64,000 nucleotides of DNA, taken from NCBI RefSeq assembly GCF_019175385.1, contig NC_083344.1, forward strand, positions 56,544,782 to 56,608,781. The letters are read 5' to 3'. A model generated the notes under the pieces. The model made no database searches, was not told the DNA's origin, and was given only the letters and a program-made list of their open reading frames with translations. This document shows positions 1 through 64,000 of this stretch, one piece after another. Source of the DNA: Lycium barbarum. Its lineage: Eukaryota; Streptophyta; Magnoliopsida; Solanales; Solanaceae. The position numbers and the translations under genes were made by a program. Numbering within the stretch: the first letter of the stretch is position 1; every line of letters starts with the position of its first letter.

Positions 1-871
1 TCGGAGATGTACAGAGATTTGAAACCTTCTGGAGTTATGCTGTGTGTGGCACCAGCGTCGGAGTGGTGACCACGTTCCTGAGCCTTATGCATGATTTTTA
101 CTTGCATGATATATATATACATATGCTTTCAGTACAGACTCTGATGTACTGATTCGGTATCGTCTCCCTGTACCTTTTTATGTCAGTTATGGTTGGTATT
201 TATGTACTCTATGCTTTACATTCTCAGTACATCTTTCGTACTGACCCCCTTTCTTCGGGGGGGCTGCGTTTCATGCCCGCAGGTACAGAGGTTCGAGATC
301 CGCCAGTGTAGGCCACACATTATGCTATCACAGAGTGCTCCTTTTGATTCGGAGCCCATATGTTGGTACATATCTTTTATGGTGTATATGTCTCCGTATA
401 TTTGACTGTTTGGGGTACGGCGGGGCTCTGTCCCGTCATATGATTTCGTTATGATTTGTAGAGGCCTGTAGTCATATATTTGGGTCATGGGTCATGTGTG
501 TGTTTGTTTGTGTACGATCTGCGTCTTAGCGCAATTCCGTTTGCTATTATGGACAAATCGGCCCATTTGTCTGTATACGTATATGTATCTGGCGATGTAT
601 ATTCCGCCAACCTATCAGATTTGGATACGGCCAGAATGGCCTGTATATTTGTATATGTGCATATATTCGGCGATGCATATTCCGCCGCTTTTTTTGGTTC
701 TGATGTGATGTTTTGTACGCGCAATCACGCAAGATAATATTTGTTTTTAACTCTGTTTAAAATGACGAATATGAAATCTGAGTCAAGCTATAATATGATG
801 ATTTGGTTTGTATGTCAGTTTGGGTGTCCAAGTAGGGCACCAGTCGCGGCCCACGGGGCTGGGTCGTGACA
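1..871 (+). mobile_element. LTR 3' portion, cut by window start (same family as C and 51321 LTRs)
   Basis: Reads collinearly with the last part of the LTRs at 51321-54008 and of element C, and ends in GGGTCGTGACA at 871. No primer-binding site follows, so this is a solo LTR or the outer end of a 3' LTR. The right target duplication would be ttttg (872-876); the left copy is outside the window. No gene is contained. Confidence 0.85.
224..437 (+). promoter_or_regulatory. Structured LTR block: triple hairpin 224-282, heptaloop hairpin 419-437
   Basis: Hairpin 1 TCAGTAC/GTACTGA (224-244), hairpin 2 CCCCC/GGGGG, hairpin 3 CTGCG/CGCAG with loop TTTCATGCC ending at 282. The later hairpin is GGCGGG, loop GCTCTGT, CCCGTC. 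Structures were paired by eye; function is unknown. Confidence 0.7.
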
Positions 872-1590
872 TTTTGGTATGAAATGAGGAAGATAAGGGT
901 GAAAAACATCCTTAAATAGCAAGGGAAGTAGGCCTGACCCGACTTGGAGTCGTGTTAGGCCGAGCCCACTGCCTAGTTTGACCTTTCTGCATTAAAACAC
1001 CAATAAATTTTTACTCCGATGTCCTATTGAGGAACGGTTTGTTGCATTGGAAACTAGACTCAATAAAATTCAACTTAGGCTTTTGAATAACTTCAAAACT
1101 CCTCATATTCTAAGATATATTATCCCGTAAAGTTGGACCATAAATTTCCTCTAAGTCTTCCCTATTTAATAAACTTTTCTTCCTGGTTACTTTAACTTCT
1201 AATCTTCTTCCAACTTTTTTATAACTTCATAAACATATAATTACACACTCGTATACATCCATATAATTTCATACACTTGTCTGAAAGGGTCGGGAAATCT
1301 CAATGCTCAATTTTACAATCAAACAAACTCATATAAGTCCATCGCAACTCAAGTCACAAAACTTTGTCTTCATTTTATCCAATCTCTCATGTATTCACTT
1401 ATTTCTTCAAATACATTTATAATATACTTATATCATCTCGTATATGCACTTATAGCACAATTTTGAACTATTCAAATTACCCTGTTACGTTGAAAAACTC
1501 AAAACAAAAGTATACAAAGCAACTCCATTACTAACTCAAATATCCTTTCCTTAAACTTATTCAACTCGTCCTTACTTATCATGTCTCATA
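872..1590 (-). mobile_element. Minus-strand LTR fragment related to the 5' half of the element E LTR
   Basis: On the minus strand this matches the start of the LTR at 5681. One shared block at about 1030-1120 reads GGAAACTAGACTC and has its counterpart around 6240-6270; another at about 1500-1590 resembles E's 5700-5770. Both ends are ragged and no TSD is visible. No coding sequence. Confidence 0.55.
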
Positions 1591-1599
1591 TGACATATG

Positions 1600-2280
1600 C
1601 TTATATGAGGTGCAACATTATGAGCCTAATGGCTATGCGCTTTGTGGTGAATATACCTGTGAAGATAATGGGATTGAACAAAACTCTTATGAGGGATCTT
1701 CTAGTAGATATTCACGTACATCGGCTTGTGATACTTCCTATTCCACATAAAAAGATATAAGTGTGTGGATTAGGCCGAGTAGGAGTCTACCTAGAGGGAG
1801 AAGAGATTATACATTTCCTAATCTAAGAAACACGATAAGTCACGCTTCTTATCCTAAGCCGGAGTTACCATATTCCCAATATGGTTATGAAGTGGAGGGT
1901 AGGAGGAGAGAAGTGTTGAGGAGAGATGACCAACACGTCGAGTATGGAAGTCCTTATGGAGGTTACTCAAATTCGACATCTTATCCTACTCCAAGGAATA
2001 CAACAAATCTTTAATCTTATCATAATCCGAGATTACCATGTTCACAAGGTGGTTATGTTATGGGAGGTAGGAGAGCAGTAATGATAGGTGAAGGAAGTAG
2101 GAGGAATGAGGGACCTCAAGCGAGGAATGATCCTAAAGAAGAAACAAGCACAAGTGGTGGTTTCAAGGAGATAAAACATGACTTCAAGTACATAAGGGAA
2201 AGGCTTCTCCAAATGTAAGAACAAGTCCACATGACACAACAAATTGTGAGAGAAAAGATTGAGAGGACTAAGGAGTGAAA
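1600..2280 (+). pseudogene. Gag-like N-terminal remnant
   Basis: Translating 1600-2280 gives Tyr/Gly/Ser/Arg-rich sequence with stops, including an open stretch at 1763-2014 (83 codons). It is followed by a predicted helical segment rich in Glu/Gln/Arg (around 2170-2280, KYIRERLLQM then VHMTQQIVREKIERTKE). Such a charged coiled segment is common near the start of gag in plant Gypsy elements. No zinc knuckle is seen. It could be another structural ORF; there is no intact start or end. Confidence 0.4.
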
Positions 2281-2563
2281 AGTGACAACTCTAGAGAGAA
2301 AAAAGGAGAGGATGTGAGGAGTAATGTGAGCGGGTTGTCACAAACTTTATCTAACCCTTGTAAATTTTCTAGTGGCCTTATTGATAGTGCAGCCATTCTC
2401 GGAAGAAAGCAGAATGATGAGCCTCAAACTTTGAAAGTTCATGAGATAGATGAGGGCTTCCCGAAAGAGAAAATGGACTCCTAAGTTGAAATCTGAGGTA
2501 AAGGAGATGTTCTGTGAGAACTTCAAGGTAAAATAGTTAATCTTAACACCACAAATGATGTGA

Positions 2564-4050
2564 TTGACCATTGTTGAAGTGAGTGTAAATGATAGATTGT
2601 CCTTAATTGAGCTTAATGAGTCTTTGCCTTGTAATGAGCTTAGTACTATAATGACAATTGACAATGTAGATGAAATGGATGGTCCAACACTGGTTGATCC
2701 TATTGATAACTATCTTGACTCTTCTTTTGATTTCAAGTTGTGTCCACTTAGTGTTGATCCTCTTGGTTTGCATGATAGTACATTGTCATGTGAGATGTTA
2801 GGACACCCACTAGTTGATCCTCTTGGTTTGCATGATAGTACATTGTCATGTGAGATGTTAGGACACCCACTAGTTGATCCTAGCGATGAGCGAATTGATT
2901 CTTCTAGCAAGATCAATTTGCGTCCAACTAGTGTGATTGCTTGTGTTGATCAATTTGTTTGCTATGAAAATCCACTATTTGAGGAATCTTGTGATATTCT
3001 TAATGACCCTTAATTTAGTGATGATGTTGGTATAATTGATCATTTACCTAGTCGTGTGCATGAAAGTGTTGTGGAAAGCGACCTTTGTCTTTATGAGAGT
3101 GGAATTGCATGCTTTGATACTTCATTGTTAATTGATTCTTCTCTCTTTATAGATACTGCATTATTTGATATTGACATGACTATTGGGAATGATGAACCTA
3201 GTGGGATGTTTGGGAATGTTGAGCATTTGGTTTCCTTTGGAGACTATAATGTGATATGTAACCCACTATGGAATGATGACACTCTTTCCCATGATGGTGA
3301 TCTTCCCTTGAGGAATTGTGATCCATTTGTGGGGAAGGAAAGTGTTACAAAGGAAGGTTATTCTTGTCTAGAAATTGGAAATTCTTCCTTTCATGTTCAA
3401 CTTCATAATAGCCTATTGAATGATCTTATTCTTGAACCTAATAGTGAGGCTACATTGGGGGATGACATAGATGGGGAAGTTGTCTTAAGTGATGCCTTTC
3501 TTTATTACTTGTTTGCATATGATGACGCTCTTGTGTTATGTTTGGGGTGCATCTTATGTGGAGGAAGGTACTTATGGGGTTGATGGGAGTGTTCTTGACT
3601 ATGAAAAATGGATATTCTTCCCATTTGATCCCGGTGATACTCTTTCCTTTGAACTCTTTGCTTGTAAATTCCTTTGTGTGTTATTGGATAAATCAGTAAT
3701 AGGATTACATGAAAGATTTTTGCACAATGACTTTAGGCATAATTTTGTCTATGACCCTAATGCTTTGCCCTCTTGTCTTGACTTGGTTTAAAAATCATTG
3801 TTAGTTGAGACTAGTGTAATGAGGGGGATTCTAGGTTGGAGTGACCTTGTGTTGAATCTTATACTTAGTCTTAAAATGGGTCAATATTATTTGAGGAGTG
3901 AGGATACAATGTGTTTCATATCTTCTATAACCAATGTAGCTTCCCATGCTTCTTATTCTAAGTACAATGGTTCCATCACTTTTTCCTTACTTCATGCTTT
4001 TCGGGGAAATCACCTTGTTGATATCCCATATGTGTACATGCTTTTCTTGA
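2564..4050 (+). pseudogene. Long acidic ORF of unknown family between gag-like and integrase remnants
   Basis: I do not recognise this protein. 2564-3583 is a single frame broken only by TAA at 3011-3013. The reading then shifts by about 3490-3580 and continues in another frame to TAA 3789-3791 and beyond to about 4050. The roughly 490 residues are rich in Asp, Leu, Ser and Cys, with recurring motifs such as DPLGLHDSTLS, ENPLFEESCDIL and NPLWNDDTLSHDGDLP. It has no protease D-T-G, no RT YxDD and no RNase H motif, although it occupies the place where those domains normally sit. No signal peptide or membrane segment stands out. Position suggests an accessory retrotransposon ORF; captured host sequence is possible. 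Confidence 0.5.
2754..2877 (+). repeat. Exact in-frame 60-bp tandem duplication (2 copies)
   Basis: 2761-2820 and 2821-2880 are base-for-base identical; with flanking GTTGATCC the repeat covers about 2754-2877. Sixty bases is 20 codons, so the frame of the acidic ORF is kept. Complete identity inside otherwise decayed DNA points to a recent duplication. Confidence 0.9.
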
Positions 4051-4054
4051 TAAT

Positions 4055-4670
4055 TATTGATGTGTGGGTGCACTTGGCACCAAGCTTTTATTCTCTACTT
4101 GTTTCCACCCACAAATGGATAGGCAAACCGAAGTAGTCAATAGGACTCTTGGAAGCATGCTTAGATGTATGATTAGGAAAAAGCCTACTTCTTGGGAGGA
4201 TTTTTTGCCTTTAATAGAATTTGCTTATAACCGTTCTCTTCACGCTTCTATTGGCATGACCCCATTTGATGTTTGCTATGGGTTTAACCCATTGATTCCT
4301 TTAACCTTAACCCCCTTGTCTAGTGATGTTGTTGTGAACTTAGATGCAAAACAAAGGGCGGCCAAAATGATGAAAATCCATGCCAAGGTAAAGGAGAACA
4401 TTGACAAGTTAACACCAAGGTAGAAAAGAGGGAAAACCGTGAGAGGAAGAAGATAGAATTCAAACCTAATGATTGGGTTTGGGTTCATTTTCGGAAGGAA
4501 ATATTTCCTCAATTGAGGAAAGGGAAGTTGAGCCCAAGATGAGATGGTCCCTTAAAATTCCTTGAAAAGGTCAATGACAATGCCTACAAGATCGACTTTC
4601 CAAGTGAGTATAATGTTCACAATTTGTTCAATGATCCTTCTTGGCGCACTTCACTTCAAGACATCCACCC
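4055..4670 (+). pseudogene. Integrase C-terminal part, degenerate
   Basis: Open at 4064-4423. It begins at the end of the catalytic core: HPQMDRQTEVVNRT is the altered HPQTDGQTE signature containing the last catalytic Glu. SWEDFLPLIEFAYNRSLHAS and YGFNPLIPLTLTPL follow, typical of chromovirus integrases. The frame is then broken, but 4440-4670 still encodes FKPNDWVWVHFRKE, the KGKLSPR stretch and NDNAYKIDFPSEYNVHNLF. The first two catalytic Asp residues and the HHCC finger are missing. It is not functional. Confidence 0.75.
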
Positions 4671-5273
4671 AAAGCCAAGTCATGAAACTTCGAACTCTAC
4701 AAGCGGCGTGGATGACAAGGATGGCATGGAAGACCTTTTGAGGCTCCTACAGGCCACACAAGATGGCTTATAATGTGTAGAAGGTGGCTTGGGAGTTGAT
4801 TGAAGAATAAGCTACTAGAAAGGGGACCAACTGCGCAAAGTGGCCAAACGTGCAAACAGGGATATTTCTGCAAATTGGCTACCCTTGCAAACTTGGACAA
4901 GATCGAGAGTTGGCTACTTGTTCAAGGGAGGTTATGCTTTCACGAAGGCCATGCATAAAAGGTTTATTAGAGGGCCATCTATGCAATGAGGGGCATGTTT
5001 GGCCATTGAAGGACAATTCTTGAATGGAAGACTACACTAAGAATACTAGCCAAACAAGGACCTTACTTCATTAAGGGTAGCATTGTAATTGCCTATTAGT
5101 CTTTTTTACTTAGCTTGTATATATATTTTGTCTTTCATTTCATTACTTAGATTTTGATGATGAATATTTGAGTGATAGATTGTTAGGTATATTCAAGGGC
5201 TATTTTAGTCAATATGATGGTGGAATCCATTGTTGGTTTGTGGACCTTTTATTTCAAATGAATTGATGAAGCC
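4671..5273 (+). other. Non-coding 3' region of element G
   Basis: No open frame of note and no clear polypurine tract next to an LTR start. Probably the untranslated tail of element G, cut by the LTR fragment at 5274. Confidence 0.4.
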
Positions 5274-5680
5274 TGTCTAACGACCCAAATCGGAGGGCCG
5301 CAACTGACACTCAAGACCTTACTCGACTGAGTGCCATACTACTATTCTATTCATAAGTCACAACTTTTTGTGAACCTTTAAATCATGAAATGACGCCCTC
5401 GTGAAGTAAAAGATGAAAACTTATTAATAGAACTCCTTCATCATGTCAGGGACTTCTCCCTTATCGTTAAATCAAAGAAAACCTTTAGTCACAATAAAAT
5501 ATTTAAAACAATGCATATGAACACGTTGACCTACATGCCTGCTTTACACAACTGTCGACATCTCGACGCACTATCCACAGGACACTGTCTGCAAAAGCCT
5601 CTAACAAGGACCAAGTTACCATAACATAAATTGAGACAGGGCCCAGCATACTCGTAATGCATCTGACTCGAGGACATACA
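5274..5680 (-). mobile_element. Minus-strand LTR 3' fragment, interrupted by element E
   Basis: Starts TGTCTAACGACCC, a variant of the TGTCACGACCC end of the minus-strand LTRs here. Around 5560-5680 it carries the same landmarks as the LTR at 50350 (gtcgacatctcgac, cacaggacactgtctgc, gagacagggccc). Element E begins at 5681 directly after gacataca. The rest of this LTR is not in the window. The heptaloop stem is eroded here. Confidence 0.65.
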
Positions 5681-6732
5681 TGTTACACCCCGTAAGAGTC
5701 TGTGCTACTTGACTCAAGAAAAGAATGAATGAGTTAAGAAAGTTCAAGGAAAGTTAATCGAGTTAGTAGGAATATCGTTATATATATGGTTACCTTAAGT
5801 ATCCCGAGGTGACATGGTAACCTAAAGGATTTGAAACCATGTTTTGAGTACGTATACGAGGTAATGTGAGTGCCCTTTTAAAGTATTTGAGATTATTAGT
5901 AATGATATAGAAGATGGACAAAAGATATGAATATACTTTTGCGATTGGAGTTTTGTCGAAGCTTTGTGAGTTCTCTAGTTATGTTTAACGTTATTGTGAT
6001 TCTTCGGACCCTTCGAGACATGTGTATGGATTGTTATGGATGTATAGGAGTAGGTATATGTATGTATAAGAGGTTACATGAGGGTTGGGAGAGGATTAGA
6101 AGTTAAACGTATCTAAACGAAATGAATCGAAACAGCTTCAGTAAGATCTCGGACCACATTATTAGCCCATATTGTTGGAGGCATATCTCCTAGTATATGA
6201 GGAGTTTTAAGGTGTTTAAAAAGCCTAAAATGAATTTCATCGAGTCTAGTTTCCAACGAAACAAACCGTTCATCAAAATGATATCGGGATAAGGAGTAAT
6301 GGACAATGAATGTTGGGCTGGCGGGGCAGCAAGTTGAGACCCGACCCAAACATTCATATTTCGGCCCATGAGGTCAATTAAACTTAATATATAAGTCACC
6401 ACTTTGTGCTATATCACTCCACACGACCTAAAACAGATCCAAGAGCCCTTATGATCTCTCCCAAACCCTCTTTCTAATTGAGCCATCATATAAACTAAAT
6501 CCTAGCTCCTTGACATGAGATTCGTTAAAGAGAAGTTGTAGCCTATGTTCTCCTTGTGTTGTAAAGCAAGCAGCTGGAAAGAGGAACTAGATTCTTGAAG
6601 ATTCTGATTGTTAAAGGTAAGTTCAACCTCCTACTCATGTTATTAAGGTTAATTAAAGGTTTAACATGGTGTATACGTGAAGGAAACGTTGATATACAAG
6701 CGATATACAGACTTAGATGTTATTGTAAGTTG

Positions 6733-7020
6733 GGGGCTGTTTTGTGATGATATTTTGGGGCTGTTTGGTATGATTTTCGTGGCTGTTTTGTGATGATATT
6801 TTGGGGCTGTTTGGTATGATTTTCGTGGCTGTTTTGTGATGATATTTTGGGGCTGTTTGATATGATTTTCGTGGCTGTTTTGTGATGATATTTGGGGTTG
6901 TTTGGTATAATATTTGTAGCTGTTTTGTGATGATATTTTGGGGTTGTTTGGTACGATTTTTGTGGCTGTTTTGTGATGATATTTTGGGGCTGTTTGGTAT
7001 GATATTTGTGGCTGTGTGTG
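6733..7020 (+). repeat. 46-bp minisatellite, about six copies, in E LTR
   Basis: Tandem units alternate GGGGCTGTTTGGTATGAT with GTGGCTGTTTTGTGATGATA; the first three units are nearly identical and later ones have substitutions. None of the other LTRs shows it. Confidence 0.85.
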
Positions 7021-7463
7021 TTGTTGATATTGGTGGGATTATTTTGGGTTGTTGGTAAGTTGGGATGGAGTAAGAAAAATATGGGAAATGTTTCCGGATT
7101 TTCGTTAGATTGTTTGTTAGCTTACAATGAGTAGTAAAGAATGACTTTCATCTAATTGTGGCGTAATTATTGCCTTTTTATAGATTACAAACCTGGGCAG
7201 TAGATTTTAGACGAATAGACTCGCTTCAAGGTATGTAAAGCTATCCCTTCGTTTTTTTTTTGGCATGAGTTACATAAAATAAGCGGACGATGAACGTACA
7301 TAATTCCAATGAATTCTATTCCTCAGTGATACTTGACATGATAGTTGTCTTTGATTCTCCAGTGTTGGTTCATTGTAATTATTCTATTGAGTGTCAGATG
7401 ATGATTTAATTTGTATATGGTTGCTCCTGATAGTCTATTCGTGCATAAGGTTATTACATCATT

Positions 7464-7547
7464 TCACCGAGTCCCGGGCCGGGTATGTATTCGTGCACAG
7501 TTTCATTGCATTGTTCACCGAGTCCCTCACTAGAAGGAAAGGTACGG

Positions 7548-7609
<62 letters not shown>

Positions 7610-7760
7610 TATCTCACTGAGACCCTCACTAGAGGGTCAGGTACGGTATATATGTATATGACTTCATTCACCGAGTCCCATAATGGGCCGGATACGGTAT
7701 ATATGTATATGACTTCATTCACCGAGTCCTATAATGGGCCGGGTACGGTATATTATATAG
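7464..7760 (+). repeat. CACCGAGTCCC...GGGCCGG minisatellite with embedded (TA)n tract
   Basis: About five degenerate units of the type caccgagtccc - gggccgg - tacggtata, each followed by an AT-rich spacer. A pure TA microsatellite occupies about 7548-7606. GC-rich repeats with related wording occur at the same slot in the other LTRs. Confidence 0.8.
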
Positions 7761-7880
7761 ATATGCATGACTCTCATCTCATAAGGCACAGGTGCATTGG
7801 TATCTTTGATTATCATACTTGTCTCCTGTCATCTTTTGCTCAGTTATGATCTTCTTTATTGTACTTCATGCTTTATATAT

Positions 7881-8088
7881 TCAGTACATTTTCGTATTGA
7901 CCCCCTTTCTTCTGGGGACTGCGTTTCATGCCCGCAGGTACAGACACTCAGTTTGGTGATCCTCCAGCCTAGGACTTCTGCTCAGCTGTTTGGAGAGCTC
8001 CATTGTTCCGAAGCCTAAGTCATTTTGGTACAGATCCTATGATATAGACTTATGCATATCCAGGGGTACGACGGGGCCCTGTCCCGTC
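7881..8088 (+). promoter_or_regulatory. Structured LTR block: triple hairpin 7881-7937, heptaloop hairpin 8070-8088
   Basis: Hairpin 1 has a G.T wobble (TCAGTAC/GTATTGA). Hairpin 2 is CCCC/GGGG. Hairpin 3 is CTGCG/CGCAG. The heptaloop hairpin is a perfect GACGGG/CCCGTC around GCCCTGT. Confidence 0.7.
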
Positions 8089-8411
8089 ATATTTCACAAT
8101 TATACTCTTAGAGGTCTGTAGACATGTGTGGGTTGTATATAGGTTTTGGTCAGCTATATCGACATGGTTCGTTTTGGGTATTCCCATATATAGTGGCAGC
8201 CTTGTCGGCTTGCAAATTTTGTTATGTTTTGGTTAGCTGTGACTCCTCAGGAGATAGGTTCATTATGATATATGACGTTATAAGTGCATAGCTTGCTTTT
8301 ACAAATTTCCATATTGTCCTTAGTTTCAGTCTGATTATATCTAGCAGATTCGCATACGAGTGTCCAGCTCGAGCACTAGTCATGGGCCATCGGGTTGGGT
8401 TGTGACAAAAG

Positions 8412-8423
8412 TGGTATCAGAGC
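8412..8423 (+). other. Primer-binding site, initiator tRNA-Met
   Basis: TGGTATCAGAGC, complementary to the 3' end of plant initiator tRNA-Met, four bases after the LTR. Confidence 0.95.
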
Positions 8424-8474
8424 AGTTCATCCTCGGAGTGTCTACAGACTGTGTCTAGTAGAGTCTTGTTTATC

Positions 8475-8494
8475 GGTGTGTTGTGCACCACATC
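8475..8494 (+). promoter_or_regulatory. Dimer-initiation-like leader hairpin (loop TTGTGCAC)
   Basis: Stem GGTGTG/CACATC (one G.T pair) closes an eight-base loop containing the self-complementary hexamer GTGCAC (8483-8488). It lies 51 nt after the primer-binding site. The role is inferred from form and position. Confidence 0.6.
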
Positions 8495-8611
8495 TATAAA
8501 CAGAAAGCTACAGGACATTTAGGATGTCACTTTTCCTTCTTACTCTAGAAGGTGCGATAGAGCTATGTTATCAGGATAATCCCTCTCTAACGAATTATTG
8601 TGTTTTTAGCT

Positions 8612-9234
8612 ATGCCTCCAAAGAAAGCGACAGCTGCCAGAAGGGCAAATCGGTAGCAGGAGATACTAGTCAGACCCGGAGAGTTACTAGGGCTCGTGCC
8701 CAGTTTATGCCTAAGGTTGTACTCCAGTCGGCAAGCTCTCCTACACCCCCACCTCCAGAGGAACATAGAGCAGCAGCAGCTCCAGTTCAGGGGGCAGCAC
8801 CACCGCCAACTCCCGAGGCCCCAGCACCTGAGCCTCTAGCTCCTCAGTCAGGGGCGGAGGATAGGGCAATGAGAGACGCAGTTCAGCTGCTGACCAGATT
8901 AGTGGCAGGGCAGGCTCACAGGCATGGACTAGGAGTTGACTATGCAGATAGATCTGATAGTTTGAGGGTTCGTGACTTCTTAAGTTGTAATCCTCTAGAG
9001 TTTTTTGGGTCAAAGCTCGAGGATGATCCGCAGGAGTTTATTCGGTAGATACAACGTACATTGAGGATATTCAAGGCTTCTGAGACTGAGTCTGTTGAAT
9101 TGGCTTCGTATCGATTGCGGGATGTAGCTATTAATTGGTATGAGTCTTGGGAGTTATCTAGGGGCGAGGGTGCTCCTCTATCAGTATTGGATGAGTTTGT
9201 GGAGGTCTTCCTTGGCCACTTTCTACCTCCAGAG
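8612..9234 (+). pseudogene. gag: Element E gag, frameshifted and truncated
   Basis: The ATG at 8612 begins MPPKKATAARR, the usual Tekay gag start, but a TAG follows in NR*QE and the frame shifts near 8655 to an open frame running to TAG 9046-9048. Reading then resumes in the same frame to 9234. The matrix/capsid region is recognisable: [41 protein letters not shown] and ending at FLPPE. No knuckle remains because a minus-strand LTR begins at 9235. The TAG at 9046 sits where relatives have Gln (IR*IQRTLR), consistent with a C-to-T change at CAG. Confidence 0.85.
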
Positions 9235-10852
9235 TGTCACGACCCAGCTAGGGGCCGCGACGGGTACCCTGGGCTAACCACCTAGCAACGCTCATTCTAT
9301 TTCTCATCATGCTCATTTAGCTCTTTTATCAAATTTATACTCATATTGTAGGAAAATCATATTTCATATGGAAACATAAATACTTTTATATACATGTGCC
9401 TCCCGGCCATCAAAATAATATATCTACATAATAACAATCTCGTGAGACCATCTAACCCACACTGCGTATCTACGAGCCTCTACTGGAGTGCTAAACTTTG
9501 AAGACGGGACAAGACCCCGTAATGCCCAAAATACATATACATGAATACACACAAAAGAACAATCAAGCACCTCCGGAACAAAGGAGGGCTTTCAATCGGC
9601 TAACAGCTCCTACGAGTCTGGCTCAAGCTTGCCTCCCTGTTTATCGGTGGGCATGAACACAACGTCTAAAGAAAATGGACGTCAGTAAAAATATTGTACT
9701 GAGTATGTAAGACAAGAATGAAATAACTATAATAGCAGGACCGTGAGCCATAATAGAAAGATATAACCTGCAAGAGTGTCATAAGCAAATACATTTCGTA
9801 CATATATCATATTTTACACAATCATAGTACATATGTCATCACATCACATATGTCGTCACATCAAAATCCTCATCGTTATCCGCGTCCGGGTAACCATCAT
9901 ATGCCGCCCACTTGTGGTGATCATTCCCGGCCCTTTAGGCTCGGTGTAAACATAGCAGCCCGCCTTAGCGGTGACATGCCCGGCCGTTGAGGCACGGTGG
10001 AATTATATGCGGCCCGCCTTAGCGGTGACATGCCCGGCCATCTAGGCGCAGTGGAATCATATCGTCATATCGTCAATCATAATCCATCATTATTACACAT
10101 CTCATGAACATATCGTAATCTTATCATAGCTCGGCATTTTCATACATAACATAGGCATATTTTAAGCTAGCATTATTTCACATTTATCATTAGGAACATA
10201 CATTAAACTTTGGAGACAACCATAACTACATCGGGGTGACATAAGGTCGTGAACCCCCGATTATATTATGATCATTTACGAGTATCCTGCCTCACCTTGA
10301 AGGAAACAATACATAAGGTGAGTGTGAGCAATAATATCATCATAAATGTTATAGGATCATTATATCATGAACTCTCGAATCGCTATACTTTAACTCATCA
10401 TCATCACTATTATGCTCGAACGTAGTTTAGTATATTTACGGACTCATAAGCTCCATCATATAGGAGGATCATGGAAAAACTTGGAAGATTCATGCCTTTG
10501 AAGGAAGGGATAAGCCTTGAGTACCTTTGTCGTTTAATTATCCTAGCGTTCGCTTGTTCTCCTTCAATGTCACGTTCTACCTTCAAGAGAATTCGTATCG
10601 TTATTAGCTAAGCAATCATAAGAACGGACTTCCTAACGCTAGAGAAAATTGAGCAGCATTTCCTTCTTTTATACTACATTTCGCATGTTCTACATCAACT
10701 CCTAAACGTTCACAACAATAGTCACAATATTGCAAACAACAATCACCATTTGTATACATTTATCACAACTCACCATTTCCCTTCAATTTCTCCACATTTG
10801 TGGTTATAGCTCATTATCGCGTTTTCTCACATACAATACTCATTCCATGGTC
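9235..10852 (-). mobile_element. Truncated minus-strand LTR (same family as solo LTR 15434-17759)
   Basis: Begins TGTCACGACCCAGCTAGGGG at 9235 inside E's gag and reads, on the minus strand, like the last about 1.5 kb of the LTR at 15434-17759. It stops at the poly(T) run at 10853, corresponding to roughly 16325 in the intact copy, so about 890 bp of its 5' part are missing. Left flank cagag (9230-9234) would be the TSD; its partner is not visible. Contains GC-rich repeats at 9895-10060. Confidence 0.8.
9504..9702 (-). promoter_or_regulatory. Structured LTR block: heptaloop 9504-9520, decayed triple hairpin 9646-9702
   Basis: In sense, the heptaloop hairpin is ACGGG/CCCGT around GTCTTGT. The sister LTR has GACGGA/TCCGTT, so the loop-closing pair switched A-T to G-C. 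Hairpins 1-3 carry mismatches here. Confidence 0.55.
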
Positions 10853-10863
10853 TTTTTTTTTTT
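10853..10863 (-). other. LINE poly(A) tail
   Basis: Eleven T on the plus strand at the boundary with the truncated LTR, i.e. poly(A) at the 3' end of the minus-strand LINE. Confidence 0.8.
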
Positions 10864-11453
10864 GCATGAAAACCACCAAACCAAGTTTGGCAGTGTTTTA
10901 TTAAAAGAAAAGTAAGTTTTCTATACAATAGTGTAAAGAAAGAAAAAGAAAAGAAAAGCCAAATGAAAACAATCCTAAAAAAAGAACAAAAGGACTGAAA
11001 TATAAACCACATCCAAAGACTGTATGGAAGCTAATCTATTGCATATCCTCTGGCCTTGCCTTGATACCATCCCAAACACCTACAAGCTCTCACCAGGTGC
11101 TATGGTTCAAAGTCAAAATGAATATATATTCAGGCTTCCAGGATGGAGTAGAAATCCTCCATGTTCCTTCAGATGTAGCTGCTATCTCCTTGCCTTGATG
11201 TTGACCTTTGTTTGCCATTGTCTCAAGTTTCCTGAATGAACCAATCTTTAGAAGTCTTACAAGAGAATGAGCTTCAAGCTAATACAACTCTTGTACCCCT
11301 GCCAAATATAGTTTCATACAGGTCTATGTGCTATTCATGGCATGTTGAGATGCAAACTTGCTGCTGCTACTGCTCTCCAGCTTGCTATTAATCTTCAGGG
11401 ATGTGATGGTCCTTAGCTATCCTGATCCTCATGTATGGTATATGTGACTTTTA
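10864..11453 (-). other. LINE 3' untranslated region
   Basis: Follows the stop of the RNase H domain; no open frame in the LINE orientation. Nothing else recognised. Confidence 0.65.
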
Positions 11454-12272
11454 TGTATTTAGAATTTTCTTAGCTTTCACTGGAAGTGAAGTAAAACTAT
11501 GAAAATGATGATCACCTACAAAATCAAAAGCATAGTTAGTTAAAAAATCAGCCAGGCCATTTCCTTCTCTCAGAACATGCTCCACCCTCACTTCCTTATC
11601 CCTCCTCAACCTTGAGATATCATTTATGATCATTGATATACTCCATGGAGTCTCCCACTGACCAGTTAAGATCATCTTCATAGTCATTGAGTCTGTTTCC
11701 AACACCACTGGCAACAGACTGTGTGTAACACAGTACTTAAGACCCTCATGTAGTGCCCTTGCTTCTGCTATCAAATTTGAACCATCTGATATCCTTCTTC
11801 CTGCTGCATACTGGAAATCACCTACTGCATTTCTAATACAAAAGGCCACAGAACTTGGTCTAGGATTTCCCCTAGAAGCTCCATCAGAATTACATTTATA
11901 CCATCCTGGCATAGGAAAATCCCATTTGACTATCTTGCTTACAATTCTTGGCCTGTATGCTTCAAAGATTTGTAGAATTTGAGGTATGCATATTGGTAGG
12001 TTGTTCTGCCCTGGAAACCTCATTCTACACATTTGATATATGATCATGTTTATCTCATAAATCACTTTGTTGATGTACATCCTCCCTCTATGTAGGATTG
12101 TATTCCTCCACTTCCATATCTGCCACATGGTGACCATTGGAATAGCTTTAAAGATGGTTCTGAACTTTGAGGGACAATCTGCATTCCACCAGACTTGAAG
12201 AAGCTGCCTGACTTGTTGAAACTGTGCTGTGATGCCAACATTTCTTGTAACAAACAAAAGATCCACAGTTTC
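11454..12272 (-). pseudogene. LINE ORF2 C-terminus: end of zf-RVT region plus RNase H
   Basis: Open from the TSD junction to a stop at 11451. It continues the zf-RVT region (VWWNADCPSKFRTIFK, MWQIWKWRNTILH) and ends in a type I RNase H domain. That domain shows CNSDGASRGNPRPS with the first Asp, AEARALHEGLKYC with the Glu, LETDSMTMK with the second Asp, and REGNGLADFL with the last Asp. All four acidic residues are present. A C-terminal RNase H is typical of one group of plant L1 elements. The N-terminal part of this ORF lies at 48005-50342, beyond element A; across the 5-base target duplication the two halves are in frame. Confidence 0.85.
12268..12272. other. Target-site duplication of element A, left copy (gtttc)
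   Basis: Identical to 48000-48004, the bases flanking the far end of element A. This perfect match shows that A spans 12273-47999 and landed in the LINE. Confidence 0.95.
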
Positions 12273-12578
12273 TGTCACGACCCGTCTAGAGGGCCGCGAC
12301 GAGCACTTGGTACTAGCCCACCCGGGCACCCCTTAACTTACACTTATACTTACATCTAGGTGAGCCATAAAATTAAACATATAAATCTATTCATTCATCA
12401 TACTAGTCCCATTGGACGACAATGCCTTTATATCATAATTGGCATCTATGTCACATCAACGTACATGAGCCGACGAGGCTATCAAAATGATATACAAAAT
12501 ATAGGCCGACAAGGCCAGACATATCTAACCACATACACGTGGCTATGAGCCTCTAAGAAGGGTATAACATATCACATG

Positions 12579-12776
12579 AGCGGGACAGGACCCCGCTATG
12601 CCCATAATTATATACACAAAAGAATAAGTACCCAAAAGCTATGGCTCCGAATGAAATGGAGCCCTGGTATGTAATCTCTGAGAAAGCAGCTATGGATCAA
12701 GCCTGTCTCCCTGGGCACCTGCGGGCATGACGCATCGTCCACAAACAAAAGGACGTCAGTACGAAGAATGTACTAA
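12579..12776 (-). promoter_or_regulatory. Structured LTR block: heptaloop 12579-12597, triple hairpin 12719-12776
   Basis: Heptaloop hairpin AGCGGG/CCCGCT around GTCCTGT. Hairpin 2 is CGTCC/GGACG instead of CCCCC/GGGGG. Hairpin 1 has one T.G pair. Hairpin 3 is TGCG/CGCA. Confidence 0.7.
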
Positions 12777-13848
12777 GTATGGAAAGCATGATCAATATCA
12801 ACATAGAAGCATAAATAACAACATAAGAAATAGCATAGGATGGGAGATGGCAATATCGTCGTCATATGCACTTACTTGCCTTTCATAGGAACTTTCCATT
12901 TCTAATACGTATTTGTGTACATACATCATTATCCGTATTCCATAATAGTACCCATATCATATTTGTGCTCGTATTCGTATACATGCCCTTATTCACATTC
13001 ATATACATAGTCATATCATATTCGTATTCATATCATATACATAATCATTTACATAGCATACCCGACCACGTAGGATCGGTGTTTCATACATACTTTGCCA
13101 ACCAAGGCTCAAGGTTGCTCATACCTGGCCCTACCATGGCTTCAGGGTTACATCTACCTGGCCCTACCAAGGTGTCAGGGTTATCCGTACCCTCTGCAGA
13201 GGTGTGCGCGCGTTTCGTAATCGTATACATACTTATTTACATATCATACCCGGCCTCATAAGCTCGGGGTTCCATAAGAGTCATACATAGATACATATAC
13301 ATACTAGCTCATAAGCATCATCACTATTAACATCATTATCATCATTATCGTCATCGATATCATTATCACTATTATCCTCATTCGTCACATCTATCTTTAT
13401 TGGCTTACTCGTTGGACGAGGAACTAGTACGATGTAGCGGATCAAGAATCGTGAGCTTACTAGCTCGGAAGATCAAATCACTTGAAAGACATCATAGACT
13501 TATGGAAGATTTTGACATTTGGCCAAAGAACTATGCCTTATGAAAGAAGCGTTAGCCTTACATACCTTTCCGTTCAACTATTTACCACTTGCGCTTTCTC
13601 CTCCAATGCTAGCGTTTCTACCTTCATTAAAGTCATACTATCGTTAGAATCGACAACTAGCACACATGGATAAAGCTAGAGAAAATCGGACAGCATCTCC
13701 TCCATAACGTATCTCAACTCCCAAACTTCAATAATAAATTCACGATGCCATAACAATAGCCACTACTCATTCACATTATCCAGATTTCTCTCATTCACAT
13801 TATCCAATTTTTCTAAACTTAAAAATTTGATTTGAAGTGCACAGTGGT

Positions 13849-14111
13849 CGTAAACTTGGTTTACGGTCCGTATTCCAGTTTACGGACCGTCCTTCATGGT
13901 CGTATTTAATCATACCAGAACCATAAACTGAAACTGAGATGTGGTGATTTACGGACACAGTTTACGGGCCGTAAACCACTTTACGGTCCGTATTTCGGGT
14001 CGTATTTAACCATTTGCTGATTTGGCAGAAAGTTGAAGTTTTGGAAGCCAAAATATGACATGGCAGTTTACGGACCGTACACCACTTTACGGTCCGTATT
14101 TCACTTTACGA
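13849..14111 (-). repeat. Cluster of TACGGNCCGTA palindromes in A 3' LTR
   Basis: At least six copies of TTTACGG(T/A/G)CCGTA-like sequence in about 260 bp, 210-475 bp from the LTR's sense start, i.e. in the presumed U3 region. Confidence 0.8.
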
Positions 14112-14324
14112 CCAACTGGCCAGAATGCAAACCTGCAACTTTTCATATTTCCAAAACCTATAATTATTCATTACGAAGCATAACCTATCTCTTATTGCAA
14201 TTGCCTTCGGAATCTTACTTAGGTCGTCAAATGTTTTCTCTTACTCATGAAAACATCGGATACTCGTACTCTTCGCGGGTCCATTCACTTGGACAACAAT
14301 GGAGGATTTTTCCGAGGTGTAACA

Positions 14325-14360
14325 TTCTCCCCCTCTTAAGAACATTCGTCCTCGAATGTT
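14325..14360 (-). other. Polypurine tract and ACATTCG...CGAATGT hairpin of element A
   Basis: In sense: AACATTCG-AGGA-CGAATGTT, then TTAAGAGGGGGAGAA abutting the 3' LTR. Plus-strand priming site by position. Confidence 0.85.
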
Positions 14361-14624
14361 TAAAATCTTCGGGGATTCTATAAAAATTTCGCCAGAATCT
14401 CCCCTATAATATGGCACTACTATCCTGTCACAACAACCCAAAATATCATCGCCTCACATGGCTACGTCACAATATCAACATATCTAAGGCCACACACGAC
14501 TAAAAGCATGAAAAAGGAAATCATACATACCTCATACCGCTGATGCTTTATCTTGAATCTCACGCAAAGGCTGAAATAAATGAGGGTTTCTGGATCGCAT
14601 ACTTTCTTCCGCTTCCCATGTCAT

Positions 14625-15433
14625 TTATTCTCGTTTACTGCTTCTCCATAAAACCTTAACTAAGGCCACTTCTTTGTTTCTAAGCCTCCGTACTTGCCTA
14701 TCTAGTATGGCAATGGGCACTTCTTCATAAGTCAACTTTTCCGTCACTTGTACATCATTTATTGGCACAATCTTAGTAGGATCTCCTACACATTTCCGAA
14801 GCATCGAGACATGGAAAACTGGATGGACTGACTCCAAATCAGGTGGTAGATCTAATTCATAGGCTACTTTTCCCACCTTGTGCACAATCTCATAAGGTCC
14901 AATGTACCGAGGACTAAACTTCCCCTTTCTGCTAAATCTCATTACACCTTTGATCGGTGACACTTTCAAGAATATCCAATCTTTCACTTGGAACTCTAAG
15001 TCTCTTCGGTGATTATCCGCATAGGACATTTGACGACTTTGGGCTGCTAATAACCGATCTTGTATGAGCTTGACTTTTTCTACGGCTTGCTGGACCAGGT
15101 CTGGCCCTATCAATCTAGCCTCTCCTGCTTCAAACCACCCAATTGGGGATCTACACTTTCGCCTATATAAAGCTTCATACGGTGCCATTTGAATGCTAGA
15201 ATGATAACTGTTATTGTAAGGAAATTCAATGAGTGGCAAATAGTCATCCCAATTTCCTCCAAAATTTATCATATATGCCCGCAACATATCTTCAAGAGTC
15301 TGAATGGTACGCTCGGCTTGTCCATCAGTCTGCGGGTGAAATGCCGTGCTAAGGTGCACTTGGGTTCCCAAACCCTCTTGGAAGGACTTCCAAAAATTAG
15401 CCGTGAACTGAGTTCCTCTGTCCGAGATAATAG
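14625..15433 (-). pseudogene. pol: Element A integrase second half and chromodomain
   Basis: Reading leftwards from the solo LTR it resumes at the second catalytic Asp (SDRGTQFT at 15380-15433), then HPQTDGQAERTIQTLEDML with the catalytic Glu. The GPY/F-like region (KGKFSPRYIGPYEIV) and a C-terminal chromodomain-like module (ILDRQVRRLRNKEVALVKVLW) follow. The frame closes with a stop at 14625 in the chromodomain (WRSSKRE*), before the usual WE.E...YPHLF ending, whose decayed counterpart continues below. This half is separated from 17765-18182 only by the solo LTR. Confidence 0.85.
15429..15433. other. Target-site duplication of solo LTR (aatag), pair at 17760-17764
   Basis: Perfect 5-bp direct repeat immediately outside TGTTACAC...CGTGACA. 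It shows a complete insertion that later lost its internal region. Confidence 0.95.
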
Positions 15434-15639
15434 TGTTACACTTTGGAAATTTTCCCGTTAGCGTACAGTGAATAGGCTAACAAAATACATAGAGTATGCG
15501 ATGTTTTGACGAGTGATAACGTCCCTTGGATTGGCATTGAGGTGTTAAAGAATTGTTAAGAACGTTCCATATGAATCGGATATCAAAAGAAGTGATGAAA
15601 TGAGGATCAGTGAACTGATGAGTTATACGGGTGGTTATA

Positions 15640-15860
15640 CGGACTGTATAACGTTATACAGCCGTAAAATGGACCGTAGAAGTGTTACAGAATGAGATTG
15701 CTGAAAGGTGGACTTTACGGTCAATTATACTGACCGTAAAATATTATACGGCCCGTATAATTTACCGTCAAGTTGACTCAGAGGAGGGTGGCCACTGGAG
15801 CAGTTTTACGGTCGATTTATACGGACCGTATAAATTTACACGGACCGTATAATGGCGTCG
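15640..15860 (+). repeat. Palindrome cluster TATACGGNCCGTATA in solo LTR
   Basis: About six variants (tatacggactgtata, ttatacggcccgtataa, tttatacggaccgtataaa and others) at 206-426 bp from the LTR start, the same slot as in element A's LTRs. Confidence 0.75.
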
Positions 15861-17295
15861 GGACAGCTTTTGTATTTATAAAATAATGATCCAAGTCCAT
15901 TTAAATTTATTTCACCTTCTCTCTCCACGACCCAATCCCTCTCTAGAACATTCAAAAACTCTTCCAATACAAGAATACAAGTAAATATCAAGATCAATAA
16001 CACCCAAATCCATGAAATCACGAGTGTGAACCTCACCAAAGTTCATCTATACCAAGAAATTGCAAAGGAAGTGAAGTAGGGTTTTTAGTATAAAAGAGTA
16101 TTGCTACTCAAGACTTGTTCCACCATCATCTAAGGTATGTTTTATGACTTTATCATGTTGTTTAAGGTATTAGAAGACTAAGAAGCTTGAATCGCCGAAA
16201 GACATGGGAAATGGGTCTTGAATGGGTGAATAGTGTCACCATTTAATGATAGTGGAATGGAATCATGAATGTGACGTGTTGTGATTATGAATACATTATA
16301 AATGATGTTTATATCATGAAACAAGTATTAAATGCGCGAAAACACAATAATGAGTTATGAGGATAAATGTGGGGAAATTAGAGAAAAATGGTGGAATGTG
16401 GTGAATATATATAAATGATAGTTGTTGATCGTAATATTGTGGATGTTGTTGAGAACGTTGGGAGTTGACATGGACTATGGGAAAAGTAGTATAAATAAAG
16501 GAAGTGTTGCCTAATTTTCTCTAGAAATAGTGACGTATTCCTTAAGTCAACTAACTAACATTAATACAGATTCTTTCATGAAGGTAGCGACGTGACATTA
16601 AGGAGAGCAAGCGAACGATAGCTTAGCTAAACGACAAAGGTATGTGAGGCTAGTCCTTTCCTTCTAATGGCATGAATCCTATAGCATAAATTCTTTTCCT
16701 CTTCATGAGTTCATGTACTCCGAAGAAAGCTAAAAAGCCTATATCTATAAATGACTATATAAGATAAGAGATATAATACGATGATGCTAGATAGAGATGT
16801 TATTTATTGCTTACACTCACCTTATGTGCTACTTCCTTCAAGGTGAGGAAGAATATTGATAATTGCTCCATAATACAATCGGGGGATCACGACCTTACGT
16901 CACGCCGATAAAGTATAGTTGATCTTGAGCCTTATGCATGCATGATTATATTACTATTACACCGTGCCTATTTGGCTGAGCAGTCACCGCCAAGACGGGC
17001 AGCTATACGTATACACCATGGCCAGATGGCATGGGCAGACACCACTAGTGGGCGGCATGAGATGGTACCCCGGACGCGGGAGGCCTGGACGCGGGCTATT
17101 TTTATTGATTATCACACCGTTCCGATATGGACGGGCAGCTTACATATTATGCATATATGATATGATGATGAGTATGAGTATGAGTAAGACAGCATGCAAT
17201 ACTTCCCTTATGATTGTCATTCAAATCCAGATGTTTCCTATTGATGTTCTCATTATATTATTGTTGTCTTTCTTCATTGTTTATGCCTCTCATAC

Positions 17296-17489
17296 TCAGT
17301 ACAATATTCGTACTGACGTCCGTTTTCTTTGGACGCTGTGTTCATGCCCACAGGTAGACAGGGAGGTGAGCTTGATCCAGAATCTTAGTAGCTGTCAGCT
17401 GATTGAGAGCACTCCATTGTTCGGAGGTGCTTGTTATCCTCCTTTTGGTATATATGCATATTTTGGGCACGACGGAGTCTTGTTCCGTT
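17296..17489 (+). promoter_or_regulatory. Structured LTR block: triple hairpin 17296-17353, heptaloop 17471-17489
   Basis: Hairpin 2 CGTCC/GGACG. Hairpin 3 CTGTG/CACAG, a compensated change from CTGCG/CGCAG. Heptaloop hairpin GACGGA/TCCGTT around GTCTTGT. Confidence 0.75.
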
Positions 17490-17764
17490 TATATATATAC
17501 AGTATGTCAGTAGAGGCTCGTAGATACGCGGTGTGGGTTAGATGGTCTCACAAGATGTCATTATATGTTTATATATTATTTTGATGGCCGAGAGGTAAAT
17601 GTATATAAAGCATTTATGTATTTGTATAAAACATGTTTTTCCTATAATTCGTGCATAAGCTGATAAAAGGGCATTAATTGAGTAAGATGAGCAGTAGAAC
17701 GAGCGGTGCTCGGTGGCTAGCCCTGGGTACCCGTCGCGGCCCCTAGCTGGGTCGTGACAAATAG

Positions 17765-18182
17765 ATATTGAGACACCATGGAGTCTTACTATCTCTTTAA
17801 GATAAAGCTTTGCATAATCTTCTGCCGCATACGTCGTTCTGACCGGTAAGAAATGAGCTGACTTTGTTAGTCTATCCACAATCACCCATATGGAATCATA
17901 CTTACGTCGAGAACGGGGTAAGCCTGAAATGAAGTCCATGTTAATTACTTCCCATTTCCAAGTTGGGATTTCTATAGCTTGCAACAATCCACCCGGCTTT
18001 TGGTGCTCGATTTTCACTTGCTGGCAATTTGGACATTGAGCTACGAATTCCGCTATATCTTTCTTCATTCCATTCCACCAATATATAGACTTAAGGTCAT
18101 GATACATCTTCGTCGCTCCGTGGTGGATGGAGTAGCGGGAACAATGGACTTGACTCATTATTTGGTGGCGTAAGTCTGCCAC
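17765..18182 (-). pseudogene. pol: Element A integrase first half (HHCC finger and first catalytic Asp)
   Basis: Open from a Met at 18182. The zinc finger appears as H-C-S-R-Y-S-I-H with the downstream CPNCQQVK pair, then WEVINMDFISGLPR with the first catalytic Asp and WVIVDRLTKSAHFLPVRTTY. It ends at VRLHGVSISI where the solo LTR cuts in. Upstream, between 18183 and 18329, frame and sequence are degraded. This is not functional. Confidence 0.85.
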
Positions 18183-18329
18183 ATCGGGAACACATAACCT
18201 GCCTCGACAGCGGAGAACTCCGTCTCCTGAAATGTCAAATGATGACTCCTCTTTCTAGGGGAGTGTATCTCTGTACTACATTAGCATTGAATCTTCGTAT
18301 TGTCGCTCTTTCACTTCTGCTACTAGCGA

Positions 18330-20294
18330 CTAGACTGCTGAATGCTGAATAGTAGCTCCTCTGCTACCTGAGTCCACTACTCGGACTCCTAGGTTAGCTA
18401 ACTGCTGGAGTTCACGGGCCATTTCTCTCTTCTCTGGTCGTACATCACATAAACTTCCCATAGATCTGCGGCTAAGAGCATCAGCCACAACATTCGCCTT
18501 TCCGAGGTGATACAAGATATCAACATCATAGTCTTTTAACAATTCCAACTACCATCGTTGCCGCAAATTTAACTCTTTCTGCTTGAAGACATACTGAAGG
18601 CTCTTATGATCCGTATAAATATCCACATGGACACCATATAAATAATGTCTCCATATTATTACTGCATGAACCACTGCGGCCAATTCTAAATCATGGGTAG
18701 GATAATTCTGCTCATGCTTCCGCAATTGCCTTGAAGTATACGCAATCAATTTATCATGTTGCATCAATACACAGCCTAGCCCAACACCTGAAGCATCACA
18801 ATAGACAACATATCTTTCCAAACCCTCCGGAAGTGTCAAAACTGGGGCAGAAGTCAACCTACCCTTTAACTCTTGGAAACTACGTTCACAAGCATCTGTC
18901 CATTGAAACTTTGCCGATTTCTGGGTCAACTTTGTGAGCGGTGCAGAAATGGAAGAAAAGCCTTCAACAAACCTCCTGTAATAACAAGCTAAGCCCAGAA
19001 AACTATGAAGCTCCGTAGGAGTTATGGGCCTAGGACAAGTCTTCACGGCCTCAATATTTTGACTATCCACTCGAATTCCATCGACTGCAACAATATGCCC
19101 CAGAAATGCCACTGAGTTCAACCAAAACTCACATTTAGAAGATTTTGCAAACAATTCTCGAGCTCGAAGAACTCCAAGGACAGTATGCAAATGATCCGCA
19201 TGTTCTGCCTCGGATCTAGAATATACCAAGATATCATCGATAAATACGATCACGAATAAATCCAGGAAGGGCCTGAACACATTATTCATCAAATCCATGA
19301 ATACCGCCGGCGCATTCGTTATCCCAAATGACATTACTCAGAACTCAAAATGACCATATCTTGTTCTGAAGGCTGTCTTAGGGATATCTTTCTCCCTAAC
19401 TCTCACTTGATGATACCCGGACCGCAAATCGACCTTTGAAAACCATTTGGCACCCTGCAGTTGATCAAATAAATCATCAATCCTCGAAAGAGGGTATTTA
19501 TTCCTAATCGTCACCTTATTCAATTGCCGATAGTCAATGCACATTCTCAAGGAGCCATCTTTCTTTCGGACGAACGATACGGGTGCTCCCCACCGGGATG
19601 AACTAGGCCTAATAAAGCATTTATCAAGCAAGTCTTTCAATTGCTCCTTCAAATCATTCAATTCTGCGGGTGCCATTCTATAGGGAGGGATAGATATAGG
19701 CTTAGTGCCTGGCAATACATCAATGGCAAAATCAATCTCCCGCTCAGAAGGAAGGCCTGGAAGCTCTTCCGGGAACACATCCAGAAATTCATTCACTACG
19801 GGAACTGACTGAAGAGTCGGCGATTCAGCTTCTAAATCTTGAACCCGGACTAAATGATAGATACATCCCTTTGTGATCATCTTCATTTCTTTTAGATGGG
19901 AAATAAACCTACCTTTTGGTGACGCCGTATTCCCTTTCCACTCTAAAACTGGTTCTTCAGGAAATTGGAAACGAACCATTTTCATTCGGCAATCAACATT
20001 GGCATAACATGAAGCCAACCAATCCATGCCCATAATAACATCAAAATCCAGCATTTCTAGCTCATGCAAATCAATCATGGTACGACGATCACAGATCATA
20101 ATTACACAATTTCTATATACTCGGCTAGCTATTACCGATTCACCCACGGGTGTAGACACCTCAAAAGGTTTGATCGACTTCGGTTCAACTCTAAATCGAC
20201 CCGCAATATAAGGGGTAACATATGAAAATGTGGAGCCCGTATCAATCAAAGCATATACATCATGAGAGAATACCGATAATATACCTGTGACCAC
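18330..20294 (-). pseudogene. pol: Element A protease, reverse transcriptase and RNase H
   Basis: From 20294: protease with the intact D-T-G-S-T motif ([11 protein letters not shown]), linker, then RT from about 19750 ([42 protein letters not shown]). TGA interrupts at FEF*VMSFG (19335-19337) where relatives have Arg, so CGA to TGA. The frame continues with [11 protein letters not shown] (RT active site intact) and RNase H ([29 protein letters not shown]). TAG at about 18549 stops it; the last part to 18330 holds ANVVADALSRRS. Both stops are explained by C-to-T/G-to-A transitions, as expected of methylated repeats. Confidence 0.9.
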
Positions 20295-21107
20295 GTCAGG
20301 AGAAAACTCAAAATCTTAGCGTCCAGCCAAAGCATAAACACGGTGCTGAGGACCGCTGGAACTGGGAACTCTCCCTCTGCCTCTACCATGGCCAACTGGT
20401 GCATGTGAACCTGGCCCCGTAGGGCGTACAGATGCTGAAGATCCGGCTACCGACCCTGAAGGCTAGGTCCTACCTCTACCATGAACTGAGGGGAAATCAC
20501 GCATGCTATGGCCTGGTCGACCAAATGAATAGCAACCATCTGAACCTGATCGGCATTGAGCCCAATGTAACTTCCCACACTGGGAACATCATGCCACGGG
20601 TGGCCTCGCCTGACCCGAATCACCTTTAAACTGGGACCCTGAAAAACTCAGACTCGGCCCGGAACGATCAGATCTATCAAATCTCTGGCCTGAAAACCGT
20701 GGAGGTGCACTGGTCATAGAATAGCCTGAATGTCTGGGGAACTGCTGCCTGTTCCCACCTCTAAACTCGCTCATCGGACCCAAAGATATAGCCCTCTTGC
20801 CATGTCCCCTATCTTACTCGCTTTCACTTCTCTGCTGTTGCAAGCTTTCTTTTAAGTTCGTAGCATGGGCCTGAATGCGCGCAATGTCCGCAGTCAGGCA
20901 TCTATCCATCAAGTGTGGCCCTAGGCCTTTCACAAATCGGTGTTTTCGGTCACCCATGTCCGCTACCATGGCCGAAGCATACCTAGCCAAGGAATTGAAA
21001 CGGAAACTATACTCTAGAGCACTCATACTACCTTGCCTCAAATTTAAGAATTTATCGGCTCTAGCTCGCCGAACTCCCGGAGGCATATAGTGTCGGAGAA
21101 AAGCATC
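20295..21107 (-). pseudogene. gag: Element A gag, C-terminal two thirds, broken
   Basis: Enters at DAFLRHYMPPGVRRARA near 21107 and runs through NLRQGSMSALEYSFRFNSL and GLGPHLMDRC to about 20814. It then continues with stops and shifts through a Gly/Arg/Ser-rich region. The CCHC knuckle near 20520-20600 is eroded (CYSFGRPGH with the second Cys replaced). The N-terminal part lies at 33868-34241; between them sits the B array, and about 180 bp of A gag are missing. An apparent 172-codon frame at 20814-21332 is a chimera of this gag with antisense B gag. Confidence 0.8.
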
Positions 21108-21109
21108 AA

Positions 21110-22453
21110 GAAGAAGAAGAATCTCATAATGAGGCTCCCCCCCAGACTGTTCCTGCTCCCCCTGCACCGGCAGAGCAGGGAAGAGCTCCAGCTCCAGCCC
21201 CCGCACCTCCAGTTCCACCGCCAGCAGTTCCGGGCCAACAGATGGCCGAGGCCATTCAATTACTGACCCAGTTAATTGCCGCACAGGCTCAGCGGCAAGA
21301 TGTAGACCTAGGAGACAGGGCGGTAAGTGCAAGGGCCCGCGACTTTATCACCCTGAAGCCTCCAGAGTTTTATGGATCCAGACCAGAGGAGGACCCGCAG
21401 AGTTTTATAGATGAGATGCTGAGGACTCTAAGGATCATACATGCTTCGGATACGGAGTCCGTAGATTTGGCTTCATACAGGCTGCGGGATGTGGCAGTTT
21501 TGTGGTATAGTAGTTGGATATCCTCGAGGGGAGCGAATGCACCTCCCCCGGTTTGGCAGGAGTTTACCGAGGCATTTCTGCGACATTTCTTACCGCCAGA
21601 GGTTCGACGAGCACGAGCCGAGATGCTCTTGAACCTTAAGCAAGGAAATATGAGTGTTCGGGAGTACGACCTTCGTTTCAACTCACTAGCCAGGTATGCC
21701 CCAGCCCTGATAGCAGATAGGGGAGATCATGTGCACCGATATGTGAGTGGGCTAGGGCCACATTTGGTTAAGGAATGCTTGACGGCTTCACTCCAGGACG
21801 GGATGACTATTACCCGCATCCAGGCCCACGCCCAAAATCTGGAAGAACAGTACCAGTCACGGAAAGGGGAGCGTTATCCAGATAGGGGTCCCAGAAAAAG
21901 GGGCAGATCTTCTGAGGCTAGAAGCGAGTATAGAGGGGGGCAGGAACAAGAGCATTCTAGGTATTCAGGCCAATCAGTGGCCAGTGCACCACCTCGATTT
22001 GCGGATAGAAGATTTGACCGCTCCGCCTATTCGGGATCGGATCAGGGTACTAGAGCTTCAGGATCCAAGTACAGAGCTGATTTTAGCGGGACGGGGCTTC
22101 CCCCGCCACGATGTGCTCGGTGTGGCACGCCACACTCTGGGCAGTGCTACCTAGACACCGGTGGTTGTTTTGGCTGTGGTCGAACTGACCATTTTGTACG
22201 TGATTGCCCACTAAAGGATGAAGGAGGCCGAACTCAGCCAGCCGGATCAGCAATCGGTTCATCGTCGACCGTGCGCCCTCGTGGACAGACTTCCCAGGCT
22301 CCAGCGGGCCGCGGCCGAGGTAGAGGAGGGGCACCTATTTCAGCTGGTCCTCCGCACCGCCTATATGCACTGACAGGACGACAGGACCCTGAACCATCCG
22401 TAGACGCGGCCACAGGTACTTTTTCAGTATTTTCTATGTTAACCGTGTGTTAA
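21110..22453 (+). CDS. gag: Element B gag, copy 1 (open, start codons lost)
   Basis: Open without a stop for 448 codons; the first in-frame Met is at 21242, giving 403 residues, but the native start (MPPKRKATMAEK, seen at 26664) was removed by the chimeric junction. Pro/Ala-rich N-terminus, then capsid-like retrotransposon gag domain (residues about 30-200: FITLKPPEFYGSRPEED, VWQEFTEAFLRHFLPPE, GLGPHLVKECL). A basic Ser/Arg linker follows, with one CCHC knuckle (C309, C312, H317, C322) and a Gly/Arg-rich tail. It stops at TAA after FSMLTVC with no protease or RT beyond. Gag-only elements (TR-GAG) are known in plants and depend on pol supplied in trans. It was presumably expressed from the LTR; this copy has no adjacent upstream promoter. 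Confidence 0.85.
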   Translation, partial: EEEESHNEAPPQTVPAPPAPAEQGRAPAPAPAPPVPPPAVPGQQMAEAIQLLTQLIAAQAQRQDVDLGDRAVSARARDFITLKPPEFYGSRPEEDPQSFIDEMLRTLRIIHASDTESVDLASYRLRDVAVLWYSSWISSRGANAPPPVWQEFTEAFLRHFLPPEVRRARAEMLLNLKQGNMSVREYDLRFNSLARYAPALIADRGDHVHRYVSGLGPHLVKECLTASLQDGMTITRIQAHAQNLEEQYQSRKGERYPDRGPRKRGRSSEARSEYRGGQEQEHSRYSGQSVASAPPRFADRRFDRSAYSGSDQGTRASGSKYRADFSGTGLPPPRCARCGTPHSGQCYLDTGGCFGCGRTDHFVRDCPLKDEGGRTQPAGSAIGSSSTVRPRGQTSQAPAGRGRGRGGAPISAGPPHRLYALTGRQDPEPSVDAATGTFSVFSMLTVC

Positions 22454-22689
22454 CCAATTCGAATTTTATTTTACTCTATACTGTCCTCTGTATTACTGAA
22501 CATATTAAGAGTTTGGAAATTTGGACGAAAAGTGGCTATACGCATAGGTAAAAGGCGGATACTGGAGATTACGGAGGTTAGAACTGTAAATAAAAGAAAA
22601 GACGTGTTACGCGGACGTTTCGAAACCTTCTAAGACCCCAACGCGTCCCATATTATGCGACATAAGTAGTACGGGGAAGCGGAGGTAGA

Positions 22690-22785
22690 AGTACTAACAC
22701 CGAGACACTGAAATGCATTAAAGTTTCAAGGTTAAGCGTGCTCAGGTGGGAGTAATTCCACGATGGGTGACCCCCTGGGAAATAT
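22690..22785 (+). other. 5S-rRNA-like segment in element B, copy 1
   Basis: Contains GGTTAAGCGTGCT (5S box A region) and GATGGGTGACCCCCTGGGAA (box C region) in the order and spacing of plant 5S rRNA; the upstream part has diverged. It is derived sequence, not an intact gene. The comparison is to plant 5S as I know it, not computed. Confidence 0.75.
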
Positions 22786-23211
22786 ACTGAAAATTTCATA
22801 AATGCGGAAACAAGAGACGAGTGTAGAATTAGGCAGCCCAGAGTAAATTGGGGTGTGGAAAGCGGTTAGAAACCCCACACGAGTCATATAGGCCGAGACA
22901 GACTAAACTAACTAAAAAAGGGGAAGGCATGGCAACAGAAAGTTTTGAGGATGAAGGAAAAGGGTACAGATGTCACATGGTGAGACCGATATTGAGTCCA
23001 CACTAGCTAAAGCAAGCAATCCCTGATATGACGATATACGGGAACATGTCTAGTGAGGGGATAGACGCAGAGGACGCCACGAAGAAGGAATTTCAACCGT
23101 AAAGATCGTAAAAAGGGTAACCTAAGCTTCTAAGATGAATATGCTAAGCGACATGAGGTATTTACAAAGGAGACCTCCCCGAAATATTATACTATGCTAT
23201 GAGGCAAGTTT

Positions 23212-23247
23212 AACATTCGAGGACGAATGTTCTAAAGGGGGGGAGGA
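23212..23247 (+). other. ACATTCG hairpin and polypurine tract, B copy 1
   Basis: AACATTCG-AGGA-CGAATGTT followed by AAAGGGGGGGAGGA directly before the LTR start TGTTATATCCC. Confidence 0.85.
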
Positions 23248-26200
23248 TGTTATATCCCGCATTTTATGCAATCGAATAATTCAAGACAATCGCGGGAAAA
23301 CAACAAGCAAGGCAATATTTTATTTTGTTTGGCACATGAGTTGCTTATGAAAAGTCTAGAAGTGGAAATATGGAGAACGACGAAGGGCAAATTTGGAAGT
23401 TGGAAATTTTTTTCATAAATTACAAGAATTTGCCAAGAATACAAAGTGGGCTAGAACTATTTTTTTAAGCAAAAGAGAGGCCCAACCGGCCATGTTGATG
23501 GGTTTGGCCCATGATTCATTAATTCATGGTATTAAATAAGATGACCAAGTCATCTTTATCCCATAAGTGCTCTAGAAGATTCAAGAAATTGAAGAACAAA
23601 AGAAGGGAACAAAGCTTAAGGCCATTCGACCATAGTGAAAAATCCAAGAAAAAAATTGCAAAATTCTTCCAAAAATTATTTTCCACTAAGTGAAGGGTGC
23701 ATAACAAGGTGAAGTTGTTGTTGGAGCAAGAAGGATTCATAATCATTCAAGTTGTCAACTTGTAGTCAAGTGAGAAGTTGAAGAAGAAAGGTGAATTCTA
23801 ATCTTGTTTTATGTGTTATACATGGTTTATATGTGTTGTAATTTGCTAAAATAGATGAAATTCATGAAGGAGAGGAATATAGTAATTGGCCGTGCATATA
23901 TGTATATGTGTAGGCATCATATTTCAATTATTTTGTCTGGTGTTTGGTTGTTGTTGTTGTGAATACTATATTGATAATGGAAGTTGAATGATTTTGGAAA
24001 GATTGTAGTTGTGTATGTATGAGGTTGGCCGTGTAGTGTGTAGTGTGCATATGGTTGTGTGTGTGTTGCTTGATGAATGGATAGTGAGCAAGTTTTATCT
24101 ATTATCTTAGTTGTTGTGTTGTGGATTTTATATCGCAAATCAAGAATTTATAAACATGGTGAAGTATTAGTAGATGGAAGTTTGTGTAAATTGAAAATAA
24201 GTTTCTTGTATGGAAGACATGTAATGGTATTACTATGATGTTGTTGGAATATATGTATTATAAGGTTATTGTTGTTTCATTGGAATTGGAGAGTCTTGAA
24301 GGAAGTAGAAGGCTAATTGAAGTGTTGGAATGTACCTTGAATTGAATATGTGAATTTCTAGTGTGATTGTTGAATTATGTTAATAGTTTGGCCGGGTTTG
24401 AATTCCCGGATTGTGATTGATGAGAATTTGGTTGTGATGAATGTTGAGGATGGTATATTTACAGAGGAAGTGCTGCCGAAATTTCGGTAGCCAAGTGTTT
24501 CCTTAAGATTCTAACTCTAAGTATCCTAATAAGAGTTTTGGTAAACATGACCAAATTTCAGATTTTGACGAGATTGCAACGTGAATTTGGAGTAGCAAAA
24601 GGAGCGGAAAGAGGTATGTAAGGCTTCACCCTTCTTTCTATGGCATGTCTTAGTTGTAATAAGTTGGGTACGAGCCTCGGGGACAACCCGGTTCCCCGGA
24701 ATCCGCACCTAAAGTTTTCCACTTTTTGTTCAATAGAATTGAACTAGAAAGTGTGCCAATTGTTGGAAAAACCTCCTACACCCTTAGAACTTGTATAAAT
24801 GGGACCCGATTACCCTGAGACCCTCACAAGTAATGCTATGACACGTAACATACGTAAATCGTATACGCTACCTCATCCGGCCCGAGGTGGGCCCGTTACT
24901 CTCGGATTTTCCTATAGTCGTGGTTGACTTACTTGAAGTAAATCCAAAGGGGACTTTTGATCCCAATCTCGTTACCGAATGATAAGTACTATGACTGCTC
25001 TAACGAGAATGTTTTTATGAGGATAATGATAATTACAATGTTAGACAAGAGAATGTACCTTTGATAAGTACGACCGGAACGACGGTATGACTAAGATGAC
25101 TAAGCTAAGTATCTTATGTAAACATGAAAGTGATACACTAATTTTTGAATCGTATTTATATTTCCTAGTTATATCTTTATTTTCTCCGCCTCTAAAGCCT
25201 ATGACGGTCATCTATGATGCCCACGATTTCATTCTACGGTACTGTAATACTATTCTCCGTTTATAGTCTCGCCTTAAAATACTTGTTCCTTCAAGGTGAG
25301 ATAAAGCTATCAGTAGCATCCCACAACGTAATCGGAGGTCACCGACCTTACGTCACTCCGATGGATACATGATTTTCCTTGGCTCTTGTGTGCTTATATG
25401 ATATATGTATATAAAATAGGTATATGTGTATGGATATCTATATAGAAATAAGATAAGTAATTGTATATGAGACGTGTATATGTATAAAAGATAAGCAAAT
25501 GTATATGTATATGTGTATGGGGAAAGGGGAAGGGTCACTGTTATATCACCACCTGATTCAGCTGGATTCCATCCTGGACGCGGGATGCCCGGACGCGGGA
25601 TATGGGAGAGCCGTACGCGGCGTCTGTATATATATATAATGTATGCTACCTATATATGATGTAATGTGTTTGGACACCATTGGGGAGGGGGCTTGGGTGA
25701 GCCGATTGTATTCGGCGTCTGTAAATGTCAATAAAAGATACCGTTACTGAAATGTACTATTTTCTGTGCACGAGAATAAGTAATATATAAATGTTAATTC
25801 CTATGCTTATGAAAAGAAGCGTTTCAAAGACGAAAGGACAAGCCTACATGACAGCCGGCCTAAAAAGGGGCCTTCCTATGCACAGGTTACCTTCTCGCCT
25901 CGTTATATGCCCTGTGACTCCATGATATTATTAATCGTACTCTATGTCACTGCTTGTATTATTTTCTATGCCTTACATACTCGGTACACTATTCGTACTG
26001 ACGTCCCTTCTTGTGGACGCTGCGTTTCATGCCGCGCAGGTCAGCAGGCAGGTGGACTTGATCCTTAGGAGCTCTGCCAGCAGCACTCTACAGCGCTCCA
26101 GTCGTTCCGGAGCCTTATTTCAGTGGTACTATTTTGTGTATATATAATCTCGGGCACGATCGTACTCGGCCCTTTCTATGTATAAACGTACTATGTCTAG

Positions 26201-26450
26201 AGGCTCGTAGACAGATATGTACAGTCAGTTAAGTATAGTTAGGTATATGGTGTTTTGGCATGCTAATGTTGATGTATAAGTCATAACGAAGTTTATTAGT
26301 CTATGTTCAGAATGACGCCGCTAATGTTAATGTTAAAAAAAAAATGGCTCTGTTTACATGGCTTGCTAAGAGGTAAAGGTAAAACGATAGACAAGGGGTG
26401 CTCGGTACAAGTATCGGGTACTCGTCACGGCCCCTAGACGGGTCGTGACA
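23248..26450 (+). mobile_element. Element B LTR, complete copy (3203 bp)
   Basis: TGTTATATCCCGC to GACGGGTCGTGACA. Landmarks: GGAAGTGCTGCCG followed by palindrome CCGAAATTTCGG near 24465-24490, donor-like GAG|GTATGTAAGG at 24614, GC-rich repeats (GGACGCGGGAT) at 25570-25620, triple hairpin 25981-26039. Followed by leader and gag, so it acts as a 5' LTR for the gag piece to its right and a 3' LTR for copy 1. Confidence 0.9.
25981..26039 (+). promoter_or_regulatory. Triple hairpin of B LTR
   Basis: Hairpin 1 TCGGTAC/GTACTGA with a G.T pair, hairpin 2 CGTCC/GGACG, hairpin 3 CTGCG/CGCAG. The heptaloop hairpin is not preserved here; the homologous stretch near 26150-26175 does not pair. Confidence 0.7.
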
Positions 26451-26454
26451 GAAG

Positions 26455-26466
26455 TGGTATCAGAGC
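26455..26466 (+). other. Primer-binding site, initiator tRNA-Met (element B)
   Basis: TGGTATCAGAGC four bases after the LTR end. Confidence 0.95.
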
Positions 26467-26519
26467 AGTTCGGTCCTAGGGTTTGTCTGCGAGCCGTGTC
26501 CAGTAGAGTCTTGCTTATG

Positions 26520-26539
26520 GGTGTGTAGCGCGCCACACT
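26520..26539 (+). promoter_or_regulatory. Dimer-initiation-like leader hairpin (loop TAGCGCGC)
   Basis: Stem GGTGTG/CACACT (outer pair G.T); the loop contains self-complementary GCGCGC (26528-26533). It lies 53 nt after the primer-binding site. Confidence 0.6.
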
Positions 26540-26663
26540 TATAAACAGGAGGCTACAGGGCATTTAGGAAATGTGACCTTCTTTGCATTCTGAGATCGTG
26601 CGATAGAGCTAAGTTGCCAGGCTTCCGTATTCCTTTTCCTAAACCTATGTTATGGTTTCAGTA

Positions 26664-27134
26664 ATGCCGCCGAAGAGAAAGGCTACGATGGCCGAGAAAG
26701 CCAAGAGGGTGGCGGCCAGCAGAGTTGAACGGGAGCTTGAAGAAGAAGAATCTCATAATGAGGCTCCCCCCCAGACTGTTCCTGCTCCCCCTGCACCGGC
26801 AGAGCAGGGAAGAGCTCCAACTCCAGCCCCCGCACCCCCAGTTCCACCGCCAGCAGTTCCGGGCCAACAGATGGCCGAGGCCATTCAATTACTGACCCAG
26901 TTAATTGCCGCACAGGCTCAGCGGCAAGATGTAGACCTAGGAGACAGGGCGGTAAGTGCAAGGGCCCGCGACTTTATCACCCTGAAGCCTCCAGAGTTTT
27001 ATGGATCCAGACCAGAGGAGGACCCGCAGAGTTTTATAGATGAGATGCTGAGGACTCTAAGGATCATACATGCTTCGGATACGGAGTCCGTAGATTTGGC
27101 TTCATACAGGCTGCGGGATGTGGCAATTTTGTGG
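26664..27134 (+). pseudogene. gag: Element B gag N-terminus, cut at 27134
   Basis: Native start MPPKRKATMAEKAKR, then a Glu-rich and Pro/Ala-rich stretch and the beginning of the capsid-like domain up to LRDVAILW. There the sequence switches to antisense A gag at the tandem-duplication boundary. It overlaps in content with the first part of copy 1, so the missing 5' codons of the other copies can be recognised here. The reading frame stays open for 41 non-gag codons to 27257. Confidence 0.85.
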
Positions 27135-27509
27135 TCTGGGGAACTGCTGCCTGTTCCCACCTCTAAACTCGCTCATCGGACCCAAAGATATAGCCCTCTT
27201 GCCATGTCCCCTATCTTACTCGCTTTCACTTCTCTGCTGTTGCAAGCTTTCTTTTAAGTTCGTAGCATGGGCCTGAATGCGCGCAATGTCCGCAGTCAGG
27301 CATCTATCCATCAAGTGTGGCCCTAGGCCTTTCACAAATCGGTGTTTTCGGTCACCCATGTCCGCTACCATGGCCGAAGCATACCTATCCAAGGAATTGA
27401 AACGGAAACTATACTCTAGAGCACTCATACTACCTTGCCTCAAATTTAAGAATTTATCGGCTCTAGCTCGCCGAACTCCCGGAGGCATATAGTGTCGGAG
27501 AAAAGCATC
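27135..27509 (-). pseudogene. gag: Duplicated element A gag fragment, copy 2
   Basis: Same segment as 20733-21107, offset 6402 bp, with few differences (for example TATCC for TAGCC near 27388). It marks the tandem-duplication boundary at its left and the chimeric A/B junction at its right. Confidence 0.85.
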
Positions 27510-27511
27510 AA

Positions 27512-28855
27512 GAAGAAGAAGAATCTCATAATGAGGCTCCCCCCAGACTGTTCCTGCTCCCCCATGCACCGGCAGAGCAGGGAAGAGCTCCAGCTCCAGC
27601 CCCCGCACCTCCAGTTCCACCGCCAGCAGTTCCGGGCCAACAGATGGCCGAGGCCATTCAATTACTGACCCAGTTAATTGCCGCACAGGCTCAGCGGCAA
27701 GATGTAGACCTAGGAGACAGGGCGGTAAGTGCAAGGGCCCGCGACTTTATCACCCTGAAGCCTCCAGAGTTTTATGGATCCAGACCAGAGGAGGACCCGC
27801 AGAGTTTTATAGATGAGATGCTGAGGACTCTAAGGATCATACATGCTTCGGATACGGAGTCCGTAGATTTGGCTTCATACAGGCTGCGGGATGTGGCAGT
27901 TTTGTGGTATAGTAGTTGGATATCCTCGAGGGGAGCGAATGCACCTCCCCCGGTTTGGCAGGAGTTTACCGAGGCATTTCTGCGACATTTCTTACCGCCA
28001 GAGGTTCGACGAGCACGGGCCGAGATGCTCTTGAACCTTAAGCAAGGAAATATGAGTGTTCGGGAGTACGACCTTCGTTTCAACTCACTAGCCAGGTATG
28101 CCCCAGCCCTGATAGCAGATAGGGGAGATCATGTGCACCGATATGTGAGTGGGCTAGGGCCACATTTGGTTAAGGAATGCTTGACGGCTTCACTCCAGGA
28201 CGGGATGACTATTACCCGCATCCAGGCCCACGCCCAAAATCTGGAAGAACAGTACCAGTCACGGAAAGGGGAGCGTTATCCAGATAGGGGTCCCAAAAAA
28301 AGGGGCAGATCTTCTGGGGCTAGAAACGAGTATAGAGAGGGGCAGGCACAAGAGCAGTCTAGGTATTCCGGCCAATCAGTGGCCAGTGCACCACCTCGAT
28401 TTGCAGATAGAAGATTTGACCGCTCCGCCTATTCGGGATCGGATCAGGGTACTAGAGCTTCAGGATCCAAGTACAGAGCTGATTTTAGCGGGACGGGGCT
28501 TGCCCCGCCACGATGTGCTCGGTGTGGCACGCCACACTCTGGGCAGTGCTACCTAGACACCGGTGGTTGTTTTGCCTGTGGTCGAACTGACCATTTTGTA
28601 CGTGATTGCCCACTAAAGGATGAAGGAGGCCGAACTCAGCCAGCCGGATCAGCAATCGATTCATCGTCAACCGTGCGCCCTCATGGACAGACTTCCCAGG
28701 CTCCAGCGGGCCGCGGCCGAGGTAGAGGAGGGGCACCTAGTTCAGCTGGTCCTCCGCACCGCCTATATGCACTGACAGGACGACAGGACCCTGAACCTTC
28801 CGCAGACGCGGCCACATGTACTTTTTCAGTATTTTCTATGATAACCGTGTGTTAA
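27512..28855 (+). CDS. gag: Element B gag, copy 2 (open, start codons lost)
   Basis: The 403-residue frame from Met 27644 to TAA 28855 is collinear with copy 1 and also free of stops. It differs at scattered residues (for example GARNEYREGQAQEQ for EARSEYRGGQEQEH, and knuckle CFAC for CFGC; the CCHC pattern is kept). Upstream, a shift in a C run near 27540-27570 puts the Pro/Ala-rich N-terminus out of frame relative to copy 1. No pol follows. The same chimeric junction removes the native start. Confidence 0.85.
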   Translation, partial: EEEESHNEAPPRLFLLPHAPAEQGRAPAPAPAPPVPPPAVPGQQMAEAIQLLTQLIAAQAQRQDVDLGDRAVSARARDFITLKPPEFYGSRPEEDPQSFIDEMLRTLRIIHASDTESVDLASYRLRDVAVLWYSSWISSRGANAPPPVWQEFTEAFLRHFLPPEVRRARAEMLLNLKQGNMSVREYDLRFNSLARYAPALIADRGDHVHRYVSGLGPHLVKECLTASLQDGMTITRIQAHAQNLEEQYQSRKGERYPDRGPKKRGRSSGARNEYREGQAQEQSRYSGQSVASAPPRFADRRFDRSAYSGSDQGTRASGSKYRADFSGTGLAPPRCARCGTPHSGQCYLDTGGCFACGRTDHFVRDCPLKDEGGRTQPAGSAIDSSSTVRPHGQTSQAPAGRGRGRGGAPSSAGPPHRLYALTGRQDPEPSADAATCTFSVFSMITVC

Positions 28856-29648
28856 CCAATTCGGATTTTATTTTACTCTATACTGTCCTTTGTATTACTG
28901 AACATATTAAGAGTTTGGAAATTTGGACGAACGGTGGCTATACGCATAGGTAAAAGGCGGATACTGGAGATTACGGAGGTTAGAACTGTAAATAAAAGAA
29001 AAGACGTGTTACGCAGACGTTTCGAAACCTGCTAAGACCCCAACGCGTCCCATATTATGCGACATAAGTAGTACGGGGAAGCGGAGTTAGAAGTACTAAC
29101 ACCGAGACACTGAAATGCATTAAAGTTTCAAGGTTAGCGTGCTCAGGTGGGAGTAATTCCACGATGGGTGACCCCCTGGGAAATATACTGAAAATTTCAT
29201 AAATGCGAAAACAAGAGACGAGTGTAGAATTAGGCAGCCCAGAGTAAATTGGGGTGTGGAAAGCGGTTAGAAACCCCACACAAGTCATATAGGCCGAGAC
29301 AGACTAAACTAACCGAAAAAGGGGAAGGCATGGCAACAGAAAGTTTTGAGGATGAAGGAAAAGGGTACAGATGTCACATGGTGAGACCGATATTGAGTCC
29401 ACACTAGCTAAAGCAAGCAATCCCTGATATGACGATATACGGGAACATGTCTAGTGAGGGGATAGACGCAGAGGACGCCACGAAGAAGGAATTTCAACCG
29501 TAAAGATCGTAAAAAGGGTAACCTAAGCTTCTAAGATGAATATGCTAAGCGACATGAGGTATTTACAAAGGAGACCACCCCGAAATATTATACTATGCTA
29601 TGAGGCAAGTTTAACATTCGAGGACGAATGTTCTAAAGGGGGGGAGGA
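28856..29648 (+). other. Element B non-coding tail, copy 2
   Basis: Same as 22454-23247 with scattered changes and one deleted base in the 5S-like box (GGTTAGCG for GGTTAAGCG). It ends with the ACATTCG hairpin (29613-29632) and polypurine tract. Confidence 0.75.
29092..29186 (+). other. 5S-rRNA-like segment in element B, copy 2
   Basis: As in copy 1; box A has lost one A, box C (GATGGGTGACCCCCTGGGAA) is unchanged. Confidence 0.7.
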
Positions 29649-32354
29649 TGTTATATCTCGCATTTTATGCAATCGAATAATTCAAGACAATCGCGGGAAA
29701 ACAACAAGCAAGGCAATATTTTATTTTGTTTGGCACATGAGTTGCTTATGAAAAGTCTAGAAGTGGAAATATGGAGAACGACGAAGGGCAAATTTGGAAG
29801 TTGGAAAAATGTTTCATAACTTACAAGAATTTGCCAAGAATACAAAGTGGGCTAGAACTATTTTTTTAAGCAAAAGAGAGGCCCAACCGGCCATGTTGAT
29901 GGATTTGGCCCATGATTCATTAATTCATGGTATTAAATAAGATGACCAAGTCATCTTTATCCCATAAGTGCTCTAGAAGATTCAAGAAATTGAAGAACAA
30001 AAGAAGGGAACAAAGCTTAAGGCCATTCGGCCATAGTGAAAAATCCATGAAAAAAATTGCAACATTCTTCCAAAAATTATTTTCCACTAAGTGAAGGGTG
30101 CATAACAAGGTGAAGTTGTTGTTGGAGCAAGAAGGATTCATAATCATTCAAGTTGTCAACTTGTAGTCAAGTGAGAAGTTGAAGAAGAAAGGTGACTTCT
30201 AATCTTGTTTTATGTGTTATACATGGTTTATATGTGTTGTAATATGCTAAAATAGATGAAATTCATGAAGGAGAGGAATATAGTAATTGGTCGTGCATGT
30301 ATGTATATGTGTACGCATCATATTTCAATTATTTTGTCTGGTGTTTGGTTGTTGTTGTTGTGAATACTATATTGATAATGGAAGTTGAATGATTTTGGAA
30401 AGATTGTAGTTGTGTATGTATGAGGTTGGCTGTGTAGTGTGTAGTGTTCATATGGTCGTGTGTGTGTTGCTTGATGAATGGATAGTGAGCAAGTTTTATC
30501 TAGTATCTTAGTTGTTGTGTTGTGGATTTTATATCGCAAATGAAGAATTTATAAGCATCGTGAAGTATTAGTAGATGGAAGTTTGTGTAAATTGAAAATA
30601 AGTTTCTTGTATGGAAGACATGTAATGGTATTACTATGATGTTGTTGGAATATATGTATTATAAGGTTATTGTTGTTTCATTGGAATTGGAGAGTCTTGA
30701 AGGAAGTAGAAGGCTAATTGAAGTGTTGGAATGTACCTTGAATTGAATATGTGAATTTCTAGTGTGATTGTTGAATTATGTTAATAGTTTGGCCGGGTTT
30801 GAATTCCCGGATTGTGATTGATGAGAATTTGGTTGTGATGAATGTTGAGGATGGTATATTTACAGAGGAAGTGCTGTCGAAATTTCGGTAGCCAAGTGTT
30901 TCCTTAAGATTCTAACTCTAAGTATCCTAATAAGAGTTTTGGTAAACCTGACCAAATTTCAGATTTTGACGAGATTGCAACGTGAATTTGGAGTAGCAAA
31001 AGGAGCGGAAAGAGGTATGTAAGTCTTCACCCTTCTTTCTATGGCATGTCTTAGTTGTAATAAGTTGGGTACGAGCCTCGGGGACAACCCGGTTCCCCGG
31101 AATCCGCACCTAAAGTTTTCCACTTTTTGTTCAATAGAATTGAACTAGAAAGTGTGCCAATTGTTGGAAAAACCTCCTACACCCTTAGAACTTGTATAAA
31201 TGGGACCCGATTACCCTGAGACCCTCACAAGTAACGCTATGACACGTAACATACGTAAATCGTATACGCTACCTCATCCGGCCCGAGGTGGGCCCGTTAC
31301 TCTCGGATTTTCCTATAGTCGTGGTTGACTTACTTGAAGTAAATCCAAAGGGGACTTTTGATCCCAATCTCGTTACCGAATGATAAGTACTATGACTGCT
31401 CTAACGAGAATGTTTCTATGAGGATAATGATAATTACAATGTTAGACAAGAGAATGTACCTTTGATAAGTACGACCGGAACGACGCTATGACTAAGATGA
31501 CTAAGCTAAGTATCTTATGTAAACATGAAAGTGATACACTAATTTTTGAATCGTATTTATATTTCCTAGTTATATCTTTATTTTCTCCGCCTCCAAAGCC
31601 TATGACGGTCATCTATGATGCCCACGATTTCATTCTACGGTACTGTAATACTATTCTCCGTTGATAGTCTCGCCTTAAAATACTTGTTCCTTCAAGGTGA
31701 GACAAAGCTATCACTAGCATCCCACAACGTAATCGGAGGTCACCGACCTTACGTCACTCCGATGCATACATGATTTTCCTTGGCTCTTGTGTGCTTATAT
31801 GATATATGTATATAAAATAGGTATATGTGTATGGATATGTATATAGAAATAAGATAAGTAATTGTATATAAGACGTGTACATGTATAAAAGATAAGCAAA
31901 TGTATATGTATATGTGTATGGGGAAAGGGGAAGGGTCACTGTTATATCACCACCTGATTCAGCTGGATTCCATCCTGGACGCGGGATGCCCGGACGCGGG
32001 ATATGGGAGAGCCGTACGCGGCGTCTGTATATATATATAATGTATGCTACCTATACATGATGTAATGTGTTTGGACACCGTTGGGGAGGGGGCTTGGGTG
32101 AGCCGATTGTATTCGGCGTCTGTAAATGTGAATAAAAGATACCGTTACTGAAATGTACTATTTTCTGTGCACGAGAATAAGTAATATATAAATGTTAATT
32201 CCTATGCTTATGGAAAGAAACGTTTCAAAGACGAAAGGACAAGCCTACATGACAGCCGGCCTAAAAAGGGGCCTTCCTATGCACTGGTTACCTTCTCGCC
32301 TCGTTATATGCCCTGTGACTCCATGATATTATTAATCGTACTCTATGTCACTGC
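29649..32354 (+). mobile_element. Element B LTR copy 2, 5' part
   Basis: Matches 23248-25954 of the complete LTR and breaks off at CTATGTCACTGCT, where the third A-gag fragment starts. Its donor-like GAG|GTATGTAAG lies at 31015. Confidence 0.9.
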
Positions 32355-33221
32355 TGCCTAAATGTCTGGGGAACTGCTGCCTGTTCCCACCTCTAAACTC
32401 GCTCATCGGACCCAAAGATATAGCCCTCTTGCCATGTCCCCTATCTTACTCGCTTTCACTTCTCTACTGTTGCAAGCTTTCTTTTAAGTTCGTAGCATGG
32501 GCCTGAATGCGCGCAATGTCCGCAGTCAGGCATCTATCCATCAAGTGTGGCCCTAGGCCTTTCACAAATCGGTTTTTTCGGTCACCCATGTCCGCTACCA
32601 TGGCCGAAGCATACCTAGCCAAGGAATTGAAACGGAAACTATACTCTAGAGCACTCATACTACCTTGCCTCAAATTTAAGAATTTATCGGCTCTAGCTCG
32701 CCGAACTCCCGGAGGCATATAGTGTCGGAGAAAAGCATCAAGAAGAAGAAGAATCTCATAATGAGGCTCCCCCCCCAGACTTTTCCTGCTCCCCCTGCAC
32801 CGGCAGAGCAGGGAAGAGCTCCAGCTCCAGCCCCCGCACCTCCAGTTCCACCGCCAGCAGTTCCGGGCCAACAGATGGCCGAGGCCATTCAATTACTGAC
32901 CCAGTTAATTGCCGCACAGGCTCAGCGGCAAGATGTAGACCTAGGAGACAGGGCGGTAAGTGCAAGGGCCCGCGACTTTATCACCCTGAAGCTTCCAGAG
33001 TTTTATGGATCCAGACCAGAGGAGGACCCGCAGAGTTTTATAGATGAGATGCTGAGGACTCTAAGGATCATACATGCTTCGGATACGGAGTCCGTAGATT
33101 TGGCTTCATACAGGCTGCGAGATGTGGCAGTTTTGTGGTATAGTAGTTGGATATCCTCGAGGGGAGCGAATGCACCTCCCCCGGTTTGGCAGGAGTTTAC
33201 CGAGGCATTTCTGCGACATTT
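32355..33221 (+). pseudogene. gag: Third chimeric copy: A gag fragment (32355-32739) plus B gag piece (32742-33221)
   Basis: Starts slightly further out in A than copy 2 (GCCTAAATG precedes TCTGGGG), so its left breakpoint differs. B gag is open from 32722 to about 33225 (EAFLRHFL) and then jumps into the LTR at a shared CTTA, a four-base microhomology. Remaining gag and tail are deleted. Confidence 0.8.
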
Positions 33222-33867
33222 CTTATGAAAAGAAATGTTTCAAAGACGAAACGACAAGCCTACATGACAGCCGGCCTAAAAAGGGGCCTTCCTATGCACA
33301 GGTTACCTTCTCGCCTCGTTATATGCCCTGTGACTCCATGATATTATTAATCGTACTCTATGTCACTGCTTGTATTATTTTCTATGCCTTACATACTCGG
33401 TACACTATTCGTACTGACGTCCCTTCTTGTGGACGCTGCGTTTCATGCCGCGCAGGTCAGCAGGCAGGTGGACTTGATCCTTAGGAGCTCTGCCAGCAGC
33501 ACTCTACAGCGCTCCAGTCGTTCCGGAGCCTTATTTCAGTGGTACTGTTTTGTGTATATATAATCTCGGGCACGATCGTACTCGGCCCTTTCTATGTATA
33601 AACGTACTATGTCTAGAGGCTCGTAGACAGATATGTACAGTCAGTTAAGTATAGTTAGGTATATGGTGTTTTGGCATGCTAATGTTGATGTATAAGTCAT
33701 AACGAAGTTTATTAGTCTATGTTCAGAATGACGCCGCTAATGTTAATGTTCAAAAAAAAAATGTCTCTGTTTACATGGCTTGCTAAGAGGTAAAGGTAAA
33801 ACGATAGACAAGGGGTGCTCGGTACAAGTATCGGGTACTCGTCACGGTCCCTAGACGGGTCGTGACA
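33222..33867 (+). mobile_element. Element B LTR 3' part, right end of the array
   Basis: Matches 25807-26450 of the complete LTR, so about 150 bp of LTR are present in both this piece and the 5' part. Ends GGGTCGTGACA. Triple hairpin at 33397-33455 as in the complete copy. The next bases are A gag (gagcc). Confidence 0.9.
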
Positions 33868-34241
33868 GAGCCCTCTTCCGGCTTTGACCCAAAGAATTCC
33901 GGAGGGTTCAAAGTAATAAAGTCGCGGGCCCTTGCACTAACAACCCTATCACCTTGCCCTGAACTTTACCTCTGAGTCTGGGCCGTAACCAATTGAGTAA
34001 GAAAATTAATGGCCTCTTTTACATCCTGGCTCGAAGCATCCGGTGGAGGAGCCGGAGGTGCTAGAGCTGGGGCTGAGGCTCCCTCACGCACCTCAGTAAT
34101 AGGCACTGTCTGGGAGGACTCAGATTGAGCCGCACTCTAGGATTCACGTTCCTCTACTACCAGTGGCGGTGCTCTTTCAACCCGCTTTTCTGCCACCATC
34201 TTGCCCTTTTGGGCTGCTGTCGCCTTTCTCTTTACAGGCAT
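33868..34241 (-). pseudogene. gag: Element A gag N-terminus
   Basis: Begins MPVKRKATAAQKGKM at 34241 with a stop (RES*SAAQ) in the acidic/Pro-rich part and another near 33960. It continues to [20 protein letters not shown] at 33868, where the B LTR ends. The remaining gag lies at 20295-21107 on the other side of the array. The start context and leader match other Tekay elements here. Confidence 0.8.
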
Positions 34242-34363
34242 TTCTGAAATACACAACACACGGTTAAGGAACAAGAATTTCTTATATCATAGCTCTATCG
34301 CACGATTCTTATGAAGAAAGAAGGTCAATCATTCCTAAAAATTTCCGCAGTTTCTCATTTATA

Positions 34364-34383
34364 AGTGTGGCGCGCAACACACC
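34364..34383 (-). promoter_or_regulatory. Dimer-initiation-like leader hairpin of element A (loop TTGCGCGC)
   Basis: In sense GGTGTG/CACACT with self-complementary GCGCGC in the loop, 53 nt after the primer-binding site. Confidence 0.6.
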
Positions 34384-34436
34384 CATAACCAAGACTCTAC
34401 TAGACACGGCTCGTAGACACACCCTAGGACTAAATT

Positions 34437-34448
34437 GCTCTGATACCA
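34437..34448 (-). other. Primer-binding site of element A
   Basis: Reverse complement of TGGTATCAGAGC, four bases inside the 5' LTR boundary at 34453. Confidence 0.9.
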
Positions 34449-34452
34449 CGTT

Positions 34453-35480
34453 TTTCACGACCCGTCTAGAGGGCTGCGACGAGCACCCGGTGCTAGCCCA
34501 CCCGGGCACCCCTTAACTTACACTTATGCTTACATCTATGTGAGCCATACTATTAAACATATAAATCTATTCATTCATCATACTAGTCCCATTGGACGAC
34601 AATGCCTTTATACCATAATTGGCATCTATTCCACATCAACGTACATGAGCCGACGAGGCTATCAAAATGATATACAAAATATAGGCCGACAAGGCCAGAC
34701 ATATCTAACCATATACACGTGGCTATGATCATCTAAGAAGGGTATAACATATCACATGAGCGGGACAGGACCCCGCTATGCCCATAATTATATACACAAA
34801 AGAATAAGTACCCAAAAGCTATGGCTCCGAATGAAATGAAGCCCTGCTATGTAATCTCTGAGAAAGCAGCTATGGATCAAGCTTGTCTCCCTAGGCACCT
34901 GCGGGCATGACGCGGCGTCCACAAATAAAAGGATGTCAGTACGAAGAATGTACTGAGTTTGTAAAGCATGATCAATATCAACATAGAAGCATAAATAACA
35001 ACATAAGAAATAGCATAGGATGGGAGATGGCAATATCGTCGTCATATGCACTTACTTGCCTTTCATAGGAACTTTCCATTGCTAATACGTATTTGTGTTC
35101 ATACATCATTATCCGTATTCCATAATAGTACCCGTATCATATTTGTGCTCGTATTCGTATACATGCCCTTATTCACATTCATATACATAGTCATATCATA
35201 TTCGTATTCATATCATATACATAATCATTTACATAGCATACCCGACCACGTAGGATCGGTGTTTCATACATACTTGGCCAACCAAGGCTCAAGGTTGCTC
35301 ATACCTGGCCCTACCAAGGCTTCAGGGTTACATCTACCTGGCCCTACCAAGGCGTCAGGGTTATCCGTACCCTCTGCAGAGGTGTGCGCGCGTTTCGTAA
35401 TCGTATACATACTTATTTACATATCATACTCGGCCTCATAAGCTCGGGGTTCCTTAATAGTCATATATAGATACATACAC
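34453..35480 (-). mobile_element. Element A 5' LTR, distal part
   Basis: Starts TTTCACGACCC, a TGT-to-TTT change of the usual end. It is collinear with 12273-13300 of the 3' LTR and is cut by element C at 35481. Contains heptaloop hairpin 34759-34777 (AGCGGG/CCCGCT) and triple hairpin 34900-34956, whose second stem has one mismatch from a CG-to-CA change. Confidence 0.9.
35476..35480. other. Target-site duplication of element C (tacac), pair at 46505-46509
   Basis: Perfect 5-bp direct repeat; removing C and one copy restores collinearity with the sister LTR around 13296. Confidence 0.95.
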
Positions 35481-38406
35481 TGTCACGACCCAGCCCCGTG
35501 GGCCGCGACTGGCACCCTACCTGGGTACCCAGACTGAATCGCACATTCATTTTCAAATCCAAACTTATTTCATAATTTTTCGAAATCATACCGAACATAA
35601 TTTATATCAAAATATGTCTTAAGCGGTCGTGCCAAATCAAAATATCATATAAAATACAAACGAAGCGGCGGAGTAGACATCGCCGGCCAAAAGTGCAAAC
35701 ATAAGCATAAGGGCCATTTGGGGCCATCATAACGAACGGACCGCTTTAAGACCAGAAAACAAAATCAGACAAACATACATAGGACCCTCGCCCCACATAT
35801 ATGACTACAGGCCTCTACAAACTCAAAACAAAGACATATGGCGAGACAGGGCCCCGCCGTACCCAAAGAGTCAAGCATACCGAATATATACAAAGCAAAA
35901 AGAGTCTGTACCAAAAGTGGACTCCGGATCAAATAGGAGTACTCCGGAATAGCAAGAAGTGAAGCCTACTGCGGAGGATCACCGATATCTGCACCTGCGG
36001 GCATAAAACGCAGCCCCCGGAGAAAGGGGGTCAGTACGAAATATGTACTGAGTATGTAAAGCACGGAGTACAGAAATATGGGTCAAAACCGAAAGCAAAT
36101 CAGATGTCAAAGTGGAGTGCAATCGGTATGTCAAAATCCGTATCGAAATCATATACGTATATATAATGCAAACGAAATCATGCAAACGCTTAGGAACGTG
36201 GTCGCCACTCCGACGCTGGCGCCACACACAGCATAACACCAGAAGGTTTCAAATCTCCGTACATCCCCGAACACAAACATAATCATAGGTGAGCGTATCG
36301 CATCACGAGCCATATCACAGCATAACTCCAAACGGAACCCGACCCTATGGCGAAGCCTCGGGAACCGTAACACAGCATACGGCCGAATTGTCATAAGGCG
36401 CACGAATCAAAACCGGCCCGGGAATCGGTGAACGAAGTCATAATAAGGCACGAGCGGAGTCGTGAGCAAACCAATGCAATTCGTACTTCAAAATAGTTTT
36501 CCAAAACGAAGTAAACCCATAAGTCATATCATAATGCAAAATAGTCGGATACTTAGCCGATATAAAGTTTCATTTATCAAAACTTTTCCAAAATAATATG
36601 TGTAGCTCAGAACGTAGCTTAACATATCGTAATTGTCGAAACATATCCCATAGACGGGAATTCCAACATCGAAAGTGCCATTCCAAACGTTATTCAAAAG
36701 GACAGCCCAATAAGACAAATAGGGCGTCTCGGGGTTAGCGGGCCCACCTCGAGTCAAATGAGGTGGCGAACATATTTTTACCAACATTTATATGCCAGGG
36801 GTCATACATAATCATTTCGAGGTTACCCGACCACATTTCGACAGGTTTCGGACGAATGGTGGCATTCTAGCCAAAATAGAGCCCTTAGGCTTCAATTGAA
36901 TTGAATGAATAGTAACTTTTCTGTGGATCGGGTTTCGAGGAACAGAAATGCTCCGGAAGGTCTCATATTCGACTAACATACTAGGATATGCCAAATGAAG
37001 GAGTGGGAATCTTTACATACCTCACAGATGTCGTAAGCTCTCCCGAAAGTCCAGTCCCGTTTCGTCAAAAATCTGCAAATGGTCAAAGTTACCAATTGAG
37101 ATTCTTAGGCTTAAAAATGCCTTTAACTTCAATTTTTGCCTATCGAAATTTCGGCAGCATTTCCCCTATAAATCTAACATCCCTGAGGCTTAGCTCGGCT
37201 CAAAATACATCCACCACAACAGCCCACACGTCAACAAACAACACAAACAACAATCAAACCATTCTAGCTTCAAAGATCTACTTTGTTATCTAAGTTGGCA
37301 ACTTTCATTCCAACTTCAAAACTCAAATGCTAAATCTACATAATTGTATTCATTTCTACATTCAAACTTATACAATCACATCCTAACTACAATCCAAGCC
37401 ATACACGAAATTACACCAAAATCCATTATTTTCCAGAATTCTTTAAAACATCAAAAATCCACGACGAACATTCTAACTCACGTCGTTTCATTCCGAATTC
37501 ATTAACATCATTATAAATTCACATCTAAAGTCTCTAGCACCCAAAATATACAATGATATACATAGTGATACCGAAGGTATACGCTTTCCGATAATATCCA
37601 AAAATCACTTTTCAACGTCAATTTCATTCATCAATCGATCAATTACAACATAAGGATCACAACAACACATTACACCAACCAAACAAGGTAAATTAACACC
37701 ATTTCCTCCTCCCTATGGCTCACGGCCAACCCACACTCTACACACACACCCACGACTTTTTACTAACATCCACGTTACGGGATTCTCGTCTATTTCCAAT
37801 CCTTAACACATTCATATCAATTCTATAACATTAGAGGGGCAAAATTCTTACCTTTTCTTGACTTTCCGACTTGTCGCAAACGTAGTACTTGTGCCAAACT
37901 AATTATACCCCATTGAAGAGGGCCTCGAGTACTTCACAGATATGTAAGGATTATGATTGTTTGATCACAAACAAGACTTGGAAATTTTTTCTTTCCCTTT
38001 TCTCTTGGTTCGGCCGAAGCCCTTTGTGAGGGTGTTCTTGAAATTTTGTTCTTTGACTTGATAATGGCCAAGCATACATCGTATATATCCTTTTAGGGGT
38101 CATGTGCATAGCACATGACCCTTTTAAAGTGGGCGTGGGCCAATTGACAAGGCCGGCCCCCTTCAATTGTTGGGCTTCAACTTTGGGTCATAATTTTCCT
38201 TGGCCCAATTAGTTAAAGTCTCGTTTTGTAATTCCCGAAACTAATTTCCAAAATTCCGAATTTACCCTCGGCCTTTCCCGATGTCTTAGCATTAAAGATT
38301 CCACAACCAACATAGTCACATTCACTAAAATCAAATTATGTCCTTATAGCACACAAGTCGTAATTATTTCTCGATTTCCAATTATACGAAAACACGGGAC
38401 ATAACA
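35481..38406 (-). mobile_element. Element C 3' LTR (2926 bp)
   Basis: In sense TGTTATGTCCCGTG to GGGTCGTGACA. Landmarks in sense: CCGAAATTTCG motif at 37137-37170, donor-like GAG|GTATGTAAAG at about 37020, heptaloop 35840-35858, triple hairpin 35995-36051. Confidence 0.95.
35840..36051 (-). promoter_or_regulatory. Structured LTR block of C 3' LTR
   Basis: Heptaloop hairpin GGCGGG/CTCGCC around GCCCTGT. Hairpin 1 TCAGTAC/GTACTGA, hairpin 2 CCCCC/GGGGG, hairpin 3 CTGCG/CGCAG, all paired. Confidence 0.7.
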
Positions 38407-38442
38407 TTCTCCCCCCCTTAAGAACATTCGTCCCCGAATGTT
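38407..38442 (-). other. Polypurine tract and hairpin of element C
   Basis: In sense AACATTCG-GGGA-CGAATGTT, then TTAAGGGGGGGAGAA beside the LTR. Confidence 0.85.
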
Positions 38443-38539
38443 AAATAAATCTTATGAAGACTCACAAGCATAACGGGAAAACCATTTTATATATAACACA
38501 CATGGCCCATCCGTTTATTGGTACAACAAATACACAAGT

Positions 38540-40234
38540 TTAGATTACATGAGGCGTAGGGAATAAATGGGGGAATCTCTTCTTCATCTCATCCTCCGCC
38601 TCCCAAGTCATCTCTTCCCGGTTGTTATTGCGCCACAGAACCTTGACAGAAGGCACCTCCTTAGTGCGCAATCTCCTCACCTGACGATCCAGAATAGATA
38701 CAAGATGCTCGTCATAAGACAACTGCTCTGTCACCTGCAGATCATCTAATGGGAATATCCTGGAAGGGTCACCAATACACTTCCGCAACATCGACACATG
38801 AAATACCGGGTGCACGGACTCCAAATCGGATGGCAAGTCTAGCTCGTAGGCAACTGCGCCTATCCTCCGAACAATCTGGTATGGCCCGATGTACCGCGGA
38901 CTCAACTTGCCCTTCTTGGCAAACCTCATAACGCCCTTCATGGGCGACACCTTCAGGAATACCCAGTCACCAATCTGGAACTCTAACGGTCGACGCCAGC
39001 TATCAGCATAAGCTTTCTGTCGACTCTGAGCAGCTACCAGTCGTTCCCGAATAAGCTTCACCTTATCTACAGCTTCCTGGATCACATCCGGCCCAATCAA
39101 CTTAGTCTCGCCCACGTTAAACCAGCCAATAGGAGACCTGCATCTCCTGCCATAAAGGGCCTCGTACGGGGCCATCTGAATGCTGGAGTGATAACTGTTA
39201 TTGTAAGAAAACTCTATAAGCGGCAAATGATCATCCCAGCTGCCCCTGAAATCAATAACGCAGGCCCGCAACATATCCTCGAGCGTCTGAATAGTACGCT
39301 CGGCCTGCCCGTCGGTCTGAGGATGAAAGGCTGTACTGAGGCTCACCTGAGTCCCTAATCCCTCCTGAAATGACCTCCAGAAATTAGCTGTAAACTGGGC
39401 ACCTCGGTCAGTAATGATAGATACAGGGACTCCGTGAAGTCTGACTATCTCTCTGATATATAGTCTGGCATAATCCTCAGCCGAATAAGTAGTCCGGTCC
39501 GGAAGGAAATGGGCTGATTTCGTCAGCCTGTCCACAATAACCCAAATAGAGTCATACCTGCGTAGAGTACGCGGCAACCCAACAATGAAGTCCATATTAA
39601 TCATCTCCCATTTCCAGGCTGGAATCTCCATCTCCTGTAACAATCCACCGGGCTTCTGGTGCTCGATCTTGACTTGCTGGCAGTTCGGGCACTGACTAAC
39701 AAACTCAGCAACGTCTTTCTTCATGCCGTCCCACCAATACAAACACCTGAGGTCCCGATACATTTTAGTGGAACCAGGATGAACAGAATACCGGGCATAG
39801 TGTGCCTCGCCCATAATCTGCCGCCGTAAGCCCGCAACGTCCGGTACACAGAACCTGTCGTCGTACAATAATACTCCTTCAGGCGAGATTTCAAACTGAG
39901 TCTTTGATTTATTAAGGGCCACATCTCTGTACTGAATCAAAAGAGGATCCTCAAACTGGCGCTGCTTTACCTCCTGAATAATAGATGACTCAGCAACCGG
40001 ACGAACAGAAATCCCAGAATCTCCAGAATCCGCCAAACGAACTCCTAGGCTGGCCAGCTGACGAATGTCATGAACCAAATCTTTCTTACCCGACGGTACA
40101 TCAGCCAAGCTGGCCATAGACTTGCGGCTAAGTGCATCCGCTACCACATTGGCCTTCCCTGGATGGTACAGAATATCGACGTCATAATCCTTTAGTAGCT
40201 GAAGCCATCTCCGCTGCCGCAAATTTAGTTCCTT
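38540..40234 (-). pseudogene. pol: Element C pol, end of RNase H, integrase and chromodomain
   Basis: Open for 560 codons from Met 40222. It begins with the last RNase H motif (NVVADALSRKS, Asp at residue 29). The integrase finger has H141, H148, C178, C181. The catalytic triad is D211 (NMDFIVG), D272 (TDRGAQF) and E308 (DGQAERT), with exactly 35 residues between the last two. A GPY/F-like region (LSPRYIGPYQIV) and a C-terminal chromodomain-like module (ILDRQVRRLRTKEV ... TWEAEDEMKKRFPHLF) follow. No stop inside. It is in frame with the ORF upstream and separated only by TAG at 40235-40237, so the protein as encoded is split. Confidence 0.9.
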
Positions 40235-43200
40235 CTACTTAAAGATATACTGGAGACTCTTATGGTCCGTATAGACATCAACGTGGACCCCATATAAATA
40301 ATGCCGCCAAATCTTCAAAGCATGAATCACCGCGGCCAACTCAAGATCATGAGTGGGATAGTTCCTCTCGTGCGGTCTGAGCTGCCGGGAAGCATAGGCT
40401 ATGACTCGACCGTGCTGCATCAATACACATCCTATCCCAATACCAGAGGCGTCGCAATATACAACATACCCATCAGATCCCTCTGGAAGAGCCAAAACTG
40501 GTGTTGTAATCAATCTCTCCTTCAGCATCTGAAAGCTGCGCTCGCAGGCACCTGACCACTGGAATTTCGCTGCTTTCTGGGTAAGCCTCGTCAGTGGTGC
40601 TGCAATAGAAGAGAAATCCTCCACGAACCTGCGATAATACCCAGCCAATCCCAGAAAACTACGCACCTCTGTCGGTGTAGTAGGCCTGGGCCAATTCTGC
40701 ACAGCCTCAATCTTCTGCGTATCGACCCGAATACCGTCTGCGCCGACAATATGGCCCAAGAATGCCACAGAAGTGAACCAGAACTCACACTTAGAAAATT
40801 TATCATATAACTTCTGCTGACGGAGAATGCCAAGTATCGTCCTCAAGTGATCTGAATGCTCCTCGGCTGATCGCGAATAAATCAGGATGTCATCAATAAA
40901 CACAATAACAAACATATCCAGAAAAGGCCGAAATACTCGGTTCATCAGATCCATAAATACTGCTGGGGCATTAGTCAGCCCGAAAGACATAACTCTGAAC
41001 TCATAATGCCCGTACCGGGTCCTGAAAGCAGTCTTCGGGATATCTGCCTCCCGTACTCGCACCTGATGATAACCTGAGCGCAGATCTATCTTTGAAAAAT
41101 GTCTAGCACCCTGCAGCTGATCAAACAAATCATCAATCCGGGGGAGGGGATACTTGTTCTTAATAGTCACCTTATTCAGTTGCCGGTAGTCGATACATAT
41201 CCGCAATGACCCATCTTTCTTCCTGACAAACAATACCGGCGCTCCCCAGGGTGATGTGCTGGGTCTAATAAAGCCCTTATCCAACAAATCTTTCAGCTGC
41301 TCTTTCAACTCCTTCAACTCAGCTGGTGCCATCCTGTACGGAGGAATAGATATAGGCTGCGTATCCGGCATCAACTCTATAGTGAAATCAATCTCCCGCT
41401 CAGGCGGAAGGCCAGGAAGCTCGTCAGGAAAAACATCTGGAAACTCACTGACGACCGGAACAGACTGAAGGGTAGGTATCTCCGCTGCCGTATCGTGCAC
41501 ACGAACCAAATGATAGATATAACCCTTCTGGATCATCTTCTTAGCCTTGAGGTATGAAATAAACTTACCCCTCGGCGATGCAGTAGACCCGAACCACTCT
41601 ATAACTGGTTCCCCTGGAAACTGAAAACGGACTACCTTTTTCTGGCAGTCGACATTGGTATAACAGGAAGACAACCAGTCCATGCCCATAATGACGTCAA
41701 ACTCAAGCATATCTAACTCTATCAGATCAGCCTTAGTGCTACGATCATAAATGGTCACAGAACAATCTCTATAGATCTGTCTTACTATAACAAAATCCCC
41801 AACTGGCGTAGCTACCTCAAATGGCTCTATAGGCTCAGACACTATTCCAATTTTACTAGCAACAAGCGGGGAGATATATGATAAAGTAGAGCCAGGGTCA
41901 ATCAATGCATATACAGATCTGGAGAAAACCAGCAATGTACCTGTGATGACGTTTGGCGAAGCCTCCTGATCCTGGCGGCTGGCCAAAGCATATATGCGGT
42001 TCGAGGGACCGCTAGAACCTGAAGCGCCACCGCGGCCTCGACCGCGTCCTGCCGGTGCTGAAATACCTCGCCCTCCAAGGCGTGCAACTGATGGAGCAGA
42101 AGAAGAACCGGCGGCTGACCCTGTCTGCTGAGCAGCACTACCAGAACCGCTAGCCAAAGGACAGTCTCTCATAAAGTGGCCCTGACCACCACACGAAAAG
42201 CAAGCTCCAGTCGCTCGGTAACACTCCCCGGGATGAGACTTCCCGCAATGAGGACAACGGGGTCTGGGTGGTCTGGCCTGGCTGGGACCCCTGGGTACCT
42301 GTGAACCTGCCACTCTGGAGCTCTGACCGGCCCCAGACGGTCCTGTACTATCGAATCTCCGGCTGCCTGACTGAGTAATCCGGCCGGACGAAGGAAAATG
42401 CCTATCCGACTGCTGCTGCAGAGGCTGTCTGCCTCGAGAATCTCCAGAATAACCTGCGGACCTAGCCCTCTTGGGCGGCCTCCTATCTCGATCTCTGCCA
42501 GCAGGATCAGACCTGCGACGGTCCTCCATACCCATCGCATAGGCCTGAAGTCGGGCAATGTCCATGTCTGCCTGCAATGACACTGCCATACAGCTATCAA
42601 CCAAATACCGGTCCAATCCCATAACATATCTGTGCATCCGATCGGACATATCTGCTACCACGGCCGGTGCATATCGGGCCAGAGAATCAAACTCAAGGTT
42701 ATACTCGCGAACACTCCGACCCCTCTGCTGCAGACGTAAGAATCGATCATCCCGTGCCCGCCGTAACTCTGGGGGCAAAAAGTGGCGGGTGAATGCTGTC
42801 ACAAACTGATCCCAAGTGGCCGGAGGGGCACCCTCTCCTCTAGACAGCTCCCAAGTCTCGTACCAGTGGGTAGCCACATCTCGAAGCCTGTGCGAAGCCA
42901 GCTCAACCGACTCGGTCTCTGAAGCCCTGACCAGGTCCAGTGAGCGTCGCATGCCCCGAATAAAGTCATGGGGGTCCTCATCGGGCTTAGACCCGAAGAA
43001 CTCTGGAGGGACACATAACAAAAACTCCCGAACTCTCAGGCTGTCCCGCCTGTCATCGTCATCATCATCCCTCCGCCCGCGTCTGCGAGCCTGTCCTGCC
43101 ACCAATGTTGTCAACAACTGTACAACCTCTCTCAAGGTCCTATCGTCCGCCCGTGGCTGAGGAGCTGGAGTCTCGGGTGCGGGTACACGGACCTCTGGAG

Positions 43201-43372
43201 CTGCTGAAGGTCCTGCTCCAGGCTGTACTAGTGGGGGTGTAGCAGACCCCTCGGAATGCGGCACATCCTCAGGCAAATCATAAACACGAGCCCGGGTAGC
43301 TCGCTATGCCTGGCTAGTCTCTCCCATCCTCGCTTTGCCCTTCTGGGCCACCGTTGCCTTCTTCGGAGGCAT
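40235..43372 (-). pseudogene. gag-pol: Element C gag, protease, reverse transcriptase, RNase H core
   Basis: The likely native start is Met 43372 (MPPKKATVAQKGKAR); TAG at 43304-43306 interrupts after 22 codons. The long frame from Met 43276 has 1012 residues: gag domain about 80-250, knuckle C358-C361-H366-C371, protease 440-540, RT about 640-810 with FIDD at 792-795, RNase H D941, E978, D1003. The protease motif reads D-P-G-S-T instead of D-T-G-S-T (residues 459-463), which should impair it. The frame ends at TAG 40235-40237 inside [11 protein letters not shown], where element A has Gln, i.e. CAG to TAG. Confidence 0.9.
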
Positions 43373-43488
43373 CACTGCAAACACAAAGGCGAGTCAGATC
43401 AAAATCATCCTAATAGCACAGCTCTATCGCACGATCTAAGATTCCAAAGAAAGTAACATCCTAAATGCCCTGTAGCTTCCTGTTTATA

Positions 43489-43508
43489 GATGTGGTGCAC
43501 AACACATC
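43489..43508 (-). promoter_or_regulatory. Dimer-initiation-like leader hairpin of element C (loop TTGTGCAC)
   Basis: In sense GATGTG/CACATC, six Watson-Crick pairs; loop with self-complementary GTGCAC; 53 nt after the primer-binding site. Confidence 0.65.
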
Positions 43509-43561
43509 GATAAACAAGACTCTACGAGACACGGCCTGTAGACATTCCGAGGACAAACCTG

Positions 43562-43573
43562 GCTCTGATACCA
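43562..43573 (-). other. Primer-binding site of element C
   Basis: Reverse complement of TGGTATCAGAGC, four bases from the 5' LTR. Confidence 0.95.
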
Positions 43574-43577
43574 CTTT

Positions 43578-46504
43578 TGTCACGACCCAGCCCCGTGGGC
43601 CGCGACTGGCACCCTACCTGGGTACCCAGACCGAATCGCACATTCATTTTCAAATCCAAACTTATTTCATAATTTTTCGAAATCATACCGAACATAATTT
43701 ATATCAAAATATGTCTTAAGCGGTCGTGCCAAATCAAAATATCATATCAAATACAAACGAAGCGGCGGAGTAGACATCGCCGGCCAAAAGTGCAAACATA
43801 AGCATAAGGGCCATTTGGGGCCATCATAACGAACGGACCGCTTTAAGACCAGAAAACAAAATCAGACAAACATACATAGGACCCTCGCCCCACATATATC
43901 ACTACAGGCCTCTACAAACTCAAAACAAAGACATATGGCGAGACAGGGCCCCGCCGTACCCAAATAGTCAAGCATACCGAATATATACAAAGCAAAAAGA
44001 GTCTGTACCAAAAGTGGACTCCGGATCAAGTAGGAGTACTCCGTAATAGCAAGAAGTGAAGCCTACTGCGGAGGATCACTGATATCTGCACCTGCGGGCA
44101 TAAAACGCAGCCCCCGGAGAAAGGGGGTCAGTACGAAATATGTACTGAGTATGTAAAGCACGGAGTACAGAAATATGGGTCAAAACCGAAAGCAAATCAG
44201 ATGTCAAAGTGGAGTGCAATCGGTATGTCAAAATCCGTATCGAAATCATATACGTATATATAATGCAAACGAAATCATGCAAACGCTTAGGAACGTGGTC
44301 GCCACTCCGACGCTGGCGCCACACACAGCATAACACCAGAAGGTTTCAAATCTCCGTACATCCCCGAACACAAACATAATCATAGGTGAGCGTATCGCAT
44401 CACGAGCCATATCACAGCATAACTCCAAACGGAACCCGGCCCTATGGCGAAGCCTCGGGAACCGTAACACAGCATACGGTCGAATTGTCATAAGGCGCAC
44501 GAATCAAAACCGGCCCGGGAACCGGTGAACGAAGTCATAATAAGGCACGAGCGGAGTCGTGAGCAAACCAATGCAATTCGTACTTCAAAATAGTTTTCCA
44601 AAACGAAGTAAACCCATAAGTCATATCATAATGCAAAATAGTCGGATACTTAGCCGATATAAAGTTTCATTTATCAAAACTTTTCCAAAATAATATGTGT
44701 AGCTCAGAACGTAGCTTAACATATCGTAATTGTCGAAACATATCCCATAGACGGGAATTCCAACATCGAAAGTGCCATTCCAAACGTTATTCAAAAGGAC
44801 AGCCCAATAAGACAAATAGGGCGTCTCGGGGTTAGCGGGCCCACCTCGAGTCAAAGTGAGGTGGCGAACATATTTTTACCAACATTTATATGCCAGGGGT
44901 CATACATGATCATTTCTAGGTTACCCGACCACATTTCGATAGGTTTCAGACGAATGGTGGCATTCTAGCCAAAATAGAGCCCTTAGGCTTCAATTGAATT
45001 GAATGAATAGTAACTTTTCTGTGGATCGGGTTTCGAGGAACAGAAATGCTCCGGAAGGTCTCATATTCGACTAACATACTAGGATATGCCAAATGAAGGA
45101 GTGGGAATCTTTACATACCTCACAGATGTCGTAAGCTCTCCCGAAAGTCCAGTCCCGTTTCGTCAAAAATCTGCAAATGGTCAAAGTTACCAATTGAGAT
45201 TCTTAGGCTTAAAAATGCCTTTAACTTCAATTTTTGCCTATCGAAATTTCGGCAGCATTTCCCCTATAAATCTAACATCCCTGAGGCTTAGCTCGGCTCA
45301 AAATACATCCACCACAACAGCCCACACGTCAACAAACAACACAAACAACAATCAAACCATTCTAGCTTCAAAGATCTACTTTGTTATCTAAGTTGGCAAC
45401 TTTCATTCCAACTTCAAAACTCAAATGCTAAATCTACATAATTGTATTCATTTCTACATTCAAACTTATACAATCACATCCTAACTACAATCCAAGCCAT
45501 ACACGAAATTACACCAAAATCCATTATTTTCCAGAATTCTTTAAAACATCAAAAATCCACGACGAACATTCTAACTCACGTCGTTTCATTCCGAATTCAT
45601 TAACATCATTATAAATTCACATCTAAAGTCTCTAGCACCCAAAATATACAATGATATACATAGTGATACCGAAGGTATACGCTTTCCGATAATATCCAAA
45701 AATCACTTTTCAACGTCAATTTCATTCATCAATCGATCAATTACAACATAAGGATCACAACAACACATTACACCAACCAAACAAGGTAAATTAACACCAT
45801 TTCCTCCCCCCTATGGCTCATGGCCAACCCACACTCTACACACACACCCACGACTTTTTACTAACATCCACGTTACGGGATTCTCGTCTATTTCCAATCC
45901 TTAACACATTCATATCAATTCTATAACATTAGAGGGGCAAAATTCTTACCTTTTCTTGACTTTCCGACTTGTCGCAAACGTAGTACTTGTGCCAAACTAA
46001 TTATACCCCATTGAAGAGGGCCTCGAGTACTTCACAGATATGTAAGGATTATGATTGTTTGATCACAAACAAGACTTGGAAATTTTTTCTTTCCCTTTTC
46101 TCTTGGTTCGGCCGAAGCCCTTTGTGAGGGTGTTCTTGAAATTTTGTTCTTTGACTTGATAATGGCCAAGCATACATAGTATACATCCTTTTAGGGGTCA
46201 TGTGCATAGCACATGACCCTTTTAAAGTGGGCGTGGGCCAATTGACAAGGCCGGCCCCCTTCAATTATTGGGCTTCAACTTTGGGTCATAATTTTCCTTG
46301 GCCCAATTAGTTAAAGTCTCGTTTTGTAATTCCCGAAACTAATTTCCAAAATTTCGAATTTACCCTCGGCCTTTCCCGATGTCTTAGCATTAAAGATTCC
46401 ACAACCAACATAGTCACATTCACTAAAATCAAATTATGTCCTTATAGCACACAAGTCGTAATTATTTATCGATTTCCAATTATACGAAAACACGGGACAT
46501 AGCA
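43578..46504 (-). mobile_element. Element C 5' LTR (2927 bp)
   Basis: Collinear with the 3' LTR apart from scattered substitutions and one inserted base (GTCAAAGTGAGG). Its outer sense start is TGCTATGTCC rather than TGTTATGTCC, a single change at 46502. Heptaloop 43937-43955 and triple hairpin 44092-44148 are intact. Confidence 0.95.
43937..44148 (-). promoter_or_regulatory. Structured LTR block of C 5' LTR
   Basis: Same stems as in the 3' LTR; no substitution between the two copies disrupts a pair. Confidence 0.7.
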
Positions 46505-47999
46505 TACACATACTAGCTCATAAGCATCATCATCGTCATCATTATCGTCATCGATATCATTATCACTATTATCGTCATTCGTCACATCTATTTTTATTGG
46601 CTTACTCGTTGTACGAGGAACTAGTACGATGTAGCGTATCAAGAATCGTGAGCTGACTAGCTCGGAAGATCAAATCACTTGAAAGACATCATATACTTAT
46701 GGAAGATTTAGACATTTGGCCAAAGAACCATGCCTTATGAAAGAAGGGTTAGCCTTACATACCTTTCCGTTCAACTATTTACCACTTGCGCTTTCTCCTC
46801 CAATGCTAGCGTTTCTACCTTCATTAAAGTCATACTATCGTTAGAATCGACAACTATCACACATACATAAAGCTAGAGAAAATCGGACAGCATCTCCTCC
46901 ATAACGTATCTCAACTCTCAAACGTCAATAATAAATTCACGATGCCATAACAATAGCCACTACTCATTCACATTATCCATATTTCTAGACTTACATTCAA
47001 TTCATACATAACCATGGCTATAACACACAACTATGTCCATTCACGTACATTGCTCATCTCATGTTCTCAACATCATTTATAACACATTTACATCACAATA
47101 CATCAAGACTCATAACTCAATTCAAACTATTTCTCCAAATGTCACTATTTATCATTCATGACCCATTTTCCTATACTCATCTAATGTCCAAGAATTTAAC
47201 TCTCAAATACCTTAAACAACATATAAATACCATAAATCTTACCGTAGATGTTGTAGGAACGAGCCTTGGTTGATAATACTCCACTTTGAGCAAAACTCTA
47301 GTTTATCTCCATTTGGATTTCTTGACCTTGGATGATCTTGATGGTTTTCTTACACTTGATTCCCTTGATTTATGTTGTTGATCACCAAATATCCTTGAAC
47401 TCTTGTGGAATATATGTAGAGAGATGTTCTAGAGAGAAGGGGTGTGATGTAGAACTGAAATGAAATAAGCCTTGGTCCCCTTATTTAATGACTTAAAGAT
47501 CTGATTTGAAGTGCACAGTGGTCGTAAACTTGGTTTACGGTCCGTATTCCAGTTTACGGACCGTCCTTCGTGGTCGTATTTAATCATACCAGAACCAGAA
47601 ACTCAAACTGATATGTGGTGATTTACGGACACAGTTTACGGGCCGTAAACCACTTTACGGTCCGTATTTCGGGTCGTATTTAACCATTTTCTCATTTGGC
47701 AGTAAGTTGAAGTTTTGGAAGCCAAAATACGACATGGCAGTTTATGGACCGTATACCACTTTACCGTCTGTATTTCCCTTTACGACCAACTGGCCAGAAT
47801 GGAAACCTACAACTTTTCACATTTCCAAAACCTATAATTATTCATTACGGAGCATAACCTATCTCTTATTGCAATTGCTTTCGGAATCTTACTTAGGGTC
47901 GTCAAATGTTATCTCTTACTCATGAAAACATTGGATACTCGTACTCCTCGCGGGTCCATTCACTTGGACAACAATGGAGGATTTTTCTGAGGTGTAACA
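46505..47999 (-). mobile_element. Element A 5' LTR, proximal part
   Basis: Continues the LTR cut at 35480 and ends, in sense, at the LTR start TGTTACACC (47999). It includes about 466 bp (around 46980-47490) absent from the 3' LTR. Donor-like GTATGTAAGG at 46763 (sense). Followed by TSD gtttc (48000-48004). Confidence 0.9.
47520..47780 (-). repeat. TACGGNCCGTA palindrome cluster in A 5' LTR
   Basis: Same cluster as 13849-14111; some palindromes decayed here (TTATGGACCGTA, TTACCGTCTGTA). Confidence 0.75.
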
Positions 48000-48004
48000 G
48001 TTTC

Positions 48005-50342
48005 ATATTGCCTATGATCATAGCAATAACAGGTTTCCTCAGTATCTACCCCAATCCTTCTTACTACCTCGCCAACAGGTATTTTGTACTTCCACAACCT
48101 CCAGAAAAAGAAAGATATCTTAAACGGTACCCCTGATGTCCACATATTCTTAAAGACATCAGACTTGACTGATTTGCTCCTCTGTAATTCCCATGCAGTG
48201 CCTACAGTAAATTTGACTGATGCTGTCATCATCCATCTTGGCCTATCCCACTCTTCCTTTGGTTCATGAAAATGCAATTCTTCTAATATATGATCCACAA
48301 TATCCATAGGGAATAACTGTTGCAATTTTCCTATATTCCAACCAACCTGCAACATATGTTCTTTTACATCTTGAACACCCTCACCTATCACAAAATCATC
48401 TGGAATGATGTGATATAGAGCCCCTAGCTTTGTCCAGTTGTCAAACCATACATTTGCAGTTCCACTCCTTGGTTCCCACCATATTTCTTGCTCTATATTA
48501 TCTCTAGCCTCTATCATAGCCTTCCCTACTAGAGAACCTCCCTTCCACTGGACACTGAGGACTGTGCCTTTTGCAATATTTGATCCACATGTAGTTTGCC
48601 CATAGAGTATTTGTTGTCCTGAATTTCCACCAAATTTTTGCACATAAGGCTTTAGATACATCAAACAAAGATCTAAAGCCTACTCCTCCTTCCTCTTTTG
48701 GCTTACACAAGTTTAGCCATGATGACCAGTGTCTTCTTCTGCCTTCCTCACTATTATTCCAGAAGAATCTTGAGAAGAGTTTGTGCATATCATTAATAAC
48801 AAATTTTGGAGGTTTGATGGCTGACAACAAATGTATTGGCATACTCATTAATACATTATTGATCAGAACAACTTTTCCTCCAAATGATAGCAATCTTCCT
48901 TTCCAAGTCTGCAGCCTATTCTTGACTTTCTTGATCAGATCATTGTAATCGACCTTCCTCTTCCTTGAATGTGTTACAGGACTACCCAAATATGTAAAAG
49001 GAAAAGTGCCTCTTTTAAAACCAGTAATATTCTCCACCCATTGTATCAGCCTATTAGACAGCTTACTGTGTACATACAATGAGCTCTTGCCTTTATTTAT
49101 AAGTTGGCCTAATACCTGCTCATATGCATGTAATACCTCCATAATTAACTCTAAAGATCTAGCATCAGTAGATGAAAAATTTATTGTGTCATATGCATAT
49201 GCCGGATGATTCAGATTTGCACTCAATTTGGGCATTCCATAACTTCTAAACTCATTATTCTCAAATAAAGAATTCAATGCTCTAGATAAAACTTCAGCAG
49301 ATACGATGAACAAAGCAGGAGAGAGTGGATCTCCTTTTTTTACACCCCTGGTGGAATGAAAGAAACCATAAGCTTGACCATTAAGAAGTATGGAGTACCA
49401 ATTATTTGCTATCAGCCTCCAAACCATATCTATGAAAATTTTTGCAAATCCCATCTTCCTTAAAACTCTGATCAAGTAACTCCATGATACTCTATCATAT
49501 GCTTTAGCCATGTCCAGCTTAAGTACAACATTAGCTGGTTTTCCTCTTTGTCTAATGTCAGTCACAACTTCTTGTGTAAGAAGAACATTTTCAATAATAC
49601 ATCTGCCCTTAACAAATCCAGACTGGTTGGGAGATATCAGAGAAGGTAGAATGCCTTCCAGTTTATCCTGAACCACTCTAGAAATAACCTTGTTGATGAA
49701 GTTGCTGAGACTGATTGGTCTCATATCAGCAAAGGTCTCAATGTTATTCTTCTTTGGTAATAGTACCAGGTTAGTATGTGTGACTGACTTAGGAAGAGTT
49801 TGGCCATCAAAAAAAGCTTTCACAAGATTGTATACATCAGCACCAACAATGTCCCAACACACCTGATAAAATATTCCAATCATACCATCTGGACCACCAG
49901 CACTATCTGTAGATAATTCAAATACAGCCTTCTTCACCTCCTCTAAAGTTGGCATGCTTACCAGCTGATTATTAGTGTCCTGATCCACCATAGTAGGAAC
50001 ATGTTGTAGAAATTCAAAATCTAAAGGATCAACCTCTTGAGAGAACTGCTGTTGGTAAAATATACAAGCTTCTTCTGCCAAAAGTGACTCCCCTTCTATC
50101 CATACTCCTTGCTGATTCTGAATTATTCTAATCTGCAATCTATTTCTCCTACCATTCACAATACTATGAAAGCACCTTGTATTCCTGTCACCCTCAGCAA
50201 AACTAGTCATATGTGACTTTTGTCCCCAAAATTCATCCTCATAATGAACATACTTTTTCAATGCTGCTTGTGCTTGCTGTAACACCATCCTATTCATAGG
50301 AGCATGATCCTCTTCAAAACATTGCTCCTTAATTATCACCAC
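48005..50342 (-). pseudogene. LINE ORF2: reverse transcriptase and start of zf-RVT, inactive
   Basis: Frame of 612 codons from Met 50342. It covers RT motifs: SAGGPDGMIGIFYQ, MRPISLSNFINKVIS, SPNQSGFVKGRCI, LKLDMAKAYDRVSW (first catalytic Asp, residue 277), GVKKGDPLSPALF, and the core that should read Y-A-D-D but is Y-A-Y-D (residues 382-385, 49188-49199). A TAT has replaced the Asp codon. A frameshift near 48560 moves the frame to one open from 48664 that carries the zf-RVT region to CYCYDHRQYE at the element A insertion. The endonuclease is missing upstream. The element is dead on two counts. Confidence 0.9.
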
Positions 50343-50673
50343 CTCTTCCTATCACACCCTAGCAACGGTAGGGCATGACGGGCACCCGACTCTCATCAGA
50401 GTCGAGCGAACCCTTAGACATTCGCTCTATTAAAACCTGTCATTTCAAAAACTTGTAAGAACATAAAAATTTTCCAAATAGAAATCATTATCCCTATAAC
50501 GATTATGAAAACTTTCAATCAATAAGTACTTTAGACCAACCTATATTATCTGAAATACATACTCTTTTAGAATCCATAAATGGCTCAACTGATATCACTT
50601 TGTCGACATCTCGACAAACATACCACAGGGCACTATCTACAGAAGTCTCTAAGAAGTGGACTGGACATTATGA

Positions 50674-50874
50674 GTCAGGACAGGGCCCTGACATACCCAT
50701 AATCATACATATCTATACATGACTCATCACAACTCTAGAATGAGGTGGAACTTGCCAATCCCAGCAGACGTCAGAGCATCCTAGCTGTATACTTAACCTG
50801 CCAAACAATCTGGGGCTGCGGGCATGAACACAGTGTCCCCAGGCAAAAGGACGTCAGTACGGACAATGTACTGA
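50674..50874 (-). promoter_or_regulatory. Structured LTR block of F LTR
   Basis: Heptaloop hairpin GTCAGG/CCTGAC around GCCCTGT: a stem unlike the other families but fully paired. Hairpin 1 perfect, hairpin 2 GTCC/GGAC, hairpin 3 CTGTG/CGCAG with a T.G pair. Confidence 0.7.
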
Positions 50875-51094
50875 GTATGTAAGGTGGTAAAAAATTATAA
50901 TCATAACTTGCTTTAGGAGAGCAGAAATCATAATCCAACTCAATACCTGCATCCTTCGCTGGAAGAAACATAAATGTATACACGAAGTCTCAAAACAATC
51001 TTTAAGTAAATAATGCAATTCAACAAACATCCTTTTAAGTAAATAATGCAATCTAACACACATTCTTTAAGTAAAAAAAAATGCAATCTAACAC

Positions 51095-51305
51095 ACATGT
51101 CCCTTCCGACATGTTAACAAAATGGTCCCTTTGGACAGCCGCTTCTGGCTAGTATCACAATAGTCCCTTCGGACGGCCGCTTCCGGCATAATAATGATGG
51201 CCCCTTCGGGCAGCCGCTTCCGGCTAACAAAACAATAGTCCCTTCAGATGGCCGCTTCAGGCATAATAATGATGGCCCCTTCGGGCAGCCGCTTCCGGCT
51301 CAATA
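51095..51305 (-). repeat. About 36-bp minisatellite (CCCTTCGG.C.GCCGCTTCCGGC), about six units
   Basis: Units alternate with AT-rich spacers such as ATAATAATGATGG. It sits in the same LTR slot as the GC-rich repeats of the other families. Confidence 0.85.
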
Positions 51306-51315
51306 ATAATAATGG

Positions 51316-51320
51316 TATGG
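51316..51320. other. Target-site duplication of solo LTR (tatgg), pair at 54009-54013
   Basis: Perfect 5-bp direct repeat outside TGTTATATCC...CGTGACA. Confidence 0.95.
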
Positions 51321-54008
51321 TGTTATATCCCGCATTTTTGCATGTTCGAAATATTCGAAATAATTTTGACTTGTAAGAAATAAGGCCATAGTTTGATCTT
51401 TATTTAATATATGTATGTTGTCCATGAAATGCTGATGTGAAAATATCGAGGAAGGCTAAGGGTAAAATTGGAATTTCGGAAATTAGTTTCGTGGATTACG
51501 AAATATGGACCAAAAGAAATTGGGCTTGGAAAAATGAAAAAAATATATATAAAAAAGTCCCAATTCATTTAGGTAGTGGCCGGCCATGTGGAGGAAAATA
51601 AGGGCCCCAGCCCATAAAATTTTAAAAGCCATGGAATAAATAAAGAAAGGGACCATTCATTCTCATTCTAGAACACTAAAAAAAACAAAAAAGGGAGAGA
51701 GCAAGAACAAGAGAGGGGTTTCGGCCCCAAGGAGAAAGAAAAACAAATTTGAGGCCATCAATCTTTGATCCAAAAATTATAGTTTTCTAGTATCCCTACT
51801 AAGCTCAAGACCCTCTTCAACGGGATATAAATTTTGAGGCAAGAAAGTACTTTTTTTAGCAAGCGAAAAAATTGGAAAAAGGTAAAGATTCTACTCTTTT
51901 TATCTTAGAAGAATTTTATATATATATATGTTGTAGTATATGGAAATGAGTGTAAAGTATGAAAATTGTGTGTTATGGGTATGGGTGTGTGTGGCCGAAT
52001 ATTGTTGTGGATGGAGAGGGATGAGCAAAATTTTATTTATTATGTTAATTGTGTTGTGGTGTCCTTGTGATGTAAATGGAAGAATACTAGTTCAAGTTGG
52101 TATGAAAATTGGTTGTTAAGTTGTTGTAGGAAATTTTGTGATTTTATTGTAGATTTATGTAATTATGGAATTGTTAAGGTGCAAATTGTGGTTGTTGTTG
52201 ATGAAATTGGAAGATGTAAAATGTGTTGTGAATGTTGTGTCGAAGGTTGGAGGTTTCGGGTGAATTATAGTTTTGGTGGGATTTTTGTATATTTTGTAGA
52301 ATGGTATGAAATGCTTTTGAACTGCACTTGAATGGTCTTGAATTGGTAGTGAATATGTAAGTGTCGATATCGGCTTGAAAATTCGTAGTTGAATTGAATA
52401 TTGATGAATTATGTTGAAAGGAAGGTTACTAATGTTAGAATGCGTTTAAATTGATTCTTGATGACTATTATTGTGGTTGTTGGTATCGTTGGTGTGGTTG
52501 TTGATGAATTTGGCCGAGTTAAATTCTCGGGGTTGTTGAATTTACAGGGGAAATGCTGCCGAAATTTCTGTAGACAAGTACTAGTTAGAATTTGGATTTC
52601 TAAGTACTTGTAGCTAATGTTTGGTAATTAATAACGCTATTGTAGATCTTGGAGAACCCGAGACTGGAGTCGGAATTTTTCTAGCGAGTGATCGGTATTT
52701 GTTAGCAAGCGATTGAGGTATGTATAGCCTATCTTTCTTTCTTTTGGCATGACCTTTTTGGAATGAACAAATAACGTATAAGTATGCTCCTAAAGAAGAT
52801 CCTATTCTTAGAGCCATTAGGATGGCTAACATCTTTGACCTCCATAAGCTATTCCATATGACTGGATACATATTTTTAGGATGTTCAAAGATTCTATTTG
52901 TTATGTTCTGAATGTTGTTCGAAAGAAAAACAAGAAGACTAAAGCCTTCGGATGCCGTAAATATATTTGTTCATCGGGTTTCAAAATTTATTTATTTATA
53001 TGCATATAGGTTCTGCACTGCTCTGCTCGTGCCTACTACTATGATATCGTTCGTCGGATCTCGAGCCGGTTTTGTGATCGTGCGCACTACGTATATTCGG
53101 CAGAATGATGTGTCGCGGTTCCTGAGACCTCGCCATAGGGCCGGGTACCGCTTATATATATACGGCGTTATGATGTGATGTGGCATATGATATGTTCTGA
53201 TGTTTTGATATGATATGATGATATGATATGTTCGGGGATTGTACGGAGATTTGAAACCTTCTGGAGTATGATGTGCTGTGGCGCCAGTGTCGGAGTGGCG
53301 ACCACGTTCCTGAGCCTTATGTATGATTTTATTTGCATTATTTATGTTTTTAAAACAGGTTTGATATACTGATTCTGTAACCACTTTCCATACTCCCTAT
53401 TTCAGTTTTGATTTGGATTACTGTACTTCATGCTTTACATACTCAGTACATATTTTGTACTGACCCCCTTTCTTCGGGGGCTGCGTTTCATGCCCGCAGG
53501 TACAGACGTTTGTTCTGGTGACCCGCCAGTGTAGGATACATTCTGCTACTTTGGAGTGCCCTTTTGACTCGGAGCCCATGGTTTTGGTAAAGACCTTTCA
53601 TTGTATATGTCTCTGTATATATGTATGACTATCTGGGGTACGGCGGGGCCCTGTCCCGTCATATGTTTCTGTTATGTTTGGTAGAGGCCTGTAGTCATAT
53701 ATGTGGGTCATGGTTCATGTTTGTTCGTTTCTGTTTATGATCTGTGCCTTAAGCGGTCCCGGTTGGTGTTATGGGCAAAACGGCCCATATACGTATATGT
53801 TTGTATATCTGGGCGATGTATATTCCGCCAGCCTACCGGATTTGATATGACATTTCTGTATGGGCAACCGCTTAAGATGAAATTTGTCCTTAGTATCTGT
53901 TTGAAATAACGTATGTTAAGTCTGAATAAATCTTTGATATGTCGATCTGGTACGTAAGTCAGTTTGGGTGTCCAAACCAGTCGCGGCCCACGGGGCTGGG
54001 TCGTGACA
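51321..54008 (+). mobile_element. Solo LTR (2688 bp) inside element F LTR
   Basis: TGTTATATCCCGC to CACGGGGCTGGGTCGTGACA with TSD tatgg; no internal region. Its 3' part is the same family as 1-871 and element C. Landmarks: GGGGAAATGCTGCCG with CCGAAATTTC near 52545-52570, donor-like GAG|GTATGTATAG at 52718, GC-rich stretch 53020-53160, structured block 53443-53660. Confidence 0.95.
53443..53660 (+). promoter_or_regulatory. Structured LTR block: triple hairpin 53443-53499, heptaloop 53642-53660
   Basis: TCAGTAC/GTACTGA, CCCCC/GGGGG, CTGCG/CGCAG; then GGCGGG/CCCGTC around GCCCTGT. Confidence 0.75.
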
Positions 54009-54042
54009 TATGGAATGTAAACATAAGTCGTAAATGGATTGA

Positions 54043-54175
54043 AATAGTAAAACCTCGCACCCCCTTTGGAGTGGTTTTGAAAATCTAAATAGTAAAATCT
54101 CGCACCCCCTTCGGAGTGGTTTTGAAATATAAATAGTAAAATCTCGCACCCTCTTCGGAGTGGTTTTGAAAGTCT
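54043..54175 (-). repeat. Three tandem copies of about 44 bp in F LTR
   Basis: Units of aatagtaaaa(t/c)ctcgcacc followed by a TCGGAGTGGTTTTGAAA-type second half; almost identical to one another. Confidence 0.9.
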
Positions 54176-55530
54176 AACTTTATGTCTCCTTTAGTATAAA
54201 ACTAATTTCCTCGAAATCATTAGTAAAACCATATGCACAACTCAACTGGCACCTTATGGGTGTTCCCTTCGTAACAGAATAGGAGTACAATATCAATAAA
54301 CCATCACAAGAAACATTTAGACCTTACTCGTCTAAGAATGGTATCATATGGAGTACATATAGAATGAATAGCACAAGAATCATGAATCACATTCGGAACC
54401 TATGAATAGAGTTACCCCAAAGTTCATATCATCCATCACTTACATCTAGGACATGCCAAAAGATAGAAGGGTTAGCCTTACATACCTGTTAGCGACTATT
54501 TGCAACCCGTTCGCCTCGTCGCTCTTTTAGCCTATTTAATATAAGAGTAACGTTATCGTTAGTAACTATATTTACTAGTTCACAAATCTATAGCCCATTT
54601 CTCATAGGACTTATCCTTTAGTCTATACATTCTCGTTTAGGGTTTTTCACTATTTAAGGCCTTAACGGAAATCGGGCAGCATTTCCCCTATATATTCGCC
54701 TAACCCGAATTTCCAATTATCCTCCTGTCAACACAGAAATACCAACAACAGAGATATACATATAAAATTCTCACAATTTAGCCCATAACAATTCTAACAA
54801 CCCAACGACCTTCCTAAATCCATTTCAACCCACAATTCCCTATAACACCAATTTCATGCATTTTCTTAATTCCAATTTCGTCCAATCCAATTTTAATCCT
54901 TCCATTACAACACCATTAACATAATTACACCATAAAATAGGACAATCATACCACAATTTCCTCAGAGAAATTTGTATGCTCAATTGTTCCGATTTCACTA
55001 TTTCTTCTTCCGCAAATTAAGACCCAACGTTGCTACTACTTCCTTGAGCTTGTAATTCAATTTGCCACTCAATCAATCAACAAGAAGCAAATTTTTTTTG
55101 AAAAACATGGCTGGCCGAACCATGGCTGCCATGGTTATGCTTATATTTTTTTTCTTTCTTTGTTCAAAATGTATGGAAAATGATTCATTAAGTCACCCTT
55201 GGTGACTTATATATGTATCCTCTAGACCCTGCACGTATCACCTAATGTGTCATCTAGTTGTACTTTGTTTTTTTTTTATAATAATCGGGTGGGGCCCACC
55301 AAAGTAATCAACTTTAATTAATCACTAATTCCTACTTAATAATTTAATCATAATTAATAATTTTCTAATCTCTAATAATATATTTACACCAAATAAAATT
55401 TATAAACAATTTTTGTAATACCAAAGTTGAAAATTAAAAGCTCTTATTTCATGTCCGAAAATAATTTCGCCTTTAACTTGAGTCGGTTTGCTTGCGGATA
55501 ATTTGACGTATAATTGTACGGGGTATAACA

Positions 55531-56373
55531 TTTTTCCCCCCTTTAGAACATTCGTCTTCGAATGTTGAACTGATTCTGAATTTCCAATACTTTCTCAAGT
55601 GTTCTCTTAGTTAATTATGTCCTTGACATACCTCTTCTGTTTGTCGACTCGCTTTAATCCATTATAACGTACTCCGGGTCTTTACGTAGTCATTCCTGTA
55701 ATATTTCCTCTTTTTGTTGCTTCCCGAGGTAATAATTCCACATCTTTGCCTTCTCTCTCCTCTTACTTCGCAGTCCGTTGTCAGTTGTATTGCGAGCTCT
55801 TCCGTTGAAATCTTACTTTCTTCCTTGCGCGCTTAGTCTTAACTTGACTCCTTCTTCTTTCAATTAACTCCTTCTCTTCCTGTGCTCGCTTTCACTTTCG
55901 TTACCACTTGACTTTTATTCTGAACTTTCCCTATAGAACTTTGTATGTCTTTCTTATTCGTTCTACATTTGCTTTCCCGTTTCACACTAATCACGTCATA
56001 TCCTCTAGTTACATCCTTGCTAGGCTTCACTCACTTCTATAACAATCCTTATGGTATTAACATTACATCCTGTTCGTAATCCATCCTATAACGTAACACT
56101 TCTTAATCTTATTCGCAATTCTTACTATGTTTTAATTACATCCTGCGGACTAGGCGTACCTAACCCTTCACCTTTTCTGATCGATCTTACCCTATCGGTA
56201 TCAACTTTGAAGGCATATTATGAATCTATATTTCATTCTCTTCTTTTCCTATTCCTGGGAAAATTTGAGCAGAGTTTCCTCTGTATTTCTTACTATCCCA
56301 GAACCTGCAAGCAGGAAATACCAACAATGCCTCCAAGGGCCAACATATATACGCATATATCATATCGTATCAT
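55531..56373 (-). mobile_element. Element F internal remnant (no coding sequence seen)
   Basis: In sense it ends with AACATTCGAAGACGAATGTT (55547-55566) and polypurine CTAAAGGGGGGAAAAA beside the LTR. The rest, up to the element D insertion at 56374, is CT-rich on the plus strand with no gag or pol motif in any frame. The remainder of F should lie beyond the window. Confidence 0.7.
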
Positions 56374-58425
56374 TGTTATACCCCACATTTTCAGATCCTG
56401 AGCGTGACACATGCTTCCTCAAACATTGACAATCACGTTGTTACTACATAATTTAAACTCACGTTGATAGTATTATATTTCGTATTTGTTTTGTACGTCG
56501 GATTATTCGTAAGCAGAGCTGGGGCCCACACATCGAGATTTTTTAGGAACACGTGACAAGTTATATGAATCACATATGTGAAGTTAAACACAACTCAAGA
56601 AGGACCCTTGAGCCAAATCAAAGTGGAAGTCCTCCAAAAAAATAGTTTTAAGTAACATTTTCGGGTGATCTGACTTCTAGGGGGAAAAGCGGTATTATAA
56701 GCTTGGAATTTGGAAGAATACCAAGAAATAGAAGTTGTAGATAATCAAATTATCGTTCCAACCATAGGTCGTGGGTCCACAGGAGAAGTCGCGATAAGGA
56801 GATATGGACATTTTAAGGCAGAAAGGTCAGTGGGCTAGGCCCAACCGGGTTAGGCCCATGACCCATGTTTATTAAGTGATATATCAGCCTTTTCTCCCCA
56901 TTTTTCAGAACAAAACACCCAGAAAATTCTGGAGAAAAAGAGAGAAGAGAGCTTAGAGAGAAAAGATCAATTTTGACCAAAATCTGAGCCCCGAATCCCG
57001 AAGCCCGTGAAGAGAAAAGTGTTCTACGTTGCGTTGCCTCCAATTTGAGCTAAAAACCAACCAAAAAGAAGGGGGTGGACGTGGTGGCTGCACACTTGAG
57101 GTAAGATTAAGGTTCCTCTTCATTGCTAATAAGTTTATTTAGAGTTCTACTGAACTAGAACGGAGAAAATAGTGTGATAAATTCGTTTGTTGGCGTTGTG
57201 AATTATGGAATGAGATTTGAAGATAATTTTGAATGAAAATAAATGTATTCAACTTGTAGAATTTGGACGATGTCGTTATTAATGTTGTTAGTATTAATTT
57301 CGACTCCCTTACGGAAATAAAATTATTAAATAGTTATATCGCAAATTTGGTTGGTTGAGGAATTTAGAAAAAAATGTGTGGGCTGTTTTATGGCATACAT
57401 TGGTATTGGAAATATTATGATTAATGTTGGTATTGTTGTTGTTGTTGTTGGTTGCTGAATGGAGCATTCGGGCTAGGCATATAAACAGGGGAGATGCTGC
57501 CCTATTTTGGGCAGAATATAAAATAGTATGACTTGAAATATGGTACAAATGTGGGACGAAAAGGCTAACATTAGCATAAATTCCTTTTAAATGTAGACTT
57601 ACAAGCTTGGACGAATAAGCGTAGCTTATAAGCGGTCGAACAGGTATGTAAGGCTTACCCCTTCTTTCTTTTGGCATGTCCTAGAGCTAAGTAAGGTATG
57701 ACATGACACGCACCTCGGGGTAACTCTACTCTTTTATTTCGAGTTTGGTTATGATGCCTATTCTCTTTTGTCATGAGCATGTTTCATATGGTTGAGTTTA
57801 TTGTATGATTACTAAATGAATAAGCTACTTCATATGGTTTTGATATGTATCCGTGATTCCGAAACTCTTTTCGATATGTTTCCGAGGTTGTCCATGATTC
57901 TGATTCACTTCAGATATAAGTATGTCTAATATGATCGAGCTTATTATATGATGGAATAACGAGATAAGAATAAAGAATTGTGTTTCTAGAAGAGTTCTGT
58001 AAGTTTTAATGTCCCTAACTTTCGTGAAAGATCTCGGATTTACTTTGAAATGTTCATAAAAGTTCTGTGGTAAAAACGTCTGTAGCTTTCACGTACGTAT
58101 GGTTCTAAAAGCTCTATCTGATTTGATCCATAACGATATCCGAAAGGTACTTAATATGATTGTTGCTTTGTTTTTCCAAAAATGACTTCTAAAACGTTCG
58201 TAGAAGGTTCTGTAGTTCAAACGCTCATAACTTTCTTATACTAAATCAGATTGACCGGAAACTTGTTTCTGAGCCTTCAGATGTCGGTAAGTGTATGTAT
58301 CTATCGATTTTGGATTTGTGTGCATATGGTTTCGCACTGCTCTGCTCGTGCAATCCTCAGTATGTACTTCACTGCGCCCCGAGCCAGGTTCTGTTATCGT
58401 GCGCCTTCCTCTGCATTGTTCACCG

Positions 58426-58700
58426 CGTCCCTCTCCCTTGCGGGCCGGGTTCTGTTATATGTAGATGTATATGATGATATGGGGATGGCGGCCAGGATTG
58501 CATATGATTATTCTGTTCACCGCGTTCCACAATAGAGGGCCGGGATCTGTTATCTGCATATATGGTATATGATTCTGACATGCATCGATAATTCTGTTCA
58601 CCGCGTCGCTCACTAAAGGGTCGGGATCTGTTATAAGATTCTGTTCACCGCGTCCCTCACCAAAGGGCCGGGATCTGTTATATGCATATATACGACATAT
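58426..58700 (+). repeat. TTCACCGCGTCCC...GGGCCGGGATCTGTTAT minisatellite, four units
   Basis: GC-rich units separated by AT-rich spacers with ATATGATTCT; wording resembles the E LTR repeat at 7464-7760. Confidence 0.85.
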
Positions 58701-58716
58701 GATTCTAACATGCATG

Positions 58717-58980
58717 ATTTGTGTTTGGATAGTATGCATTTTGGCATTCTGTACCTTCTGTACTTCTTCTGACCTATAACAACGACATACATAGTCTGTG
58801 TCTGGAAAACAAACATTCTGACATTCTGGATCCGTACTCCTTCTGACATATGACTCCTGCATATATGATCTGTGTTTGGGAAACAAACATTCTGATATTA
58901 TGGATCTGCACTTTTTCTTATATATGACCTTTGCATACACGAATTGTGATTGGAAAATAAGCGTTTGGTAATCTGGATAA
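58717..58980 (+). repeat. About 74-bp tandem repeat, 3.5 units
   Basis: Each unit has (a/g)tctgtgtttggaaa, AACAAACATTCTGA, a CTGGATC variant and a CTTCTGACATATGAC variant. Unique to D in this window. Confidence 0.8.
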
Positions 58981-59046
58981 TGTATTCACTCTTGTACTGT
59001 TTGTTTCGATTATGGTTCCGTTCTCTGTATTTCACGCCTTACATGA

Positions 59047-59105
59047 TCAGTACATATTCCGTACAGACCCCCTTTTCTTCAGGGGCTGCGTTTCATGCCG
59101 CGCAG
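59047..59105 (+). promoter_or_regulatory. Triple hairpin of D LTR
   Basis: TCAGTAC/GTACAGA has one mismatch, CCCC/GGGG, CTGCG/CGCAG. Confidence 0.6.
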
Positions 59106-59509
59106 GTACACCTAGATGAGTAGAAGCCAATATGAAAGATGTTCCACCGGCGTTGGCAAGCTCCACTTGCTCTTGGAGTGCTGCCGAGTCAGAGTATATG
59201 TGTTATGATTTCTAATTAATGTTAGAGACTTTGCAGACAGAGTCGTGGGTATTGGAAGTCAGTCTGTAAGCGGCTCCATCAGCCGGTGTGTCATTTTGTG
59301 TTATGTTATAATGTCCATGTGGTTACAGATTTTATTTGATTAAAGAAAGATGAAAAGAATATTCTGAAAGCATTTACTATGAATTTCATTTGCATTTGAT
59401 TTAAGAGTCCAAAGAGATTATATGTGTAATAAGTGTCTGCGGGTTCGCTCGGCCTTAAATAACGGTCGGGTGCCCATCATACCCTGATCAAGATTAGGGT
59501 GTGACAAAG

Positions 59510-59521
59510 TGGTATCAGAGC
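59510..59521 (+). other. Primer-binding site of element D
   Basis: TGGTATCAGAGC three bases after the LTR. Confidence 0.95.
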
Positions 59522-59574
59522 AGGTTTGTCCTCGGGGTTGTCTGCAAAGTCGTGTCCAGTAGAGTCCTGTTTAT

Positions 59575-59594
59575 GGTGTGAACCCGGCCACATT
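59575..59594 (+). promoter_or_regulatory. Dimer-initiation-like leader hairpin of element D (loop AACCCGGC)
   Basis: Stem GGTGTG/CACATT (two G.T pairs), 53 nt after the primer-binding site. The loop keeps only a CCGG self-complementary core, so this copy is the weakest of the five. Confidence 0.45.
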
Positions 59595-60222
59595 TATAAA
59601 CTGGAGGCTGCAGGGCATCTAGGGATTGTTGACCTTCTTTCTGTCTCAGATCGTGTGATAGAGCCAAGTCATAGGTAATGAGATTCCTTATATGTAAGCC
59701 TTACATACGACGGAAGAAGTTGAGCGATGATATGGAAGGTCATAAAGGTAAGTTGTAACATATTTGTTTTGTTACCTGAAATTGGGAGCCCTTGGTGGCT
59801 AGAATATGTCGTACACAAATATATGCCCTGTGAGGCATTGTTGGTATTTGTTGTTTGCAGATTCTGAATAGTAAGAATGGTAAAGAAGATTCTGTTAGAA
59901 TTTTTCTAAATCAGGCTATTTAGTTAGGTACATCTAACAGGAAAGAAGCGTGGAAAGTAAATATTGTAAATGGACTATAAGTGGGGTGAGTTGTTTCAGA
60001 AAGGTTATGGATTTGGCAGGGCGATGAAGGCGCGATCACTACCATCGGGAATCTAGGAATCTGGGACGATGGTAGTTATACACGAAAGTGAAAGGTGAAT
60101 ATTGAGGATTGAAAAAGGGTAAAATAGTAATTGTAAAGGAAAGGACGTGTTACGAGGAGGTCTCGGAATCTGTAAGACTTCGACTTGCTCCAGATCATGT
60201 AATAAAGGTCATGCGAGGAAGT

Positions 60223-60326
60223 GGACGCGATTATATCAGCATTAAGGCACCAGATTCCATCGAAGTTTCGAGGTTAAGCGTGCTAAGATGGGAGAAATTA
60301 TGGTATGAGTGACCCCCTGGGAAGTG
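60223..60326 (+). other. 5S-rRNA-derived segment in element D
   Basis: Aligns by eye with nearly the whole plant 5S gene body: GCGATTATATCAGCATTAAG (5S GCGATCATACCAGCACTAAT), GGCACCAGATTCCATC, GGTTAAGCGTGCT (box A) and GAGTGACCCCCTGGGAAGT (box C). The central loop region is more diverged. I estimate 70-75 percent match, not computed. It is not an intact 5S gene, since the ends needed for helix I are missing. Confidence 0.8.
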
Positions 60327-62234
60327 AATTAAAGGTCCTATAAATTTAGACATAAGAGGCAAAAGAGAAGTTAGAGTATCCTAAGCGAAATCAGAGTATA
60401 CAGGATGGTTGGAGACCATAAGAGGTCACGTAGGACGAGGTAGATTAGATTGGTGAAGAGATAGAAAGTGCATCTCAGCTTTGAAATTAGGATAAGTTTG
60501 AATAGCGTTTGAAAATGTTTTGTAGGTGCGAGGGTAGAAATTATATATATACCTATTTATGAATGCATATAATATTCTACATGTGATTGTATCAGTGGGC
60601 ATGTATGTCCCAGCAACCGGTGCTATGGTATATTGAAGGCACCGATCGAATAGGGTAATAAAGCGCGAGTAACAAAGAGAGCAAGAAAGGTGTACAAGCT
60701 AAGTTCTCAAGGGATAATGGAGAGGATGACAAATCCAAAGGACATTTCGGATGATGACTATTATAACAAAGTAACAACGATTGGTAGTTAGTAATTTTTC
60801 GAAGAAAAGAAAGAACGCTGTTCTTATGGGTGGGAAATAAAAGAGGCCGCCGAGTATTAGAAAATAGTTCATGGACCATTAATTATACTGAATATGAGAG
60901 TATATGCTATGGAATTATATGAACTATCAACGTGAAGCTATGCCCAATTATAATTGTGAGGGGTCTACGCCGGAGAGCCAACAAGGAATAACGATTGATG
61001 AAACGATCGCCAATACGAGGAAATTAAAGACAAGTATACTGGTGTCGAGGGATATAGAAAGAAAAGGAAACAGGCGAAGTACACAAGCCTAAGAAGTAGT
61101 CATATTATGAGAAAAGGAGGATGCATCTCCTACGGATACCTTATACTAAGACAGAACAAGTAAAGTACCTAAAGAACTAAGCTGGAAAGAAAGATGTGGC
61201 TATGAGTTGGTGAGTTCACCACGTGATAATAAGGCAATAAAGTAAGGATATCACCAATAACAAGTAAAGATATGATTAATTGGAGCAGAGGTAAACATTG
61301 ACCCATAATTAACGGTTGAGTTAAGTAAAATACATCCTTTGTTTGGATTGCAGCATTGGTTGTACTATTGAATTACGTTACTGCAAGATGAGTATGTTAA
61401 GACTTCGCACATAAAGTACTGTAACAATAAATTATGGGAAATGGCATGAATATGATGTAGTTTGAAAAAGGAATTGAGGAAAGGGGTACATGAATTCAAG
61501 ATCGGAGATGAGGTAATGGATTTATGAGTGTTATAAGTAAGACTTTAAAAAGGGGGAAGCAAGTAAGGAAAGTATAAGTGTAGAGATTGGAACGACAAAT
61601 CCTAAGATGTGACAATTATAGACCCTAAAACAAAAAGTGAGAGTTATACGGAAATGATATAGTTGTTATCGTTATCCATTTCAATACGGACATTGAGTGA
61701 ATTGATGGAAGAAACGTATTGGGCTTAAAATTGAAAAGTAAGGATTGAAGACCGAAGTGTGGATTTGTTTCGGAAGGCACCGTAAGGTAAGACTCATAAG
61801 GAGAAAGCGAGTGAATAGGATGCAAAGATTCAAAACGCACTTAGACATGAGAAACAGATGTAATTTGAAGTGAGAATTTTTATAGAAGCGAATTCAATAA
61901 GATATAAGGGTCAGTCAGCAAAAGAATAGAGTGATTGCAGGGTATCTTTCAAGATTGGACTGAAAATAATTCATCAGGAAGAAAAGGAATTGAACGATGT
62001 TTCGGTGAAGGGGACAAACATTGACAAGATATTGGAATAACTACGATGCTTACTATGGAATAACCACCCAGTAAAGGGAGACAACAAAACAGCAAGAGCC
62101 AAACAACTAAATGACCAGGTTGTAGGAAAAAGATGATGCAATAATGCATCAATTAAGATAGTATTCGAAGAAGGATGATCCGATAATGGATGTACCCGAG
62201 AATGGGATTATGGTCAAAGTACGAGCTTAGTTTA

Positions 62235-62270
62235 AACATTCGAGGACGAATGTTCCAAAGGGGGGAAGGA
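62235..62270 (+). other. ACATTCG hairpin and polypurine tract of element D
   Basis: AACATTCG-AGGA-CGAATGTT followed by CCAAAGGGGGGAAGGA beside the 3' LTR. Confidence 0.85.
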
Positions 62271-64000
62271 TGTTATACCCCACATTTTCAGAGCCTGAGC
62301 GTGACACGTGCTTGCTCAAACATTGACAATCACGGTGTTACTACATAATTTAAACTCACGTTGATAGTATTATATTTCGTATTTTTTTTGTACGTTAGAT
62401 TATTCGTATGCGGAGGTGGGGCCCACACATAGAGATTTTTTAGGAACACGTGACAAGTTATATGAATCACATATGTGAATTTAAACACAACTCAAGAAGG
62501 AACCTTGAGCCAAATCAAAGTGGAAGTCCTCCAAACAAATATTTTTAAGTAACGTTTTCGGGTGATCTGACTTCTAGGGGCACCAACAGTATTATAAGTT
62601 TGGAATTTGGAAGCATACCAAGAAATAGAAGTTGTAGATAATTTAATTAGCTTTCCAACCATAGGTCGTGGGTCCACAGGAGACGTCGGGATAAGGAGAT
62701 ATGGACGTTTTAAGGCAGAAAGATCTGTGGGCAAGGCCCAATCCGGGTTAGGCCAATGACCCATGTTTATTTAAGTGATATATCAGCCTTTTTTCCTCAT
62801 TTTTCAGAACAAAACACCCAGAAAATTCTGGAGAAAAAGAGAGAAGAGAGCTTAGAGAGAAAAGATCAATTTTGACAAAAATCTGAGCCCCGAATCCCGA
62901 AGGCCGTGAAGAGAAAAGTGTTCTACGTTGCGTTGCCTCCATTTTGAGCTAAAAATCAACCAAAAAGAAGGGGGTGGACGTGGTGGCTGCACACTTGAGG
63001 TAAGATTAAGGTTCCTTTTCATTGCTAATAAGTTTATTTAGAGTTCTACTAAACTAGAACGGAGAAAATAGTGTGATAAATTCGTTTGTTGGCGTTGGGA
63101 ATTATGGAATGAGATTTGAAGAGAATTTTGAATGAAAATAAATGTATTGAACTTGTAGAATGAGGAGGATGTCGTTATTAATGTTGTTAGTATTAATTTC
63201 GACTCCCTTACGGAAATAAAATTATTAAATAGTTATATCGCAAATTTGGTTGGTTGAGGAATTTAGAAAATAATGTGTGGGTTGTTTTATGGCATACGTT
63301 GGTATTGGAAATATTATCATTAATGTTGGTATTGTTGTTGTTGTTGTTGGTTGCTGAATGGAGAATTCGGGCTAGGCATATAAACAGGGGAGATGCTGCC
63401 CGATTTTCGGCAGAATATAAAATAGTATTATTTGAAATATGGTACAAATGTGCGACGAAAAGGCTAACATTAGCATAAATTCCTTTTAAATGTAGACTTA
63501 CAAGCTTGGACGAATAAGCGTAGCTTATAAGCGGTCGAACAGGTATGTAAGGCTTACCCCTTCTTTCTTTTGGCATGTCCTAGAGCTAAGAAAGGTATGA
63601 CATGACACACACCTCGGTTTAACTCTACTCATTGATTCCGAGTTTGGTTATGATGCCTATTCTCTTTTGTCATGAGCATGTTTCGTATGGTTGAGTTTAT
63701 TGTATGATTACTAAATGAATAAGCTACTTCATTTGGTTTTGATATGTATCCGTGATTCCGAAACTCTGTTCGATATGTTTCCGAGGTTGTCCATGATTCT
63801 GATTCACTTCAGATATAAATATGTCTGATATGATCGAGCTTATTATATGATTCAATAACGAGATAAGAATAAAGAATTGTGTTTCTAAAAGAGTTCTGTA
63901 AGTTTTAATGTCCCTAACTTTCGTGAAAGATCTCGGATTTGCTTTGAAATGTTCGTAAAAGTTCTGTGGTAAAAACGTCCGTAGCTTTCACGTACATATG
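62271..64000 (+). mobile_element. Element D 3' LTR, cut by window end
   Basis: Collinear with 56374-58110 of the 5' LTR with scattered substitutions and small indels. Includes ATATAAACAGGGGAGATGCTGCCC at about 63378-63401 and donor-like GTATGTAAGG at 63543. Confidence 0.9.

Follow-up and report, generated by a model that had tools for sequence, protein, structure and literature searches.

Why should five Ty3/gypsy leaders in one 64,000-nt window of the Lycium barbarum genome (the whole stretch of DNA analysed here), one of them attached to a non-coding element, all present the same small hairpin? The answer that very probably holds, judging from sequence comparisons, is that this leader hairpin is a dimer-initiation site, acting by loop-loop pairing of two RNAs. 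The stem-loops of the original prediction are present in all five leaders (E, B, A, C and D), with the coordinates, strands and loops given there; in each, the upper stem begins 51-53 nt 3' of an exact TGGTATCAGAGC primer-binding site, which presumably fits initiator tRNA-Met, and four of the five loops (E, C, A and B) contain a self-complementary hexamer, D being the exception, as had been claimed. The rods and primer-binding sites lie as follows:

8451..8518, plus strand: full rod of element E, upper stem-loop at 8475-8494, palindromic loop TTGTGCAC
26496..26563, plus strand: full rod of element B, upper stem-loop at 26520-26539, loop TAGCGCGC
34340..34407, minus strand: full rod of element A, upper stem-loop at 34364-34383, loop TTGCGCGC
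43465..43532, minus strand: full rod of element C, upper stem-loop at 43489-43508, loop TTGTGCAC
59552..59618, plus strand: full rod of element D (non-coding), upper stem-loop at 59575-59594, loop AACCCGGC
8412..8423, plus strand: primer-binding site of E, exact TGGTATCAGAGC
26455..26466, plus strand: primer-binding site of B, exact TGGTATCAGAGC
34437..34448, minus strand: primer-binding site of A, exact TGGTATCAGAGC
43562..43573, minus strand: primer-binding site of C, exact TGGTATCAGAGC
59510..59521, plus strand: primer-binding site of D, exact TGGTATCAGAGC

The 6-bp stem GRTGTG/CACAYY, originally described as the whole hairpin, is present but is merely the tip of a conserved rod of ~68 nt, which appears when the alignment of the five leaders is folded. 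The rod of element C consists of 6 + 4 + 10 + 6 bp with small internal loops between them, and most of the rod forms in each of the five leaders when folded singly. Fold z-scores are -3.06 (E), -3.04 (B), -0.53 (A), -4.83 (C) and -2.11 (D) for stretches of 87-91 nt, and -3.38, -3.21, -2.45, -4.81 and -2.88, in the same order, for the 42-nt tips; the long stretch of element A has no stability above that of its shuffles, 56 of 200 of which were equally good. The pattern GRTGTG-N8-CACAYY, with at most one mismatch, matches the window 14 times (most of these matches being both strands of one site), vs. a mean of 1.9 and a maximum of 6 after shuffling. The element C hairpin is upstream of the gag ATG, i.e., between the primer-binding site and the gag start, and the distance from the primer-binding site to the upper stem is 50-61 nt in 270 copies from the genome (51-53 nt in 236 of them).

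What kind of element carries this rod? In element C (35481-46505, minus strand) the LTRs measure 2.9 kb and are 99.2% alike; it has two reading frames, assigned by domain search:

40235..43276, minus strand: gag-protease-RT-RNase H reading frame of element C
38540..40222, minus strand: integrase and chromodomain reading frame of element C

The domains follow the Ty3/gypsy chromovirus order (gag, protease, RT, RNase H, integrase, chromodomain); the chromodomain scores 24.4 bits (Pfam cut-off 25.1) and the integrase core 26.6 (cut-off 32.6), the other domains being above their cut-offs. The lineage of the five elements is presumably Tekay/Del, with which the LTR length of element C agrees. Nested insertions are suggested at 34442-35477 and 46528-47999 (minus strand): judging by LTR matches at 12260-14324, element C apparently lies within the 5' LTR of A and element B within the interior of A; LINE-like reading frames (RVT_1 and zf-RVT) occupy 47960-50342 (minus strand) in two overlapping pieces. 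The B locus (20724-33869, plus strand) is made of 5.2-kb repeats (98.5%) with a period of ~6.4 kb, each with a 403-aa reading frame; gag domains were detected in the first of these frames, and the layout suggests copies of a gag-only element arrayed in tandem or through LTR recombination, not a simple LTR-internal-LTR structure.

Element D is different: its interior has no reading frame above 95 aa. Among D and its 29 best matches (L099-L128), stop-free runs in the sense frames over 1.57 kb downstream do not exceed 89 residues in 29 of 30, and the remaining one has a run of 161; in 30 other copies (L009-L038), runs of at least 400 residues were found in 13. What does such an element keep? A comparison of 1.5 kb to either side of the primer-binding site shows one island that D has in common with all four other elements:

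59497..59664, plus strand: leader island of D, also present in A, B, C and E at 75-83% identity and spanning about -13 to +155 relative to the primer-binding site

D also matches B, C and E over ~75-85 nt of LTR, with one more weak LTR match to E, and a wider comparison with B gave three short matches of 42-61 nt. Because the non-coding D keeps mainly the leader and a promoter-like block, the leader appears to be a cis-acting replication signal, and it is plausible, as originally proposed, that the non-autonomous B and D keep it for co-packaging. The LTR block of ~75-85 nt (59025-59110 in D, 400-600 nt before the primer-binding site elsewhere) is shared by most element pairs, no A-D match being listed in the pairwise comparison of the five elements; it is perhaps a promoter or transcription start region.

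Is the palindromic loop a peculiarity of a few copies or a property of the family? All leader data come from the genome of the window (1.67 Gb), which contains 24,313 matches to a pattern that combines the primer-binding site with a downstream block and ignores the hairpin, and 28,988 to one that requires the complete upper stem but leaves the loop free; patterns read backward, used as controls, gave 0 matches in both cases. The 100 flank-only matches listed, which lie within the initial 24 Mb of contig 1 and were all read (30 were used as loci), contain 87 palindromic hexamers (48 GTGCAC, 39 GCGCGC) and 13 non-palindromic ones, and 83 of 100 listed matches to the stem-fixed, loop-free pattern are palindromic. 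A broken stem form, TATG...CACA, occurs in 569 genome copies; the 361 matches to an ATG...CAT pattern are an over-count that includes wrong-register hits. The set of leaders was extended with all 40 best matches to the D leader (30 as loci), with 8 of 40, 20 of 40, 20 of 40, 20 of 40, 17 of 40 and 20 of 40 rows from other listings, and with a further 20 loci and three single rows from the stem-fixed listings, chosen with their loops in sight (so chosen were ten GGCGCC loci, L219-L228 and L246-L248). Families beyond the first 100 copies were reached via chosen queries, and a query that includes a loop tends to bring up relatives whose loop is identical. Two copies of E and D (L001 and L099) and one locus in which the primer-binding site was not found (L264) were dropped.

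The apical loop holds a palindromic hexamer in 221 of 270 copies, and it does so in a single register: loop positions 3-8 in 221 of 268 gap-free loops, with 0 and 5 in the other two registers. The two bases before the hexamer (loop positions 1-2) vary by subfamily majority, being TT, TA, AA, TC or AT. One recurrent loop, TTGTACAC (L033, L076 and others), has a broken hexamer at positions 3-8 and a shifted palindrome, TGTACA; another, non-palindromic AAGCCAGC, is common to two loci ~5 kb apart (L094 and L137), probably because a decayed copy was duplicated locally. An RT fragment matched 116 stretches of viral_contigs and found 0 relatives there (these sets may omit records near the genome of the window), and the leader pattern gave 0 matches in viral_contigs and 0 in genome_contigs (bacteria, archaea).

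How, then, does the hexamer change? When the leaders were grouped without the loop columns (a tree built with downstream gag sequence mixed families and was left out of the results), loss of palindromy at the neutral rate, the outcome opposed to the original prediction, was not found: among 270 leaders, the majority loop is palindromic in each of the 20 subfamilies with n ≥ 3, while 37 of 39 private hexamer changes lose the palindrome. The majority hexamers of these 20 subfamilies are six, GTGCAC, GCGCGC, GCCGGC, GGCGCC, GTCGAC and GACGTC. The same holds for the 211 leaders of which none was chosen with its loop in sight (18 of 18 groups with n ≥ 3 are palindromic, and 34 of 36 private changes lost the palindrome), and looser clustering cuts gave palindromic majorities in 12 of 12 and 7 of 7 groups. 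The palindrome is kept by lineages that multiplied and lost by single copies. Six hexamers need at least five palindrome-keeping switches, and at the private rate of 2/39 the chance of these is ~3.5 in 10 million; parsimony places 9 hexamer switches on the weakly supported tree of the 270 leaders. For the first 18 subfamilies the minimum is 2 switches, and a placement null was all-palindromic in 0 of 2,000 cases for each of two root states.

The loop of element D falls into the same scheme: AACCCGGC is a private variant of the family's loop AAGCCGGC, which is present in 31 of the 40 best matches to the D leader (D included), and its hexamer GCCGGC, a third palindrome, in 31 members of a 43-member subfamily. 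Judged by these relatives, D is a decayed copy and not a true exception to palindromy. The loop ACGCCGAC of L096 is likewise private, 12 of the 21 members of its subfamily reading AAGCCGGC. Searches with a fixed stem and a free loop yielded three more palindromes: (i) GGCGCC, in 18 of 21 family rows among the matches listed (counted by eye), from which all 10 fetched copies come; (ii) GTCGAC, with 3 copies chosen by their loop and then found in 17 of 19 relatives identified by similarity; and (iii) GACGTC, with 1 copy chosen by its loop and then found in 7 of 17 relatives, plus one AACGTT. In the GACGTC family the palindrome is therefore present in 9 of 18 copies (8 GACGTC, 1 AACGTT); two diverged single copies whose arms resemble this family (L219 and L220) have the non-palindromic loops GAGACCTC and ATGAGCTT.

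If the hexamer serves pairing, its halves should change together, and the stem below should do the same. Against a null from our own script, which re-places the substitutions of each branch of (weakly supported) trees, loop pair 5-6 ranked 1 (E 0.01) and pair 4-7 ranked 3 (E 1.72) among 13,041 column pairs in the 270 leaders, 5-6 alone being below E 0.05; since the hypothesis named both pairs before the search, their per-pair chances are ~1e-6 (5-6) and 1.3e-4 (4-7). With 231 leaders no pair was below E 0.05, 5-6 being the best (E 0.07) and 4-7 having E 1.15; with 171 leaders and pairs at least 3 columns apart, which leaves 5-6 outside, none was below E 0.05 and 4-7 ranked 5th (E 5.8). In 29 representatives, hand-picked from 48 clusters such that the 19 omitted include most decayed copies of the GACGTC family, 96.6% of loop cells are paired vs. 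69.0% after shuffling, a value reached by 0 of 500 shuffles, and pair 4-7 takes all four Watson-Crick forms (CG 13, UA 10, AU 5, GC 1). All 48 representatives, 34 of them palindromic, give 95.1% vs. 61.5%.

Nor is covariation absent from the stem, an outcome that would have spoken against the original prediction: in the 29 representatives both sides have changed in 9 of 26 pairs (reached by 3 of 500 shuffles), the covariation score is 0.285 vs. 0.201 shuffled (reached by 0 of 500), and 94.8% of cells are paired vs. 36-57% with a slid partner. Over the 20 subfamilies, 503 of 520 cells are paired (slid partners again 36-57%) and 7 of 26 pairs are doubly compensated; pair 69-82 is inflated, 20 loci having been chosen by a pattern that fixes it. 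Changed stem cells are still paired in 58 of 75 cases between subfamilies vs. 156 of 303 private ones (p 5e-5, the cells not being independent). Compensated stems include GATGTG/CACATC (element C), GATATG/CATATC and GGTACG/CGTACC. Loop positions 5 and 6 adjoin and 4 and 7 enclose only 2 bases, so neither pair is possible in cis; their complementarity is conserved all the same, and pairing between two RNAs is therefore the best explanation.

Six palindromic hexamers and covarying loop pairs thus support, as the best inference from sequence, the loop-loop dimerisation first proposed for the window. In the element RNA, the rod 3' of the primer-binding site would present an 8-nt loop ending in six self-complementary bases; two such RNAs would join loop to loop via the hexamer, forming a kissing complex that is probably then stabilised by Gag, and the RNA pair would be packaged and reverse-transcribed. 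Subfamilies would have moved among at least six self-complementary hexamers, each still able to pair with its own kind. That the pairing takes place in RNA, starts dimerisation and serves packaging is what we infer from these sequence patterns.

Could the palindromes have arisen without any selection for pairing? The switching between GCGCGC and GTGCAC noticed in the original prediction does occur but was discounted as strong evidence, as it equals the decay of two methylated CpGs: palindromes would then be by-products, one C-to-T change on each strand of methylated GCGCGC yielding GTGCAC. This change matches the expectation exactly, half of such double decays stay palindromic, and 1,641 genome loops have A/T at the first middle base, most of those listed being GCACGC, a single decay. 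By itself the GCGCGC-to-GTGCAC switch says little, since double CpG decay produces it, and the weight of the case falls on the other four hexamers: GCCGGC, GGCGCC, GTCGAC and GACGTC require other changes, several of them transversions. Moreover, hexamer classes are common to whole subfamilies, and private changes, with two exceptions in 39, break the palindrome; CpG decay as the source of the palindromes is largely refuted and very unlikely. A less improbable, though still unlikely, view is that other tasks (Gag binding, tRNA annealing, translation control or RNA export) account for the conservation of the leader, that the hairpin has a purely structural role and that the self-complementarity of the loop is incidental. 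Conservation between elements does extend beyond the hairpin to the whole leader island (about -15 to +155), and other leader functions probably coexist with dimerisation, but this view leaves unexplained the top-ranked complementarity of loop positions unable to pair in cis, and loop positions 1-2 differ among subfamilies while the complementarity of the hexamer persists.

Symmetric DNA sites suit dimeric proteins, and the palindrome might be a site for a dimeric host protein; such a protein, however, would need to accept six hexamers that share just the first G and the last C, no single protein with so broad a reading of palindromes is known to us, and the flanking stem covaries with G-U pairs, as in RNA, which makes this reading barely credible. 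Just as improbable is the view that self-pairing of the loop serves reverse transcription, by template switching or self-priming, in place of dimer initiation; a kissing hairpin reportedly promotes HIV-1 recombination, and sequence data do not separate this role from dimerisation.

How does dimer initiation by this hairpin compare with known signals? According to a review, GCGCGC, GUGCAC and GUGCGC prevail at the HIV-1 dimerization initiation site (PMC5874298). The present hairpin resembles HIV-1 SL1 in being a leader hairpin with a GC-rich self-complementary loop hexamer, and GCGCGC and GUGCAC recur here. In contrast to SL1, the 8-nt loop here has two variable bases 5' of the hexamer and no unpaired base 3' of it, the rod is longer, and six hexamers occur within one genome. 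Purines flanking the hexamer matter in SL1 (PMC516450); flanking unpaired purines of the HIV-1 type are not found here, and they are not general to all such sites. Rfam gave no match at the gathering score in the window and none at E ≤ 1 around leader C, and there is thus no sign of homology with SL1.

Among retrotransposons, the DS/PAL6 of the yeast Ty3/gypsy element Ty3 is described as a short hairpin tipped by a palindromic hexamer and is proposed to start a kissing-loop dimer (PMC11381356). The present loop is similar in placing a palindromic hexamer at a hairpin tip; unlike it, the Ty3 hexamer, CUGCAG (RNA 391-396), which also differs in sequence, is, judging by its order, among three palindromes assigned to the GAG frame and not to the leader (PMC11381356). 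In Ty1, loop-loop contacts at the 5' end of the RNA are proposed to start dimerisation and packaging (PMC5454406). There, two hairpins with complementary 7-nt motifs are used, unlike the one self-complementary loop seen here. Ty1 is a Copia-type element. Barley BARE2, a parasite of BARE1, is said to keep conserved dimerization and packaging signals (PMC3735527); this pair resembles the present case as a plant element and a parasite with such signals, and differs in being Copia-type. Among the papers listed by searches of an open-access library, none was seen to describe such a site for plant Ty3/gypsy elements, and the main text of a 2025 review of the plant LTR retrotransposon life cycle contains no word starting with "dimer" (PMC12786077).

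If each subfamily pairs with its own kind, does the hexamer also tell kin from non-kin? A compatibility code, with at least six dimer signals in the same genome that each match themselves but in many cases not one another, is a tentative idea that the evidence leaves on the doubtful side. GUCGAC pairs with itself at -7.5 kcal/mol and with GUGCAC and GCGCGC at -0.1 and -0.9; the values for GCCGGC are -11.7 with itself, -2.2 with GUGCAC and -2.8 with GCGCGC. Some cross-pairs are still strong (GUGCAC-GCGCGC -6.6, GCGCGC-GGCGCC -7.5 and GCCGGC-GGCGCC -6.0 kcal/mol), and not all classes are isolated. Both the L096 family and the non-coding family of D use GCCGGC; in the single L096 copy examined, a reading frame of ~60 residues stays open to the end of the stretch. 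If the code is real, it would decide which retrotransposon RNAs are co-packaged and able to recombine, and which helper a non-coding parasite can use.

Little work seems to have addressed the choice and pairing of RNAs by plant LTR retrotransposons. The leader hairpin would be a second use of the solution known from HIV-1, apparently an independent one, since no homology is detectable. It offers an exact hairpin, natural swaps of the palindrome and broken variants among tens of thousands of copies, and so opens loop-loop pairing, the way non-coding parasites are packaged and the barriers to recombination to direct tests.
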